Below, piece by piece: positions 1-64,000 of a DNA stretch of 64,000 nucleotides (the first letter of the stretch is position 1; each line of letters opens with the position of its first letter). The notes below the pieces were generated by a model. It was not told the origin of the DNA. It ran no database searches and was given only the letters and a program-made list of their open reading frames with translations. Source of the DNA: Asterias amurensis. Taxonomy: Eukaryota > Echinodermata > Asteroidea > Forcipulatida > Asteriidae. The position numbers and the translations under genes are program-made. Location of the stretch: contig NC_092667.1 of NCBI RefSeq assembly GCF_032118995.1, forward strand, positions 4,332,931 to 4,396,930. The letters are read 5' to 3'.

Positions 1-174
1 CAGATGTGTGCATAATGTTTTGTACATCATGTAGTATTGTTTTATTCACCATGTAATACATGTGTGTGCATGTTTGTGTGATTTGACTGCAAATCTCCAT
101 GTGAAATGAATGTGAGGTCAAAGGTACATCTGCTCTGGTATCTTGCTTAATTCAGGAGCGTTGAAGTGTGACAC

Positions 175-421
175 CTGGGCCCAATTTCATGGCTCTGCTT
201 ATCGTAAGCACAGTATCGGCGCTTACGGCAGCAGGGAATTCTGCGCTTACGGCAAGCGATTTTCACAGGTTAGCGGCGAATTTTGGCCTCTGCGCATGCG
301 TACTCCACGTTTCTAGGCATTCTACACTTACAAGGATAGCACAGAAAATCAGCGCATGCACGTAAGTGGGAATTATAAGCGCAGAATTCGGCGGTAAGCA
401 GAGCCATGAAATTGGGCCCAG
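175..421. mobile_element. Non-autonomous inverted-repeat element, family A (GGGCCCAATTTCAT ends)
   Basis: The 247-bp segment is bounded by perfect 27-bp inverted repeats (175-201 and 395-421), each starting CTGGGCCCAATTTCATGG. There is no coding capacity. It lies in a TM9SF4 intron. The terminal motif recurs many times in the window, which defines a family of MITE-like elements. Confidence 0.75.
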
Positions 422-489
422 ATGTTCAGGCTTGGTGGTAGTGACCAGCAACATTTATTTATCTGCAATTATCTGTTCAAATAAAAAGA

Positions 490-605
490 AAGAGGCTATA
501 CAGCTCGGTTGTTGGAGAACTGGCACATACATCCAAAGGTCACAGGCTCAAATCCCATTCTGGTCAAACTGTCTTTGTTCACTCAAAGTTAAAGTTTTAT
601 CTTTC
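490..605 (+). repeat. tRNA-derived SINE remnant
   Basis: An A-box-like CTCGGTTGTTGG and a B-box-like GGCTCAAATCCCATTC occur in the spacing and order of a tRNA gene, but the arms do not pair as a functional tRNA. The tail resembles other B-box-containing repeats of this window. Confidence 0.35.
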
Positions 606-754
606 AAGTGAATCTCTGATATGTTACGAAGTACTTGTTGTAGTTGCTTCCAGAACTGGTGAATGTTAATCAATTACAGAGATGGATTTTATGAATAGTG
701 TTCAGGAATTAATCAATCGCTAATCCTTTGGGTTTTTTCTGTCTTACCTGGCAG

Positions 755-3700
755 AGTGTTTGCAGGGTATTTCTCTGGGCGTCTTTATAAGACCATGAAA
801 GGCACTCAGTGGATTCAGTCAGCTCTACTGGTAAGTTAAGCCTCACCCCAATCCTCAATCCAAACCTTACCCCTCCACCAACCATGTGTTAAAATAGTGT
901 ACACCAAACAGCATTAACCCCATGCCTTAAAGGCACTGGACACCTTTGGTAATGCGCCATGTTTTTGACCGCGTGAGGGCGCTCTCAATCACTTCCGGGG
1001 GTATATTTATTCATACTCAAAACAGTTATTAAAGACTGGCACACATTACCACCACAGACATATCTAATCCATCATGGACAATAAGACTTTCAAAGGAGCC
1101 GTTATAATCCACCTCTAAAGCAACTTAAAACTATGGCGCAACAAAAGTGACAGAACGCCTATTCAAACTGTGCAGGACGAATGGCGTATACTCCCGAAAG
1201 TGATAAAAATACTATTGAGAGCACCATCACGTGGATTGTCAAAGACCATTGTTCTCACTTGGTGTATCCCAACATGTGCATACAATAACAATTTTGTGAA
1301 AATTTTGACTTGTTTGATCTTCGAAATGGCAAGAGAATAATGCTTTTTTGTGTCTGCAATTTCTTGTTTTGTCTACACAAATATTTTGATAACTTTGTTA
1401 ATGTGTAATTTTATTTGGTTTTTCCTTTCAAGACTGGTTTCCTGTATCCAGGTATTATATTTGCCACCACATTCCTGCTCAACTTCTTTATCTGGGGCAA
1501 GCATTCATCTGGTGCAGTGCCGTTCAGCACCATGATCGCATTAGTGTGCATGTGGAATGGGATCTCACTTCCATTGGTTGTGCTTGGACATTACTTTGGC
1601 TACAGGAAACAGGTAGGACGAGACAGTTTATACATCAGACCCGATACTTCAGGCCCTCTCTGGCCTCCATGCCCCCTTTAAAAACTTCAGTAGAAATTTA
1701 CAATTATCTTAGGGTAACCTTTACCTAGGAGGAAATGCCTTGGTGCCCTTGCCCTTTCAAAAATGAAGCATACAGGCATGATACAGTTACTCATTATAGA
1801 TCCCATTGCACTGGTTTCACATGCTTCTATCAGTCCATGGAGTGCCATTTTGGGAGTTTGAATGTGTCCGAATGAGAGTCTGAAAGATACTTTGTGCGTC
1901 TAACAGCACACGTGTTGCCTGAAATGACCACTGAGTAACATACTGTAACAGTAACAATATGGCCATTCTTTTGCTTTTTTCTCAACAAGTAGACAGTGTA
2001 ATCAACTGAAACTTTAGGAGGTGACTTTTATTCAATCTTTTTTGGTAACTTCCCCTGTTAATCAGCATTACGATGACAAAAACCATAACCTACCTTTAAG
2101 CCTATTCAGACCATCCTACTTTTGTTTCTTTCTTGAGCACTATGACCGTCAATCAATGGATACCGGTGCTTCACAAATGTTTCTTATTATCATCATTTGG
2201 GTCCTCTTTACTAATGTCTTCTTTGATTGGCTCACAGCCCTATGCCCATCCTGTAAGGACCAATCAGATACCTCGTCAAGTACCAGAGCAGGTTTGGTAC
2301 CTCAACCCATTGTTAAGGTATGGTAGTAACCTTCTTTCATCTCCCAATAACCTCCCTTTGTGGATTCCCAACGTGTCTATAGTCTTCCATTAACCCTGGC
2401 GTTTTTCTGTGTTATTTTAATGCCATACATTTCTAAGCTGTAAATTACTTCTTTTTGTTTTCAACTTATCAATAAAAACTCTTGAAACAGTGACTGCAAT
2501 CCTGGTACTACTGTAATTAAAATCAAGGGTTGTTGCTCTAAGGTTCTACCATAGACAACTTCACAAATACTCAGTAGGCAGTTATTGACCTTAGTGAAAA
2601 TTTGGCCCTTAACTAAACCACTAAACCAGCGTGCACCTCATTCCTTGGCTACTGCATGCACACTGAGTATTTGTGAAGTAGTTCCATAGAAAATGAAATC
2701 TGCCCCATTTTTGTTAACTTTATTCATGAACCATATAATAATTGTTTATCTTTTCCGTGTGTGAATTTCATTTCTTTAACTCATAAATAAAAGTGGTATT
2801 TTTATATACCCTGTTGAAACTCTGTGTTAAATATTAAACATCGTTTTCTCCGTTGCACATAATTTCAAACAAAGCATTTGCCTATTATTATTATTATTAT
2901 TGTGCTTAGTCTGTATTCTTAATGGATTATTTTTGCTTAACAGATAACAAAGGTGCAAAGTAGTAAATTAGTCTAATGCTCACCTCAGCAAACATTTGCA
3001 TAATGTCCTTCTTTTTTGGGACCTTAGTCAACCTAAGTCAACCTTAGTCTGAGGTTCTATATGAATTGGCGGCTACAGCTACAGCTACGCCTGGACCATT
3101 GTGTAGAATGGGACATCCTTAGCAACAGCCATAGACGTGGCTGTTGCCGCCAATTCAGATACGGTCTGACTCCCAAATGGTACCAAAATTTGTCAGGTGA
3201 CCTGGATCAGGTTGGTGGAAGTGATTATGTGCACCTGTTAATATACAAGTAGTTGCCTCTCACAAGCTTACGAAGTAGTAGATATCCCCCTTCTGAAGGA
3301 AAGGTGCAACGTTGCTTTTTGAGTCAATCTTTCTCTCTATATCTCTTGCTTTCGTAAAAAAACTCTGTGAAATCCTCTTCAAATAAATTATCAAATATGT
3401 TTGAGAAAAAAGGCTTTGGACTGCCTTGAAGAAAAAAAAAATTGGTGATGCAACTTGTTGCCAAAATTGTTTGGCAAATGGCAAAAACTATTTGCCAGAT
3501 TGCTAAAATTGTTTGCCAGAAAACAACAATCGTTCAAATAATTGCCATGATTTATTTGCCAGATAGCAAAAGCCATTCGTCAGAAAATGAAAATCGTATT
3601 GACAGATAACCCCAAAAAAATTCTTCCAAATATCAATAAACATTTGCCGGCTAGCAAAAATCGTTTAGTAGATGGATGGTTAAAATGTTCAACACCAACT

Positions 3701-6700
3701 GTATTGGTATCTAGAAGTTAACACAAACACTTTATGTTTTTGTTGCGTGAAAACCATGATATATGATGTCATCTTATGTCGATTTCTGAAATAAAATTCG
3801 TTGACTGCATTTTGAGAATTTAACTCTGATACTACTGATTTTGTCTGTTTTATAGTTTTATATAGAAAGCCATTGTTGTTCTACCTCACCCTTTTTTAAC
3901 ACATAATTGGGTTTCTTCCGTTGCTTAATAGCTTAACACTAACACCCCTTTCTTGTGTCGTTACAGCACCCTGATGGCTGGGATTCTGCCCTTTGGGGCC
4001 GTCTTCATTGAACTATTCTTCATTTTAACTGTAAGTGGTTTGTCAGTATTCCTAACCCAATCCCATTTATATCTTGTGATTGTTTATTCCGTCCCTCATG
4101 CAGTGCTCCTGCTGCAGGTATTCTGTCATTTGGGGCAGTGTTCATTGAACTTGTCTTCATCATGCATGTAAGTAAGATGAATTGCTTACTTCTCCAAGCT
4201 TTTCACAGAGAAAGAAGCCTTGTGTGTTAGGATATGGTCGTTTTAACCATGTTTTACTAATTGCTTTTAATAAAGAGGTTTTTTATGATTTTTAAACCTT
4301 CAAACCAGAGTAGTGTTGTTTCAAGACAATGATAAATCTTGGAGGTGGGTTCTCCTCAGCACACTGTAACTCTTATTCCCTTGGAACACAGCCCTGGGGA
4401 TGCGTGGAAATTTTTTACCCCACCATTTCCCCAGCGACTTTTCACAGAGTCTCTGCCTATTCCACGGGTTCTGGTTTTCGGGTTGCACGCTTCAAGAATA
4501 CCCCAGGGTTTAACCACTTACCACTACTCCGGAGTAGGCCTGGGCGAATTATTCGAATATCCGGTTAATGGCGAATAGGTTTTCCTATCCGTAACCGCGA
4601 ATGCCTTTTTTTTTCTAACCGGATATCCGCATAGGGCGCGAATAGCTATTTATAAACCGGATAGTTCTGTAATTACAACCAAGTAACCGGATATTCTTTA
4701 ATATCCGAATATCCGCGGACGTCAGGCGACAACTGATATGAATGTTTTGTCTGAATCCTTATGAAACTTCTATTAAGACAGCATAAAACAGCATAAACTA
4801 AGTATTTAACTATGCTCACCTCCGTGAAGAGTTAAAACAATGACATTTCTGACGTAATTAGTTCAAAGATTACAAAAGTTTTCCTTCACGTAGAGTCAAT
4901 CACGATCAAAAGAAAAAGCAAATCGCCATCTTTAAATTAGATCCGGTCATTTTTATGAATGAACCGAGTGACACTGTCTAAAACTAATATCAATCCGCCC
5001 ATAAGATCTCATTCACAAACGAACAGCGCCCTCTAGCGGCAAAATAAAATTATTTTTTATTTTTTATTTATTTAATAGCGCCCTCTAGCGGCGAAAAAAA
5101 ACTATTCGAATATCCGGTTAATTTCGGATAGTTGGCCGGCGGTATCCGAATAACAAAATTTCACTATTCGCCCAGCACTACTCCGGAGCAGGGATGGCTA
5201 TTCCACGGGTATGCCCATTTGACAGGGTAGATCAGGAGTAAAGGGATCCAAGTATGAAAAGGCTGGCTGTTATTCCGTGGGATTTGCCCCCTGGAATAGA
5301 GTAGTGCAAAAATGGCTTAAGATTAATGGAAGGGCTGCTTGGAGTTGCGACTGCCCAGCCCCTTGTAGTCACTTGTAGTTTGCAATTGTTGTTATCGCAG
5401 GTACATTAACCCTAACCAGCGTTGTTCCTTATACTAACAGTGGTCTGATGGCTCAATGCCAGTTAAGACACCTGAGGACCTGTCGGATTTCTCTTCAAGT
5501 TGTCAGGCTCGTTCAGTTAGAAAAGCATCCCTGTTTTGTTTAAAACACTGTGTAGTGAAAAAAGGCAAATAGACTAGTGAAATGACAAGCTAACTGGTCC
5601 TGCTGGCCAGTCACAACAAAAGTTAAAGGCAGTTCCCGCTAACCTTAAGCACCATTTTAAAATTATACCACGATGCATCTTGGTAAACCGAGTACAGTTA
5701 GAAAAAAAACAAGCTGCCAAGACATATTCCATGCTGTCCTTTACATGTAGCTGTTCCATGTCTTTTCGCGCCAATCATGTACATTGGGAATGCATTATTG
5801 GCTATTGTAAAGCACTTCTTGTTGCTTATCTAAGCAGTTTAACACAAATGCTTTATAAGGTTATACACAGATTGCACAAACAATGGTGGTAGGGTAGAAA
5901 TAAAACACAAGTTGTTCTTTTCCACATTGCAATTATTATATTGATGAAATTGTCTGCAGTACCTTTTGCTGACGACAGTGCTCAAGCTGTCATCTAATTA
6001 AAGGGTATGCTTTGTGATCTAATGTTTGAGTCATCTACCCTGTGAGAGTCTTGGGTTTCAATCCCACAGGGTTTCTTTCTTGGTAAACATCTACACTGCA
6101 GTGTACAAAATTATTACAACATAAAATAGTTGTGTTTGTTTTAATAACACACTTCTTGCTAGTTATTACAGTCTGGTTGGATTAACTAATATAGGCCAGT
6201 GAATGAGATTTGCGCCAACAGGCAATATAATTTTAGAAATAATCTCTGGTTAAAACCCCTCTCATGATGTGAATGGAAACTGAGAGCCCCGACACATTAA
6301 TGCCGGAGGGCGTTAAATCAATTCTGGTAAATTTTTCCTTGTTCATCACCAAATCTAATATTTAAGTTATTACTAAGATACAGAGAATATATATTTATTA
6401 ATAACAAAAGTTGACCCCTTGCAAATGTGCGCTTACCATTTCAATATTTCTGGGGTTCTGTGATAGGTTTGATAGGTATGTATTCATGGCGGCCTCCTCC
6501 TCCTTCCTTTTTTTTGAGAAACCCATTGCGCGTCTTGCAAGGGATCATACTTTAAAATAGATAATTATTCATTGCAGAGTCAAAGAATATTATTTTAAAG
6601 TTATCCATGCCCTGATATGTGGTAATCACTATCTCTGTGCTTTTTGATACTAAGTACTAACAAAGTTGCATTTCTCATTTTCAATATGAAACTAGTTGAA

Positions 6701-9007
6701 ACTGCTTGATTTTTTTGTGTGTTTTCTTTAATAAAAGGTCCGATGGAGCGTACTTATATTTATGTCAGCTTCATCAAAATTAAGTAGCTTTGCATATCAA
6801 ATAAAAGGATTTCCGAGGCTTAGCAAAAATATTTGAATCATCATCATGATATGTAGTGTTGATAATTCTTAAAATAATTGGTATCAGTTAGTTGATTTAA
6901 TCCTATAGTAATGTCGTGACAGATTTTTGATCTGTACAAATTTGTATAAAAATTATTACTACTATTAGTATTAGTTTGCTTTTGTTGAAAAGGAGGCTGA
7001 CAGTGTAGGCTTATATCTATTATGGTGACAAATTAGCTAATTTTGGGCATATGTTTTTTTTATAAATTTGAGTCTGTTTAATTTGTTTTTGTTTGGTTTG
7101 AAGGCTATATGGGAGAACCAGTTCTACTACCTGTTTGGTTTCCTCTTCGTTGTGTTCCTCATCCTAATTGTTTCGTGCGCCCAGATCTCCATCGTCATGG
7201 TCTACTTTCAGCTCTGTAGCGAGGTAATAGTCATAACGAGACATAAACGATACAGTCAACTCAAAAGCTTACCCCAGACGTTGACTCAAAACAATCACTC
7301 TCGAAAGTCCGCCATGCATGGGCAGTTTGGGACATGTAAATGGCTGATATTAATGTGAAAACATTCACCAGCCTTAAAGAAAATTCCATCTTATGCCGTA
7401 AACACAGACAAATACAACCTGTTTTGCAAACCTTGAATAAATATATAAAAACTTGTCCACTGGGCGAATTATATGTTGAGAATTTGCCTTTTCAATGCGT
7501 TTTCCCAAGCCTCGGCTTGAGCTCCACCTTGGCTACCTCATAAATTTTTGAGCAGTGTACAGATTTTTTGAGTTGGGCTGTTTTGCCATGGAAGGGCTGA
7601 GTCGTCGATGAGAAGGAGGTTAATTAGCTAGAAGACCATATAAATGGATTGCACATGATGTCATTGACCAGCATCTTTGATAAAATGTGCATTCATGAAA
7701 GGCTATCGTTGGCTGAGAGTTGTGCGCAGCGCGTACACGCTTGCACTTTTCCAATGTTTATCATGAAATATGGCGGTCAATGACGCTTTAAGCAATCCCA
7801 TTTATATTGAAGATTAATGTACTGATTGTTTGGTCACCTAGGATTACCACTGGTGGTGGCGGTCATTCCTTGTCTCTGGAGGCTCAGCATTCTACATTTT
7901 CGTCTACTCCGTTTTCTACTTTGTAACCAAGGTATGTCAATTTTATCTACTGAAACACTTTAAGATTAATTCATGTGTTTTGGCCAATAAGCCTTTTGAG
8001 ATATGCTGGACACTATAGGAGCACTGTTTGGTTTGGGTGTGTATAGAGAAATTTACCCAAACCTAATGGTGTCGTAGTATTGCGTCAACTAAATCTCAAA
8101 ATGGCTAATTAACTTCTGATTGCAATGATGTGATTTAACCGTTAAAGCGTCAGAATCCAGAAACAATTGTGGTGGTCTACGTCTTAATCAGACACTCATA
8201 ATGGCATTAAAAATTAAGACATCCAAATCTATACATCTATGAGATCCTGTCTGTTCAACCTGCCGTTGGTCGATGCCATTACATTATGCATTTCCAACAG
8301 TCTAATACGCCTCTCTTAATATTTATGCATGACGTCATTCTTTCCCAAAATGAGGCTATGGGCGCACGTCCGCCAATACTTTCAGTGGCTGCACCTTTGG
8401 CCTCGTTTTGGGTTAGAATTGTGACGTTCCTCATGCATAAATATTTAAAGAGGCGTATTGTGCTTTAGAAACACAATTGAAAAAAATGCGAGTTATTTGA
8501 AATCTGTAAATGTCAATGAGAAAGGAAGTTTCACTGACAGACAAAAATTGTGAACGGCAAGCAGGCCTGGAATTTCATCCTAGAAAGGGCAAGGCCATTT
8601 CCATTTTGCAAAGGGCACTTCCATTGGAAAATCTTAAAAGTCAATGGGACAATGGGAAACATTCAAAGGGGCACCAAGGCCAAGAACAGGAGCAACGGAG
8701 GCCATGGCCTGTGTGTAATTCAAGGCCTGGGTAGAAAAAGAGTTGCTTTTTGACTGAAAATTATTTTGTTTTGATAAACGAGAAAAGCATGTCTGAAGTG
8801 AACTAGTTACAAAATGTCGTAGGCTGATATTATTTCCTTTATTTGTGATTTGTACAGCTTGAGATAACTCAATTTGTGCCAGCTCTACTCTACTTCGGCT
8901 ACACCTTCATGATGGTGTTAACCTTCTGGATCATCACCGGCACTATGGGATTCTTCGCAGCTTACTGGTTCATAGTTAAAATCTACGGAGCTGTTAAGAT
9001 CGATTGA
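755..9007 (+). CDS. TM9SF4: Transmembrane 9 superfamily member 4, 3' part (N-terminal part lies upstream of the window)
   Basis: Coding exons: 755-830, 1433-1612, 2238-2317, 3967-4030 (or alternative 4104-4167), 7104-7223, 7842-7931, 8858-9007 (TGA at 9005-9007). Every junction is GT-AG and the phases match; joined, they give about 253 residues. This is the C-terminal multi-helix part of a nonaspanin, a Golgi/endosomal membrane protein implicated in sorting of membrane cargo, lysosomal pH and phagocytosis. Family landmarks are visible: [61 protein letters not shown], the DYHWWWRSF segment and the C-terminal KIYGAVKID. The ending resembles the KxD-type Golgi retention signal described for TM9SF proteins. 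The wording [11 protein letters not shown] and AIWENQF points to TM9SF4 rather than TM9SF2 or TM9SF1. The signal peptide, luminal domain and first helices (roughly 390 residues) are not in the window. The duplicated exon is described separately. Confidence 0.95.
927..1349. mobile_element. Degraded copy of inverted-repeat family B
   Basis: It begins with TTAAAGGCACTGGACACC, the family B end, and at 1237-1290 has the internal family B segment (TCAAAGACCATTGTTCTC, TGGTGTATCCCAACATG). The middle is not recognisably family B and the second terminus is missing. Located in the intron after TM9SF4 exon 755-830. Confidence 0.5.
3420..3675. repeat. Degenerate tandem motif array (TTTGCCAGAT-GCAAAA)
   Basis: The motif TTGCCAGAT..GCAAAA..GTTTGCCAG recurs several times at irregular spacing of about 25-40 bp with many substitutions. 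It lies in the TM9SF4 intron before exon 4a. Function unknown. Confidence 0.4.
3967..4030 (+). other. TM9SF4: TM9SF4 exon 4a, canonical copy of a duplicated 64-bp exon
   Basis: This 64-bp exon encodes the tail of a split serine codon and 21 residues ([20 protein letters not shown] then T). This is the very conserved transmembrane segment of TM9SF proteins. It is preceded by a TTACAG acceptor and followed by a consensus GTAAGT donor. It enters with phase 2 from exon 3 (codon AG|C, Ser) and leaves on a codon boundary to exon 5 (AIWENQF). A near copy with the same length and phases lies 73 bp downstream. Confidence 0.9.
4104..4167 (+). other. TM9SF4: TM9SF4 exon 4b, alternative copy of the duplicated exon
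   Basis: A second 64-bp exon with its own ATGCAG acceptor and GTAAGT donor. It also completes a serine codon (AG|T) and encodes 21 residues ([20 protein letters not shown] then H). Fourteen of 21 residues equal exon 4a. Several of the conserved codons differ only at silent positions (for example GCC/GCA, GTC/GTG, CTA/CTT, ATT/ATC), so the protein core has been conserved since the duplication. If both copies are spliced in, the frame shifts and a TGA appears at 4146-4148. If both are skipped the frame also breaks. Only one copy can be used per productive mRNA. I infer mutually exclusive splicing; an inactive duplicate is the alternative. Confidence 0.75.
4535..5180. mobile_element. Non-autonomous hAT-like DNA transposon with 8-bp target duplication
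   Basis: The 646-bp element has ends TAGGCCTGGGCGAAT and, inverted, TAGTGCTGGGCGAATAG. It is flanked on both sides by the identical octamer CTCCGGAG (4527-4534 and 5181-5188). Eight-bp duplications with TAG/CAG-type GGGCGAA termini are typical of hAT elements. The interior is rich in the motif AATATCCGGTTA in both orientations and has no transposase ORF. It sits in the large TM9SF4 intron between exons 4b and 5. Confidence 0.85.
6025..6085 (+). repeat. tRNA-derived SINE fragment
   Basis: A B-box-like GGGTTTCAATCCCACAGGG is preceded at tRNA-like distance by TCATCTACCCTGTGAGAG. Too short and unpaired to be a tRNA gene. Confidence 0.3.
8304..8459. mobile_element. Small fold-back element (AATACGCCTCT ends)
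   Basis: The 156-bp segment is nearly palindromic. Left arm: AATACGCCTCTCTTAATATT and on through TATGCATGA and CCCAAAATGAGGC. The right arm repeats these in inverse order with a few differences and one small insertion. Located in the last TM9SF4 intron. Confidence 0.7.
8563..8730. mobile_element. Inverted-repeat family K element (GGCCTGGAATTTCAT ends)
   Basis: It begins AGGCCTGGAATTTCATCC and ends with AATTCAAGGCCTGG, an imperfect inverted terminal repeat. The interior (TTTTGCAAAGGGCACTTCC, GGGGCACCAAGGCCAAGA) recurs at 45514-45675 and, in parts, near 24790, 28265, 43670 and 54240. Confidence 0.6.
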
Positions 9008-9523
9008 CGAGGAGGAGAGCTCCTACTAAATTGAACACACTTTCTCACCTTCTCAATTATAACTCTGTGGCCAGCTCTGTAAGGTTTCCTGTCAACAGCA
9101 AGAGTCATAGCACTGCTACTTAAAAAGGAACCAGACTTTTGTTAAAACCTCTGCTTCATTTTTGATGGCATGAAAGAAAACAGGTTGGTCTTAGCTCTGC
9201 TCTGTTCAAAGAGTAGTGAACATATTTCAAAGAACTTACAAGAAACTTTCCATGAGATTTACTCTGACTACATTTTTTTATTTACCAATTAGTTAAAGTG
9301 GTACAAGGTTATGTAGATGAGTTGTGAAGTCGCGTGATCCTTTTCGCTAAACAACCTCTGCGTTTTAAAAAAAAAAATTTAGTATCCTTTTAAAGAGGTT
9401 CTGGTTTTGGGGCGTTTTTGTTTGGCTTTTTACAGTTAGAACACTTGGAAGAAACTATTTGGCGGTCACTCTTCTTCCAAGTAGATTTACCTCACTGGTG
9501 TAATAGCAAAAGTACAGGCTAGA

Positions 9524-9529
9524 AATAAA
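9524..9529 (+). terminator. Candidate poly(A) signal of TM9SF4
   Basis: AATAAA 517 bp after the stop codon. Other candidates exist further downstream (for example near 10472 and 11643), so the true end is uncertain. Confidence 0.35.
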
Positions 9530-10714
9530 ATGTCAGAAGGATGTGCCTGCTACCCCTCCCCCTACCCCACCCCCCCCCCCTAACCCCCAACTTCCCCAAT
9601 CCGACAGATCGTCCACTGAGGAGAAGAGAAATGTGTTGTCTTGGTTGACAGTGTAATTAGCAAACACATTCTTTCATGTATGTAAATAGTTACTAAACTC
9701 TGTATTTTGAGAGGAGAAACAAAATGGCTACCTTCAAATGCTGTGTGGTGTTTAAAGGTTTATTGTATTATATATGATAGAGTTCCTAGGTCTTGCGGGA
9801 TGGTCTATAAATATTAAATTCAACATTGCTTATGTTTCGGATGTAGTTTTCATTGTTATTTTTTATACAATTAATCAATTTGTAGATTAGCTGGAAGGTG
9901 TTTTGTTAATTTAAACTATAATTTTATCAGGATGTAAGACTTTTGTTGACGCTAGGTGGCAGCAGACTCGCCAGGTAAACTCATTGTTTTTGGACATGTG
10001 CGCGTGATCAGAAATAGGTAAATAACAGACTTTAATCTGGTATGTCTGATGTCCTCTGGCGTTCTAAAGTAGACAGCCACTACCTGTAACCACAGTTTGT
10101 TTTTAATTTTAGACTTGTCTGCTTATTACTCGTGCGGCACTTTGCTTATAATGTGATGAAATAGTTCCTACGCTTACAACTTCAATCTTCACCAACACTT
10201 TTTACATGAAGAAAAAAAAAACAAGCCGTGTAAGTTTATATTTCAATTTTGTGGGTGATCCCTGTACAACCGCTTCCCATGTTGTATTGTAAACTTGGGT
10301 GTGGTCTCTGGCTAAACACTGCAGTTACAGGTTGACTGGCTTCTGACTTGCAAACCAAACAAAGATATTGACAAAAATAAGGAGACTGCCAACATTAGAG
10401 CTAGAAAGCTCAGTTGGTAGGTCCCATTTTCAGATCCTGTTCTAGTCAATTTTTCTTTGTTCTTCCCCAAAATAAAGCAAATGTAAAGAGAAAAACTAAG
10501 CCAACTTTTTGTATTAAACTACCAAGTTAAATCTCATACAATCTGTATGAAGTGTATACTAGCTATTGGTGCAAACTGCAAAGAAATACTTCTGATAAAG
10601 AAGATAAATATGTTATTGAAAAGAGCTACTTTTTATTTGGTTCTGATCCTAACCTTTGTCAGAAATATACACAAATTGCAAACTCTCTTTTCAGTTGACT
10701 GCTTCTGGTACACC

Positions 10715-10909
10715 TAGGACCAATTTCATAGAACTGCCTAAGCACAAAAAAGTAGCTAAGCACAACAAAATGATGCTTACCAGAATAAGGTTACCAGCCA
10801 AAATGCCATGTCACATGTACAATTTGTAACCTGTATCCATAGTTTTGCTTAGCAGAAAATTGTTAAGCAATATTTTTTGCTTAAGCAGCTCAATGAAATT
10901 AGGCCCTGT
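10715..10909. mobile_element. Inverted-repeat family A element
   Basis: The left end GGACCAATTTCATAGAACTG is mirrored by CAGCTCAATGAAATTAGGCC at the right end. The interior has the typical TAAGCACAAAAAAGTAGC and TGTCACATGTACAATTTG segments shared with copies at 40060 and 50493. Confidence 0.65.
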
Positions 10910-11784
10910 ATACATGTATATGCGTGTTTGTTGTCATTTAGCCTTCAAGAATATGACCGGGTCAAAATGTCAGACCACTGACTATTTGTTGCAATTATAC
11001 AACAGGTCAGTTTCGTTTGGTAAGCAGTTTGCAACAGCTGATTCTATTTCTCACAATTTACAAACATTAACAAATATATATTCAGTGTGAAATTTCTATT
11101 GTAATTAATTAGATCAACTAAGAGGCTTTCAAGCTCCAAGTCCTATCGTTTGGATATTTTTGTTTTATGATCAAATCGTAAAACATATTTTTAAGAAAAA
11201 GGCATCTTAAACAGAAACAAGTCTCTGAGCTGCTTAGCACAGAAAATGGTGCTCAGCCGAGAAAGTTTACCAGCTGAAACCCATACAATTGGAATATTTT
11301 TTGACTGGTAACCTTCTTGATTACTTTTATCAGTGCAAATGTAGAGAGTTTGGTTCTAGCTTGGGGTAGCTGATGTAGCAATTTAGGCAGAAGGGCAGAC
11401 TAAAAGCCTGGTTCAAACTTCCTGCAAATGCGAATCAAATTTGTGTGTTCTTGTTTGGTGGTTTTATTTTTGCTGCAATATTCATTTTGTCACAAATTTT
11501 CTTTAGCACTACTTTGAGTTGTAGTTTATTTTCTTCAAATTAGTATAAAGAAAAGATTGGTTTACAATGTGATGTCAAATTAAATGTTAATTTCTCCTTT
11601 ATTATAGTGATTCTGAAACATAAAGTGTTTAGTTTTTTATTAAAATAAATATTCAGTTACTTAAACAGTGGAAAATTCGGTTTGTAGTGATGAGGGAAAT
11701 AAAAACACTTATAATTCATTGTATTTATTATGATGTTTTCCAAGGATCATTATTTTGATGTTGCTTAGCAGCAACTGTGTTCAG

Positions 11785-12171
11785 TTAAAGGCAGTGGACA
11801 CTATTGGTAATTACTCAAAATAATTATTAGCATAAAGCCTTTCATGGTGACGAGTAATGGGGAAAGGTTGATGGTATAAAACATTGTGATAAACGGCTCC
11901 CTCTGAAGTGCCATAGTTTTCGAGAAAGAATTATTTTTCCACGAATTTGATTTCGAGACCTCAGATTTAGAACTTGAGGTCTCGAAATCAACCATCTAAA
12001 CGCACACAACTCCGTGTGACAAGGGTGTTTTCATCTTTCATTATTATCTCGCAACTTTGATGACCGATTGAGCTCAAATTTTCACCGGTTTGTTATTTGA
12101 TGCATATGTTGAGATACACCAACTGTGATGGCTAGTCTTTGACAATTACCAGTAGTGTCCACTGCCTTTAA
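11785..12171. mobile_element. Inverted-repeat family B element, complete
   Basis: 387 bp. It starts TTAAAGGCAGTGGACACTAT and ends with the inverse, TAGTGTCCACTGCCTTTAA. In the centre a palindrome built on GATTTCGAGACCTCA forms a second inverted repeat. No coding capacity. Copies in the opposite orientation are at 43930 and 51521. Confidence 0.8.
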
Positions 12172-13279
12172 TTCTCAAAAAAAAAATCCAAACCTAAATC
12201 TCATTATCTTCTAGAAAAAAAGGGTTATAATGAACAGGCACAATCCACATAATGAAACCAAAATGATTGCAGAGCTGCTCCCAGATTCTGCAGAATGTTC
12301 GCCGGAAATCAACCGATCTTTCCATGTTCTGCTGAACTTAATTTTCTCACTGAATATGGAAACCTTTTCTCTATTGTTTTGAATGTAATTCTAAATTATC
12401 TCCCTGATTATTGAAAACATGGTAGTTCTGCGTTAATAGTCTGGACACAAACTAATAAAAAACGATCATTTCTTTTAGAATGTTTTTCAATGTCGACTGA
12501 AGTATTAATGACAATGGATATTTCTCAAAAGTTTGCACCTCGATTTTGAAAGGAGTCTAGCCATCACCCCAAGGGAGAACATTTTACAATACCTCCAAAG
12601 TTATTGTAATTATTTGAGACTGTTCCTTAGTTGTCAGTGTCTTTCTGATTTCAAAAACAAAATTAACGTGAACATGTATCCTCTTTTTCTTAAAGACTGT
12701 TTTAATTAATTCGTTTGTGTTCAAGTATTAAGTTAAAGTCAAACTTCGAGACCCTTTTCAAATACTGAGGTTTTTTTTAAATCATTTTTGATGCATGATG
12801 TAAAGAACACAAACGAGGAATGTGAAACAGCTCGCAAAATTGTTTTGGTTTCAATTTACCTTTTTTGATGAATGGACAAAATTTGCAATCAATACCAGCA
12901 AGTTTTTCAATTATTTTGTAATGGAAATCAAACCAACATGATACATTTAATTCTTTTTATTTATTAAATGTACTTGGTAACGCGGTGTCAAAATAAATTT
13001 GATGACAGTTTGAGTTTCTTTAAAAGTTTGTACAAACTGCTTTTGAAATGTTCGGAATAGGCAGTAAATGTAAAATAAATACAGTGATGATTTAAGACAA
13101 TGGCAATTTGCAAACGAACTGTTCTTTTCTTCTTTGAACAAATGAATTTTGCTACAAATTGTTGAAATAAATTATTAAATGCACCATTATGCATCTCAAC
13201 TCGTTAAGTATGTGTTCTGCAGTAACTCATTGCTCTAATTCTTAGAAAAGTAAGTTAACATTCATGGCAACATTCTAAT

Positions 13280-13285
13280 TTTATT
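13280..13285 (-). terminator. Candidate poly(A) signal of the P450 gene
   Basis: AATAAA on the minus strand, 293 bp after the TGA stop. Not confirmed by a transcript; another AATAAA lies nearer 12960. Confidence 0.4.
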
Positions 13286-13577
13286 TTTCAGAATAAATTA
13301 ATAAGTTCTTCAAATAACATTTAAGTAGACCTTTTAGATCACACCATAAAAAGAAGGGGAAAATACCCAAAGTTAAACTTGTTTCCAATTTCTGGATTAA
13401 CAATTTCAAAATCATAGAAAGATGCATTTCCTTGGGCCGCAAACTTATTGGAAACTTAGAAACTTCGTCAGAAAATGTGTCATTCTCTTCTTCTTTAAGA
13501 CACACTCAACTATTCTGCATCTCAATAACCGTTTGGCAATTCATGAGAAGTTAGTTCGTTGTTGGCATCCTTTCATC

Positions 13578-16500
13578 TCAGGCTGGAAGACTCGAAGCAT
13601 GTTGGACTTTTCGCTGCTTCATCACCAGTTGAAACTCCCTGATCGTTCTGATTGGATCAGAGTAATTAGGTTCCAAATCGGGCAACTGATTCCCAGGTGG
13701 GCTTTCTAATGTGAAATGCTTCAGGATTCCTCCTAGGTACAAGAACAGACCCATTGTGGCTAGCTGCTTGCCAAGGCAAACTCGGGCCCCAACTGAGAAT
13801 GGCATAAAGTGCTTCGGAATGAATACTTTGCCATTGTCATCCAGAAAATGCTCTGTTGGAAACAATTTAAAATATATATATGTCATCGTTAATTACCCTT
13901 AAGACTTTGTTATTTCAATTATGGCTTTTATTTAACCAAGTGTTTCATTTTAAATACTTTTCTTACTTCATACTATTTTAAACGGCCAAGAACAACAATA
14001 CCGGGTGCGTTCGTTTAGCTTCCCTGGGTCGACCCCGGTGTGTGTGTTTTTTTTTTTTTCCTTCTACGACGAACGTGTGCAGATAATTACCCACGTTCGT
14101 CCTGGAAAAGAACCGCCACACACCGGGGTCGACCCAGGGAAGCTAAACGAACGCACCCAATGTAAAAAATACAACAAGCACGTTCTGATACCGACAACAA
14201 CAAAAACGTGTACATATTCTCAACACTTATAACTTTTATCTTCAACTATGATACCTGCTTATGTTGTTGTGTTGTCATTTAGCCTTTTAGAAAGACTCTG
14301 CCAGGGTCGAAAAGTCAGGCCATTAACTACTTTTTGCATAAATTATACAACGTTCCTTTGGGTGGTAAAAAACTGGTAATCAGTTTGCAGCAGCTTATTA
14401 TAATTGATCTTCAAGTATGCTACCGTTGTGTGTATTTTGTAAAATATTAAACTTTCTACCTGGTCTGAAGCTGTTTGGTTCCGCCCAGTTCTTTGGATCA
14501 TGATGCACCCACCACAGGTTGCATAACACCGTTGTACCCTTTGGGATATCATAGTTTCTCAGCCTACAAAGAGGAAAATGCAATCATCGATGTCGATAAG
14601 TGATAGCAAAAACAATAACATTTTGGCAATTATTGTGTTTCATATAATAATAATCTGTTTTAACGAAATAAACTTATGCAAACAATGGTGCACTGGAAGG
14701 GAAGAATGGTGACTTTATTTCAACATGGAGGTAGAATTACTTTCTTCTTTTTTTTAAAAACAAATTAGCATACTTTGTGTCACACGTGGTAACGTGTGGA
14801 CCATTCAGTGAGGAGAATGAGCTGTGACGTAATGTCTCCAAAACTGTAGCCTCGAGATACGGCAGCCTGGGGCGGTCATTCCAAGTCGGAAATCCACCAG
14901 TCATGTTGTTGTCAAGTTCATCTTGCAGCCGATGTTGGACCTAAATAAAACAAAACAATTTAACAAATAAAGATATTTTTGTTTAATAACAAATCAGTTG
15001 TAATCTATAGATTGAAGACCGAACAGTTTCAGGTCTGTTTGGACAGACGTCACATACGAAATGTTGTATTTCTAAACAAGTCTTTAACTTCTGGTCTCAA
15101 AGACGCGAAGATATGCATTTGTAATACTAAAAGAGGATTCTGACAGTTACAATAATGTTTCTGTCGATTTCAACACTTTTGTCATAAACACTTGAAATGA
15201 CTTACAGTATTACTACCCCATGTTAATCTGACGCTAAGCATTAATGAAAAACCTTCAAAACTCCTTAGGAGTATGCAGCACCAGGAATCACCATTTGGGC
15301 CTCAGATGTTTAACCTCTTTTCGTCATGGGTTCACCACAATATATGATGTCTACATCACGACTTTAATGTTATTGTAATCAGGTGAAGTTTGCGGTAGCA
15401 CAAGGTGTAGATCTATTTTGAGAAGTGTTGTTTCTAAGACCGACAACTGATGTATGGTTGACTACGCAAAGTTTCGATCAGTATGCTCTGATCGTCCTCC
15501 TTGTTATCATACCTACCTTTGGGTAATGAACCAGGTACGCCAGTGCCCATCTTAGAGTCTGGAAAGTCGACTCAAATCCCCCAGCAAAGATCTCCCACAT
15601 GGACATAATCACATGATCCTCAGTCATCGTGACGTCGTCACTGGGATGATTTTCATTGAGAAACTTCATCGATTTCAGAAATGCATCTGTGATGTCCCGG
15701 ATGTTGTCGGGATGAAACGTCTCTAGGTGTTCTCTGTACTGGGCTTGGAGGATGGCATCACGTGTTGTGACGATTTCTTGGATTGTGCGCATGCGTTTTG
15801 ATGGAAATATCTGCAAGTAGAATGCAAAGAAAAACAAGGTTTTATACAGGGGATTGAAACTGGCCACATATTTAAAATATCAAGATCCATTATCTTAAAG
15901 ATACATGAGTAATTACACGTACAAAGTATTTTTTTTTAAATGAGTCACCTATGGACCTAGCCCTCTCGATGGCAACCTCGTTCAAAATGGGTCAAACTTC
16001 AGTGTCGTTTCGTTGTATAGGCCTAGTACACGTCTAACGTATTTCTCTTCTTCAACAACGTCATTGATAAATGGAAATTGTACATTTTATTATGTTAGGA
16101 GACATGATGACCGGTACTAAACTTAATAAAATTTGCCTCAACCACCATTTGTAATGATGGTAAAGACAAGCTTTGCCCCTGCTCCCACCTCACCTGTAAC
16201 TAAAGCCATGCTATTACCTAACCCCCCCCCCCCCAACCACCACCCATTACTGTCTAATTACATTCCTAACATTGTTAGAGCATCTGGCCAGAATGGCTGG
16301 TCAGTTCCTTTTCAAGGATGAGCTTGAAAGTACAGTGACACCAAAGTACATCGAAGTCCATCCTAGGGTGACCTCACGGTGCGTGGTCCAGTGGCCCAAT
16401 TTAGGATGAGCTGAGGACCATTGTTGACCACAAGAGGTACGCAGACAAAGCCGAAAATCTCTCTTAAGAAATGGGTGTTAGGGATTTTAGCTCAGACAAC

Positions 16501-19441
16501 AATGGGACAATAGACCACCTTTATTTAATTGGAAGTGGGGAGAGAAAACAAGGCCTTGCTTTGGCTCAAGGACCCCACTGAGGGGGTTGCCGCCCTTTTG
16601 GAAAGTACTTTGCCTTTTCGTTGGGGAACACTCACCCCTCCCCGAAATATCGTGAACAATTTTTAACAAACAGATATCACTGATAAACAAAACTACAAAC
16701 AAATACATTGTACAACTTTAAACAATATGTAAAAACACAAACAAGTATAAACTGACCCACACAATCCCATAATACAATTACATATATTGAAACCAAACAA
16801 ACAAAAGCCCCCCCCCCCAACCTGTTTTAAATTGTGAAATTGGTAAAAAGAAAACTGTAAAAAAAAATAGACCATTTATAAGTTTTACACAATCTGGAAG
16901 GTACACCAAATCTGGAAAGTTTATCTTTCGGCAAACTGGTAAACCATAAGTCCTTTATCCATGGCTTTCTTTGCCGAAGTTCCAGCCCCAAATCTCAACA
17001 TTTTAAGAAATTTCTCTGAGACTTTGAAGAATGGACGGATCAGTGTGCGCGGCTCATTTGTTAAGGAGACCAGAAATTTTTAACGGCGTCAAAAATCAAT
17101 CGTTATCTCATAATAGACTCTCATCATTCCCCCTGATGCAGTTTCGATAATTAGAACTTCGATTCTTTATTAAAACGTGAAGAAGACCTTGAGAAAATCT
17201 CGAAGTATTTATCCTCTGTAATTGCCTCTTAGGCTTAGTATGAGACAGGGAGAGCATGTAAATAAGAATCCCTGGAGACGGTTATAGGGGCCTAATGAGA
17301 AAGTCTATTAAATTTAAATTGGGAGAACTGATCTCATTTACAGTAAGATCGATTGTCCCGCTGTGGACTCACAATTGTAACGAGGAAGGGGAACTGTGAG
17401 AAGATATTTACCCGTGTGCCCAAAAATATTTTTTATTTTATGCCCCCCCCCCTCTCCTTTTTGTGTGTGTGTGGGGGGGGGGGGATGGGGGGAGGGGTTG
17501 GTTGTAATGTTTTGAGGAGTTTTACCCTATAATTGACGCACACTACCTTAAAAACAATATTACCTTCAAGAACGGAAACAAGTCCAAGGGGTGCCCTGGT
17601 TTGAATATCTCATTCAATTTGTGGTTGGCGAAGACGAAGGCTTCCATTTCGGGATCGTTCGGGCTGTATCGGCAGCCGAATGTCAGGTTGCACACGGTGT
17701 TTATGAGTGCCTCGGTCAGGATTCGGCTCGGTTCGAAAGGGCTGCCGAAGTTGAGGGTTATGTTGGAGACAAGATGCGAGACCTCCTTGAGTATGGTGGT
17801 CTCGGCGATAGAGCGGGAACCCGGCGAGCTGAAGATCATATAGAAGTGATGGAGAAGTTGATTATTGATTATCAAAAATTTACATCATTATGATAACAGG
17901 CTTACTCAATTATTCAAGCATGCATTTGTTTTCTTTTTTTCGGAGTAGCCTTCAATGCTTATAACATTACAGTAAGTTTAATTTATTCACCACTTTTGTT
18001 CTACATAGGCCTATGGTCTACTGTATGGCTTACCAAAAAATAAATAGTGCTTCTGCAATTAGGGTAATTTTATTTTATTTTAAGGTTTTTATTCAGAATT
18101 TTGTGTCAAAGTGTAAATCATTGTCAATTATTAGCTTTTGGTTCAGACTCATGTTTGGTTTTAAATAAAATTATTTAAAAAAAAATATTTTCCTTTTTAC
18201 CATACAGTGTTTGAATGTTGAATGACTGTCTTCAAATTATCGCTGACAAATCAGTAATCTTTGTGAACTCTGTGAAAGTTCAATCAAAACATGCTCCCGT
18301 TTGTAAAATAAAAAGACATCTTCGTGCTTTCACAGAGAAGTTCTTCATAATATTGTCAGCTTTAAGTCAATATTATTTTATCAATGGCATGAACAAATGA
18401 GAATTATTATGATACAATAATACTAAATGTACATAAACTCTAAGCCGAGGGATTTAGAAAAGGGTTAGGCGTCTGGTTGAATTTAAAAAGTCCGGAATGC
18501 AAGGCTGCTCCTCAGAATGTTGTTTTCCATCTTTCAGATAACCCGTGATCTCGTTTGGTTCTAAACATACCGATACATGTTTTCTGTTATCAACTAAATT
18601 TATCTAAAAGAATGTTCTGTGTGTTGTTAGTGCATGGAGGTATAAAAACACACTCCTCTATGAATAGTGGAAGTGCCGAAGTTCACAAAAGGGAGTGAAT
18701 TAAGCCAGTGTTTCCCTGTGGCACTATTAAAGGCCAACGCCCGTCCCTGCCCTCGGATGCCCACCCCCTTCACCATTTTAAATCTGGACTCATTGTAGCT
18801 TTTGGCGAATTACTTAATTTTAACTATTGTTAAAATTAGTGACACGTTTACAATGTACATATCTGTTTACCTCCACTTCAATTTTATCGGATAAAATAGT
18901 AAAATGACACAAAGAGGGGGGGGGAATGGGTTCTGTATAAATAATCAACTGTTTTTTTAAAATATTTAAGTGAAAGAGCAAAATACCTGGTGGTAGATGG
19001 TCCTTGCTTGAGGCTCAGGCGTAATGCCGATGCAGCACTCTTTCTGTGTTCCATCCATGCCGGACTGTAGTCCGAGAAAGCTATTCCACAATTCTTCCGC
19101 GTTAGCAGACTGACAGAGAACATGTACGGCCGACCGGCGAAGTCCACGGCCTGCCGAACGAAGGCCTCACGGATCGCTTCGGAGCTACCGAGGACAACGA
19201 ACTTCTTACCGCAGACCGTAAGGCCTAAGATGTCCCCGTGTTCCTCGGAGAGTTTCTGAAGCACGGTGTAGATTGGCTCTCTGCAACCGAGGAACACGGA
19301 CATGTTACCGAGGAGAGGAATGCCGCGTGGGCACGGCGGTGGGTTCTTCCGGCGCCCGGTGCCGTCTTCTGCACGGCAGCATTGTGACAGGAAACGAAAA
19401 AAGAGAAAAGTGACAACGAAAAGCAATATTTCCGTTACCAT
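13578..19441 (-). CDS. Microsomal cytochrome P450, CYP2 clan (CYP1/CYP17-like), complete, 519 aa
   Basis: Exons in transcript order: 19441-18987, 17828-17564, 15810-15517, 14940-14774, 14563-14460, 13852-13578. They sum to 1560 bp with consistent phases. The start ATG (19441-19439) opens a hydrophobic ER anchor (residues 3-20), followed by basic residues and a proline-rich hinge (NPPPCPRGIPLLGN, about 33-46). Other P450 landmarks are the C-helix WMEHR (W129, R133), the I-helix AGGFEST (316-322), the K-helix ETLR (E373, R376), the FRPEHF motif (426-431) and the haem loop FSVGARVCLG with ligand Cys454. It is therefore a haem monooxygenase of the ER membrane, using electrons from P450 reductase. 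Oddity: the I-helix alcohol normally held by the first Thr of the D/E-T-T motif is Ser321. The motif LPYLEAxVLE and the form of the I-helix recall CYP1 and CYP17, but subfamily and substrate cannot be assigned by eye. It converges with TM9SF4. Confidence 0.93.
14003..14158. mobile_element. Short element with about 38-bp near-perfect terminal inverted repeats (GGGTGCGTTCGTTTAG)
   Basis: It begins GGGTGCGTTCGTTTAGCTTC and runs through CCTGGGTCGACCCCGGTGTG; the right end is the exact inverse ending ACGAACGCACCC. The loop (about 80 bp) contains a T-run and a smaller inverted repeat (ACGACGAACGTG, CCACGTTCGTCC). The element lies in the last P450 intron. No clear target duplication could be read. 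Confidence 0.8.
16224..16235. repeat. Poly-C tract
   Basis: A run of about ten C in a P450 intron; further C or G runs occur near 16808-16818, 17443-17453 and 17473-17484 in the same intron. Confidence 0.6.
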
Positions 19442-21235
19442 GGTTAGCACAGATTATGTTCTTTTATAGGCCTACCACTATCACACTGTTTTATTTGGTA
19501 CCGTTGAGCTCAAAGTTGCAGCATGCAGCAATGCCGAATTTTGGCACCGTCACTCGTTGGTGCCTTACAACTTTTCGTTTTAGCGACACACTACCAGCAG
19601 AAGCCCGTTAAAAGGTTGCTTCCCAATTAAACATAACAGAACAATGACCAGTTTCTTGTCAACAGATCTTTCTGTTAGCATAATATTGATTATCCTCAGG
19701 AGTGACAGAAGTCGTTTGGTTCATTCTTAGGAATTTGGCTTGTTTGTCAACTGAACTGGCAATCATTGAACCATAATTATCTTAGCAACATCTCTTTGAA
19801 TGGTGGAGAGTACACTCCGTATTGGGATGGGGGAGATGGGGGGGGGGGTACATTACATTCCATTCCCAAGCGCCTTTGTCGTTGTAGTTTTTTAGCACCT
19901 GGGCAACAAAAACCACCTTCACACATTTCCCCTAATTGTAAACTTGCAACCTGATTGGTCAAACTTTCTGCACATGTGACCCCACGTGTCATCTCATCTT
20001 TATGACTGCGAAACCCCAAATCAGTTATTTCAGGGATTGAAGTCGATCTTATTCATCAAGTGGAACAAAGAGAGATGGTTCAGCATAAAGACTTTTTGGG
20101 ATCTTCTCATTGGCTGAAGGGTCTTTTAGATGCTATTCGAAGTCAAACTACTGAAAGTACAATGAACTCGCCAGTGTCACAAATTATCTAAAACCTTGAA
20201 CACTTTGCACGCACACTCGGGTACCAACCTGTGCATGTGGCCTCAGGATAAAGTTCCCCTTTGGAGGGAAAAGAGGCGCGAAGACAAAAGGCAAAAGCTG
20301 TGTTATGATAACAAGAGTTTGCCCATGGTTTGACACTCTGGCACCCGCTGCGAAAATATTTGTAACTCATCTTCCCAAACTAACAATGTTTTTTTTTATT
20401 TGAATAGCAGAGATTTATTATGATGGTGGAGAATTGACTTTTAAGAATGTGATGTTTATTTGCGTGTTCTTAACAATGCAAGAGTGACTCGAAACAACTG
20501 TTATGTGCATACCATACCATCGCTTGATAATAACAAACAAGCAACTGATGCATTGAGTTGATACTTGTTACCCCCAAACCCCCTCATTTTACTTATTTGG
20601 GAGCCCCCCACATGAACAGAAAGGTAAAGTATGCAGAATGGCCTCATGAAATTTAAATCACAGTAATCTTTATCTTCAGTCAGTGTCAAAATACTGCAAA
20701 GAAAATTTGATGTATATTTCTCTTTTCAAACACTTTCGTTGTGTATTTAGGATCTACTTAACCTCACACTCCGTCTCAGAACCAATTAAGAGCCGTACAC
20801 ATTTTCTTCGAATAGCTATAGGGTGAAAGGACAATAATAAAAACATACTTATTTGCACTTTCCAAAGTCTCACAAGGATGCAAAAGTACCTGCGACCCTT
20901 TAGAAGAAAGGACCAAGGCCTTATCAGACGAGCCCCTGATAAAAGTTCTGGTCCGAAGCCCTCAGTCATAATACCAGTCCCGTCCCTAATGAGTTCGGTA
21001 AACCATGAGTGAAATGAAAAGCCACCCACAGTGGGCTATCTTGTCCTTCAGTGAAAGTACAGTGAACTCAAGCTGATGTAATACGTGTGAACTAATGACT
21101 AGTAATGGATGGACGTCAGGGCATGATTAATGCTGTTTAGGCCGTGTTTGAAATAGTTATCCTTCAAATCATTGAGGTTCATTGTAAACACCTTTACTTT
21201 ACCTTTACCTTTTAAGTACCATTCTGGTGTCGCAT

Positions 21236-21395
21236 GCAATTATGTCCTCTATGCAATACTATCCGGAGGACATTATTGCCTATGCAATAATGTCCGCCGG
21301 ACGGTTTTGCATATGCAATCGTGTCCGCCCGGACGCTGCTGCATAATGCAATTGTGTCCGCCCGGACACATTTGCATATGCAATTGTGCCCGCCC
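21236..21395. repeat. CpG-rich palindromic array (GTCCGCCCGGAC with TTGCATATGCAA)
   Basis: Four to five degenerate units of about 40 bp alternate a GC-rich palindrome (GTCCGCCCGGAC or a close variant) with the AT-rich palindrome TTGCATATGCAAT. The composition is very different from the surrounding AT-rich DNA, and several units contain an octamer-like TTTGCAT. Confidence 0.6.
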
Positions 21396-21617
21396 CCGTG
21401 TAAAACCGTCCTTGCAGTAAACTAAACGCCCTTGGTCGACGGAACACGTTAGCCATTTTTTTTACAAGCTGAATGCATGTCATGAATGACATGGGAAATG
21501 TTCGGCCGTTGGGTATTCGCTGCGCAATCCTGTCCCAAAACAATGTTGATTTAGACACCCCCCCCCCCCCCCTCAAATATTTTCAGTTGCAAAGCTTTTA
21601 TACATTACTCTTGTAAG

Positions 21618-21890
21618 TTGTTTGTATTCAAATATAAAGGGGGAAAAACGCAGGGAAAACTGTTTGTATTCATTACTAAAGCAAATATTCCCCTAAACAA
21701 ACCTATAAAAGTTCCGTCCTTGAAGTTTGCTAAAGTTCTAAAGGATCCAGCTGAGTTAGCTCATCAATTACAGCAACAATACAAACACGCTATGGTGAAG
21801 TTACCTTGCCCTTTTATAGAGGTGGTGTTTACTTTAGAAAGTAAACTGGACCAGGATTATAGCTTTATAATCGAGGCAATGGGTTTGTGA
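21618..21890 (+). other. Unrecognised 90-codon open reading frame
   Basis: Composition is protein-like (for example KDPAELAHQLQQQYK followed by HAMVKLPCPFIEVVFTLES), with lysine-rich start and hydrophobic end. No family is recognised, no good splice partners are obvious, and it stands between repeats. It may be a decayed transposon or retrogene fragment, or a random ORF. Confidence 0.2.
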
Positions 21891-23035
21891 GGACTCAAAT
21901 TGGAAGGGTGGAGGGAACCATGGAGGTATTTCTACCTCCGTGATGATGATACAAAGTGCCCGCGAGGCAAAAAAAACAAAAAAAAACATTTAAATTGTGT
22001 TTCTTGAATCTTTGAACCTGTCTCTACATTTACATGTTGTCTGTTGTCTTCCGTTTTTTTTTTTTAATCTTTGATGTAGGCCCCATTTTGTCCTGTTTAT
22101 TTTTTAATTTTTTTAAACACTTCGAAACCTCTGTAGAGTTTCACAAAACACTTCAATGTACAAGTTTAACCTTCTGGATAATTGTTTTTTTAAATTTGTC
22201 TTTTAAATGAAAATAATTAGACCAGAATAATAATATAAGAAATAAAAAGAACAATTATTAACAACTTTTCTCAATAACATACAAAAAGTTAATACAATGT
22301 GTTCAACCGTTCAGTTGCATTTATTGCACAATGCGTTAGCAGAGCATTCAAGCATCTGATACAACACAAATAAACGATCAAAGTAAAAAGATAAAAGAAA
22401 CTAAATTGAATGAAAAAATCCAAAACGAAATTCAAAACTGTATTCTATTACATAGAGTTCCCCAAGATATTGTATATTTGTTTTGGTACTATTATGCAAG
22501 TAGTTTGAGGAATGTACCATCCGAGTTTATGGCCTTAAACTGGGGGAAAATAAAACACTAAAAAAGGTAGCTTTACAAGACAAATTAAGAATACTAATTA
22601 TTTCAATACAAATATAATATATTCAAGGTAGAATGAGCCAATAATATGTTTTAAGCGAAACAGAAGTTAAACCCTGAATTAGCATCAGCATTTTCTTCAA
22701 TTACAATTTGTTTAAAATTAATTTTTAAGTAACTGCTTTGGATATAAATTTAAATAAAAATAGGAATTACCCTGTGAATCAACCTGGATTAAGCACTGCA
22801 TAGTGTCCGTTTGCTAGCAGATCAATTTGTGCTGCATATCAACAACCACGTAAAGAGCAGCATCATGAAGACGCCATCTTGTTTTCCACTCAATCAAATC
22901 AGTATAACCAAAGTGGTGCTGAAAAGTTAAGTGATACATTTTGTGCTGGTAGTGGTGAATTAAGAACATACATTATTGTTTGTAAACTGAGCTATGAATT
23001 AAACCCTGATGAAAACACAGCTACACATAAACCCT

Positions 23036-23320
23036 ATAAAGGCACCGGACACTATTGGTAGCTACTCAAAATAATTACTATTAAAAAAAATGAGCAATGA
23101 TGGGCTGTTGATAGTATAAAACATTGTGAGAGACTTCCAGGCATCTGAAAGTACAAACATTTTTTGCAACACGGGTGTTTTTTCTGTCATTACTCTCTTG
23201 CAACTTTAACGACCATTTAGGTCAAAATTTTCACAGATTGATATTTTATACAAATGTTGGAATACACCAAGTGAATATTCTGGTCGGTGACAATTACCAA
23301 AGGTGTCCAGTGTCTTTGAA
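23036..23320. mobile_element. Inverted-repeat family B element, internally shortened
   Basis: It starts AAAGGCACCGGACACTATTG and ends TACCAAAGGTGTCCAGTGTC; about 100 bp shorter than the complete copies because the central GAGACCTC palindrome is absent. Confidence 0.65.
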
Positions 23321-23829
23321 GTTTACAAAGCAATGTTAGTTCTTTGCAAGTTTGTGTGATTAGCCACAGATCTCTCTTGAGTCTTCAAGTCTTATCTTAG
23401 TTAGCACAGCTCTCCGAAAAATTAGCCCTGCATGGTATTTGGCAACGTGAACTTTTTCCCATCGAATAGTGATATCCATTTTTATGTGTAACTTAAGTTT
23501 GGAATAAATATTTTATTAAATTTAACTGAGATACATTCACTCATACACGTACATCATCAGCAAAGCACAGACTTTCCACAACATTATTAATTATTTTGTA
23601 TCTGCAACAAAGGCACTGGCAACAATGCAAATATACAAATATTTGGAAGCATTTTTTTGTTTTCTTATTGGAAATAGAAAAAACATTATTGCAAACAGTA
23701 AGCATAAACAAGTATTTACATAACAATGAGCATACAAGAAAAATGATTGTCGGGAACAAAGACAGTCTGCTGGTACAGAAACTATGATAGCAAACAGATG
23801 AAACCAGTAAGATTTAGCTTTCATAGACT

Positions 23830-23961
23830 TGGGGTGGATTTCACAAAGAGATAATAATAGTCTTATCTCGAGTAAGGACGTACTGGTCCTAACTTGGGAC
23901 TAGCCATAGGTTTGTAATATCTCCTAGAACTAGTCCTAACTCTTTGTGAAATCAACCCCTG
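23830..23961. mobile_element. Fold-back element family D (GGGGTGGATTTCACAAAG ends)
   Basis: About 130 bp. The left end GGGGTGGATTTCACAAAGAG is mirrored by CTCTTTGTGAAATCAACCCC. The interior is built of short inverted CTAGTCCTAAC and GTTAGGACTAG words. Confidence 0.7.
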
Positions 23962-24600
23962 AAGTTAGATACACTGCTCTGAAGAGATGGTTCAGCCATC
24001 TTAATAAGCACCTGCAAGCTTATAGGCAAAGTATACCTTTGGGTTTTGGAGCCGTTTGTTTGTTTTCATCCTATATAAATGTAGTTGTACACACAATAAA
24101 ACTTACATAGCTGCAAATTTTATTTCCAAAGGTGGTCGCGTTTTAAGAAATCCCCCAAAATATGGAGAGAATAACGTCCACGCAGAAATAGGAATGTGCA
24201 ATCACGGTAACGCTTCTCAGATTCAAATTTTGTGGCATAAAAACTGCTTTAAAAAAAACCCACATTTCTTAAAAGTGAAATGATTCTCAAAACACTTTAT
24301 GCTATCAAGAGCTGCTGTTGGCTTCTTACCAAATATTTGTATCGCCATTACAGTAAGCACTACAAGGTTAGCATGCCTTTTAATATGCTAACAGTTAGCA
24401 GTGCTATAAAATGTACACTCGCACAGTAAGCACAAATCGACCAGTAAGCACCTCTATTGAATTGGGCCCAAGAGAGAAAAATACACTTAGCCAATACATT
24501 AATACGGCATTGATATCATCAAATAATGGTTGATAAACTCTTTAACATTGGGTCTTTAACTACTGAGATTGAGATAAAGCTAATTGTCCTGAACACGGCT

Positions 24601-27600
24601 TCATTCTGGCTCTTTTGCTTCATACACTGGTTGGCCACACACAAAGGTCTTAAGGAGGTTGAGATTGTCATCAAAGAGCACCAGATCGGCTCGATTCCCA
24701 ACTTTCACACCACCAATTCCTTTCAGGTTCGCAATTCTGAAAAATCAAGAAAACTGTTCAATTTATTGTTAGTCTTCATGCAGGCCTAAAAATAACCAAC
24801 AGCATCAACAAAAATCTTGTGGTGCCCTGTGCTTTTGCTGGGGTGCCCTTTGCAAAGTTCCAATACAAATTGACCTTTTCCTTCCTCATTTAAGAGTAGA
24901 TTCCTTTGCCCCTTAAAGAGCGATATTCAAGGCCTTTTTATGTTTACCTGTTTAGTGATTGTGGCAAATCTCACTGGACCAAGTCTGACTGGCTGAACCT
25001 ACTCACACTGTACTTTTAATGTTAGTCCTTTTGTGATTTTTTTGGTCCGGGCATAAATCCAAAAAGCTTAGCTTCTTTGGCTATGCCTCCAGTTTTATTA
25101 TTAATATCTCACTGGAAACTCACTGGGTAAATTTGAAAGAATAATTGTTGTGATGATTTTCGTTTACTCCAGGCTTTTGAAGTTGAAACAACTATCTTAA
25201 AACAAACCATTATTATTAGAAGCAAAGAGCAGGGGTAAGAGTCATTGCTGACAAAAAAAGTCTAAAACCAGGGACCAAATCTTAGGAAGAATGCTGAAAT
25301 GATGGCATTTCCACATTTTGGAAACCCCTGGGATTTAGATTTCACAGAGCTTTTAGGAACAGTATCCTCAGTGCTATAGAAGAAGATCAAAGAGCAAGAT
25401 TTTGTTTATATGTGGAAAAAAATAACGGCTGATTTTCTTCACCAGGCCAACTTCAAATAAAAGTCTGAAATTTATCATCCCTGAAAGAGACAAAGAATCT
25501 TACCTTGCAGGGTTTTCAGACACCATAGCTGCTGCTTTCCCAATTCCTATATGGAACGTCTTAATGAGAGACTTGAAGGCATCAAGACATGAACAGCAAC
25601 TTCCTGCAAGAGTTGTCGTTCCATCAATCACAAGACATTTACCATCTGTGGTTACCCTCACTGTAATCAGAATAGAAACAAAGTGTATCAAGCTATTTTT
25701 ATGCTATTTTTATCAATATTGTTTTCTTGTAATGCCACATTATTTAACTTCGTGCTGCCAGTTGGTTTTTTAATAAAAATGAATGAATGAATGAAAAAAA
25801 AAAAAACCTTGATGAGTAAGAATGCCTTAGATCTGAATGTCTTTATCTGAAGACAAAGATGATGATTCGTCGCACCTTCTAGTCTCAGCATCAACTTGAC
25901 CCCAACTTCCTCTCTCTGACAAAATCCACCACCATATTATAGACTCAACACAACATCTAAACTGTTATCAGGGCAGGGGGTGAAACTGATTTCTGATTTG
26001 AGACTGAGGCTAGGCCAGCAGAGACGGGATGAAAGTTTGACTTACTGTTCCTATCACTGTAGGTTATCTTCTTATTTGGTATGGCCTCAGCAGTGCAGTC
26101 TGATACAAATGCGATTTGACTGAAATGCCTTGAGCTGAGTAGATTGGACACAGCAAGTGGATGTCTGAAAAACACATACAACGAATAGAAACAATTATCT
26201 ACATTTCAAAATAGCAACATAGAATTTGCAAAGAAAAGAAAATTGTCTTGAAAACTATTGAAGCTCTTGAATCACCAGACCTAAAGTAGTAAACAAACAC
26301 ACGTCAGGCACTTTATCTGCAATAATCAAAAGTGAAAAAAAAAATTATGAAATTTGACCCCAATTGCAGGCCACTCAAATTAAAATTAAGCTTTCAATGC
26401 AGGATTGGAATCATACTTACACATGGAACATATCTCCAATGATTTCAACAGTTGGTGGTGCTAGTTTCTCATATCCTGGTATTGAGGGAAAACGGTCAGT
26501 CATTCCAAAATTCACTAGACTCGGATTCCTGAAGAAAGGAAGACAAAGTAGTTAATAATCACTGCTGATGCACTTTTCACAGATGAAATAACTTCTATAT
26601 TATATGATTGCCAATGCTAACAGAAAAGACCCGTAAACGCAGTGCCCTCAAAGCTTGCAGGGAACTTGTGTCAGTGACCTGGAGTTTGCCGCTAACCCAA
26701 CCATCTCTGAGAGTCGGGAGCTCACTTGGGAAAAGATGTCTCTCCTTCATGGAGATGCTGTAATGAGACACCAGCTTGGCCAGCGCTGAGGAGATGCATT
26801 CTTGCACGCTGGACTAGGGGTCAATTTCACAAAGATAGTCCTAACTTACAACTTGTCCTCGGAGTCCTAGGAAGCTGTTAGGATGAGTAACTCGTACTAA
26901 CTCGAGATAAGACTAGTCTTAACTCTTTGTGAAATCCACCCCTGGTCATCTAGACCAAGATCACTGAGCAGGCTCAAGATGCCCTATGGCCTCGACTTGA
27001 TTGATTGATGATTGATGATTGCTAATGGACCATTAAATAACCATTTAATAAAACACAAAACCGCTATGAACAAGAAAGGTGTGTTGCCAAACACGAGGCA
27101 TAAACAAAAACTCACCTATGGTGGAAATTGCAGACATTGAAGAGATGTGTGATATGGAATTGGATAGATGGTTTCATTCGTAGTGCTCCAAGAATTTCTT
27201 GCTCTGTTGCAACTCGATCATGACCTAGTGCTGGTACAATTCCTCTGAAATAAAACAGATAATTAACATGTAAAAGTTTTTTACTTTAGTTAATGTCTAA
27301 ATTTAAACCTGACTGACTAGTCATTTTGGCTGGTGTGTGACCCTAAATCTTCAAATACCCTCTTCTGCTATTTCACTCCATACCAAACTCTTTGGACTTT
27401 TGTTAATCCTGGCCAGTTTGAAATGGGTTATCTCTCCCTAATTCCCTGCTGTTCCCTCTACCGCTCTATTTTCTGTCCTTACCCAATCTACCCTCATCTC
27501 TCATCTGTTCATCTTTGTACTTTGTGAAATGGACGAATAAATAATAAATAATAATAATAATAACAACATTGGATTGCCTGACCCTGTGGTGAACAATTGC

Positions 27601-30600
27601 ATTATGTCCCTACTGACCTTAGTCCTGAATCCTTCACTTTGGCAATTGGATAATTATCAGTTTCTTTTTTTTTTAAGTTTTAAAATCTTACCTTTCTAAG
27701 AGTAGTTCAATCCTCTCATAGTTTGATTTGGCCTCGACGTGGGGACTTATTGTCATGATTCGACAGCTTGGCATCGCATCAAGAATCTCTTTGAATTCTG
27801 GCATTGACATTTCATTATCTCCCACAGGCAGGCCACCAAAATCATTCACTATTGGTCCCTAGGGAAAGAAAGTTCAGGAACAAACACACAAAGGTATTAA
27901 GATTGCAAACCAATCCTCTCTACGATAGCATTTCACATTTTTTTCTATAGCTCTTTTGAATACACCACCATAGCTGAGGTCGGCCAATGGAAACACAGAT
28001 GCATAAACTTTCAACCAATGAGGTGTTTTCATTTGCCCTCTGTGAGGGCGCTGTTTGATCTTGTGATTTCATACCCAAAGAGTTCACTGGTTTACAATTC
28101 AACTTATAGTTTCCTATATATGTTCCTTTATAGTTTCCTGATGATGACATTTGGGAAAACAGATTAAAGTAGGAAGAATATCATGCCTGACAACATTAGC
28201 TATTGACATTATCACGCTTATGAGTTCTTTAACTTAATTTATTGCCTGAACAGTATACAAGCAGGCCTGTTTGCTTCGTTTTTGAAAGGGCAAGGGCACC
28301 AAGACATTTTCTCCTTGGTAAAGGGCACCAAATGAGGAAATTGTAAATTTTTACTGGAGCATTTCACGGACACCTAGGCAATGGCCAGGGGGCATGGAGG
28401 CAATCACCTTTGTTGCCTCCGTGAAGTATCAGGCTTGTACAAGTATATGTTTCAAGCTATTCCATTTGACAAATAAAAAAAAACGAAACTTTTCAACAAG
28501 ACTTACCTCAGCATGGATGCCCTCACATGTTGACCCCTGACCTGTCTTTCCAACAACTCCTTCAAGTATTTTGAGTGTATTGAATACTGTATGTAATTGC
28601 AGATCTTTAGGGAATACCATGGATGCTAGAAATGATGTCACTCCATACTTTGGCAGACGCTGCTGGGTGTAAGCTGTGGATGAAATAACCAAAATCACCA
28701 ATAAATTATGTCTAGCTGAAAGACAAGCCTAAAGGTTTTTGAATTGTTCATAAAATTGTAATTCTTGTGAAAGATCTATAGTTAAGCTGTTAAACAGAAA
28801 ACTGTTTGACAAATTGATTTGCTAAGCAAATGAGTGGAGCACCAGCAACAAAAATGCAAACTTAATGTAATTTGGGCTGGTAATCTGTTCTGTACTATTC
28901 TGTGCTTAGCACATTTTTGTGCTTACAGGTTTTATGAAAGTAGGCCCTGGTCTCAAGTTCTGTAATAGTTTAAACACAAGGTCTTGGTAATCGCCTTTAA
29001 AAAACAGTGACAGTTTTTTGGGGGAAAAAGAAGTTCTAATAAATTTCTTCTAAAAAACCCAAGACATAAGCCAGATTAAAATTATAAAACAAATTTGAAT
29101 GGATCGGGTCTGAAGAAACTGTTAACTAACATTGATAGAATAAAGTGTATATTTTTGTTTAGTACCTGGATTGCTCCAAAATTGGACCAAGTCATCTGCT
29201 CCACCTGGGAAAATGGGAAGAGGCAAAATAAGAAAGAACATTTGAAGATAAGCCAACTTTACCCAACAATTCATTAGAGCCCCATCAACATGGATACCCT
29301 CACAAAAGAATCACATTTTAAAGGTGATTTAGTACATAATCTTTTAAAAGAAGCTAAAAAATGAATTGGATTTTGGATGATGAGCGATTTTCTTTCGCCA
29401 ACTCGACAAATTTCTTATTTACAATTTGGTTTTAATTTCTTATTTCTTACTTATTTACCTTGTCTTGATTTTCAAAGACCAGCAGAACCCTCTGAAATGT
29501 ATACTGCATGAAAACGCCTGGAGTGGCTTACCACTTTAACAACCATTTTCTATACAATCTGATCAACACTACTAGTTATGACTGACATAACCATCCTCAA
29601 AAAAGACTTTCAATACCTTATATTACTCAGAACCCTCAGTTCGAGGAGAATAGGAGAATTTAGAGAAGAACTCTGAGCATGGCATCCATGTTTACTCTAG
29701 CTCAAAATATTAATGACTTACTAAGTCCATGATGGTGTATATCCACAAAGCCTGGTGTGACAATGTCTGCATAGTAATGCGTCCGAGCACTTTTCACTAA
29801 ATCTGCTTCTTGATCAAGAATTGCTGTTGAATGGATGGAAACACATAATGTTTATTACAGAATATTTTGTTGAATTTGGGGGTAATGTGGTTTGTTTGTA
29901 GCTGACCGTAGTGCTGAGGTAGGACCATGCCATGGAGGAAAACATTCTCTGTGGCAGTATGAACCAGGAGTATGTCAATACGTAATCCTATTCATTCCTA
30001 ACCCAATCGAATGACAGGAAGATGGAAAGTTATGATTATTTACAATAATAATAACTTATAATCATAACTTTCCATCTTCCTGTCAGTCGATTGGACGCAA
30101 TACGTTAATGTGATTTTATATAAAAAAGTTTACAAATTGTTAATATTAAAATGTTGAGATGATCAGTGGAACTTGGAAGGTAATTAAATTTTAATGTTAT
30201 CAGTTTTAGTGCTGCTGGTCATATCGATATTGTATCAATTGGATATCAATTCAACAATTGAAGTTGTTGCATGTAAAAATTGTGAACACATGACAAACAT
30301 ATTGATTTAAAAAAAATGAATTATTTAATTCTTTAAAAAAAAACATTCTAAAAATATTATTAATAATTCTGTCTGATGTTAATTAATACATTATAATTAA
30401 AGATCTTTGTGGAATAAAATCAAAAGTGGACTTCAGTTTCGCTACAAAAACAAAGGAAACACACGATGAAGTGTTTTTGTTTTGATTTGTATGCTAATTA
30501 TTAAAATCCCCTAATGAAACATAAAACACGCCTTCCTCAGCAAAGAGGGCGTCCTACTGCCGTGACTATCTGAAGTTAGAAAATCCCACCTGAAATCACT

Positions 30601-30695
30601 CCATCTTCAATGATTAAATGCAGTTTTCCCTCTCGGGTTTCCCCACCAGGAAGAGCTAGCTGCTTACAAGTGATACAAATAAAATCATCGTCCAT
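24601..30695 (-). CDS. NagA-family amidohydrolase (N-acetylglucosamine-6-phosphate deacetylase-like), complete, 409 aa
   Basis: Exons in transcript order: 30695-30590, 29823-29722, 29204-29166 (only 39 bp), 28673-28507, 27858-27692, 27244-27116, 26528-26421, 26164-26046, 25660-25504, 24736-24601 (TGA 24603-24601). The sum is 1230 bp and all phases agree. The length equals the usual 400-410 residues of NagA/AMDHD2. Motifs: TPGFVDIHHHG (58-68) at the first strand, the metal-ligand glutamate in GIHAEGP (E138), metal histidines in ALGHD (H202) and ITHLFN (H227), GDMFHVHP (268-275), the catalytic aspartate in FVSDCTAEA (D295), TTTLAGS, and the closing GNRADLVLFDD. The expected reaction is deacetylation of N-acetylglucosamine 6-phosphate in amino-sugar catabolism. 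Oddities: HxH (H65, H67) where the vertebrate enzyme has QxN, and the usual GAHxP substrate segment after EGP is replaced by NDFGGLP. It may be a divergent paralogue with another substrate. Confidence 0.88.
26816..26943. mobile_element. Fold-back element family D
   Basis: Ends AGGGGTCAATTTCACAAAG and CTTTGTGAAATCCACCCCT. Located in the intron between exons 6 and 7 of the NagA-like gene. Confidence 0.65.
28263..28440. repeat. Family K repeat fragment
   Basis: Shares GGGCAAGGGCACCAAGAC and the paired words TGGAGGCAATCACC and GTTGCCTCCGTG with other family K copies. Lies in an intron of the NagA-like gene. Confidence 0.4.
30003..30094. repeat. Near-perfect 37-bp-arm hairpin in intron 1 of the NagA-like gene
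   Basis: Arms 30003-30039 and 30058-30094 differ at a single position and enclose an 18-nt AT-rich loop. The arm starts CCAATCGAATGACAGGAAG. It lies on the transcribed strand of the first intron (29824-30589). Confidence 0.8.
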
Positions 30696-31002
30696 TTTGT
30701 CACAAAAAACAACTAGTTTTCGATTCGTAACACGTAACACACACAAAAGTAAAACAAGAATAGGGTCGAGCAGTCACCAAATATAACCTTTGACCTTCAG
30801 TTTTCGGATGCGTATTACTGTTGAATGTCACCATCCCTATCACGCGCATCCCTATATCTATATCTAGCTACTCATCTCACATGAATTCCTATCCGATCAG
30901 TACTAAGTAGATTACTTGGAATGGAAAACGTCGTGTGACCTGCGAAAGGTTTAATTTTCATCGATAATTCTGCAGATTGGGGGTCTGTTTATCTCCCTAA
31001 AG
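30696..31002. promoter_or_regulatory. Putative bidirectional promoter between the NagA-like gene and FAM91A1
   Basis: The two initiator ATGs point away from each other and are only 307 bp apart, so both 5' UTRs and core promoters must lie in this gap unless undetected 5' non-coding exons exist. No clear TATA box is placed at a convincing distance from either ATG. The gap is free of the dispersed inverted-repeat elements that fill most other non-coding DNA here. This is inference from spacing; the actual start sites cannot be read from the sequence. Confidence 0.55.
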
Positions 31003-34000
31003 ATGAACGCGGAGGTAGAATTTCATATCAGAAACAATTATCCGTGGGCGAAATTGCCAGCAAATATCAAACAGGTAGGCCCTAACATATTTTGATTCTT
31101 GTTTCCTTATGAAAACTGTGATTGTGACTTCGGTCACTTGCATGATGACTTGCTAACTAGTTTTAAAAAAAGTTTCTTGCTTTTGCATGTCGCCTGTGAT
31201 TTAATTATGTTTCCCTCCTCACCCGATTCTTTGAAAAGGAGAGACATCATCAAACTCACCTATATGAAGCCTTCATAAACTAGACACAAGTTGAAGTTGC
31301 ACAACCTTTGATTTGAATTTTAAAAAAATGGTGAAAGCCAAAAATTACATTTTCAACAGCACTGAGCATCAGCATAGGGGGAGGGGCATGTGAGGGGCTT
31401 TGAAGTTTTATGAATGGGTGTGATGGTAGGGGATTGGTGGGAGCTTGGATGCAGGATTCCTATATAGCTATGTTGTGTATTGTAATCATTTTAAGTAATT
31501 AAAGACAGTTCGGAGATGCAGGTGGCCAGCGGGAGGGTGAGAATAGGTGAAGACCACTTGACATCTGTTTTATATAGTGCACACAAAAACGCTTAATCTG
31601 ACTGATTCTGATGGTTTGCGATGGTGTACTTTTGTGAATTTCGAGAATATGTTGCATTTTTCTAAAACAAATATTTTTAATTCCTTTGGTCATTTATAAC
31701 ATATGTTTCCTTGTTGGACAGAGAATGGTTTTTTTATATTATAGATTTATGATTGCAATTAGTCAGTCTACTACTAGGCCAGTCAACACCAATGATGGGC
31801 AATAAAAATCTATGCCTTTTTTCTTTCATTAGCCTTTTATGTCTGAATGTTTTGATGATGAGCAAGTTTTAATTATTGTTTTTTTTCTTTTCTTTATTCA
31901 TCTTTGACAGGTCCTTGGACAATCACAGAAAGAGTATGAGAAACTTGTCGTCAACTTCAGTGTCAAGAACCAGTTGCGATACAAAGGAAATCTTGGTAGG
32001 TTTAATAAAGAACCAGAACAAACCTAAATCTAGAATTTGCTACAAGGTGCAATTAATTATGTTCTTACCAGGGTTCACTAGTCTGTTTTCATTTTCACAG
32101 TCAATAAGCCATGTAATATAATAGTTTCCTTTTTGCCACTTGTAGCTAGCCAGACAAATTCAACATAAATTTTAAGATTGGTACATACTTCACTTGAATT
32201 GCAAAGGCGAAGAGAGTTCCCCTGTATCATCTTGGGAAACAGTTTGTATGTTTGCATCACATAATTCACTTCACATTTTGCTTTTTGTGTGAAGTTTAAA
32301 CTGGGCTTTACTGATCATCAGGTAGATTCTTTTCAATAATGACTTTTGAATTTGTATGTCCTTATCAGTACGCAACGTGCGACGAGATGAGAAAAAATAC
32401 TACGAGGAATTGCTGAAGTACAGCGCAGACCATCTGATCCTGTATCCCTATCATCTGTCTGATATCATGGTGAAGGGGCTACGGAATACTCCCTTCTCGT
32501 ACTACATGAGGATGATGCATGGAATCATGTTGGGAGAGAAGAGTTATGATTCACTGCCAAACTTCACAGCTGCTGATTGTAAGCAAACCTAAACATTGTG
32601 CAATTCTCGTTCATACTGAAACATTAAGGTCTGTGGCTAATAACTTAGAGCCAGAAGTGACTCCGCGGCAGTACAGTTAATTACGATCCTATAAGCTAAA
32701 GTAGTAGTCCAGTCTATTTTCTATACCATCTGCCCTTGTAATAGTTAAAAAGCAGGACAGAACTGAGAAGTCTCCCGAACCTCTGATTATCTACTCCGCT
32801 GCAGTAGAATAAAGCAAGACAGTTCTCTAAGAACAAACTCTACCTGGCAAGTAGATACACACAAGGTGTTATCGCAAACCAAATATACATTGATACCTCA
32901 CCATGCAATGCCTCAAATTCTTTAAACTTAGAGCTACTTACATGTATGCAGCAAATATTTATTTGGGGTTGAACAAAGGAAACTTGACTAGAGCAGGATT
33001 TGAACCAACGACCTACGGATTAAGGTGTCGGTCCTCTACCAAGGTTGGTGGTCTCCCTATTTTGTCAATATGTTTGTTCAGGGGTGCCAGTCAGAAGCAA
33101 TACACCATGTGACTGCTGTGTATCTAGGGATCACACCCAAGTTTCCACAGCGGCATTCTGGTTGATGTTCTTTCTGTTTGTTTACAGGTCTAAGGCTCCT
33201 GGGTATTGGACGAAACCAGTACATTGATATTATGAACCAGTGCAGGTCTTCCAAGGTAAACAACATTTATTTGTTAAAGGAACACGTTGCCTTGGATCGG
33301 ACGAGTTGGTCAAAACAAAAGCATTTGTAACCGTTTTGTATATAATGCATATGGTTGGAAAGATGTTTTAAAAGTAGAATACAATGATCCACACAAGTTT
33401 GCCTCGAAATTGCGTGGTTTTCCTTCTACTGTGAGAACTAACACAGTCGGCCATTTATGGGAGTCAAAATTTTGACCCCCATAAATGGCCGACGTGTTAG
33501 TCGACAAGGTAAAAGGAAAACCACGCAATTTCGAGGCATGTTTGTGTGGATCATTGTATTCTACTTTTACAACATCTTTCTACCCATATGCATTTTATAA
33601 AAAACGGTTACAAACGCTTTTCAAAGACCAACTCGACCGATCCAAGGCAACGTGTTCCTTTAATGAATCCAGAAGTTGAATGCATATTTCCTATTACATT
33701 GCTTTATAATGAAAAGAGAAGGGGGAACATGCATCCTAAAGAGTCCCAGGGAAGTGTTGGAGTCAAGACCCCAAAGTCTGAGACCGAGGCCAAGATCTTA
33801 CAGTCTGTAATCGAGACTGAGACCTCCAACACTTTCCCAGGGCTCAAATATTTGCACAACATACATTGTACGACCAATGTAAGTCAATCTGGGGTAGGGT
33901 CCATCTTGCCTAGGTGTACACATACCATTGTTTATGGTCATATGCTGGAACAGCACTACAAGGTTAGGTTTTAAAATTTGAAGAAATTAACATTCAAAAA

Positions 34001-37000
34001 GCTTAAAAGGCTTGTTAATAAAATATCAAACATTTTAGGGTACTCTACCAAGAAGCAGAATTCATTAAATAGTATACAAGTTGGTCATAATTCAAGTTTT
34101 CAAAATGTTAGCAATTGTACACAAAACTAATTTTGTATGCAAGATCAGACCAGCATATTACAAGTCAACTATTGCTTGCACGCCTGATGGTCATTACTGT
34201 TTGAACACTTTCCGTTTTTGGCTCAGTTGGAGTTGAGATTTCTGGTTAAACATACACTTTGTACATTCTATTTCAACTACAACATTTAGTCTTCATTAGT
34301 ATTTGGAAACATTGTTCTGTAAATCTACCCATTGTTGGTATTTGTTTTGTATACATTAAAGGTGTCTGCACAGTTTTCACTTTTGCTTTCTCAAGATCTG
34401 TCTGAAGTTCTGTCTATTGCACTTTAAGAACTGTTAATCTTTCTGTGCTGCTAGCAAGCCTAAAGCATGTAATCTTAAAGGTCTTTGCAAGCCACTTGTC
34501 ATTAAAATGGTTCTTTTGGTACTATTGCTGGATGATTTCATTCTCTGTACATAAACTGCTGATTTTACTTAACGCTGCTTTTCAGCCTTCTTTAAGTCGA
34601 AGTGGAAGCTTTAATGTAAGTCTAAGCTGTTTTCCTGTGTCGTAGCATGCTGTATCTTGTTAGGAATGAATGCAGATAGTGCATTGGCCTTTATCATATA
34701 TGAAGCCATCTTGTTTACCATCCAGGGCCCAATTTAAAACAGCCTGTATTAAAGCATAAAAATAGTAATTGCTTAGCAGAATCCAAAATACACTAAGTTT
34801 GCATTAATGTGGCTGATGCCGACTAAATGTTTGCCTACAAAGAATTTGTCAAGCAGTATTTTCTGCTTAATAGCTTTATGAAAATGGGCCAAGGCGGGTT
34901 CAGGTACTTTCAAAACCATAGCTTGAAGGCCAGCATCACGGCTCTGTCAGCTGTTTCATCACGGTATAGAGACAAAGGTGGACAGAGCCTATGTAAAGAG
35001 CCACAAGGGGTCTATGGTTTCAAAAAGGCACATTGAAACCAACCTAAGGGCCTCTCTAATCAAATATTGGCTTGGGTACCAGCTCTGGCTTGGGCTCTGT
35101 CATCGATTTTGGAGCAGTGTACATTTTCGCACGGTGCCTCGACATCAACAATAGCCCAGAGCCAGAGCAGAGGTTTGAAAACAGTCTGATACCTTTTCAT
35201 AAAATGACAGATATCAGTGTTATTGTGTAGAGTATACAGGGTACTTGACAAAGATGGCTTCATTAAGATAAGGGTCAAGTTTGTTTGCAATATGTTTATG
35301 TTTTTGGATGATAATTTCTTTAAGTTATTTTATTTTTTCATCTGCACCGTACATACCTTTAAGTAGTAAAGATGTTATTTTACCTAATTTTATTGGATTT
35401 TAGATTAGGCTCAGATTTCAATTGTAAGACACTGAACTACATGTAAAAGCATGTTTGTGTAGTATTCGCAATCTTTATGTTTAGTTTTTAGGACTCAAAT
35501 TTCATTATTTTTTTTAGTGACCTTTTGATTGTAGCATTCAATACAACATCAGAATTTAACACAACCAGAACCCATTTCCTTTTGGAATCAAACATGTAAA
35601 TGATCAATGTTACCCCAGATGCCATGGAGGTATTTGTCCTGTTATGTCTAGCATGTTGTTTATAGGGCAAGACGTCACTTGTGTCTTTGAAGATGGAATG
35701 TGAACAGTAGAAGATATCATAATATTTGAATGCAAACAAAGTTCATATGTCTGTGAGAATGTTGATGATATTGCCTGCGACAGTTTGAGAACAATGTCAA
35801 CATTCAACAATAAATATCACTACTAGGCTTGGAACTCCTGGTCCTAGCCTTACTATTCTTTCAAAATGTTCCCAATTCCCATATAAATTAAAATTTTCTT
35901 TAGGAAAAGGTCTCTTTATCTTTATGTACTGTTGTTGATTTTAACAATGAAACCGATTCAATGTTTAAGTACCCTATGAAGTGCCTCAAAGTGCTTTTAA
36001 AACCAAAACTTAAAAAATGTAACAAATTAAGTTTATTGTACTATCGATTTGATTACATGTAGCCAAATTTTATTTAAAAAAGAGTGTTCCGTGTAAAAAA
36101 TCAACAGTAAAAGGGAACACAATAAATGACATAGTTAAAAAGGGGAGTGGAAGGTTGCCAGAGAATGAACTTTCCTGAAGGTTTAACAACAGTTTAAATA
36201 TATTGGGTCAACTATTAATTATCCATGATTACCTTGTCACAGAAATTCTTCCGTCGTCGACCGATCAAAGATCTTTTGCCAGTCAAGCCAATTGACGCTG
36301 TTATCCTAGAGCCTTGGTGGATAGTTCAGGCTGGATACATCACTGAAGATGATATCAAGGTATTCTTAGCAGTTACTCTTCTGGTTTACTTGTTTGTCTT
36401 GCAAAGCGGCCCTTCCATGACATTCAAGTGTTTTTTATGCATACAGAGTCCTATTTTATAAAGCCTAAAAGCAGGAAATCTTGCTATGCAGAAATTGAGT
36501 ACCAGTCAAAATTCCATAAAGTTAACATTGTTTCAATTGGTGCCCTACTCAATTTTTTCTTTGCAAAGAAATTTGCTAAGCAATATTTTTCTGCTTAACA
36601 GTTTTATGAAATTGGGCCAGGGCTGATCTGTCATAGAAACTTACTCCAAAATATTGGTTGTGCCATGAGGGTATAGTTTGCCTGAATGGGTAGTGCATAT
36701 TTTAGGCTACCTGTGAGCACTTCATGTTATTTGATACCTAAAATGGCAGATGAGTGTGGTGACATTGCAGTGCATCTTTTGTGGTCTGAAATTATCCAAT
36801 CTAAATTAAAATATTCATCTGATAAAATGGATCTCCACTGTATGATTGTTTCTACAGTTGCAAAGGGGAAATGCAATGCTTTACTTAAGACAAACAAGCT
36901 ACGATTCAATTTCAATTCTAAAGCAAACTCAAAGATGATTTTTCTGTGTTTTTGTTTGCATTTAAAGGCAGTGTCTGTGACAGAGAAACTTGCTATCGAT

Positions 37001-40000
37001 AAAATAATAGATGTTGGACCTCAACTTTCTGGAACATTGGACTACTACGTTGTACACAGTAAGTTATTATTACAATAAAGATTTTACTGATGTTTCCAGT
37101 ATTATTATTCTTTGAGAAAATAGAATTAGCTGTTGCAAACAACTTACCAACCAAATGGACCGAGAGTATAAATGCAAAAAAAAGTTTATGGCCTGATGAT
37201 TCGACCCTAGCAGAGTCTTTCTCGAAGGTTATTATTCCTTATAACATTTGCATTAAGTTGATCAATTTAGCTACATAGGTCATGAATAGCAGAATAGGTG
37301 TGCACAGAACTATTTGAAAGTGAACCAACATTGGTCCCAATTTGAGGTCAAACTTTAGTAGGCACATAATTCCAAGATAAAGTTGAGTGTGGGTTTTAGT
37401 CCTGGTTGTGACTTTTGAGTCCTAAACCAAGATACTGAACCATTATTGCTGTGTCCTTCATATGGGACGAAAGCCGTTGGTCCTGTGTGGTGTGTAATAC
37501 AGTAAATTGAAAAGAGAAGAGGTTCGCCCTGGTGTCCCTGGTTTGATTGACTGCATATTGCGCCACAGCACCTTGTCAACCATTACATGATGCTATGTGA
37601 AGGAAGTGGTCTTGTACTTGTAGCTCCAGAATACCTTGCAGGAAAATACTGAATGTTGAAGTGCCTTGAGTGTCACTGAGTGATGGATTAAAGAGCTATA
37701 TGTGTTTACAAAATATTAACATTCTTTGTTTTTTGTTTATTTAGAGTTGTACACAAAAGGACTAATCTATATGGACGTACCAATAGAAGATGACGATTGC
37801 ATAGTTGGTGAGTTTTAGCCAAATGTTTTTTTCTCCAAATGCAAAGAATTTGAATTAAGTCATTAAATGTCTTTTAACAATATCTGATTCTCCCATTCGG
37901 ATTTAGAGGGAAAGCACTTTTCGAAACTGAAACTTCCTTTGTCTTTCTCTCCATGGGGGTTATTGGCTAGTACAGTAATTAAATTTGCCTTTCTGAGTCC
38001 ACGGCTTCACAACCAGAATAAACGAAAGGAAATTTTGTAATGTGTCAAACTTCAAATGTTCATTCTGTAAGATTGTTGATGCATCTCCAATCCAAGCTTT
38101 ACTTATTTATGCCCAATGATAATATCTTTCTCCATCTATAGTTCCTCCGCTGGAGGGCTTCGTGATGAACCGTCTTCAAGGAGATTACTTTGAGACACTC
38201 CTCTATAAAATATTTGTCTCTATTGATGAACACACAACTGTATTTGAGGTGAGTGAAACTAACTAAAAATAAGTAGGATTTTAAACTTTGCATGGTGGAA
38301 GTAGAATTAAGAGAGGTTTGTTGTAACACTATGTGAATATCTCTTCTGAGTAGTGTTGGTTCTAAAAAGAACCGGTGGTAACGACTCAACATTTCGATCA
38401 GTTTGCTCTGATGTTGGGTCGTTAACCACCGTTTCTTTTCAGAACCAACATCACTCAGAAGAGATATACACATGGTGTTACCGCAAACCTTGATTAGTTA
38501 TACACAGGTTACTTTTATTCTACATGTATACAACTACATTTTATATAGAATTAAAACAATTAATCGTTTCCAAAAGCCAAAGGTATACTTCTCCTTTAAA
38601 ATTTCTTTTACAACATTTGATGGAATGACTGCAAGCCTTTCTTAATTGGTCTTTCCCCACCTGTTGTATTCCCATACAGCTTTCCACCGTTCTTCAGATT
38701 GATCTCCAGCTTGTGAAGAACGCAGTGTCTATGTATTGTAGATTGGGTTTTGCTAAACGGAAAGGACAAGACTTAGACCCTGAAGCACTCCATCCATCCT
38801 GGCAAGATGCACCACAATTCAACTCCAAAAAGTAAATCATTTCTCCTGAAGACTACTTTTCAATTCTAGGCTAAAAATTTAAATGAGTTTCACTCCCATT
38901 CAGTAACTTTGAAACATCACTTTTGGTATCTTCAAAGCTTGCAGACAGAACCTGAGCTGAACCCACAGCCTTAAATGCCCAGGGGTGGATTTCACAAAGG
39001 TAGTCCTAACTTAGGACTAGTCCTAGGCAGTGCTAAGAGATAGGACTGGTCCTAAGTTAGGATGAGTTACTGGTCCTAACTTTGGACTGGTCCTATCTCT
39101 TAGCATTGCCTAGGACTTCACAAAGGTAGTCCTAACTTAGGACTAGTCCTAGGCAATGCTAAGAGATAGGACTGGTCCTAAGTTAGGATGAGTTACTGGT
39201 CCTAACTTTGGACTGGTCCTATCTCTTAGCATTGCCTAGGACTAGTCCTAAGTTAGGACTACCTTTGTGAAATCCACCCCAGTAGACCTTTCCCATGAAA
39301 TATGCTAATTATATTCCACATGCCTAAAGGCACTGTTGGTTGGCAATTGCCATAAGAGATGTGCACTAAGCAGACCCACAAATGCGTCTGCGTCACACCA
39401 CCATCATTCCAACACAAAAAGGTGTCTGTCGCCAAAAGGTGTGTTGTTGTTATTATTAATGGTTTATTTTATTTGAATTAAAAATTTTCTTTTTTTTTAC
39501 AAAGTGTCATGCGTCTTTCAACTCTGAATCCTTGTTTACTAACAGACCCATCAGTGATGATCTTCTTCTAATAGACTGGAGCTCAACCCCTCAGGATCCC
39601 AAGGCATCTCCAACAGACAGCCAGACAGACTCGGCGAGTATTGAAGAGTCAGAGACCTCATCATCTGGTATTATTAGCAGCGTTGGATCAGGTCATAGTA
39701 AACGCATTGCGTTTCTATTTGATTCGACACTGACTGCATTTCTCATGATGGGAAACTTGTCTCCTGTAAGTACACTCTTTGTTTAATACGCCAAATTCAC
39801 TTGATCCTGCAAAGTTATTTGTAATTCTAGAACCCAAATACAAGAGAGGGTATACAGTTGAAACAGTAAACGGGTCATTTTACTAGTCCACTAGATTTTG
39901 AACTGTTTCATAACTTAAGACTTCTTCTTGATGTTTCACTTCTAGAGGACTTGCATTTGAAGCTGTCTTAAGAATCCGTGTTGACAGTAGTTTACAAGTA

Positions 40001-43000
40001 GCAGTAAGAACAATGAAATAGCAAGTTGCCCCCCTAGAAAGTATTGTTACTGTTCATCAGGGCCCAATTTCTTAGAACTGCTTAAGCACAAAAAGCAGCT
40101 AAGCACAACAAAATTATGCTTATCAGAATAGGGATACCAGCCAAAATACAATGCTTATGTACAATCTGTGCCTGGTACCCTACGTAAGTTTGCTTAGCAG
40201 AAAATTTTAAAGGCAATATTTTCTGCTGTCAAAGCAGTACTTTGAAAGTGGGCCCATTTAATTCAACTTTTTTTCTTTTTCTTTTTCAAGAATGCCTTAA
40301 AAAAAAACACTGCTAGATCCCTTGATTCTGTGTTTTACTTTTAACATTATTTAAATTATACAGTAAAGGTCATTATTTTAATGGAACATTCTTAGATGTT
40401 TTCATTTGTAACTAAGATGATCATCAACACATGTTTATCTTTAAAAAAAAATTAAAAATAATCACAACTCCTGCATGATTTATAAACATGATTTTGTTTA
40501 ATAAAGCCACATCCGTGCATTTCCAGTATTGTACCCTTCACATAATGTTTCTTGATTTATTCATACCATACAGTTGGAAATTAATGTGTTTACGGTATGT
40601 ACTGCAAGTCAAGGCTCTTTTTCATAAATCTGCTAAGTGTACAAATTTGCAAGCACAGATAATTTTGTTTAACAGAAATGCGATTTTGCCAGCCGAAATG
40701 GTTCATTTTAATTTCTCACTCTGCATTTTTCACATGTTAAAGCTAGCATAGTTTTAATTTCTGATAAGTGGTTTTATGTAATTTTGTCCAACATTAGCCC
40801 GGACATCTTGCATCAGACTTTGAGGCTCTTTAGTTAATGCTAGATACCGGCCGTTAGAACCTTGCAGTTTCCTGCCAGGTTTACCTTTGACCTTGAATGC
40901 CATAACACTGTCCCTACACACACATGTGTGTAGTATCACTGGCAGTCTGTAATATGCGTCATTGCTCGCATAATCTATGCAATGAAATCCTTGCAGATAA
41001 AGACAGGGAACCAGTGAGTCTAGTCAAACATTCGCTGATACAAACAAAATAGCAGGGTGCCAGGCTCGATAGTATCAATTACATAGCATTTTGGCTGGTA
41101 GTCCGCTTCCACTAAGCAAGATATTTCTGTGCTTAGCATACTTTTTCTGCTTACCAGCATTATGAGATTAGGTCCAGGTCATGTCCGACATTCTCTGATA
41201 GCATTCTGGTGTCGGTTCTCCTCTTACATGGCATGTAGGATTCTCTTTGTCAGATTTCTCTTTTAAGCATGAAGACATCTTTAAAACTGCTGCATGGGAA
41301 AAGTCTTTTAAAATAATTGTTTCCTTTCAGATTTGGACAACTAGTCTTTCTATTCCCAACCCAAACGCATTTTGAAGAAGAACTTCTCTGTAGCAATAAA
41401 ACAAATCCCACATTAAATGATTGTTTTAAACTTTAACCTATAGACTATTTACTACTGGTTTGATAGTGGATTTGGTTTGTGGGACGCCTTCTGGGCAGTT
41501 TATTTTATATTCTTTCAAGATGATATGCTTGCCTCCATGCGTACAGTTCAGCTTTACAGAAGTCAAAAAAAGCGATGGACCTGGTCTAGTCAGTTCCGAC
41601 TCCCTATTTAAAAAAAAATGTAATATTAATAACAGCTTAATATTTATATTGCCTCTGTTAATTGAAACTATTTTGAATGTCATCTACAGCATGGCATCCT
41701 TTACTGTCAAAATTGTTTGCAAAAGTAAACTTGCGGGTTCAACAGTAAATCTCTTTTGGGAGTAGTGTTTGCTCTGATAAGAGCCAGTGTGATCTCGTTG
41801 TTTCTAGCAGTATAGTCTGCTGGTCTTTAGCTCATTTTCTTGAAGACGAGCAGAGTATACATTGTACATCGTGATCACATCAGGTTCAGAGCTAATGTCC
41901 TCCCAGAAAGGATTTACATGGTTGTACTCGCAAGTTTACTAGTTATACTTACTTCTTATTTTCCACACTATGCAAAGCTTCAATCACCACTTAGAAAGAC
42001 CATGACGCATTTAGATTTTTTCTTTCAAGAAGAAATTAACATTCAGGTAAAACTTAAGATGATTGTTAGTCCATGATGAACCGTTAGAGGTAAAATGCTA
42101 TAGAATTCTGGCCGTGTATCGAGCTCGAGTCTTACCTAAGTCACCTATAATGGAGCATTCCCTTTTGCAAAATGAACTACAAAGCATACATTGCATCACA
42201 GCTATGAAAAGAGTCAAGTTATTGTAAATATCTGTCTTCAATTCACAGGGGTTGAAAAGTCACGCTGTGACGATGTTTGAAGTTGGCAAACTTTCTGACG
42301 AGTCCTTGGAGAGTTTTCTTATGGAGCTGGACAGAGTAAGTGCCTTTAGAAAAACTTGTATGATGATAAAATGTTTGGTCTTTTAGGGAGTTTGTGTTGA
42401 GTTACTGACAAGTTCAACATACGCATCACTTCGTCCCTATTCTTTCTTTGTTTTGGGTTTTTTTCAGAGGGGGGGGGGGGGGGGGTGATATCTTTTTATC
42501 CAAAGCCCCAGTTATATAGAACTTAGACTTCAAAAACTCCAAAATCATGCTGCTCGACTACTTTTTGAACCAATAAGTTGCTCTGTTGTTGACGCCACTT
42601 TTCTCATTACAAATATTTACTGGTTACCCATCCAGCAGCATTGTTCATTTGAAGTCCTTTTGATGCATACATGGTGTTGCTTCTCAGTGCTTGTGTATCA
42701 TCTGAGCAGGACAGGCTCAGATCTTCTGAAGACAACGTTCTTCTTACCATTTCTTTAAGCTCCAATTCCTTGGCGATAGGAATTTTCAATAGCTGGCCGC
42801 AAACACTATCTCATCAGGAACTATCACTATTTTCAGGAAACCTCTCAAACACTTGTGATCACAACACCTTAGTTATTCGTATATTTTTTTGTTCTTATGT
42901 TTAGGTTCCTATTAACAGTGTGGCTGAGGGAGAGGCCCAGAGATACTTTGAACATGCTGTAACCTTGAAAAATACCATCACATTTCTCAGGTAAATCTTA

Positions 43001-46000
43001 GGCTGTAACTTCACCTCAGAAGAAACTTCAACCTTTAAGAAGTTATTTTAATTATATTTGGCCCAACAACAATGTATTAAGCCTTTGTATACAAGTAGGA
43101 TTTGAAACGTTGCATGGTTTGTTTGTTTGTTTTTTTATGTTTTTTTATGCAAGTTGCCAGACACACAAGGCCTGAAGGCCACTTCAAGGTGTGGGCTACA
43201 ATTATTTTTTCCAGAGGCTGTTGCCACCTACTCCTGTGGCTGAAACAGGGTTAACCCCTTTAATACAGTCCATACAGATGTAGGCTTGGGTATCATCAAT
43301 TCGAAGCCTGGCCGGTAGAGCAGAAAGCACTACCTCCCCAATTTTATGTAGCAAGTGTCACGACGATCACCATTTTTTAGAACCAACACTACTCACAAAA
43401 GATTTACACATGGTTCTACTGCAAACTTCACTTAAGCACTTGTATACACGTGACTGCTCGGCCAGCACAATCCACAAATCTCCACATCTGTCAGTATTCT
43501 TTGTAATTTTGGATGTGTGTCGTCCTTAGGTATAACAAGAGCATTAGTCCAGACTTGGATCAGTACAGCAGCGGTCTAGGAATTGATTTACTACGATGTG
43601 AGAGTCTGCTAGGTTTGGATCCTGCAACGTGTTCCAGAGTCCTGCAAAAGAATTATGAGTGAGTTCAGGCCGCGAATTTTAACCCACTGCACCCACAGCA
43701 ATTGTCTCGGTTCCCTTTGCTTTTGCTGTGGTGCCCTTTGCAAAGTTTAAATACAAATTTACATTTTCCTTATAGAAGTACCTCTTACCAGAGGAAAATT
43801 GTGCCCCTTCAATTACAATATTCAACAAGCTGTGTTTATCAAGTGTAGGATGTAGCCATCCTACCTTCATTTCATCATTTAAATACAATTACTATCAAGT
43901 TCTTTCCAAGATAGTTTAATTGCAAGGACTTAAAGACACAGGACACTATTGGTAATTGTCAAAGACCAGTCTTCTCACTTGGTGTATCTCAACATATGCA
44001 TAAAATAACAAACCTGTGAAAATTTGAGCTCAATCGGTCATTGAAGTTGCAAGATAATAATGAAAGAAAAAACACCCTTGACACACGAAGTTGTGTGCTT
44101 TCAGATGCTTGATTTCGAGACCTCAAATTCTAAATCTGAAGTCTCGAAATCAAATTCGTGGAAAATTACTTTCTCAAAAAGTACTCCATTTCAGAGAGAG
44201 CCGTTTCGCACAGTGTTTTATACCATCTACCTCTCCCCAATAATCGTTACCAAGTAAGGTTTTATGCTAAAAATTATTTTGAGGAATTACCAATAGTGTC
44301 CACTGCCTTTAACTGTAGAAGCATATTTTGGTGTTAAAGTATCACTTATAATCTATTTAAACGTATTGCTACTTTTTTCTATATACTTTCCACTAAAAAA
44401 AACAAGTTGTTAGTTTTCTTAGTTATCTTTTTATTATAAACACTATACCTCAATGTGTGGATTCATGGTTAACTAATTGAGGCATGTGTTTTTCTTTCAG
44501 ATTATTGGTTTCCATGGCACCTCTAAGCAATGAGATTAGACCTGTCAGTAGCTGCATTCCTCAACACATAGGACCTGCAATTCCAGAGGTGAGATCATTA
44601 AAGGACTTGGGTACCTTTTCAAAATGTCCATAGATTTACATTAAACTTACAGGGTTTGAAGATAATGATAGTGGAAAGCTTCCCTTCAAATATTACTTAC
44701 TGAGGTGCTGTAGTTTTTGAGAAACGAGTAAAACAATGTCATGAAAATACATTTGTAAATCCTTAAAATAATTTTCGTCTCATGACATTACTTTACTCAT
44801 TACCCAAAAACTACAGCACCTGAGATTGTAACATTTTCAGGGAAGCTTTCCACTATCATTAAATACACAATTTGAGCTCAAATTCAAATTGTGGGTCATA
44901 GAACCTAAAATCTTTTTACATAACCACATTAATTTGAAGCGAAATATGTCTCAAAATGCTTTATACTATCGAAAGCTACTGTAGGTCTCTAACCAAAGGT
45001 TTCATTGCCATTAATATTAAGAGTGATTACCAAACGTAAACATGTACCTTCTCTCATCTTTAAAGTCTTCAAGTTTCCTTACTACATTTTCTTTCAGGTG
45101 AACTCTGTGTGGTTCAAACTTTATCTGTACCACCTGGTCAAGAGTGGCCCTCCAACCCTCCTGCTGGTCAAAGGGACAAGGGTCCGATATCTTCCAGATA
45201 TGTTTCAGGTTAGTTTCACAACCCAACATAAGGTTAAGAATTGTCAAATATTTGATTTTTCCGTCTGATTCTTTGAGAAAGTGTCACATTTTACAGGTTG
45301 CCCATGAATTAAAGAAATACACGTTGTTTGTTTTGTCTTATCCTTGTTATTTACACAGTGATTAAGACAAAACGAGCTACTTTATTTCTTTCTTGATTAT
45401 GTGGGATTAAATTTAAGAAAATGATGGCTTGTTTTTCTAGTCTGTATGCTTAAGCAGGATTGGATATAAGCATTTTTAAACTTGTTTTGTCATTGGACCA
45501 CTGATAGATTGTAGGCCTGGAATTTCATCTTACAAAGCACAACGCTCTTTTCGTTTTGCAAAGGGCACTTTCATTGGAAAATCTTAGTCGATAGGAAACA
45601 TTTAAAGGGGCACCAAGGCCAAGACCAGGGGCAACAGAGGCGTTGGCCTCCATACTGCATGTAATTCCAAGCCTGGATTGTGCAGGATTGAATGTAAGAA
45701 ATAGTTAGCTTATTTTTTGTGAGTTTCATCTTGATGTTTATGATTTTTCAGGATTATGACCGGCTGCTTATAACCACCTGGGGTCATGACCCTGGCTTGG
45801 TTGGTACATCCAATGCATTACTGACTATCAACGATGCTCTAGCTCACTCCGCTGTCTTAATACAGGTTAGTATATTACAGTGTCTTTACATTTACATCAA
45901 CAGAAAAACTAGTTTCATTTTGAAAGTTCAGTGATGATAAAGTTCAATGACTACTAAAGTACTAGCACCAGGATAAGAGTACTAGCACAGGGTTAGAGCC

Positions 46001-48938
46001 CCTGCTCCACTCAACATCCATCCTAGATGCTCCGTTCCAATCAAGTCCAAAATGTTGTATCTCAATTTTGCACAAAACTTGCACTTAAAGTAAGTGCGGT
46101 TTTACGAGATACAACGTTTTTGCACTGGTACAAATACATACTCTTTTGATGCACTATTTTTTCTGAATGATATAATATCAGCATTTTGTGTGATTTTTGT
46201 TGTCATCTAGGGACATGGTTGGTTGACAGATGGAAGGACGTACCACATACCATTCCCCTTACCAGAGGGACAAGACAAAGGTATGTTCAATGTTTGAATA
46301 GTTTCAGGAAAAGTTTGTTTCTGAATTGGGGGCTACTGCTACAGCTATAGCTAGATTTCATTGAAGTATAGGACGTCCTTTCCAACAGTCAGAGCCGTCC
46401 TTTCCAATAGTCGTAATCGTAGCTGTAGCCTTCAATTTTGATACTGCCTCATGACGTGGAGAAGTAATCAGAGGTTTTTGTGACATAGGTGGCAGCAGAC
46501 TTCTCAGGTTTGAACTAGACCCATATGATGTCACAAGTTCAAATAGTGCCGTCATTCAGGTCAAATGAAGACCTATCCGTTTAAAGAGTTGTGTGTGGTG
46601 TGTACATGTGTATGCGTTTCCATTGTTTGTCCACTGTGATGGTGGCATAATGCAAGAGGTTTATTGCATAGAGTTATATATAAGAACTAGAGGGCGCATG
46701 GGTGATGCTTCTTGCACAGAGGCGACGGGACCGCAAGGAGACACGCGCATGCCATTGAATATGAAACACACCTTGGAGTTTGTGTTTATTGAACGCTACG
46801 CGATGCTGTTTTGTTCAACTTACAAAATGGCCGCACAAACACAGGCTGTGGGATGCCAGTTTTGTCAAATTAAAAAATGGCCGCCTGCGCGCACATCGGA
46901 GCGCGTATATAAGCCAGTGCGCCCTCTAGTTCTTTCATTTAACTCTATGGTCTATTGGTAAGTCTGCTGCCATCTAGTGTCCTGAAAGCCTCTCAGTTCT
47001 TCAACTCTGTATGAATGTATTGCAGACTTGCTAAACTAAGCTCACCCAGTCACGAATTTTGATGGTAAAATTCTACAAGATTATGGTGATGCTTGCAGAC
47101 AAAACATTTAAACAGTGATAATATCCCCATGTTTGTAACAAATCGTTTCAATGTCATTTATCGAGGGTTCTACATATGCTAGTATTACATTTCTTTTTGT
47201 TCCTTTGTGTTTTTAGGAAGTTTCTCCACTGAGTCAATGGAAAACCATCCCACCGTCCATTCCCTAAGCAAGACCCTTGACCTCAGGCACATGTGTGGCT
47301 ACATCACACTCCTCAACTCAGGCAAACCCCAAAGCAGAATACCCAACGGACACCCTCCCCACTTTGTGACAGACACGGTAACGCACACTGTAACGGAAAC
47401 AGTGCCAGTGGAAAGAACTGATAAGGATGAATCAGCAGCTGCTGATACAGTTGAATCAGAACCAGCGACGTCGCAAGTTACCAAACATTCTCTGACGCTG
47501 CCTGTTCAATCACCAATGCATTCTGGGAAGACCAATCTCCAAAGCAACGAGAAGGATTGGACTTTGCTAGATGTTTGTTTTGGAATTCCTCTGTTTGACG
47601 ACCAGATCAATAAAGCTGTTTGTAAAAAGATTGCTGCGTTTGGGCTTTGTCGGAGAGAAAGGTATGTTGTTTTATGTCACTTTTTTTTTCACTCAATGTT
47701 TTTGGGGTTTAAAGAGTTTTTGCTCAATAGTTCAGGCCAAAGCAAACTGTGTAAACCTCGTTCAAATAACAACCATTGTATTCTGGTTTTAATGCACCAT
47801 ACTGAAATTGTTCCTTTAGGAAATTGTACCTAAAACTTTGTTTGGAAGAATAAAACCTCACAAAGTACTCAATTTTTTATAATACAATTCCACGAAGACA
47901 AGCAGAGTATATCGTTTGAAATGTTGACACCATGTTGAACCCCAAGTGTTCTAAAAAGTGACAATGCTAACATTTAAAAATATCTTTCAAAATGGTTGAC
48001 CCTATAGTTACAGACTTTTTTGTCAGCAATGACTCTCACTCCTGTTGTTTTAACATTTCGCTTTAGAGGCTCAAAAAGCAATGAGCTGAAATAGTCATAT
48101 TGTGAGATTTTGTCAAGCTATTCTAGTTTCCGTGACATATTTATGGTACCAGTTAATCGTGATTTTCTTCCTTACTCTCCAGTCTGTCCGAGTTACTTCA
48201 AAGCAGTAGGAAGTTATCGCTTAATTTGCTCAGCTTCATTGCTCAACAACAGGTAAGAAATACATGGATGGTTGAAGAAAGATTCTAAGAAAGAGTGCAA
48301 TAAGAATCCTCTTTCTGTCAATGGTAGTGTGTAGTTGTTACCCTTGAGTAAGGACTAGCTCAATTGATAGAGTGCCGGCTAGAAAAGTATCGTACGGCCA
48401 CACAGTTTTCCGAAAAAGAAACAGGGCTCTGGAGGGTGATGTTGTGACCTATTTATAAAAAAACAAGTAAACAATTAATGTGTCCAAATGACAAATTTAT
48501 CACTAAAATAATTCGTGCATAAAATGGTAAATTTTGTTTTGCTTTACACAAAATTATTTTAAACACTTACCCTGTGACTGTGAGTCAGTTTCTCTTGTGG
48601 TTTATAACTTGTTCAAAGAAAGAGAGTTTTTTCAGAAGAGAGCCTTTCAGAACCAACACTACTCAGAAGAGATTTCACATGACCGCAAACCTAACCTAAT
48701 TATACTCCCACAATGCAAAGTTACAAATCCTAATTAAGGAGGTTCTCTTTCCAATATCCTGATTTATTCTCTATCCCCCTTGTGACTCTTGTTACAGGAT
48801 ATGCCAGTGGTACCAGACCTACCAGCTGAAGCCTCATTACCAACATCCCCCTCTCTAGTCACAGCCCCTTCCCTACCGTATCCAACCAGGAACCTGGCAT
48901 TTATAGATGGAGAACTCAAGGTGTGGGATTGCAGTTGA
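31003..48938 (+). CDS. FAM91A1: FAM91A1, complete, 841 aa
   Basis: Twenty exons: 31003-31074, 31911-31995, 32369-32578, 33188-33255, 36243-36359, 36968-37058, 37745-37807, 38142-38248, 38680-38831, 39546-39765, 42249-42335, 42905-42990, 43530-43658, 44501-44588, 45098-45208, 45752-45865, 46211-46280, 47217-47661, 48183-48252, 48798-48938. They sum to 2526 bp in one continuous frame; the human protein is about 838 residues. Landmarks are [18 protein letters not shown] at the N-terminus, [107 protein letters not shown] with [17 protein letters not shown] and CFGIPLF. FAM91A1 is a cytosolic adaptor that binds TBC1D23 and WDR11 and helps capture endosome-derived vesicles at the trans-Golgi. Exon 18 holds an acidic, Ser/Thr-rich linker (about residues 655-715) that differs strongly from vertebrates. 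The C-terminus ([12 protein letters not shown]) is shorter than in human; the stop at 48936-48938 was chosen because the frame continues straight from exon 20. Confidence 0.96.
32985..33045 (-). repeat. tRNA-derived SINE fragment, minus orientation
   Basis: Read on the minus strand it gives GGTAGAGGACCGACACCTTA followed by a B box GTTGGTTCAAATCCTGC, with tRNA-like spacing. No acceptor stem is formed, so a functional tRNA is unlikely. In FAM91A1 intron 3. Confidence 0.4.
33274..33663. mobile_element. 390-bp fully palindromic fold-back element, family C
   Basis: It starts TTAAAGGAACACGTTGCCTT and ends with the inverse. The two halves (about 190 bp each) are inverse complements with few mismatches, meeting at GGGAGTCAAAATTTTGACCC near 33463-33482. 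It lies in FAM91A1 intron 4 and would fold into a long double strand in the pre-mRNA. Small ORFs inside it are by-products of the palindrome. Confidence 0.85.
33725..33860. repeat. Inverted-repeat element with GAGACC-rich interior
   Basis: Ends CCCAGGGAAGTGTTGGAG and CTCCAACACTTTCCCAGGG are inverse complements with one mismatch. The interior is made of GTC/GAGAC/CGAG words (CAAGACCCCAAAGTCTGAG). Confidence 0.6.
34724..34890. mobile_element. Inverted-repeat family A element
   Basis: Left end AGGGCCCAATTTAAAACAG, right end CTTTATGAAAATGGGCC. In FAM91A1 intron 4. Confidence 0.5.
36446..36619. mobile_element. Inverted-repeat family A element
   Basis: Right end TTTTATGAAATTGGGCCAGG is canonical; the left end (AGTCCTATTTTATAAAGCC) is degraded. 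In FAM91A1 intron 5. Confidence 0.5.
37375..37690 (+). repeat. tRNA-derived SINE copy 1
   Basis: B-box-like GTGTGGGTTTTAGTCCTGG is followed by a body containing GACGAAAGCCGTTGGTCCTG and AGAGAAGAGGTTCGCCCTGG. The body matches, with many substitutions, the copy near 54636. Lies in FAM91A1 intron 6. Confidence 0.55.
38341..38462. repeat. Hairpin of about 50-bp arms (AGTAGTGTTGGTTCT / AGAACCAACATCACT)
   Basis: Arms 38341-38391 and 38411-38462 pair with a few mismatches around the loop TTTCGATCAGTTTGCTCTG. Related sequence appears at 15420-15480, 41760-41880, 43375-43430 and 48630-48700, usually next to CACATGGTGTTACCGCAAACC-like words, so it is a dispersed family. Confidence 0.65.
38981..39280. 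mobile_element. Dimeric fold-back element, family D
   Basis: 300 bp bounded by GGGGTGGATTTCACAAAGG and its inverse. The first unit (from 38991) is repeated almost exactly from 39117, a 126-bp period. Each unit is itself a palindrome of TAGTCCTAACTTAGGACTA words. In FAM91A1 intron 9. Confidence 0.8.
40060..40256. mobile_element. Inverted-repeat family A element
   Basis: Left end GGGCCCAATTTCTTAGAACT, right end CAGTACTTTGAAAGTGGGCCC. In the long FAM91A1 intron 10, which also holds a degraded copy ending near 41177. Confidence 0.6.
42468..42485. repeat. Poly-G tract
   Basis: An uninterrupted run of 16-18 G in FAM91A1 intron 11. Confidence 0.8.
43930..44312. mobile_element. Inverted-repeat family B element, complete
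   Basis: 383 bp, starts TTAAAGACACAGGACACTAT and ends ATAGTGTCCACTGCCTTTAA. Central palindrome GATTTCGAGACCTCAAATTC and GAAGTCTCGAAATC. In FAM91A1 intron 13. Confidence 0.8.
44600..45012. mobile_element. Fold-back element with paired ATGTCATGA/TCATGACAT blocks
   Basis: Words GATAGTGGAAAGCTTCCC, GAGGTGCTGTAGTTTTTGAG and AATGTCATGAAAAT at 44660-44755 recur in inverse order at 44785-44870 (TCATGACATT, AAAAACTACAGCACCT, GGGAAGCTTTCCACTATC). The outer ends are poorly defined. In FAM91A1 intron 14. Confidence 0.55.
45514..45675. mobile_element. Inverted-repeat family K element
   Basis: Ends GGCCTGGAATTTCATCTTAC and ATGTAATTCCAAGCCTGG are imperfect inverse copies; interior matches 8563-8730. Confidence 0.65.
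46667..46949. mobile_element. Inverted-repeat element with 32-bp termini (CATAGAGTTA..AGAACTAGAGGGCGCA)
   Basis: 283 bp. The left end CATAGAGTTATATATAAGAA with CTAGAGGGCGCA is matched by the inverted right end TGCGCCCTCTAGTTCTTTC and TAACTCTATG. The interior is GC-richer and contains two AAATGGCCGC words. In FAM91A1 intron 17. Confidence 0.8.
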
Positions 48939-49002
48939 GTGCCTTCCTTCCCTTAACTCACTCAAAGTTGCAGCTCCTCTTTCTCTCTGCATGTACACCT
49001 CA

Positions 49003-49051
49003 TTGCAAGTTGTGATTGCAAGTTGTGATTGCAAGTTGTGATTGCAAGTTG
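49003..49051. repeat. 13-bp tandem repeat (TTGCAAGTTGTGA), about 3.7 copies
   Basis: Four consecutive near-identical units in the presumed 3' UTR of FAM91A1, 65 bp after the stop codon. Confidence 0.9.
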
Positions 49052-49507
49052 AAGACATGAAACACCCACTCCTCCCTCCCCAACTCACCCAGGTCACAAC
49101 CCCCTTCTCTACCTATCCCCTACAAGGAACTTTGCCCTCTCGGGCCCGAATGTGCTGTTTGCACGCCTGAACGATGAGAACACGACCCGCGAACAATACA
49201 CTTAGAACAAAATCACACATCACCTTTCAGCAGGGATCAGTCGAGAGCAACATTGTACAAAATGGCACTACATCATCATCGTTTGGGAGGAAGATACATG
49301 AACAGCGATCCAAGGCGTTCTTGGGCATCCAAGAACACACCGCCCGAACCCAACCATCGACCATGAGCCCCCCAGGCATGGAGAAGCAGCTGAGTCTACT
49401 AACCTTCTCTCTCTCCTTTCATTTTCTTATGACATCCTTGCTGCCCCTCTAATCAAGGTAACAACTCTATAGAATTAAATATCCTAATATAAATACACTG
49501 TTTATTA

Positions 49508-49513
49508 AATAAA
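49508..49513 (+). terminator. Candidate poly(A) signal of FAM91A1
   Basis: AATAAA 570 bp after the stop codon, in AT-rich sequence. Not confirmed. Confidence 0.4.
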
Positions 49514-50492
49514 CATTACCCACTTATTTTATTTACAGTAAACAACTCATTACATCAACTTCTAGCTTAACTCTAATTTTGTCCACAGATCAGTAGACAT
49601 TTTGTATTAAGTTAGAACAATCTTGCATAGAACAGTTGCAGATCATTGCAGGACTTTTTAGAATCAAAGTAAGGTACGCAGTGGTTCAAACTGTGTGCAC
49701 AATTTGTAAAAAGCAGGTGCAGATAGTTTGGTTCCTAAAGTCACTTTGTTCCTCAAAATGGAGTGACAGATTCATGTTTCAGAATGCTTGATGAACAAAA
49801 TGGAATTGTATGTCATCAGGAACTAATCAAGATCCTCACTCTACTTTGTTTAATTTCTGCAAAAATTCCATACTTTATTTAGTTCAGAATAGACTGGTAA
49901 AAATACATGTAATTGTTTCTAATCGATGCTTTTAATTATCTGTGAAGCTGTCCAATGGTATCCTACATTAATCTTTATATGAAGATTAAGTTATATTTTT
50001 ATGTATGGTTTTTCTGTTCGTGCAAACAGTACAGAAATCAGCCAAACCCTTGTTTGTACATTATCTAGACATGCTTGTTCTGGACAAAGTCATCGTTTTG
50101 TTGTGTGATAAACTTTATAGGATTTATAATCCCTAATGTTGCAGCCAGTACAAAGAATAAGAACCCATAGAATGCTATGTGGGTAATTATCTGTGCATAA
50201 CTGATTTGAGGTAGTTTATGCGCTCTGCCATTTTGGCTGTATGTCAAACACCAGCTTTCCTATTAATGTCCTGGTTAATTTTGCCATGCAAATGTCACAT
50301 GGTATTGATACTTGTTGTCTTTTCCTGACATAGAGGTTATACACAGCAGACACAGATGACAATTGAGCTCAGCGTTCTTTGTATTTTATCTCTATGAGCT
50401 GTTCAATACCATTATTATTTGAATTTGACTTCTTTCCATGTTTTCAACTTGGCATTGAGTCAATCCACGTGACCTTTATGGTAGGTCATCAC

Positions 50493-50660
50493 CCAGTTCC
50501 AGTTTCATAGAGCTGCTTAAGCATAAAAAGCAGCTAAGCACAACCAAATTATGCTTACCAGAGTAAGGTTATCAGCTAAACTACAATGTCACATATACAA
50601 TCTGTGTCTGGCATCCTGCTCGTTTCTGCTAAGCAGAAATGCATCAAGCAATATTTTACT
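50493..50660. mobile_element. Inverted-repeat family A element
   Basis: Left part CAGTTTCATAGAGCTGCTTAA and interior AAAAAGCAGCTAAGCACAAC match other family A copies; the right terminus is degraded. Confidence 0.5.
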
Positions 50661-51065
50661 TTAACTTCGCTCTTGCGCAAGGGAAATCCATCAACTTCCA
50701 CACATGTGGCTATAGCTTGTAAAGGGAAGAAAAGGGTTGAAGAAAAACAACTTCCAAAGTTAATTGCTTGAAACAATCAACCGATTAATTGGAAGATATT
50801 GAAGTTTGTTCTTAAGAAAAATTATTTACAACATACCAAACATAAAATGTTTTTAGAAATTATTTCAAACACGAGTGTAAAACAAATTTTTCTAACAGGG
50901 TGGTTTGATGATATTTTTCTTAATGGTTGAAAGAAATTTACTCTTCTGATAGACAATTTACATCTTCCGTTTAAAATTTGGCTATAACTGAAATTGGTTG
51001 TGTACTTTATTGTTATCGCACTGCAGATATGAGACAGCAGGTATATGAGATTTTCAATGTGCAAT

Positions 51066-51215
51066 CAGGGCCCAATTTCATAAGCACAGAAGAGCATTGC
51101 TCAGCAAAAACGGGTTACCAGCCAAATTTACATTGCATTATTGTGGCTGGTGCCCACTCAATTTTTGCTTAGCAGAGAAATTGTCTGCTTCACAGCTTTA
51201 TGAAATTGGGCCCTG
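51066..51215. mobile_element. Inverted-repeat family A element, short intact copy
   Basis: 150 bp, bounded by CAGGGCCCAATTTCATAA and its near-perfect inverse TTTATGAAATTGGGCCCTG. Confidence 0.75.
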
Positions 51216-51520
51216 AAATTTCTCCAGTAGTTCTTTGCAAAGCTAAGGTTATGGCTATGGCTATGTTCACAAATTTAAAACTTGTGTCAAAAACTAATAA
51301 TGGCTGATGTAGCCAAAACTGTACCCAGACAAACCAATGTTTTCTTAAAAGGCACTTAAATAGTAGTCTTGTTTATGGTTTTCTTGAAGGAATTCTAAAA
51401 ATGTTGATGGAGTTTCTGGATGCTCATTCTTTAGAAAATTGACAGTAATTACTGTACCCTTGAGCTGTTATGGTTGTTGCGTTTTGAAGGGACTGTGCAA
51501 CATTGGTGATAAACTGTTCC

Positions 51521-51898
51521 TTAAAGACATTGGACACTATTGGTAATTGTCTAAGACCAATCTTCTCACTTGGTGTATCTCAACATATGCATACAATAGC
51601 AAACCTGTGAAAATTTGAGCTCAATCGGTCGAAAGAAAAAATAATGAAAGAAAAAACACCCTTGTCACACGAAGTTGTGTGCTTTCAGATGCTTGATTTT
51701 GAGACCTCAAATTCTAAATCTGAGGTCTCGAAATCAAGTTCGTGGAAAATTACTTCTTCCTCAAAAACTATGTCACTTCATAGGGAGCCGTTTCTCACAA
51801 TGTTTTATACCATCATCCTCTCCCTGTTACTCGTTACCAAGTAAGGTTTTATGCTAATAATTAGTTAAGTAATTACCAATAGTGTTCACTGCCTTTAA
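51521..51898. mobile_element. Inverted-repeat family B element, complete
   Basis: Starts TTAAAGACATTGGACACTAT and ends ATAGTGTTCACTGCCTTTAA; central GAGACCTC palindrome present. Very similar to the copy at 43930. Confidence 0.8.
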
Positions 51899-53303
51899 CA
51901 TCTTGATTGAAATTAATACAAATGGTAAAGGACCCTGTACATTAGTTTCTAATCGAAAGCATCTCACATCATTTGAGAGGGTTTCCGAGTATGCTATGTA
52001 AAATATACTCGGCAAATCACTTAACAAAGTTTCCTTAAAATAATCCCCACCCACTTTGATGGCTCATTCACAGATCATTTTGTGATTTTTAATTTCCATT
52101 CATAGAGGTTTCAAGTAAATTTATTATACTGAAAGCAAATGTTGTACCATCTGTGTAATTTAAAATTCTTGTTAAAGGTTTTAAGCAAATAAAAAGGACA
52201 ACAATTGTTAAAGGCTGAGAGTCAGATTTTCTTAAATAAACACTTGTATAGGAACATTTATTTATTTAATTAATTAGTTTATTCTATTCTTTTGATAGTA
52301 CAGTGCATTTTGCAATAAAATTATTGTCGCTATATGTTGGTCCAAGATTGTTTCAAAAAAGAAATGTACATAGATAAAATATGAATACATGACTATTAAA
52401 ATATAAAGTTAAAATCTGTTGTTAAAGGATGGTTAATTTGGTTGGTTTGTACTTTGTTAATAGACCCTTGTGATGTCACATACTGAAATAACGCCCTCAC
52501 TGACTGTGTTTAAGGAAGATCTATCATTGGCCGAGAGTTGAAAAGCGGGTCTAAGTCCAAAGATTTTCTACAGGTATGTAGAGAAATCCCAGAAACCTAA
52601 GAATGACCTAAAGCAATCTTAATCTTCAACAAACATATGTTGAAAAATCAAAATAATGAGGCAAGCGCACAGGTTACTTTTAAACTGATTATTTTTATTT
52701 TTTTAATAAAACTTATTTAGATAATGGAAGATTTTATTTGTAATCAATACAAAGTTAATACCATTAGTCCATAACAAAATTGAAATAAGCATTTTGTTTT
52801 AATAACAACCTTAGCAACAGTTGTAGCTGTAGCCACCAATTCATTGAACAAATTTGGCTTAAGATGGGCTTTAGGTTTTAAAAGCATTTAAACAATAAAT
52901 TCAAACTTTAATACATTACTCGGCAATAATGTAAGGTTAAAAAGATTCAGAAAATGTAATTGTTTTATTAACTTACAAATCTTCTTGAAATCCCTGAGAT
53001 TTATGTTTGGAATTAAATTATCAATAAAATGTTTGAAACGAACAGACAAATTTAAAAAATTGAAGAATTAATAAAAATATAGATATTGATTTGATACAAA
53101 TCATTTGATTGCAAACATTTACATAATATATATTATTACAGTCAATGGCTCTTAAATCGTGGGTACAACATTGGCAATTGTCAAAAACTGAAGTTTTTCA
53201 AGCAAAAATACCTCAAAGGAAGTTTTCAAGCATGACCAACTTTATCCCAGCAAGTCTTTAACAACATAATTCCTTATTCATTATTGGCAAAGTCAAACAG
53301 TTT

Positions 53304-53309
53304 TTATTG
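53304..53309 (-). terminator. Candidate poly(A) signal of regucalcin
   Basis: AATAAA on the minus strand, 72 bp after the stop codon, a normal distance for a short 3' UTR. Confidence 0.5.
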
Positions 53310-53380
53310 CGTTTTAAACAATTAAGCAAGAAATAATAATCAAAAATCCTCCTCAAGGTTATTTCAATCAATCTATAAAC

Positions 53381-56300
53381 CTATAAATCATTAAATTCTC
53401 TACTAGCAAATCCAGTCACCCCTAATCCTGTGACCTTAAAAATGGAACCAGCCAAGGGTTGCTCATTTTTCACGATTTCATCACTGATTCCTTCTCGAGA
53501 ACTAGTCACGTAGAGCTCATCCAGGTTGGGTCCTCCGAAACAACAAGAGGTTATGTTGGTCGCTGGAAACATGATGGTTTTCAGCTTCTCACCTAACATT
53601 TGAATTTTAAAAAATAAAAAATACATGCTATTAAAAAGATTTGAGAGAGGGCCTAAAACCCACAGCAAATGCACGGTTTTTCCCGACATGCCCTTTATAA
53701 AGATTCAAATAGTTATTTGCCTTTGTATTGTTGTCAACTTCGAAGAACAAAGTGCAGGGTAAACAAAAATAACCTAGAGAATATGGTAAGCTTAGACTAA
53801 AATCTAAGCTTACCATATTCTAGGTTATTATGATTCAAATTCGACTTAAACTGTTTTGATTCTCAAATTGAAAACATACATGTACTGGTCCTTGGTGTTG
53901 GGTCAAAATCAAAAAAGATTCTTTATCACTGATGCAATTTTTATTCAAACTAGCCTCTTGTCACTTGTCAACAGTCTAGTGGTTAAGAAATCTGCTCTAG
54001 GATGGCTTTGGTTGTGGGTTTGAATCCCACAGTGAGTAGAATGCCTGTGGTTGTTTTCCCACGGTCTCTGGAAAGTACCAAGTACTCGGTGCTTATAATC
54101 ATACATTGGTGTAAGATACAATACCTAAATAAAAAATGGTTCCTGTCCCAATATTGTTTATAGGGCTGAGCATGCACAATCTCCCTCCCCTACCCAAAAG
54201 ACCAACAACTTCACTCTGCTACAACTTGGCAGGCCTATTATTTGACAGAGGCAATCACCTCCATTGCCTCTGGTCACAGCCTTGGTGCCCCTTAAAAGGT
54301 TCCCATACAAAATCTCAATTTCCTCTAAGAGGTGCCCTTTAACAAGAAGAACATGCCTTGGTGCTCTTAGGCTTTCAAATACAAAGCCTCAGGCCTGCCT
54401 GGAATTTCTGAAAAGTTTGATGACAAACCTGTGATAGGGTTGTAGCGATTCACTCTTGCCTTGCTGAAGCAAGCTAGCCACAGCATTCCTTCAGTGTCGA
54501 TACACATACCATCTGGAAAACCCTCCTCATCTGGTATCTTAACAGCTGGTCGTCGATTACCTACAAAGTATTTATAAAGCATCATTTTTAGTACAACTAT
54601 AGTTTCAAAAATAAATGGCATGTCCTGACTAAGCATTAAAGTCTGATGGACTCAAGCTGTCACTATGATCAGCTGAGTGTGGGTTCGAGTCCTGTCTGTG
54701 AGACTTTGTGTCCTTATGGAAGACACTAAACCATTGATTGTTTCGTCCCTCAGATGGGAGTAAATCCATAGGTCCCATGTGCTGTGTTATGTACATAAAA
54801 GAACCCAGTATACTTATCATGAAAAGAAGGGGTTTGCTCAAGTGTTTCTGGCAGTGGCTGCTGATGAAGGTGCACAGCAGCACCTAGACCATTAGAAGGT
54901 TTATACATGAATAAGTCTCATAATTCAAAAGCTAGCTCTCCATAACCTATTCAAAACAAATAATGGGCGGTGGGCGCTTCAATATGCCCCATGCGATGTA
55001 ACAACTGACAAAGCATGTTATGAGATTAAGAAGTATTATATACTGACAAACAAGGAGCACGCACGGTGAAACCATACTTACTTGTTTCACCAGTTTCTAG
55101 ATTGAAGTCAAATGCCTCAATCATCCTCGTTAGGGTGTCAATGTAGTACATGATCTTATTATCAAGACTCCATGCAATCCCGTTGGAGATGTCTACGTCT
55201 TGAGCATGTTTTGTGACTGACTTGTCAGGATGCAGACAAAAGAGGGAGCCCTGTTTTGGTAGGACGACAGCAGGACTTGACTCAGGCCCCATGGTTCCTT
55301 CATGATGTATACAAAGTTGAGAAATAACCAAAGTAATGATTTTGAAGAACAGTGCACAACAACAGCAAAATTTTGAGAATAAATAGTACAATCCTTGCTA
55401 TTGTTCATGCTAAGGAATAAAAGTAAGATTATTTGCCACATCAGTGTGTAAAGAAAGAGGGAACCAAAGAATCAATTTAATGTGGGCACTTACATGATAC
55501 AGGAGTACCACACACTAATTTCAAAACCATTGCAAATTGAAAATAATTTCTCGTATTAGTATTTAAATTGACCAAAGGATGTTGGACTTGATGTAAAAAT
55601 GACTGACCTGCCCAAAATCTACCCTTGGCATCACATTTCCCATCGTTGAATCTGTTGTTAGGTAAATCCTTATCCACCTTGGCAACTGTTGTCAAGGCAC
55701 CGGTTGACCAATCAAGATATGCGAACCGACACTTGGAGGCTACCAGGATCTTGCCAGACTTTGTTTTAATAACTGTGCCCACATTTTCACCTAGTGAAAA
55801 AAGGACAAAATCACAAATAAGTAATAATAGTTTTTATTTGATTATTTTACTTGAATATAAACAGTTCTGAACCTGCAACAGTTAGTGAATGTGTTTAAAC
55901 CCTACAACTATTATTAATGTTGTTGCACCTTATTTATTTTCTCACAAGAAGCCTTTACACTGAATAGACTCCAAATGCAGCGTTGAACGATAGAAACCAT
56001 ACACAAAAACTCCACAAGGCTTTTCACAAGTCCTTGCCCATGCTGTATGAAGAATGATCAGATTGATTATTGCCATTAACTTGTAGATTTCTATAATTCT
56101 GTTCATTCAAATGCTGCTTGTTTGTGTGTGTGCACATGTATACCTGAATGGGTGTTGTACACATCAAAGGGAAACTGGCCTTAATATAGAGCTGACCCAT
56201 AGAGCCAGCCAGCCATGGCAGCCAGTAGACCCACAGTTATGTGGCCAAGGCTAGTCAGCTAGCCTTAGCCACACAAGTGGGACTAGACAGACAGCCGCTA

Positions 56301-56855
56301 TGCTTAATATCAGAAGTTCATTAGGGGTTCCCAAGGTCCTTTCCCACCGCACCCAGTTAGCATACACCGTTATAATCATGGATGTTTTTTTCTACCTCCA
56401 TTGTATGGAGAAATAGATCTTGTTTTATAGATCATCTCCAAGAGTCCATATATAGCAGAGTTTTAAAAAAAAATCTGTGCATTTATAATAATATTTGTAT
56501 GAACATATAAAAGAATGGGTCTCTTCATAGTTTGAAGGGAAGGTTCCGCATAATGCTGGTAGTGCCACTACCAGCATAAATATGCGGAAACTTTCTACAA
56601 TTATACACTTGAACTCCGTACCACTAACGAGTAACGGGTACGGAGTTCAAGTACAGTCATTTTACGACCATGTAGGAATCATCCAACGTTAATGAACATA
56701 CCAACGTTAACCTGTTCATGGCTTCCGTTCGCAGGCTTGTAACGATGTACGGTGTTCCCTGTAATGTCAACAAAGTAGAAGGTCTGGCTGGGTAAGTCCC
56801 AGTACGGGCCTTCCAGTAAACTACCGCAGTTTTTCACCACAGCTGTGACTGACAT
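53381..56855 (-). CDS. RGN: Regucalcin / SMP30 (gluconolactonase family), complete, 298 aa
   Basis: Exons in transcript order: 56855-56702, 55790-55608, 55297-55082, 54560-54429, 53592-53381 (TAG at 53383-53381). The sum is 897 bp, phases agree, and human regucalcin is 299 residues. It is a six-bladed beta-propeller lactonase that needs a divalent metal and hydrolyses sugar lactones such as gluconolactone; it also has reported roles in calcium handling. Metal-site and active-site residues are all present: E15 in LLEGPYWD, N100 and D101 in NRFNDGKCD, N151 in DISNGIAWS and D201 in FPDGMCID. The exon 4 donor (G|GTTTGT) is weak but required by frame and homology. The start at 56855 is the first ATG that gives the usual N-terminus; upstream in the same frame there is only a TTG-started extension. 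The gene converges with FAM91A1. Confidence 0.95.
53769..53830. repeat. Near-perfect palindrome with arms of about 28 bp
   Basis: Left arm AATAACCTAGAGAATATGG followed by TAAGCTTAGA; the right arm is its inverse with one 2-bp difference; the loop is about 5 bp. Lies in the last regucalcin intron. Confidence 0.8.
53970..54120 (+). repeat. tRNA-derived SINE
   Basis: A-box region TAGTGGTTAAGAAATCTGCT and B-box GGGTTTGAATCCCACAG lie at tRNA spacing. Similar A-box region at 62213-62240. In the regucalcin intron after exon 4. Confidence 0.5.
54636..54930 (+). repeat. tRNA-derived SINE copy 2
   Basis: B-box GTGTGGGTTCGAGTCCTG at 54677-54694, then a conserved body with TAAATCCATAGGTCCCATG and ACATAAAAGAACCCAGTA, a core seen in several invertebrate SINEs. 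Related to the copy at 37375. In a regucalcin intron. Confidence 0.6.
56530..56655. repeat. Two adjacent hairpins next to regucalcin exon 1
   Basis: The first pairs TTCCGCATAATGCTGGTAGTG with CACTACCAGCATAAATATGC. The second pairs CTTGAACTCCGTACC with GGTACGGAGTTCAAG exactly. Both lie in the first regucalcin intron just after the exon 1 donor. Confidence 0.7.
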
Positions 56856-57272
56856 TATGTCGAATTTCTTCCCTAGTTTATTCAGAAGCAAACGTGATAA
56901 GTTGAAGAACAAAGAAAGCTGTCATTGATTAACTCTTTACAAGTATATAAAGTTCGTTCCGCTGAAGGTGATAGCGGAACGAATCGACCATGGACTCTGG
57001 AGGAGGGGAGGTGGTAGTTTGTTGATAATAATCAATCCCAAACGTAAACAAAACCGCGCCTCTCACAGCGCGCCCTCTCTTGAGCTATCGCGGCTGATTT
57101 ATGGCTGATTACGCTCACGTCCGTCACGCCTAGCCTGTGCGGTGTAGGATGTGTGTATGCGCGCGCAGGCAACGTGGTGGAAATTTCGAAAAATGAAGTT
57201 GTCCTCAACAAGCTAATCACACACTGCTTCTAGAAAAATCACCGAAATTGCAGTAATTATGTTACAAATTAA
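56856..57272. promoter_or_regulatory. Upstream region of regucalcin, possible divergent promoter and first exon of a plus-strand transcript
   Basis: The stretch upstream of the regucalcin ATG contains a short hairpin (about 56949-56981, arms built on GTTCGTTCCGCT and AGCGGAACGAAT) and then GC-richer sequence around 57050-57180. On the plus strand a consensus donor GTAAGT begins at 57273, after AATTAACAT. Splice-bounded candidate exons follow downstream on the same strand, so this segment could also supply the first exon of a divergent transcript. Inference from position and splice motifs only. Confidence 0.3.
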
Positions 57273-59381
57273 CATGTAAGTATTATATTTCTGATAAAAC
57301 ACTCTTATAGAACATACTGGTGCAAAGGGGGATTTAAACGCATCAATTTTTATACGTTTTTTTCCCCCCGAAAATTACGGCCAGTCTGAAGGTTTTTTCT
57401 CTCCGAAATGGCACCATGTCACATGTGTTGATGCATTGTGGGGCGGGGGGGGGGGGGGGGGGGGAGTTGGTTGTGAACAGGGGCGGAGCTAAACAACATT
57501 ATTGTTTACTTTTTCCTTTCAATCCATACAGTTAACATTTGTGCTTTTCAGTGTTAATGGTGGACCTCTGTCATGCCTGGCTTATTATTGTTAACTTTTT
57601 TAAATAATTTATTCTTTCTATTTTTTTAGGATTTTTTTTATAATAGTTGCTGCCTGCAACTGGGGAGTCCAACCTGGGCTAACTGGCAGTCTACTTTTTG
57701 CAGTTAAATCGGCGTCAACTTGATTCAACCAAATACTATGCAGATGGATTAGTCACAAGCAATTTACACAAACATGACAATGCGCTGAACATAGTATACG
57801 ATGCGGTACCGTGCATTGATGTCTAGTGCCAAGACTGTTCCATGTGTAGGAAGCATATTTTTTTCCCAGGACAGATGTGGCCACTTACCATATAATAATG
57901 GGTGCATGCTATGTGGCCTCATCTGTCCTGGGGAAAAAATAAACACGTGCAGGAAAGCGTTGCCTGCCCATATTATGTTACTATGTACAGCTGTTCCAAG
58001 AAGCCATGTGAAAATACACGATGGCGGCAGTCGGCTTTGTTGCTTAGATTTTTTTTTTTCCATAAAGACAACTAGCCAATTTAAAAAAAAATCATAACAA
58101 AAAAACTGTAAGAGTGCCCATCACAATTTTTTAGAATATTGTTGCTTACATCTTAAAGGAACACATTGCCTTGGATCGGTCGAGTTGGTCTTTGGAAAGC
58201 GTTTGTTACCGTTTTTTATTAAATGCATATGGCTGGAAAGATGTTGTAAAAGTAGAATACAATGATCCACACAAACATGCCTCGAAATTGCGTGGTTTTC
58301 CCTTTACCTTGTCGACTAACACGTCGGCCATTTATAGGGGTCAAAATTTTGACTCCCATAAATGGCCGACCGTGTTAGTTCGCACAGTAGAAGGAAAACC
58401 ACGCAATTTCGGGGCAAACTTGTGTGGATCATTGTATTCTACTTTTAAAACATCTTTCCAACCATATGCATTATATAAAAAACGGTTACAAACGCTTTTG
58501 TTTTGACCAACTCGTCCGATCCAAGGCAACGTGTTCCTTTAAACTTGCATTAAAAAAAAATTAGGCATTGTGAAAATAACTCATTTTCGCATATCAAGGT
58601 CAAAGTCAAATTTTTGCGTATTTTCGGTGGTACTGGGAATTTTTTTAATTTTCGGTTTTCAAATGTGGGACATCTTAAGAGCTTCAAAATGATGTTATCT
58701 CTGTAGGTGCTTTACTGTTGATGATTTGATTGTCCAAACACAGCAGGTCATGCTAATTAGTCAAAGGTTTGTTAAGATGTGTCTTCCCAAATAATGATCT
58801 GAATTACATAAAATTTGGGATTTGGGAATTTTTCAGGGAGTCCAATCAGCACACCGAAATTCATTTAAATCCGTGAGGGTCAGGTCCAAAAGCGCGTTAA
58901 ATAACACTTGTTATTACTGTTTCTAAACACTGATGATCAATAATCCAACAGTTGTGCCTGAATCAAAGAAATTACATACTACTTTCCAGAGTATTTAATA
59001 ATGGCGAATGAAACATTTTAATTTGAATCTGATTAAAGCTCATTTTTCTTGGGAAATTGTTAGTAGATGGTGTACCGCATAAACAAACACTAAATAAACT
59101 GGTGTCGTGGGGGGCGGGGTGTACATAATGTGTTTTTTTGTTTGATGGTGACAAACAAGTTGCAGACGTAACGTTGACGTTGTTTAAAATAAAAAAGATC
59201 TAAGCTTGCAGTTAGCCATCTACAAATCACTTCACTTTTATAATTTCCATCCCGTGACCGGCGTGTTGATCATAGTGTCTCTGCAAACCTCACTTGATTA
59301 TTTTTAAACATAATATTTTGATTTACCTAGATTGCAACAACATTATTTTAACTTGCTGTTTCCTTCTTTTTTCTCCAACAG
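57273..59381. other. Intergenic or intronic stretch without recognised gene
   Basis: Holds a long poly-G run (about 57443-57463), a hairpin (57850-57943, CCCAGGACAGATG and CATCTGTCCTGGG) and a complete family C element (58153-58542). ORFs of 98-111 codons here lie within these palindromes and are not genes. Confidence 0.5.
58153..58542. mobile_element. 390-bp fully palindromic fold-back element, family C, second full copy
   Basis: Same length and structure as the copy at 33274: TTAAAGGAACACATTGCCTT at the left, inverse at the right, centre GGGTCAAAATTTTGACTCCC. Degraded fragments are at about 60810-60870 and 63225-63515. Confidence 0.85.
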
Positions 59382-59943
59382 TCATTTCCGACCAACCCCA
59401 TCAGGAGGGTAGTGTTTTTCTTTAGCATGAACACTGAAACTAATTTAACCTCGGCTCGTAGCCTTTTGAGGCTACCCCTGCACTATCCAACTGGGATCTG
59501 CAAAAGGTAAGAAAGGTATAGACGAATCCGACAAAGCAAAATTGGTAGCAACCTCAATTCAGAATAACTTATGAGCTGCAGTGTCTTTTTGCATAATCTA
59601 GGCACTGAAGACACCGCAGCAACGACGGGCGGTGCTCAACACTTGCGCCGGGATCGGTGTAATAGACATAATCATTATTATATACCTCATGTATAGAATC
59701 CTTTAGTCTGATTGGTTGAAAATGGAGTCATGGAAATAGCTATGCCCCCTTCTTCTACCAAGATGACGTCATAGTGACTATGCCCGGGGCATATGCCTGC
59801 TCTGAAAATGACGCAACTTTGATTTGTATGATGTACGACTAGCGTTCCGTCTCACGACGTGACCTTTCTTCGCAGACGACATTTCACCGTATAGTCAGAG
59901 TGTTGTTGATAGGAAGAATCTTTATTCGGTATATAAAAGAAAT

Positions 59944-60104
59944 ATTGACTGCTTAATAATCGGGGAACAGTTAAATTATAGGCCCTCGGTGATGTCGAAA
60001 CAATGGCTATGCCCTCAGTTTCGCTTCGGGCATAGTCATGGTTTTGACATCACCTTGGGTCTATAATTTTAACTGTGCCCCTCATAGCAGTCAATATTTC
60101 CATA
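59944..60104. mobile_element. Fold-back element with arms of about 70 bp (CTATGCCC / GGGCATAG centre)
   Basis: Left arm begins AATATTGACTGCTTAATAAT and continues through GGAACAGTTAAATTATAGG; the right arm inverts these words. The loop is CTCAGTTTCGCTTC. The same GGCATA words near 59745-59800 suggest the full element starts near 59650. Confidence 0.65.
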
Positions 60105-61288
60105 CTATTTGGTTTAAAAAAATTCTAGCATTGGCTAATGTTGTTACACCTAGAATATAAAGCATGTTTCCTATCTAATTTGTTTTTTGTATCAACAAGT
60201 CTGTGTTGCTCTACTTTACCTGTAGAGCCACTACTTATGCATACATGTACCTATACCGGCAAGTTCAATACGCTATGATTTACGCGAAAAGTGCCTGCTA
60301 ATGACCAAAAATCGTGCGGCATAAACACCTTATTATTTTCCGCTTTTTTCTTAGCGATATGTGTGGTGCAGACATTTCTGGTACAGCTGTATCAATAATT
60401 GCAGATTTTACATCACTTTTATGTCCCCTTTTTACAATATTTTTATAAGTGGCTAATTGATTGGCAAAAGTTCAGTCAGTCCTTAACAGGGAACATAACC
60501 GATCCCTGTGACAACAATTCCTCGGGGGAGTAGGGGATAATATTCAACGCATTTTGGCGGATTTCTGTCTTTGAAAATTCGCCATTTGTTTTCAGCTCAC
60601 TCACTGAATGTTTAAATTTGTACTAATTTCTACATGTTTTTGTCAACTTCTACAGATCAACTTATGCGTACAGAGCGTCAGATCTTCAGTCACGGTGGCT
60701 GTCACACTGAGATGTTGAAGTCTTGACTCTCCAGCAATCTGCTTTGACTACTCAATCAACGTCATGATTACAGGTACGATTTAGACTACTGTCTATAAGC
60801 AAAGCATTCAAAGGGACCCGTTGCCTTGGATCGGGCGAGTTGGTCTATTAAGAGCATTTGAAACCATTTGAGAAAAAAGTTTTTCAATGTCATTTTGTGA
60901 ATCCACAAACTAATTTATTCATGTATTGCTTGCTGTTGAACTAAGTTTGTATACGTCCAATTTCCCCATATGAAAACATCAACAATACATGAAGCTGAGT
61001 AATTGACAAAATAAAGTCACTTTTAAATTCAAAGTGAAGACAAATTTTGAGTTATGTGAAGGATACACTAATCCTTGGTTAAAGAGCTCCAGTTTTTGGT
61101 GGATTTTGGGGGCTAATGCTTTTTACAAAGTTTGGCACCATTCAGTTCAAGTTGATCAACCTGATGGTTAAGAGAAAGTTTCATGGGTGTACGGAATGAG
61201 ACCCTTGTATAGTACAGCGAAATGCTACTCAAAATATCTCAGTTGCTCAACAAAAATCACCATTTGCTGCTCAGGCATGACGTATAAG

Positions 61289-61646
61289 CTTGGGCGATAT
61301 CACGATATTATCGAATATCGTGATATCGATTTGGAAACGATTTCGATATCGGATGGATTTGGTTTTAATCGATATATCGCAATATATCGCGATATATTGC
61401 GATAATCGCGATATACCGCGATGACGATTAAATATCGCGATGTATTTGCAAGCTTTAGACATCTTGCACCCCATTGGTTTGGAGTAATACCAGAAGAATA
61501 GGTCATTAGAACACCTCTCTTATGCTAAGACTGTCTCTTCTACAACTTTTACTTGGTGTTTGAAGACTGTTGATGTCAAATTATCGAATATCGCGATATA
61601 TTGTCGGCGATATATCGTGAATAAAATAAATCGATATCGCCCAAGT
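61289..61646. mobile_element. hAT-like element composed of GATATC/CGATAT words
   Basis: Ends CTTGGGCGATATCACGATAT and, inverted, ACTTGGGCGATATCGATTTA. The interior near both ends is a dense series of ATATCGCGATAT words. The TTGGGCGA-type terminus resembles the hAT-like element at 4535, but no convincing 8-bp duplication was found at the flanks. Confidence 0.65.
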
Positions 61647-62530
61647 TTAATGATGAATTTATTACTTTGTTTTCATTTTTGGTTGTACTTTGGGGAGGGG
61701 GAGTCCAAAACGTTTTTTTTTTAACAAGACCTTTAAGAAGTCTATTAGAGTGCACATAATGGCCAGGCTTTTTACTTGATAACATTTTCCTACTTCCAAA
61801 GACAAAATATTATGCATGTAACCTTCAGTGTGTAATTAACATGTTAAGTCCACACAGTTGGCTGTGCAAAATTCCTGGATGAAATCGTTCCCTTACTTTA
61901 ATGATAGAAATTCTTAATAAAATGTTAAACAAAATTCAAATTACTTTTTGTCATCTTCTACAGATCAAGTAATCCAGATGCAGAGTGTCAGATCTTTGTT
62001 CATAGAGGCGGACCAATAAACATGTCAGCGGAGTTACCAGCAAATCTGTGAAGGATGAAGCCAGCATTGGGACAACTTGACCGACTTCAAAGGGTAAAAA
62101 ACCAAAGTTAATATTCTTTATCCCCGATGCAAATTGAACATCTATTATATATTGTTGCTGCTGCCAAAGCATCAAATTCGAACTGCCTCTAGATACCGGG
62201 CAATCTCGGTAGTCTAGTTGGTAAGACACTGCTCTAGAATGCAAGTGTTCATTCACTGCATCTTGATGTAGAAAAAAACACCTTCATGTGCATTACAAGT
62301 TTCACAGAGAACAGTATTTTCTGTCTTTTGAAATGGGTTTGGTACACTTAGTGTGTACTTTTATTTTGTTTCAAACACAAATTATATAGCATTTTATGTT
62401 TAAACCCAAAGGTCCTAAAATGCTTTGATGTTTTGAGATTTGCATTGATATTTTAGACAACATGTTCAACCTTTTTTTCTTCATTTATTCTTTTATCTAC
62501 AGGGTTCCTCATTTGATGTTGGCAACAATC

Positions 62531-62588
62531 TACCGTGGCAATTCAATCAACTTTGAAGGTACCGTGGCAAGTCAATCAACTTTGAAGG
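62531..62588 (+). repeat. 29-bp direct tandem duplication ending in a splice-donor-like GAAGGTA
   Basis: Two adjacent 29-bp units starting TACCGTGGCAA differ at one base. Each ends in GAAG followed by GTA, so the duplication also doubles a potential 5' splice site (62558 and 62588). It lies in the last candidate exon of the plus-strand series. Confidence 0.8.
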
Positions 62589-62616
62589 TAGGATACATTT
62601 CTCTGTATCAGAAAGG

Positions 62617-62993
62617 TTAAAAGACAATGGACACTTTTGGTAATCATGGTTGGCATAAAAACATTCTTGTTAACGATCAATGGAGAGCTGTTGATAGTAT
62701 AAAACATTGTGAGAAGCGACTCCCTCTAAAGTAGCGTGGTTTTTGAGAAAGAGGTAACTTTCTACCCAAATATTTTAATTTGATTTCAAGACCTCAAAAT
62801 TTGATTTTGAGGTCTCGTAATCAAGCATCTGGAAGCACACAACTTTGTGTTACAAGAGTATTTTTTTCTTTCATTATTATCTCCCAACTTCGACAAGTTC
62901 AAATTTACAAGTTCAATTTAGTGCATATGTTGGGATACACCAAGCGAGAAGACTGTTCTTTGACAATTATCAATTAGGTCCAGTGTCTTTAAA
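62617..62993. mobile_element. Inverted-repeat family B element
   Basis: Starts TTAAAAGACAATGGACACTT, ends AGGTCCAGTGTCTTTAAA, with the central palindrome GATTTCAAGACCTCAAAATT and GAGGTCTCGTAATC. Confidence 0.7.
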
Positions 62994-63224
62994 TTCATAA
63001 AAAACTTAAGGAGTGTGTCAAACTCTGAAGGCATAATTTTGAATTTGAAACTAATTTCCCAGCTAAAATGCAGTTGCTTGCCTTGATGTACATCGCTGAG
63101 TTACAAAAACTCTGAAGGCATAATTTTGAATTTGAAAATAACTTTGGGTAGACATGCTACCTCAGTCCTGTAGCAAGGAGAGACTTACTAAGAGACCATG
63201 ACCAGAAACATGTTTGACTTTTGG

Positions 63225-63555
63225 TTGTTGTTTAAAGAGAATAGTTGCCTTGGATTTGACGAGTTGGTCTACGAAAAGCGTTTGAAAGTGTTTGTATGTA
63301 ATGATGATTAGAAAGATGTTTGAATTGAAGAATATGAGGATCCACACAAATAATCCTCGAAATTGCACTGTTTTCGTTATTCATCAAGAACACGGCACGC
63401 CAATAAATGGAGTCAAATTTGTTGACACCACAAAATGGCCGCCCGTGTTAGCTCACAAAGTAAAACAAATACCACTCGGTTTGAGGTTATTGTGTGGATC
63501 ATTATATTCTACTTTTTTCTGCTTGAACTTTATGAAATTGGGCCCAAATGTTACG
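63225..63555. repeat. Degraded family C element joined to a family A end
   Basis: AGTTGCCTTGGATTTGACGAG through TTGTGTGGATCATTATATTC follows family C with many changes; the right terminus is replaced by TTTATGAAATTGGGCCC, a family A end, which suggests one element interrupted the other. Confidence 0.5.
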
Positions 63556-64000
63556 CCAAAAGCTTGCACAAAATCACTGTCATAGTGTTAATGGTAGGGA
63601 AATTGGAAACTTACAGGGTATAAAACACTGCAATATTAACTATTTTGAGAAGAGACTCCCTTCAGAGGATATGAATAAATTTTCACCCGAAAAGCATTTG
63701 AATCTGAAAAACAATTCATGCATGAATCGTCTCTCAGATTTTGGAGGGTTGGTGTACATTGGTGAATGCTTTGGCCAGAGTTGCGATTCGTACTTGCTGT
63801 CACTTCTCAAAAGGTTGTAGGATTCGACCTTCATGTGAAACACTGTTTGGCTGTTTTCCCAGCAAGTAGAAACTGTATTAAACTGAAACTTTCACGTGTG
63901 AATTTTATTGTTGCTGTCTTTATAATTTGTTTGTAGAAAGTTTAAGGGATGTTTTAAACAGTTTTCTATTTTGGATAACCAAACCACCTCCCCCCCATCT

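What the first reader, a model, noticed from the sequence alone, without database searches (positions are those of the whole stretch)
3967..4167. Tandem 64-bp exon pair in TM9SF4 that looks mutually exclusive
Two adjacent exons of identical length and phase, each with its own acceptor and consensus GTAAGT donor, encode alternative versions of the most conserved transmembrane segment of a TM9SF protein ([12 protein letters not shown] versus [12 protein letters not shown]; 14 of 21 residues equal). Since 64 is not a multiple of three, using both gives a stop at 4146-4148 and using neither breaks the frame, so exactly one copy must be chosen. The separating intron is only 73 bp. Silent differences at six conserved codons show selection on the protein. 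A switch replacing the conserved Pro by Ser and the terminal Thr by His could alter helix kinking or cargo choice. I know of no such pair described for TM9SF4.
Basis: partly seen in the sequence, partly recalled or inferred. Interest (0 to 1): 0.78.

Follow-up and report, generated by a model that had tools for sequence, protein, structure and literature searches.

The report
Either-or exon pair in TM9SF4
A gene for a membrane-protein sorting receptor carries two versions of one membrane-spanning segment side by side, laid out so that a working message should hold only one; this is a known kind of splicing switch in a gene where we found none described, and no RNA evidence was available.

Summary
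Two 64-nt exons (4a 3967-4030; 4b 4104-4167) lie 73 nt apart in a TM9SF4-type EMP70 gene, each with an AG acceptor and GTAAGT donor; 43 of 64 nt and 14 of 21 residues are equal. Either exon alone keeps the frame to the final KID stop; both or neither gives an early stop. 4b still reads as EMP70 (128.6 bits against 135.8). A model with 4b neutral since duplication gives the combined observation in 0.1-0.4% of runs, though 4b was noticed because it is intact. Added here: the top branch-point motif of the 73-nt intron is CCTAAC, A at 4055, 25 nt from the 4a donor, under the ~50-nt steric limit and like OGDH exons 4a/4b (PMC7969005, passages). Best reading: a mutually exclusive pair, probably enforced by branch-point crowding, with frame disruption as backup. 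No RNA and no second species could be examined, and the genome search for spliced copies did not complete (16 tries). A new member of a known kind in a gene where our searches found none described. The cargo-switch idea is speculative.

The parts
2238..2317 (+). constitutive exon upstream of the pair (ends in ...NPLL plus AG of the split Ser codon)
   Evidence: open frame and AG/GT borders
3936..3942 (+). candidate branch adenines for the 4a acceptor (A at 3936 in CTTAAC, 30 nt, and A at 3942 in ACTAAC, 24 nt from the acceptor)
   Evidence: motif scoring; a slightly higher-scoring motif lies 67 nt away, outside the AG-free tract
3967..4030 (+). exon 4a, 64 nt, encodes (S)[21 protein letters not shown]; family-like version
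   Evidence: two paralogs also have LPFG
4031..4103 (+). 73-nt intervening intron with 4a donor GTAAGT and 4b acceptor CAG; no other AG in the 57 nt up to the acceptor's end
4051..4056 (+). CCTAAC, top-scoring branch-point motif of this intron; branch A 4055, 25 nt from the 4a donor and 48 nt from the 4b acceptor
   Evidence: shuffles
4104..4167 (+). exon 4b, 64 nt, encodes (S)[21 protein letters not shown]; alternative version
4146..4148 (+). TGA met in frame if 4a and 4b are joined
7104..7223 (+). constitutive exon downstream of the pair (AIWENQFYY...)

Best explanation
Exons 4a and 4b of this TM9SF4-type gene are a tandemly duplicated, mutually exclusive exon pair. Each encodes one version of the same conserved membrane segment. 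The likely splicing mechanism: the branch point that serves the 4b acceptor (A4055) lies only 25 nt from the 4a donor, too close for U1 and U2 snRNPs to assemble on the same short intron, so 4a is not joined to 4b and exon 3 must choose one of them. Slips (both or neither) shift the frame and should be removed by nonsense-mediated decay. Shown here: exon structure, frame logic, motif layout and family fit of both peptides. Inferred: use of both exons, use of A4055, decay of mis-spliced RNA, and any difference in protein function. The confidence given is for the mutually exclusive pair as such; about 0.5 is for the steric step as well, and rival 3 is the rest of it.
For: Exon borders and frame consequences. 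4b is an intact EMP70 peptide: 128.6 bits against 135.8 for 4a over the same 88 residues. Ka 0.25 against Ks 1.37 over 21 codons; 0.06 against 1.03 over 16 central codons, a subset chosen after seeing the data. Null with 4a changing only silently and 4b neutral since duplication: at most 7 replacements and no stop in 2.1-6.2% of runs; with intact AG and GT and no indel as well, 0.1-0.4% (assumed indel:substitution ratios 0.1 and 0.05). The introns beside the two exons share no clear similarity (12 of 40 upstream; 18 of 40 downstream including the shared GTAAGT) while the exons keep 43 of 64. CCTAAC at +25 scores 7.7; next are +49 (6.4), +56 and +39 (6.0). A best motif this strong at <50 nt from the donor arises in 0.87% of 20,000 mononucleotide shuffles. 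Same layout as OGDH 4a/4b (branch points 25-41 nt from the donor in humans; PMC7969005, abstract and passages). A donor-branch point distance <50 marks potential steric interference in 57 (9%) of human clusters (PMC5740500, passages).
Against: No transcript evidence of any kind. No second species: scans of viral and prokaryote contigs gave no relative, as expected, and no collection here holds animals. 4b was picked because it is intact, so the null probabilities are optimistic, and a recent loss of function is not excluded. The whole-exon replacement test alone is weak (2-6%). 4b has Ser where 4a and the two paralogs with a recognised segment have Pro, the costliest of the seven single changes (135.8 to 132.2 bits). 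The branch-point weights are hand-set, not trained on this animal, and not very selective: motifs of 7.0 or more occur within 150 nt of the acceptor in 5 of the 6 other introns too. A branch point at +56, or at +49 on the limit, would allow an ordinary short intron. An AG-free tract this long arises in 19% of shuffles. No unusual RNA fold (z -1.24; 17 of 200 shuffles fold as well).
Confidence: 0.78

Rival explanations
1. 4b is a decaying or silent duplicate exon: 4a is used constitutively and 4b is a relic that happens to keep its frame and splice sites.
For: 4b looks like the derived copy: at 4 of 7 differing sites (3, 8, 17, 20) 4a and not 4b equals the TM9SF2-like paralog, 4b equals neither of two paralogs at any of the 7, and over 21 residues 4a shares 13 and 12 with them, 4b 9 and 9. 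It breaks the LPFG motif and scores 7 bits lower. The whole-exon constraint test alone is only 2-6%.
Against: Joint neutral null 0.1-0.4%; few replacements in the central 16 codons (0-0.04% of neutral runs, a post hoc subset); both splice sites intact with a GTAAGT donor.
Confidence: 0.14
2. 4b is a poison exon: it is mainly included together with 4a to give an early stop and lower TM9SF4 levels.
For: 4a+4b gives TGA at 4146-4148.
Against: A poison exon needs no protein-level constraint, yet 4b encodes a family-like segment in the compatible frame; the short intron with a branch motif at +25 should hinder 4a-4b joining.
Confidence: 0.05
3. Both exons are used one at a time, but exclusion is set by regulators, by RNA pairing or by frame selection alone, not by branch-point crowding (this shares the mutually exclusive reading of the best explanation, so the odds overlap).
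For: In the human catalogue 377 clusters (60%) have frame-incompatible exons and only 57 (9%) potential steric interference (PMC5740500, passages); weaker branch motifs exist at +49 and +56.
Against: The strongest motif is at +25 and no AG interrupts the tract from it to the acceptor; the fold of 3967-4187 is ordinary. Long-range pairing across the flanking introns was not analysed.
Confidence: 0.3

Closest known systems
OGDH mutually exclusive exons 4a/4b with distant branch points near the 5' splice site (PMC7969005; abstract and passages seen)
   Same: Tandem exon pair; branch motif 25 nt from the upstream donor (OGDH: human 25-41, frog 30, sunfish 46); AG-free tract before the downstream acceptor.
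   Different: Unrelated gene and protein; branch point only predicted here; no long uridine tract in the 73-nt intron (sequence); no RNA data.
Mutually exclusive exons with branch-point proximity, alpha-tropomyosin and alpha-actinin classes (recalled, not read)
   Same: Steric incompatibility of donor and branch point as the switch (recalled).
   Different: In alpha-tropomyosin the branch point lies far from the acceptor in a longer intron (recalled).
TM9SF4/Phg1A, TM9 (EMP70, PF02990) family
   Same: Family match over 252 and 88 residues with either exon. In Dictyostelium and human cells Phg1A and TM9SF4 associate with glycine-rich transmembrane domains and favour their surface localisation (PMC4510845, abstract and passages).
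   Different: At the two paralog loci where the segment was recognised (L010, L012) only one copy was seen; at L011 the segment was not recognised. No alternative version found in the papers searched.

Membership tests
Mutually exclusive exon (MXE) pair | neighbouring internal exons, similar sequence and length, same reading frame, no in-frame stop | tested here: met
   64/64 nt, same phase, 14 of 21 residues equal, both frames open
Mutually exclusive exon (MXE) pair | joint inclusion or joint skipping gives a non-functional transcript | tested here: met
   stop at 4146-4148 if both, stop in exon 5 if neither. Common but not compulsory in MXEs (60% of human clusters)
Mutually exclusive exon (MXE) pair | transcripts contain one or the other exon, not both | not testable with these tools
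   no RNA reads available; the genome search for spliced copies did not complete
Steric (distant branch point) MXE subclass | branch point less than about 50 nt from the upstream donor | tested here: inconclusive
   best motif at +25, next at +49, +56 and +39 by a hand-set score; branch point use not measured
U2/U12 incompatibility MXE subclass | mixed minor and major splice sites | tested here: not met
   both donors GTAAGT, both acceptors CAG with a pyrimidine-rich tract; judged by eye, no U12 model was run
EMP70 / TM9SF4 | EMP70 profile match above cut-off | tested here: met
   316.5 bits with 4a, 308.9 with 4b, cut-off 27
EMP70 / TM9SF4 | orthology to TM9SF4 rather than TM9SF1-3 | tested here: inconclusive
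   EMP70 matches at four loci of the genome (C12, C17, C20, C21); the other three resemble TM9SF2, 1 and 3 by motifs I recall; no tree built

The most novel reading that the evidence does not exclude
TM9SF4, an intramembrane receptor that recognises cargo by the cargo's transmembrane helix, has in this animal a splice switch in one of its own conserved membrane segments. Version 4b loses the Pro of GILPFG, gains a Pro six residues earlier, and gains two small-xxx-small pairs (AxxxG and AxxxS), so the two isoforms could pick different cargo; the switch is enforced by the kind of branch-point crowding shown for OGDH.
Probability: 0.2. Interest if true: 0.62.

Novelty: new member of a known kind. 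Interest (0 to 1): 0.42.

Why it matters
If both exons are used, one gene makes two forms of a sorting receptor that differ only in one membrane segment. That would be a natural swap experiment for the question of which part of TM9 proteins reads glycine-rich transmembrane cargo. It would also add a further case of exclusion by a branch point set close to the upstream donor, probably outside the vertebrates. As a splicing pattern it is well known.

Tried and rejected
Third exon copy: none in window 1-12000 by sliding BLOSUM scan (the best 8 places per source were listed). Same duplication in paralogs: only one copy seen at L010 (TM9SF2-like) and L012 (TM9SF3-like); at L011 (TM9SF1-like) the segment itself was not recognised, so no statement is made there. 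RNA hairpin over the pair: ordinary. Rfam: no family in the window at gathering scores. Solved structures: none matched the 252-residue query at E <= 0.001. Relatives in viral and prokaryote contigs: 34 and 353 stretches matched a pattern, none was confirmed by tblastn. U12 incompatibility: rejected by eye from the splice sites. Structure prediction was not attempted: the spliced protein is not readable letter for letter from the window. Papers: TM9SF4 with 'mutually exclusive exon', 0; TM9SF with 'mutually exclusive splic', 0; TM9SF4 with 'starfish', 0; TM9SF4 with alternative splicing and exon, 9 listed, titles and abstract starts seen only, none of which names this exon pair there; sea star with mutually exclusive and exons, 2 listed, neither on TM9SF by title; sea urchin with mutually exclusive exons and exon duplication, 3 listed, none on TM9SF by title. 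Listings also seen: 20 of 26; 12 of 15. Passages seen only: PMC10625585, PMC7969005, PMC5740500, PMC11090083, PMC4510845, PMC9889089 (nothing used). No paper was read whole.

Full report
What was checked. The window begins inside a gene on the + strand whose exons 755-830, 1433-1612, 2238-2317, (3967-4030 or 4104-4167), 7104-7223, 7842-7931 and 8858-9007 join to one open frame ending in ...[13 protein letters not shown] (in one search three of my borders were off by one). Pfam EMP70 is matched with 316.5 bits with 4a and 308.9 bits with 4b. The assembly has EMP70 matches at four loci: C20 (this gene, with further matches upstream of the window), C12, C17 and C21. C12, C21 and C17 resemble TM9SF2, TM9SF3 and TM9SF1 by motifs I recall (alignments), which leaves TM9SF4 for C20; no tree was built.

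The pair. Exons 4a and 4b are both 64 nt, share 43 of 64 bases, and encode 21 residues each after a split Ser codon: [21 protein letters not shown] and [21 protein letters not shown]. Seven residues differ; six codons differ silently. 4a only or 4b only keeps the frame; both stop at TGA 4146-4148; neither stops in exon 5. The two exons score 103 in the sliding scan and the next place in window 1-12000 scores 23.

Is 4b functional? Ka 0.25 and Ks 1.37 over 21 codons (about 16 silent sites, so Ks is rough); 0.06 and 1.03 over 16 central codons, a subset chosen after looking. A simple simulation from 4a to 20 differences gives 7 or fewer replacements in 0.17-0.59% of runs, but that null is too easy because 4a itself is constrained. 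With 4a allowed only silent change and 4b neutral, 2.1-6.2% of runs (kappa 1, 2, 4) have at most 7 replacements and no stop; the central 16 codons show at most 2 replacements and no stop in 0-0.04%. Adding an intact AG and GT and no indel lowers the whole-exon figure to 0.42% (indel:substitution 0.05) or 0.13% (0.1), both at kappa 2; these ratios are assumptions. The exon was noticed because it is intact, so these figures overstate the case. At 4 of the 7 differing positions (3, 8, 17, 20) 4a and not 4b equals the TM9SF2-like paralog, and 4b equals neither the TM9SF2-like nor the TM9SF3-like paralog at any of the seven; this suggests that 4b is the derived version. Against Pfam EMP70, over 88 residues, 4a scores 135.8 and 4b 128.6; changing 4a one residue at a time gives 135.8 (T1A), 133.9 (L2P), 134.7 (M3A), 132.2 (P8S), 134.7 (F17V), 136.5 (L20M) and 135.4 (T21H). 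So the Pro-to-Ser change is the costliest, but 4b remains a good family member.

How the choice may be enforced. The 73-nt intron between the exons has a GTAAGT donor, a CAG acceptor and no other AG in the 57 nt up to the acceptor's end. With a hand-set yUnAy score, its best branch motif is CCTAAC with A at 4055: intron position 25, 48 nt before the acceptor (score 7.7); next are +49 (6.4), +56 and +39 (6.0). In the six other introns listed (to exons 2, 3, 4a, 5, 6, 7), the best listed motif inside the AG-free tract lies 16-43 nt from the acceptor. The score is not very selective: 5 of these 6 introns have a motif of 7.0 or more within 150 nt, some outside the AG-free tract; exon 4a itself holds one of 7.4 (A at 4028), which lies beyond the last AG. 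In 20,000 mononucleotide shuffles of the intron body, a best motif of this score at under 50 nt from the donor occurs in 0.87%; an AG-free tract this long in 19%. In OGDH, exon 4a/4b exclusion is enforced by branch points 25-41 nt from the upstream donor in humans, below a proposed steric threshold of about 50 nt (PMC7969005, abstract and passages); a catalogue of human mutually exclusive exons counts potential steric interference in 57 clusters (9%) and frame-incompatible exons in 377 (60%) (PMC5740500, passages). This gene shows both features. No unusual fold was found over 3967-4187 (z -1.24, 17 of 200 shuffles fold as well).

Consequence for the protein. TM9SF4 and Phg1A associate with glycine-rich transmembrane domains and help them reach the surface, and the authors suggest that GxxG/GxxxG motifs in TM9 helices, notably 4 and 9, could make the contact (PMC4510845, abstract and passages); I did not determine which helix exon 4 encodes. 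4b keeps [11 protein letters not shown], loses the Pro at position 8, gains one at position 2 and gains two small-xxx-small pairs. Mean hydropathy falls slightly, 2.01 to 1.77. That this alters cargo choice is my inference and untested.

What could not be done. No animal collection and no RNA are held here; scans of viral and prokaryote contigs found no relative. The search of the window's own assembly for spliced copies did not complete in 16 tries. Species: the assembly has 491,506,623 bases in 23 contigs, close to but not shown equal to the 491.53 Mb, 22-chromosome Asterias amurensis assembly (PMC10625585, passages); a second assembly of that species has 482,994,179 bases (PMC11090083, passages) and does not fit. 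Contigs C20 and C21 (15.20 and 15.17 Mb) would fit below the first assembly's 19th chromosome of 15.77 Mb if contigs are ordered by size. This is a lead only; the contig-length check did not complete in 6 tries.

Verdict. A well-formed candidate mutually exclusive exon pair, probably real (0.78), with a specific and testable exclusion mechanism (about 0.5 for that step included); a new member of a known kind. Interest is moderate: the gene is new for this pattern in the papers searched, but usage and conservation are unproven.

Noticed in passing
171-425: Short element with 34-nt terminal inverted repeats (94% complementary) 187 nt apart, upstream of the first exon of the gene held in the window; looks like a small non-autonomous transposon.
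   Followed up: no
4524-5191: Element of about 670 nt with 26-nt inverted ends (88% complementary) and internal inverted AATATCCGGTTA-type repeats in the intron after 4b.
   Followed up: no
4104-4117: 4b holds an internal acceptor-like TGCTGCAG ending 14 nt inside the exon; its use would shift the frame (sequence).
   Followed up: no
13581-19453 (-): Cytochrome P450 gene in several pieces on the minus strand (4 of 4 pieces scanned match PF00067; in all 9 of the 10 frames that I picked matched a family).
   Followed up: partly
39460-47830 (+): Exons of a FAM91 gene (2 of 2 pieces scanned match PF14648).
   Followed up: partly
54370-56921 (-): SMP-30/gluconolactonase-like gene (3 of 3 pieces scanned match PF08450).
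   Followed up: partly
38987-39243: Two 126-nt tandem units, 98% alike, with GGACTAGTCC-like palindromes, shortly before a FAM91 exon.
   Followed up: no
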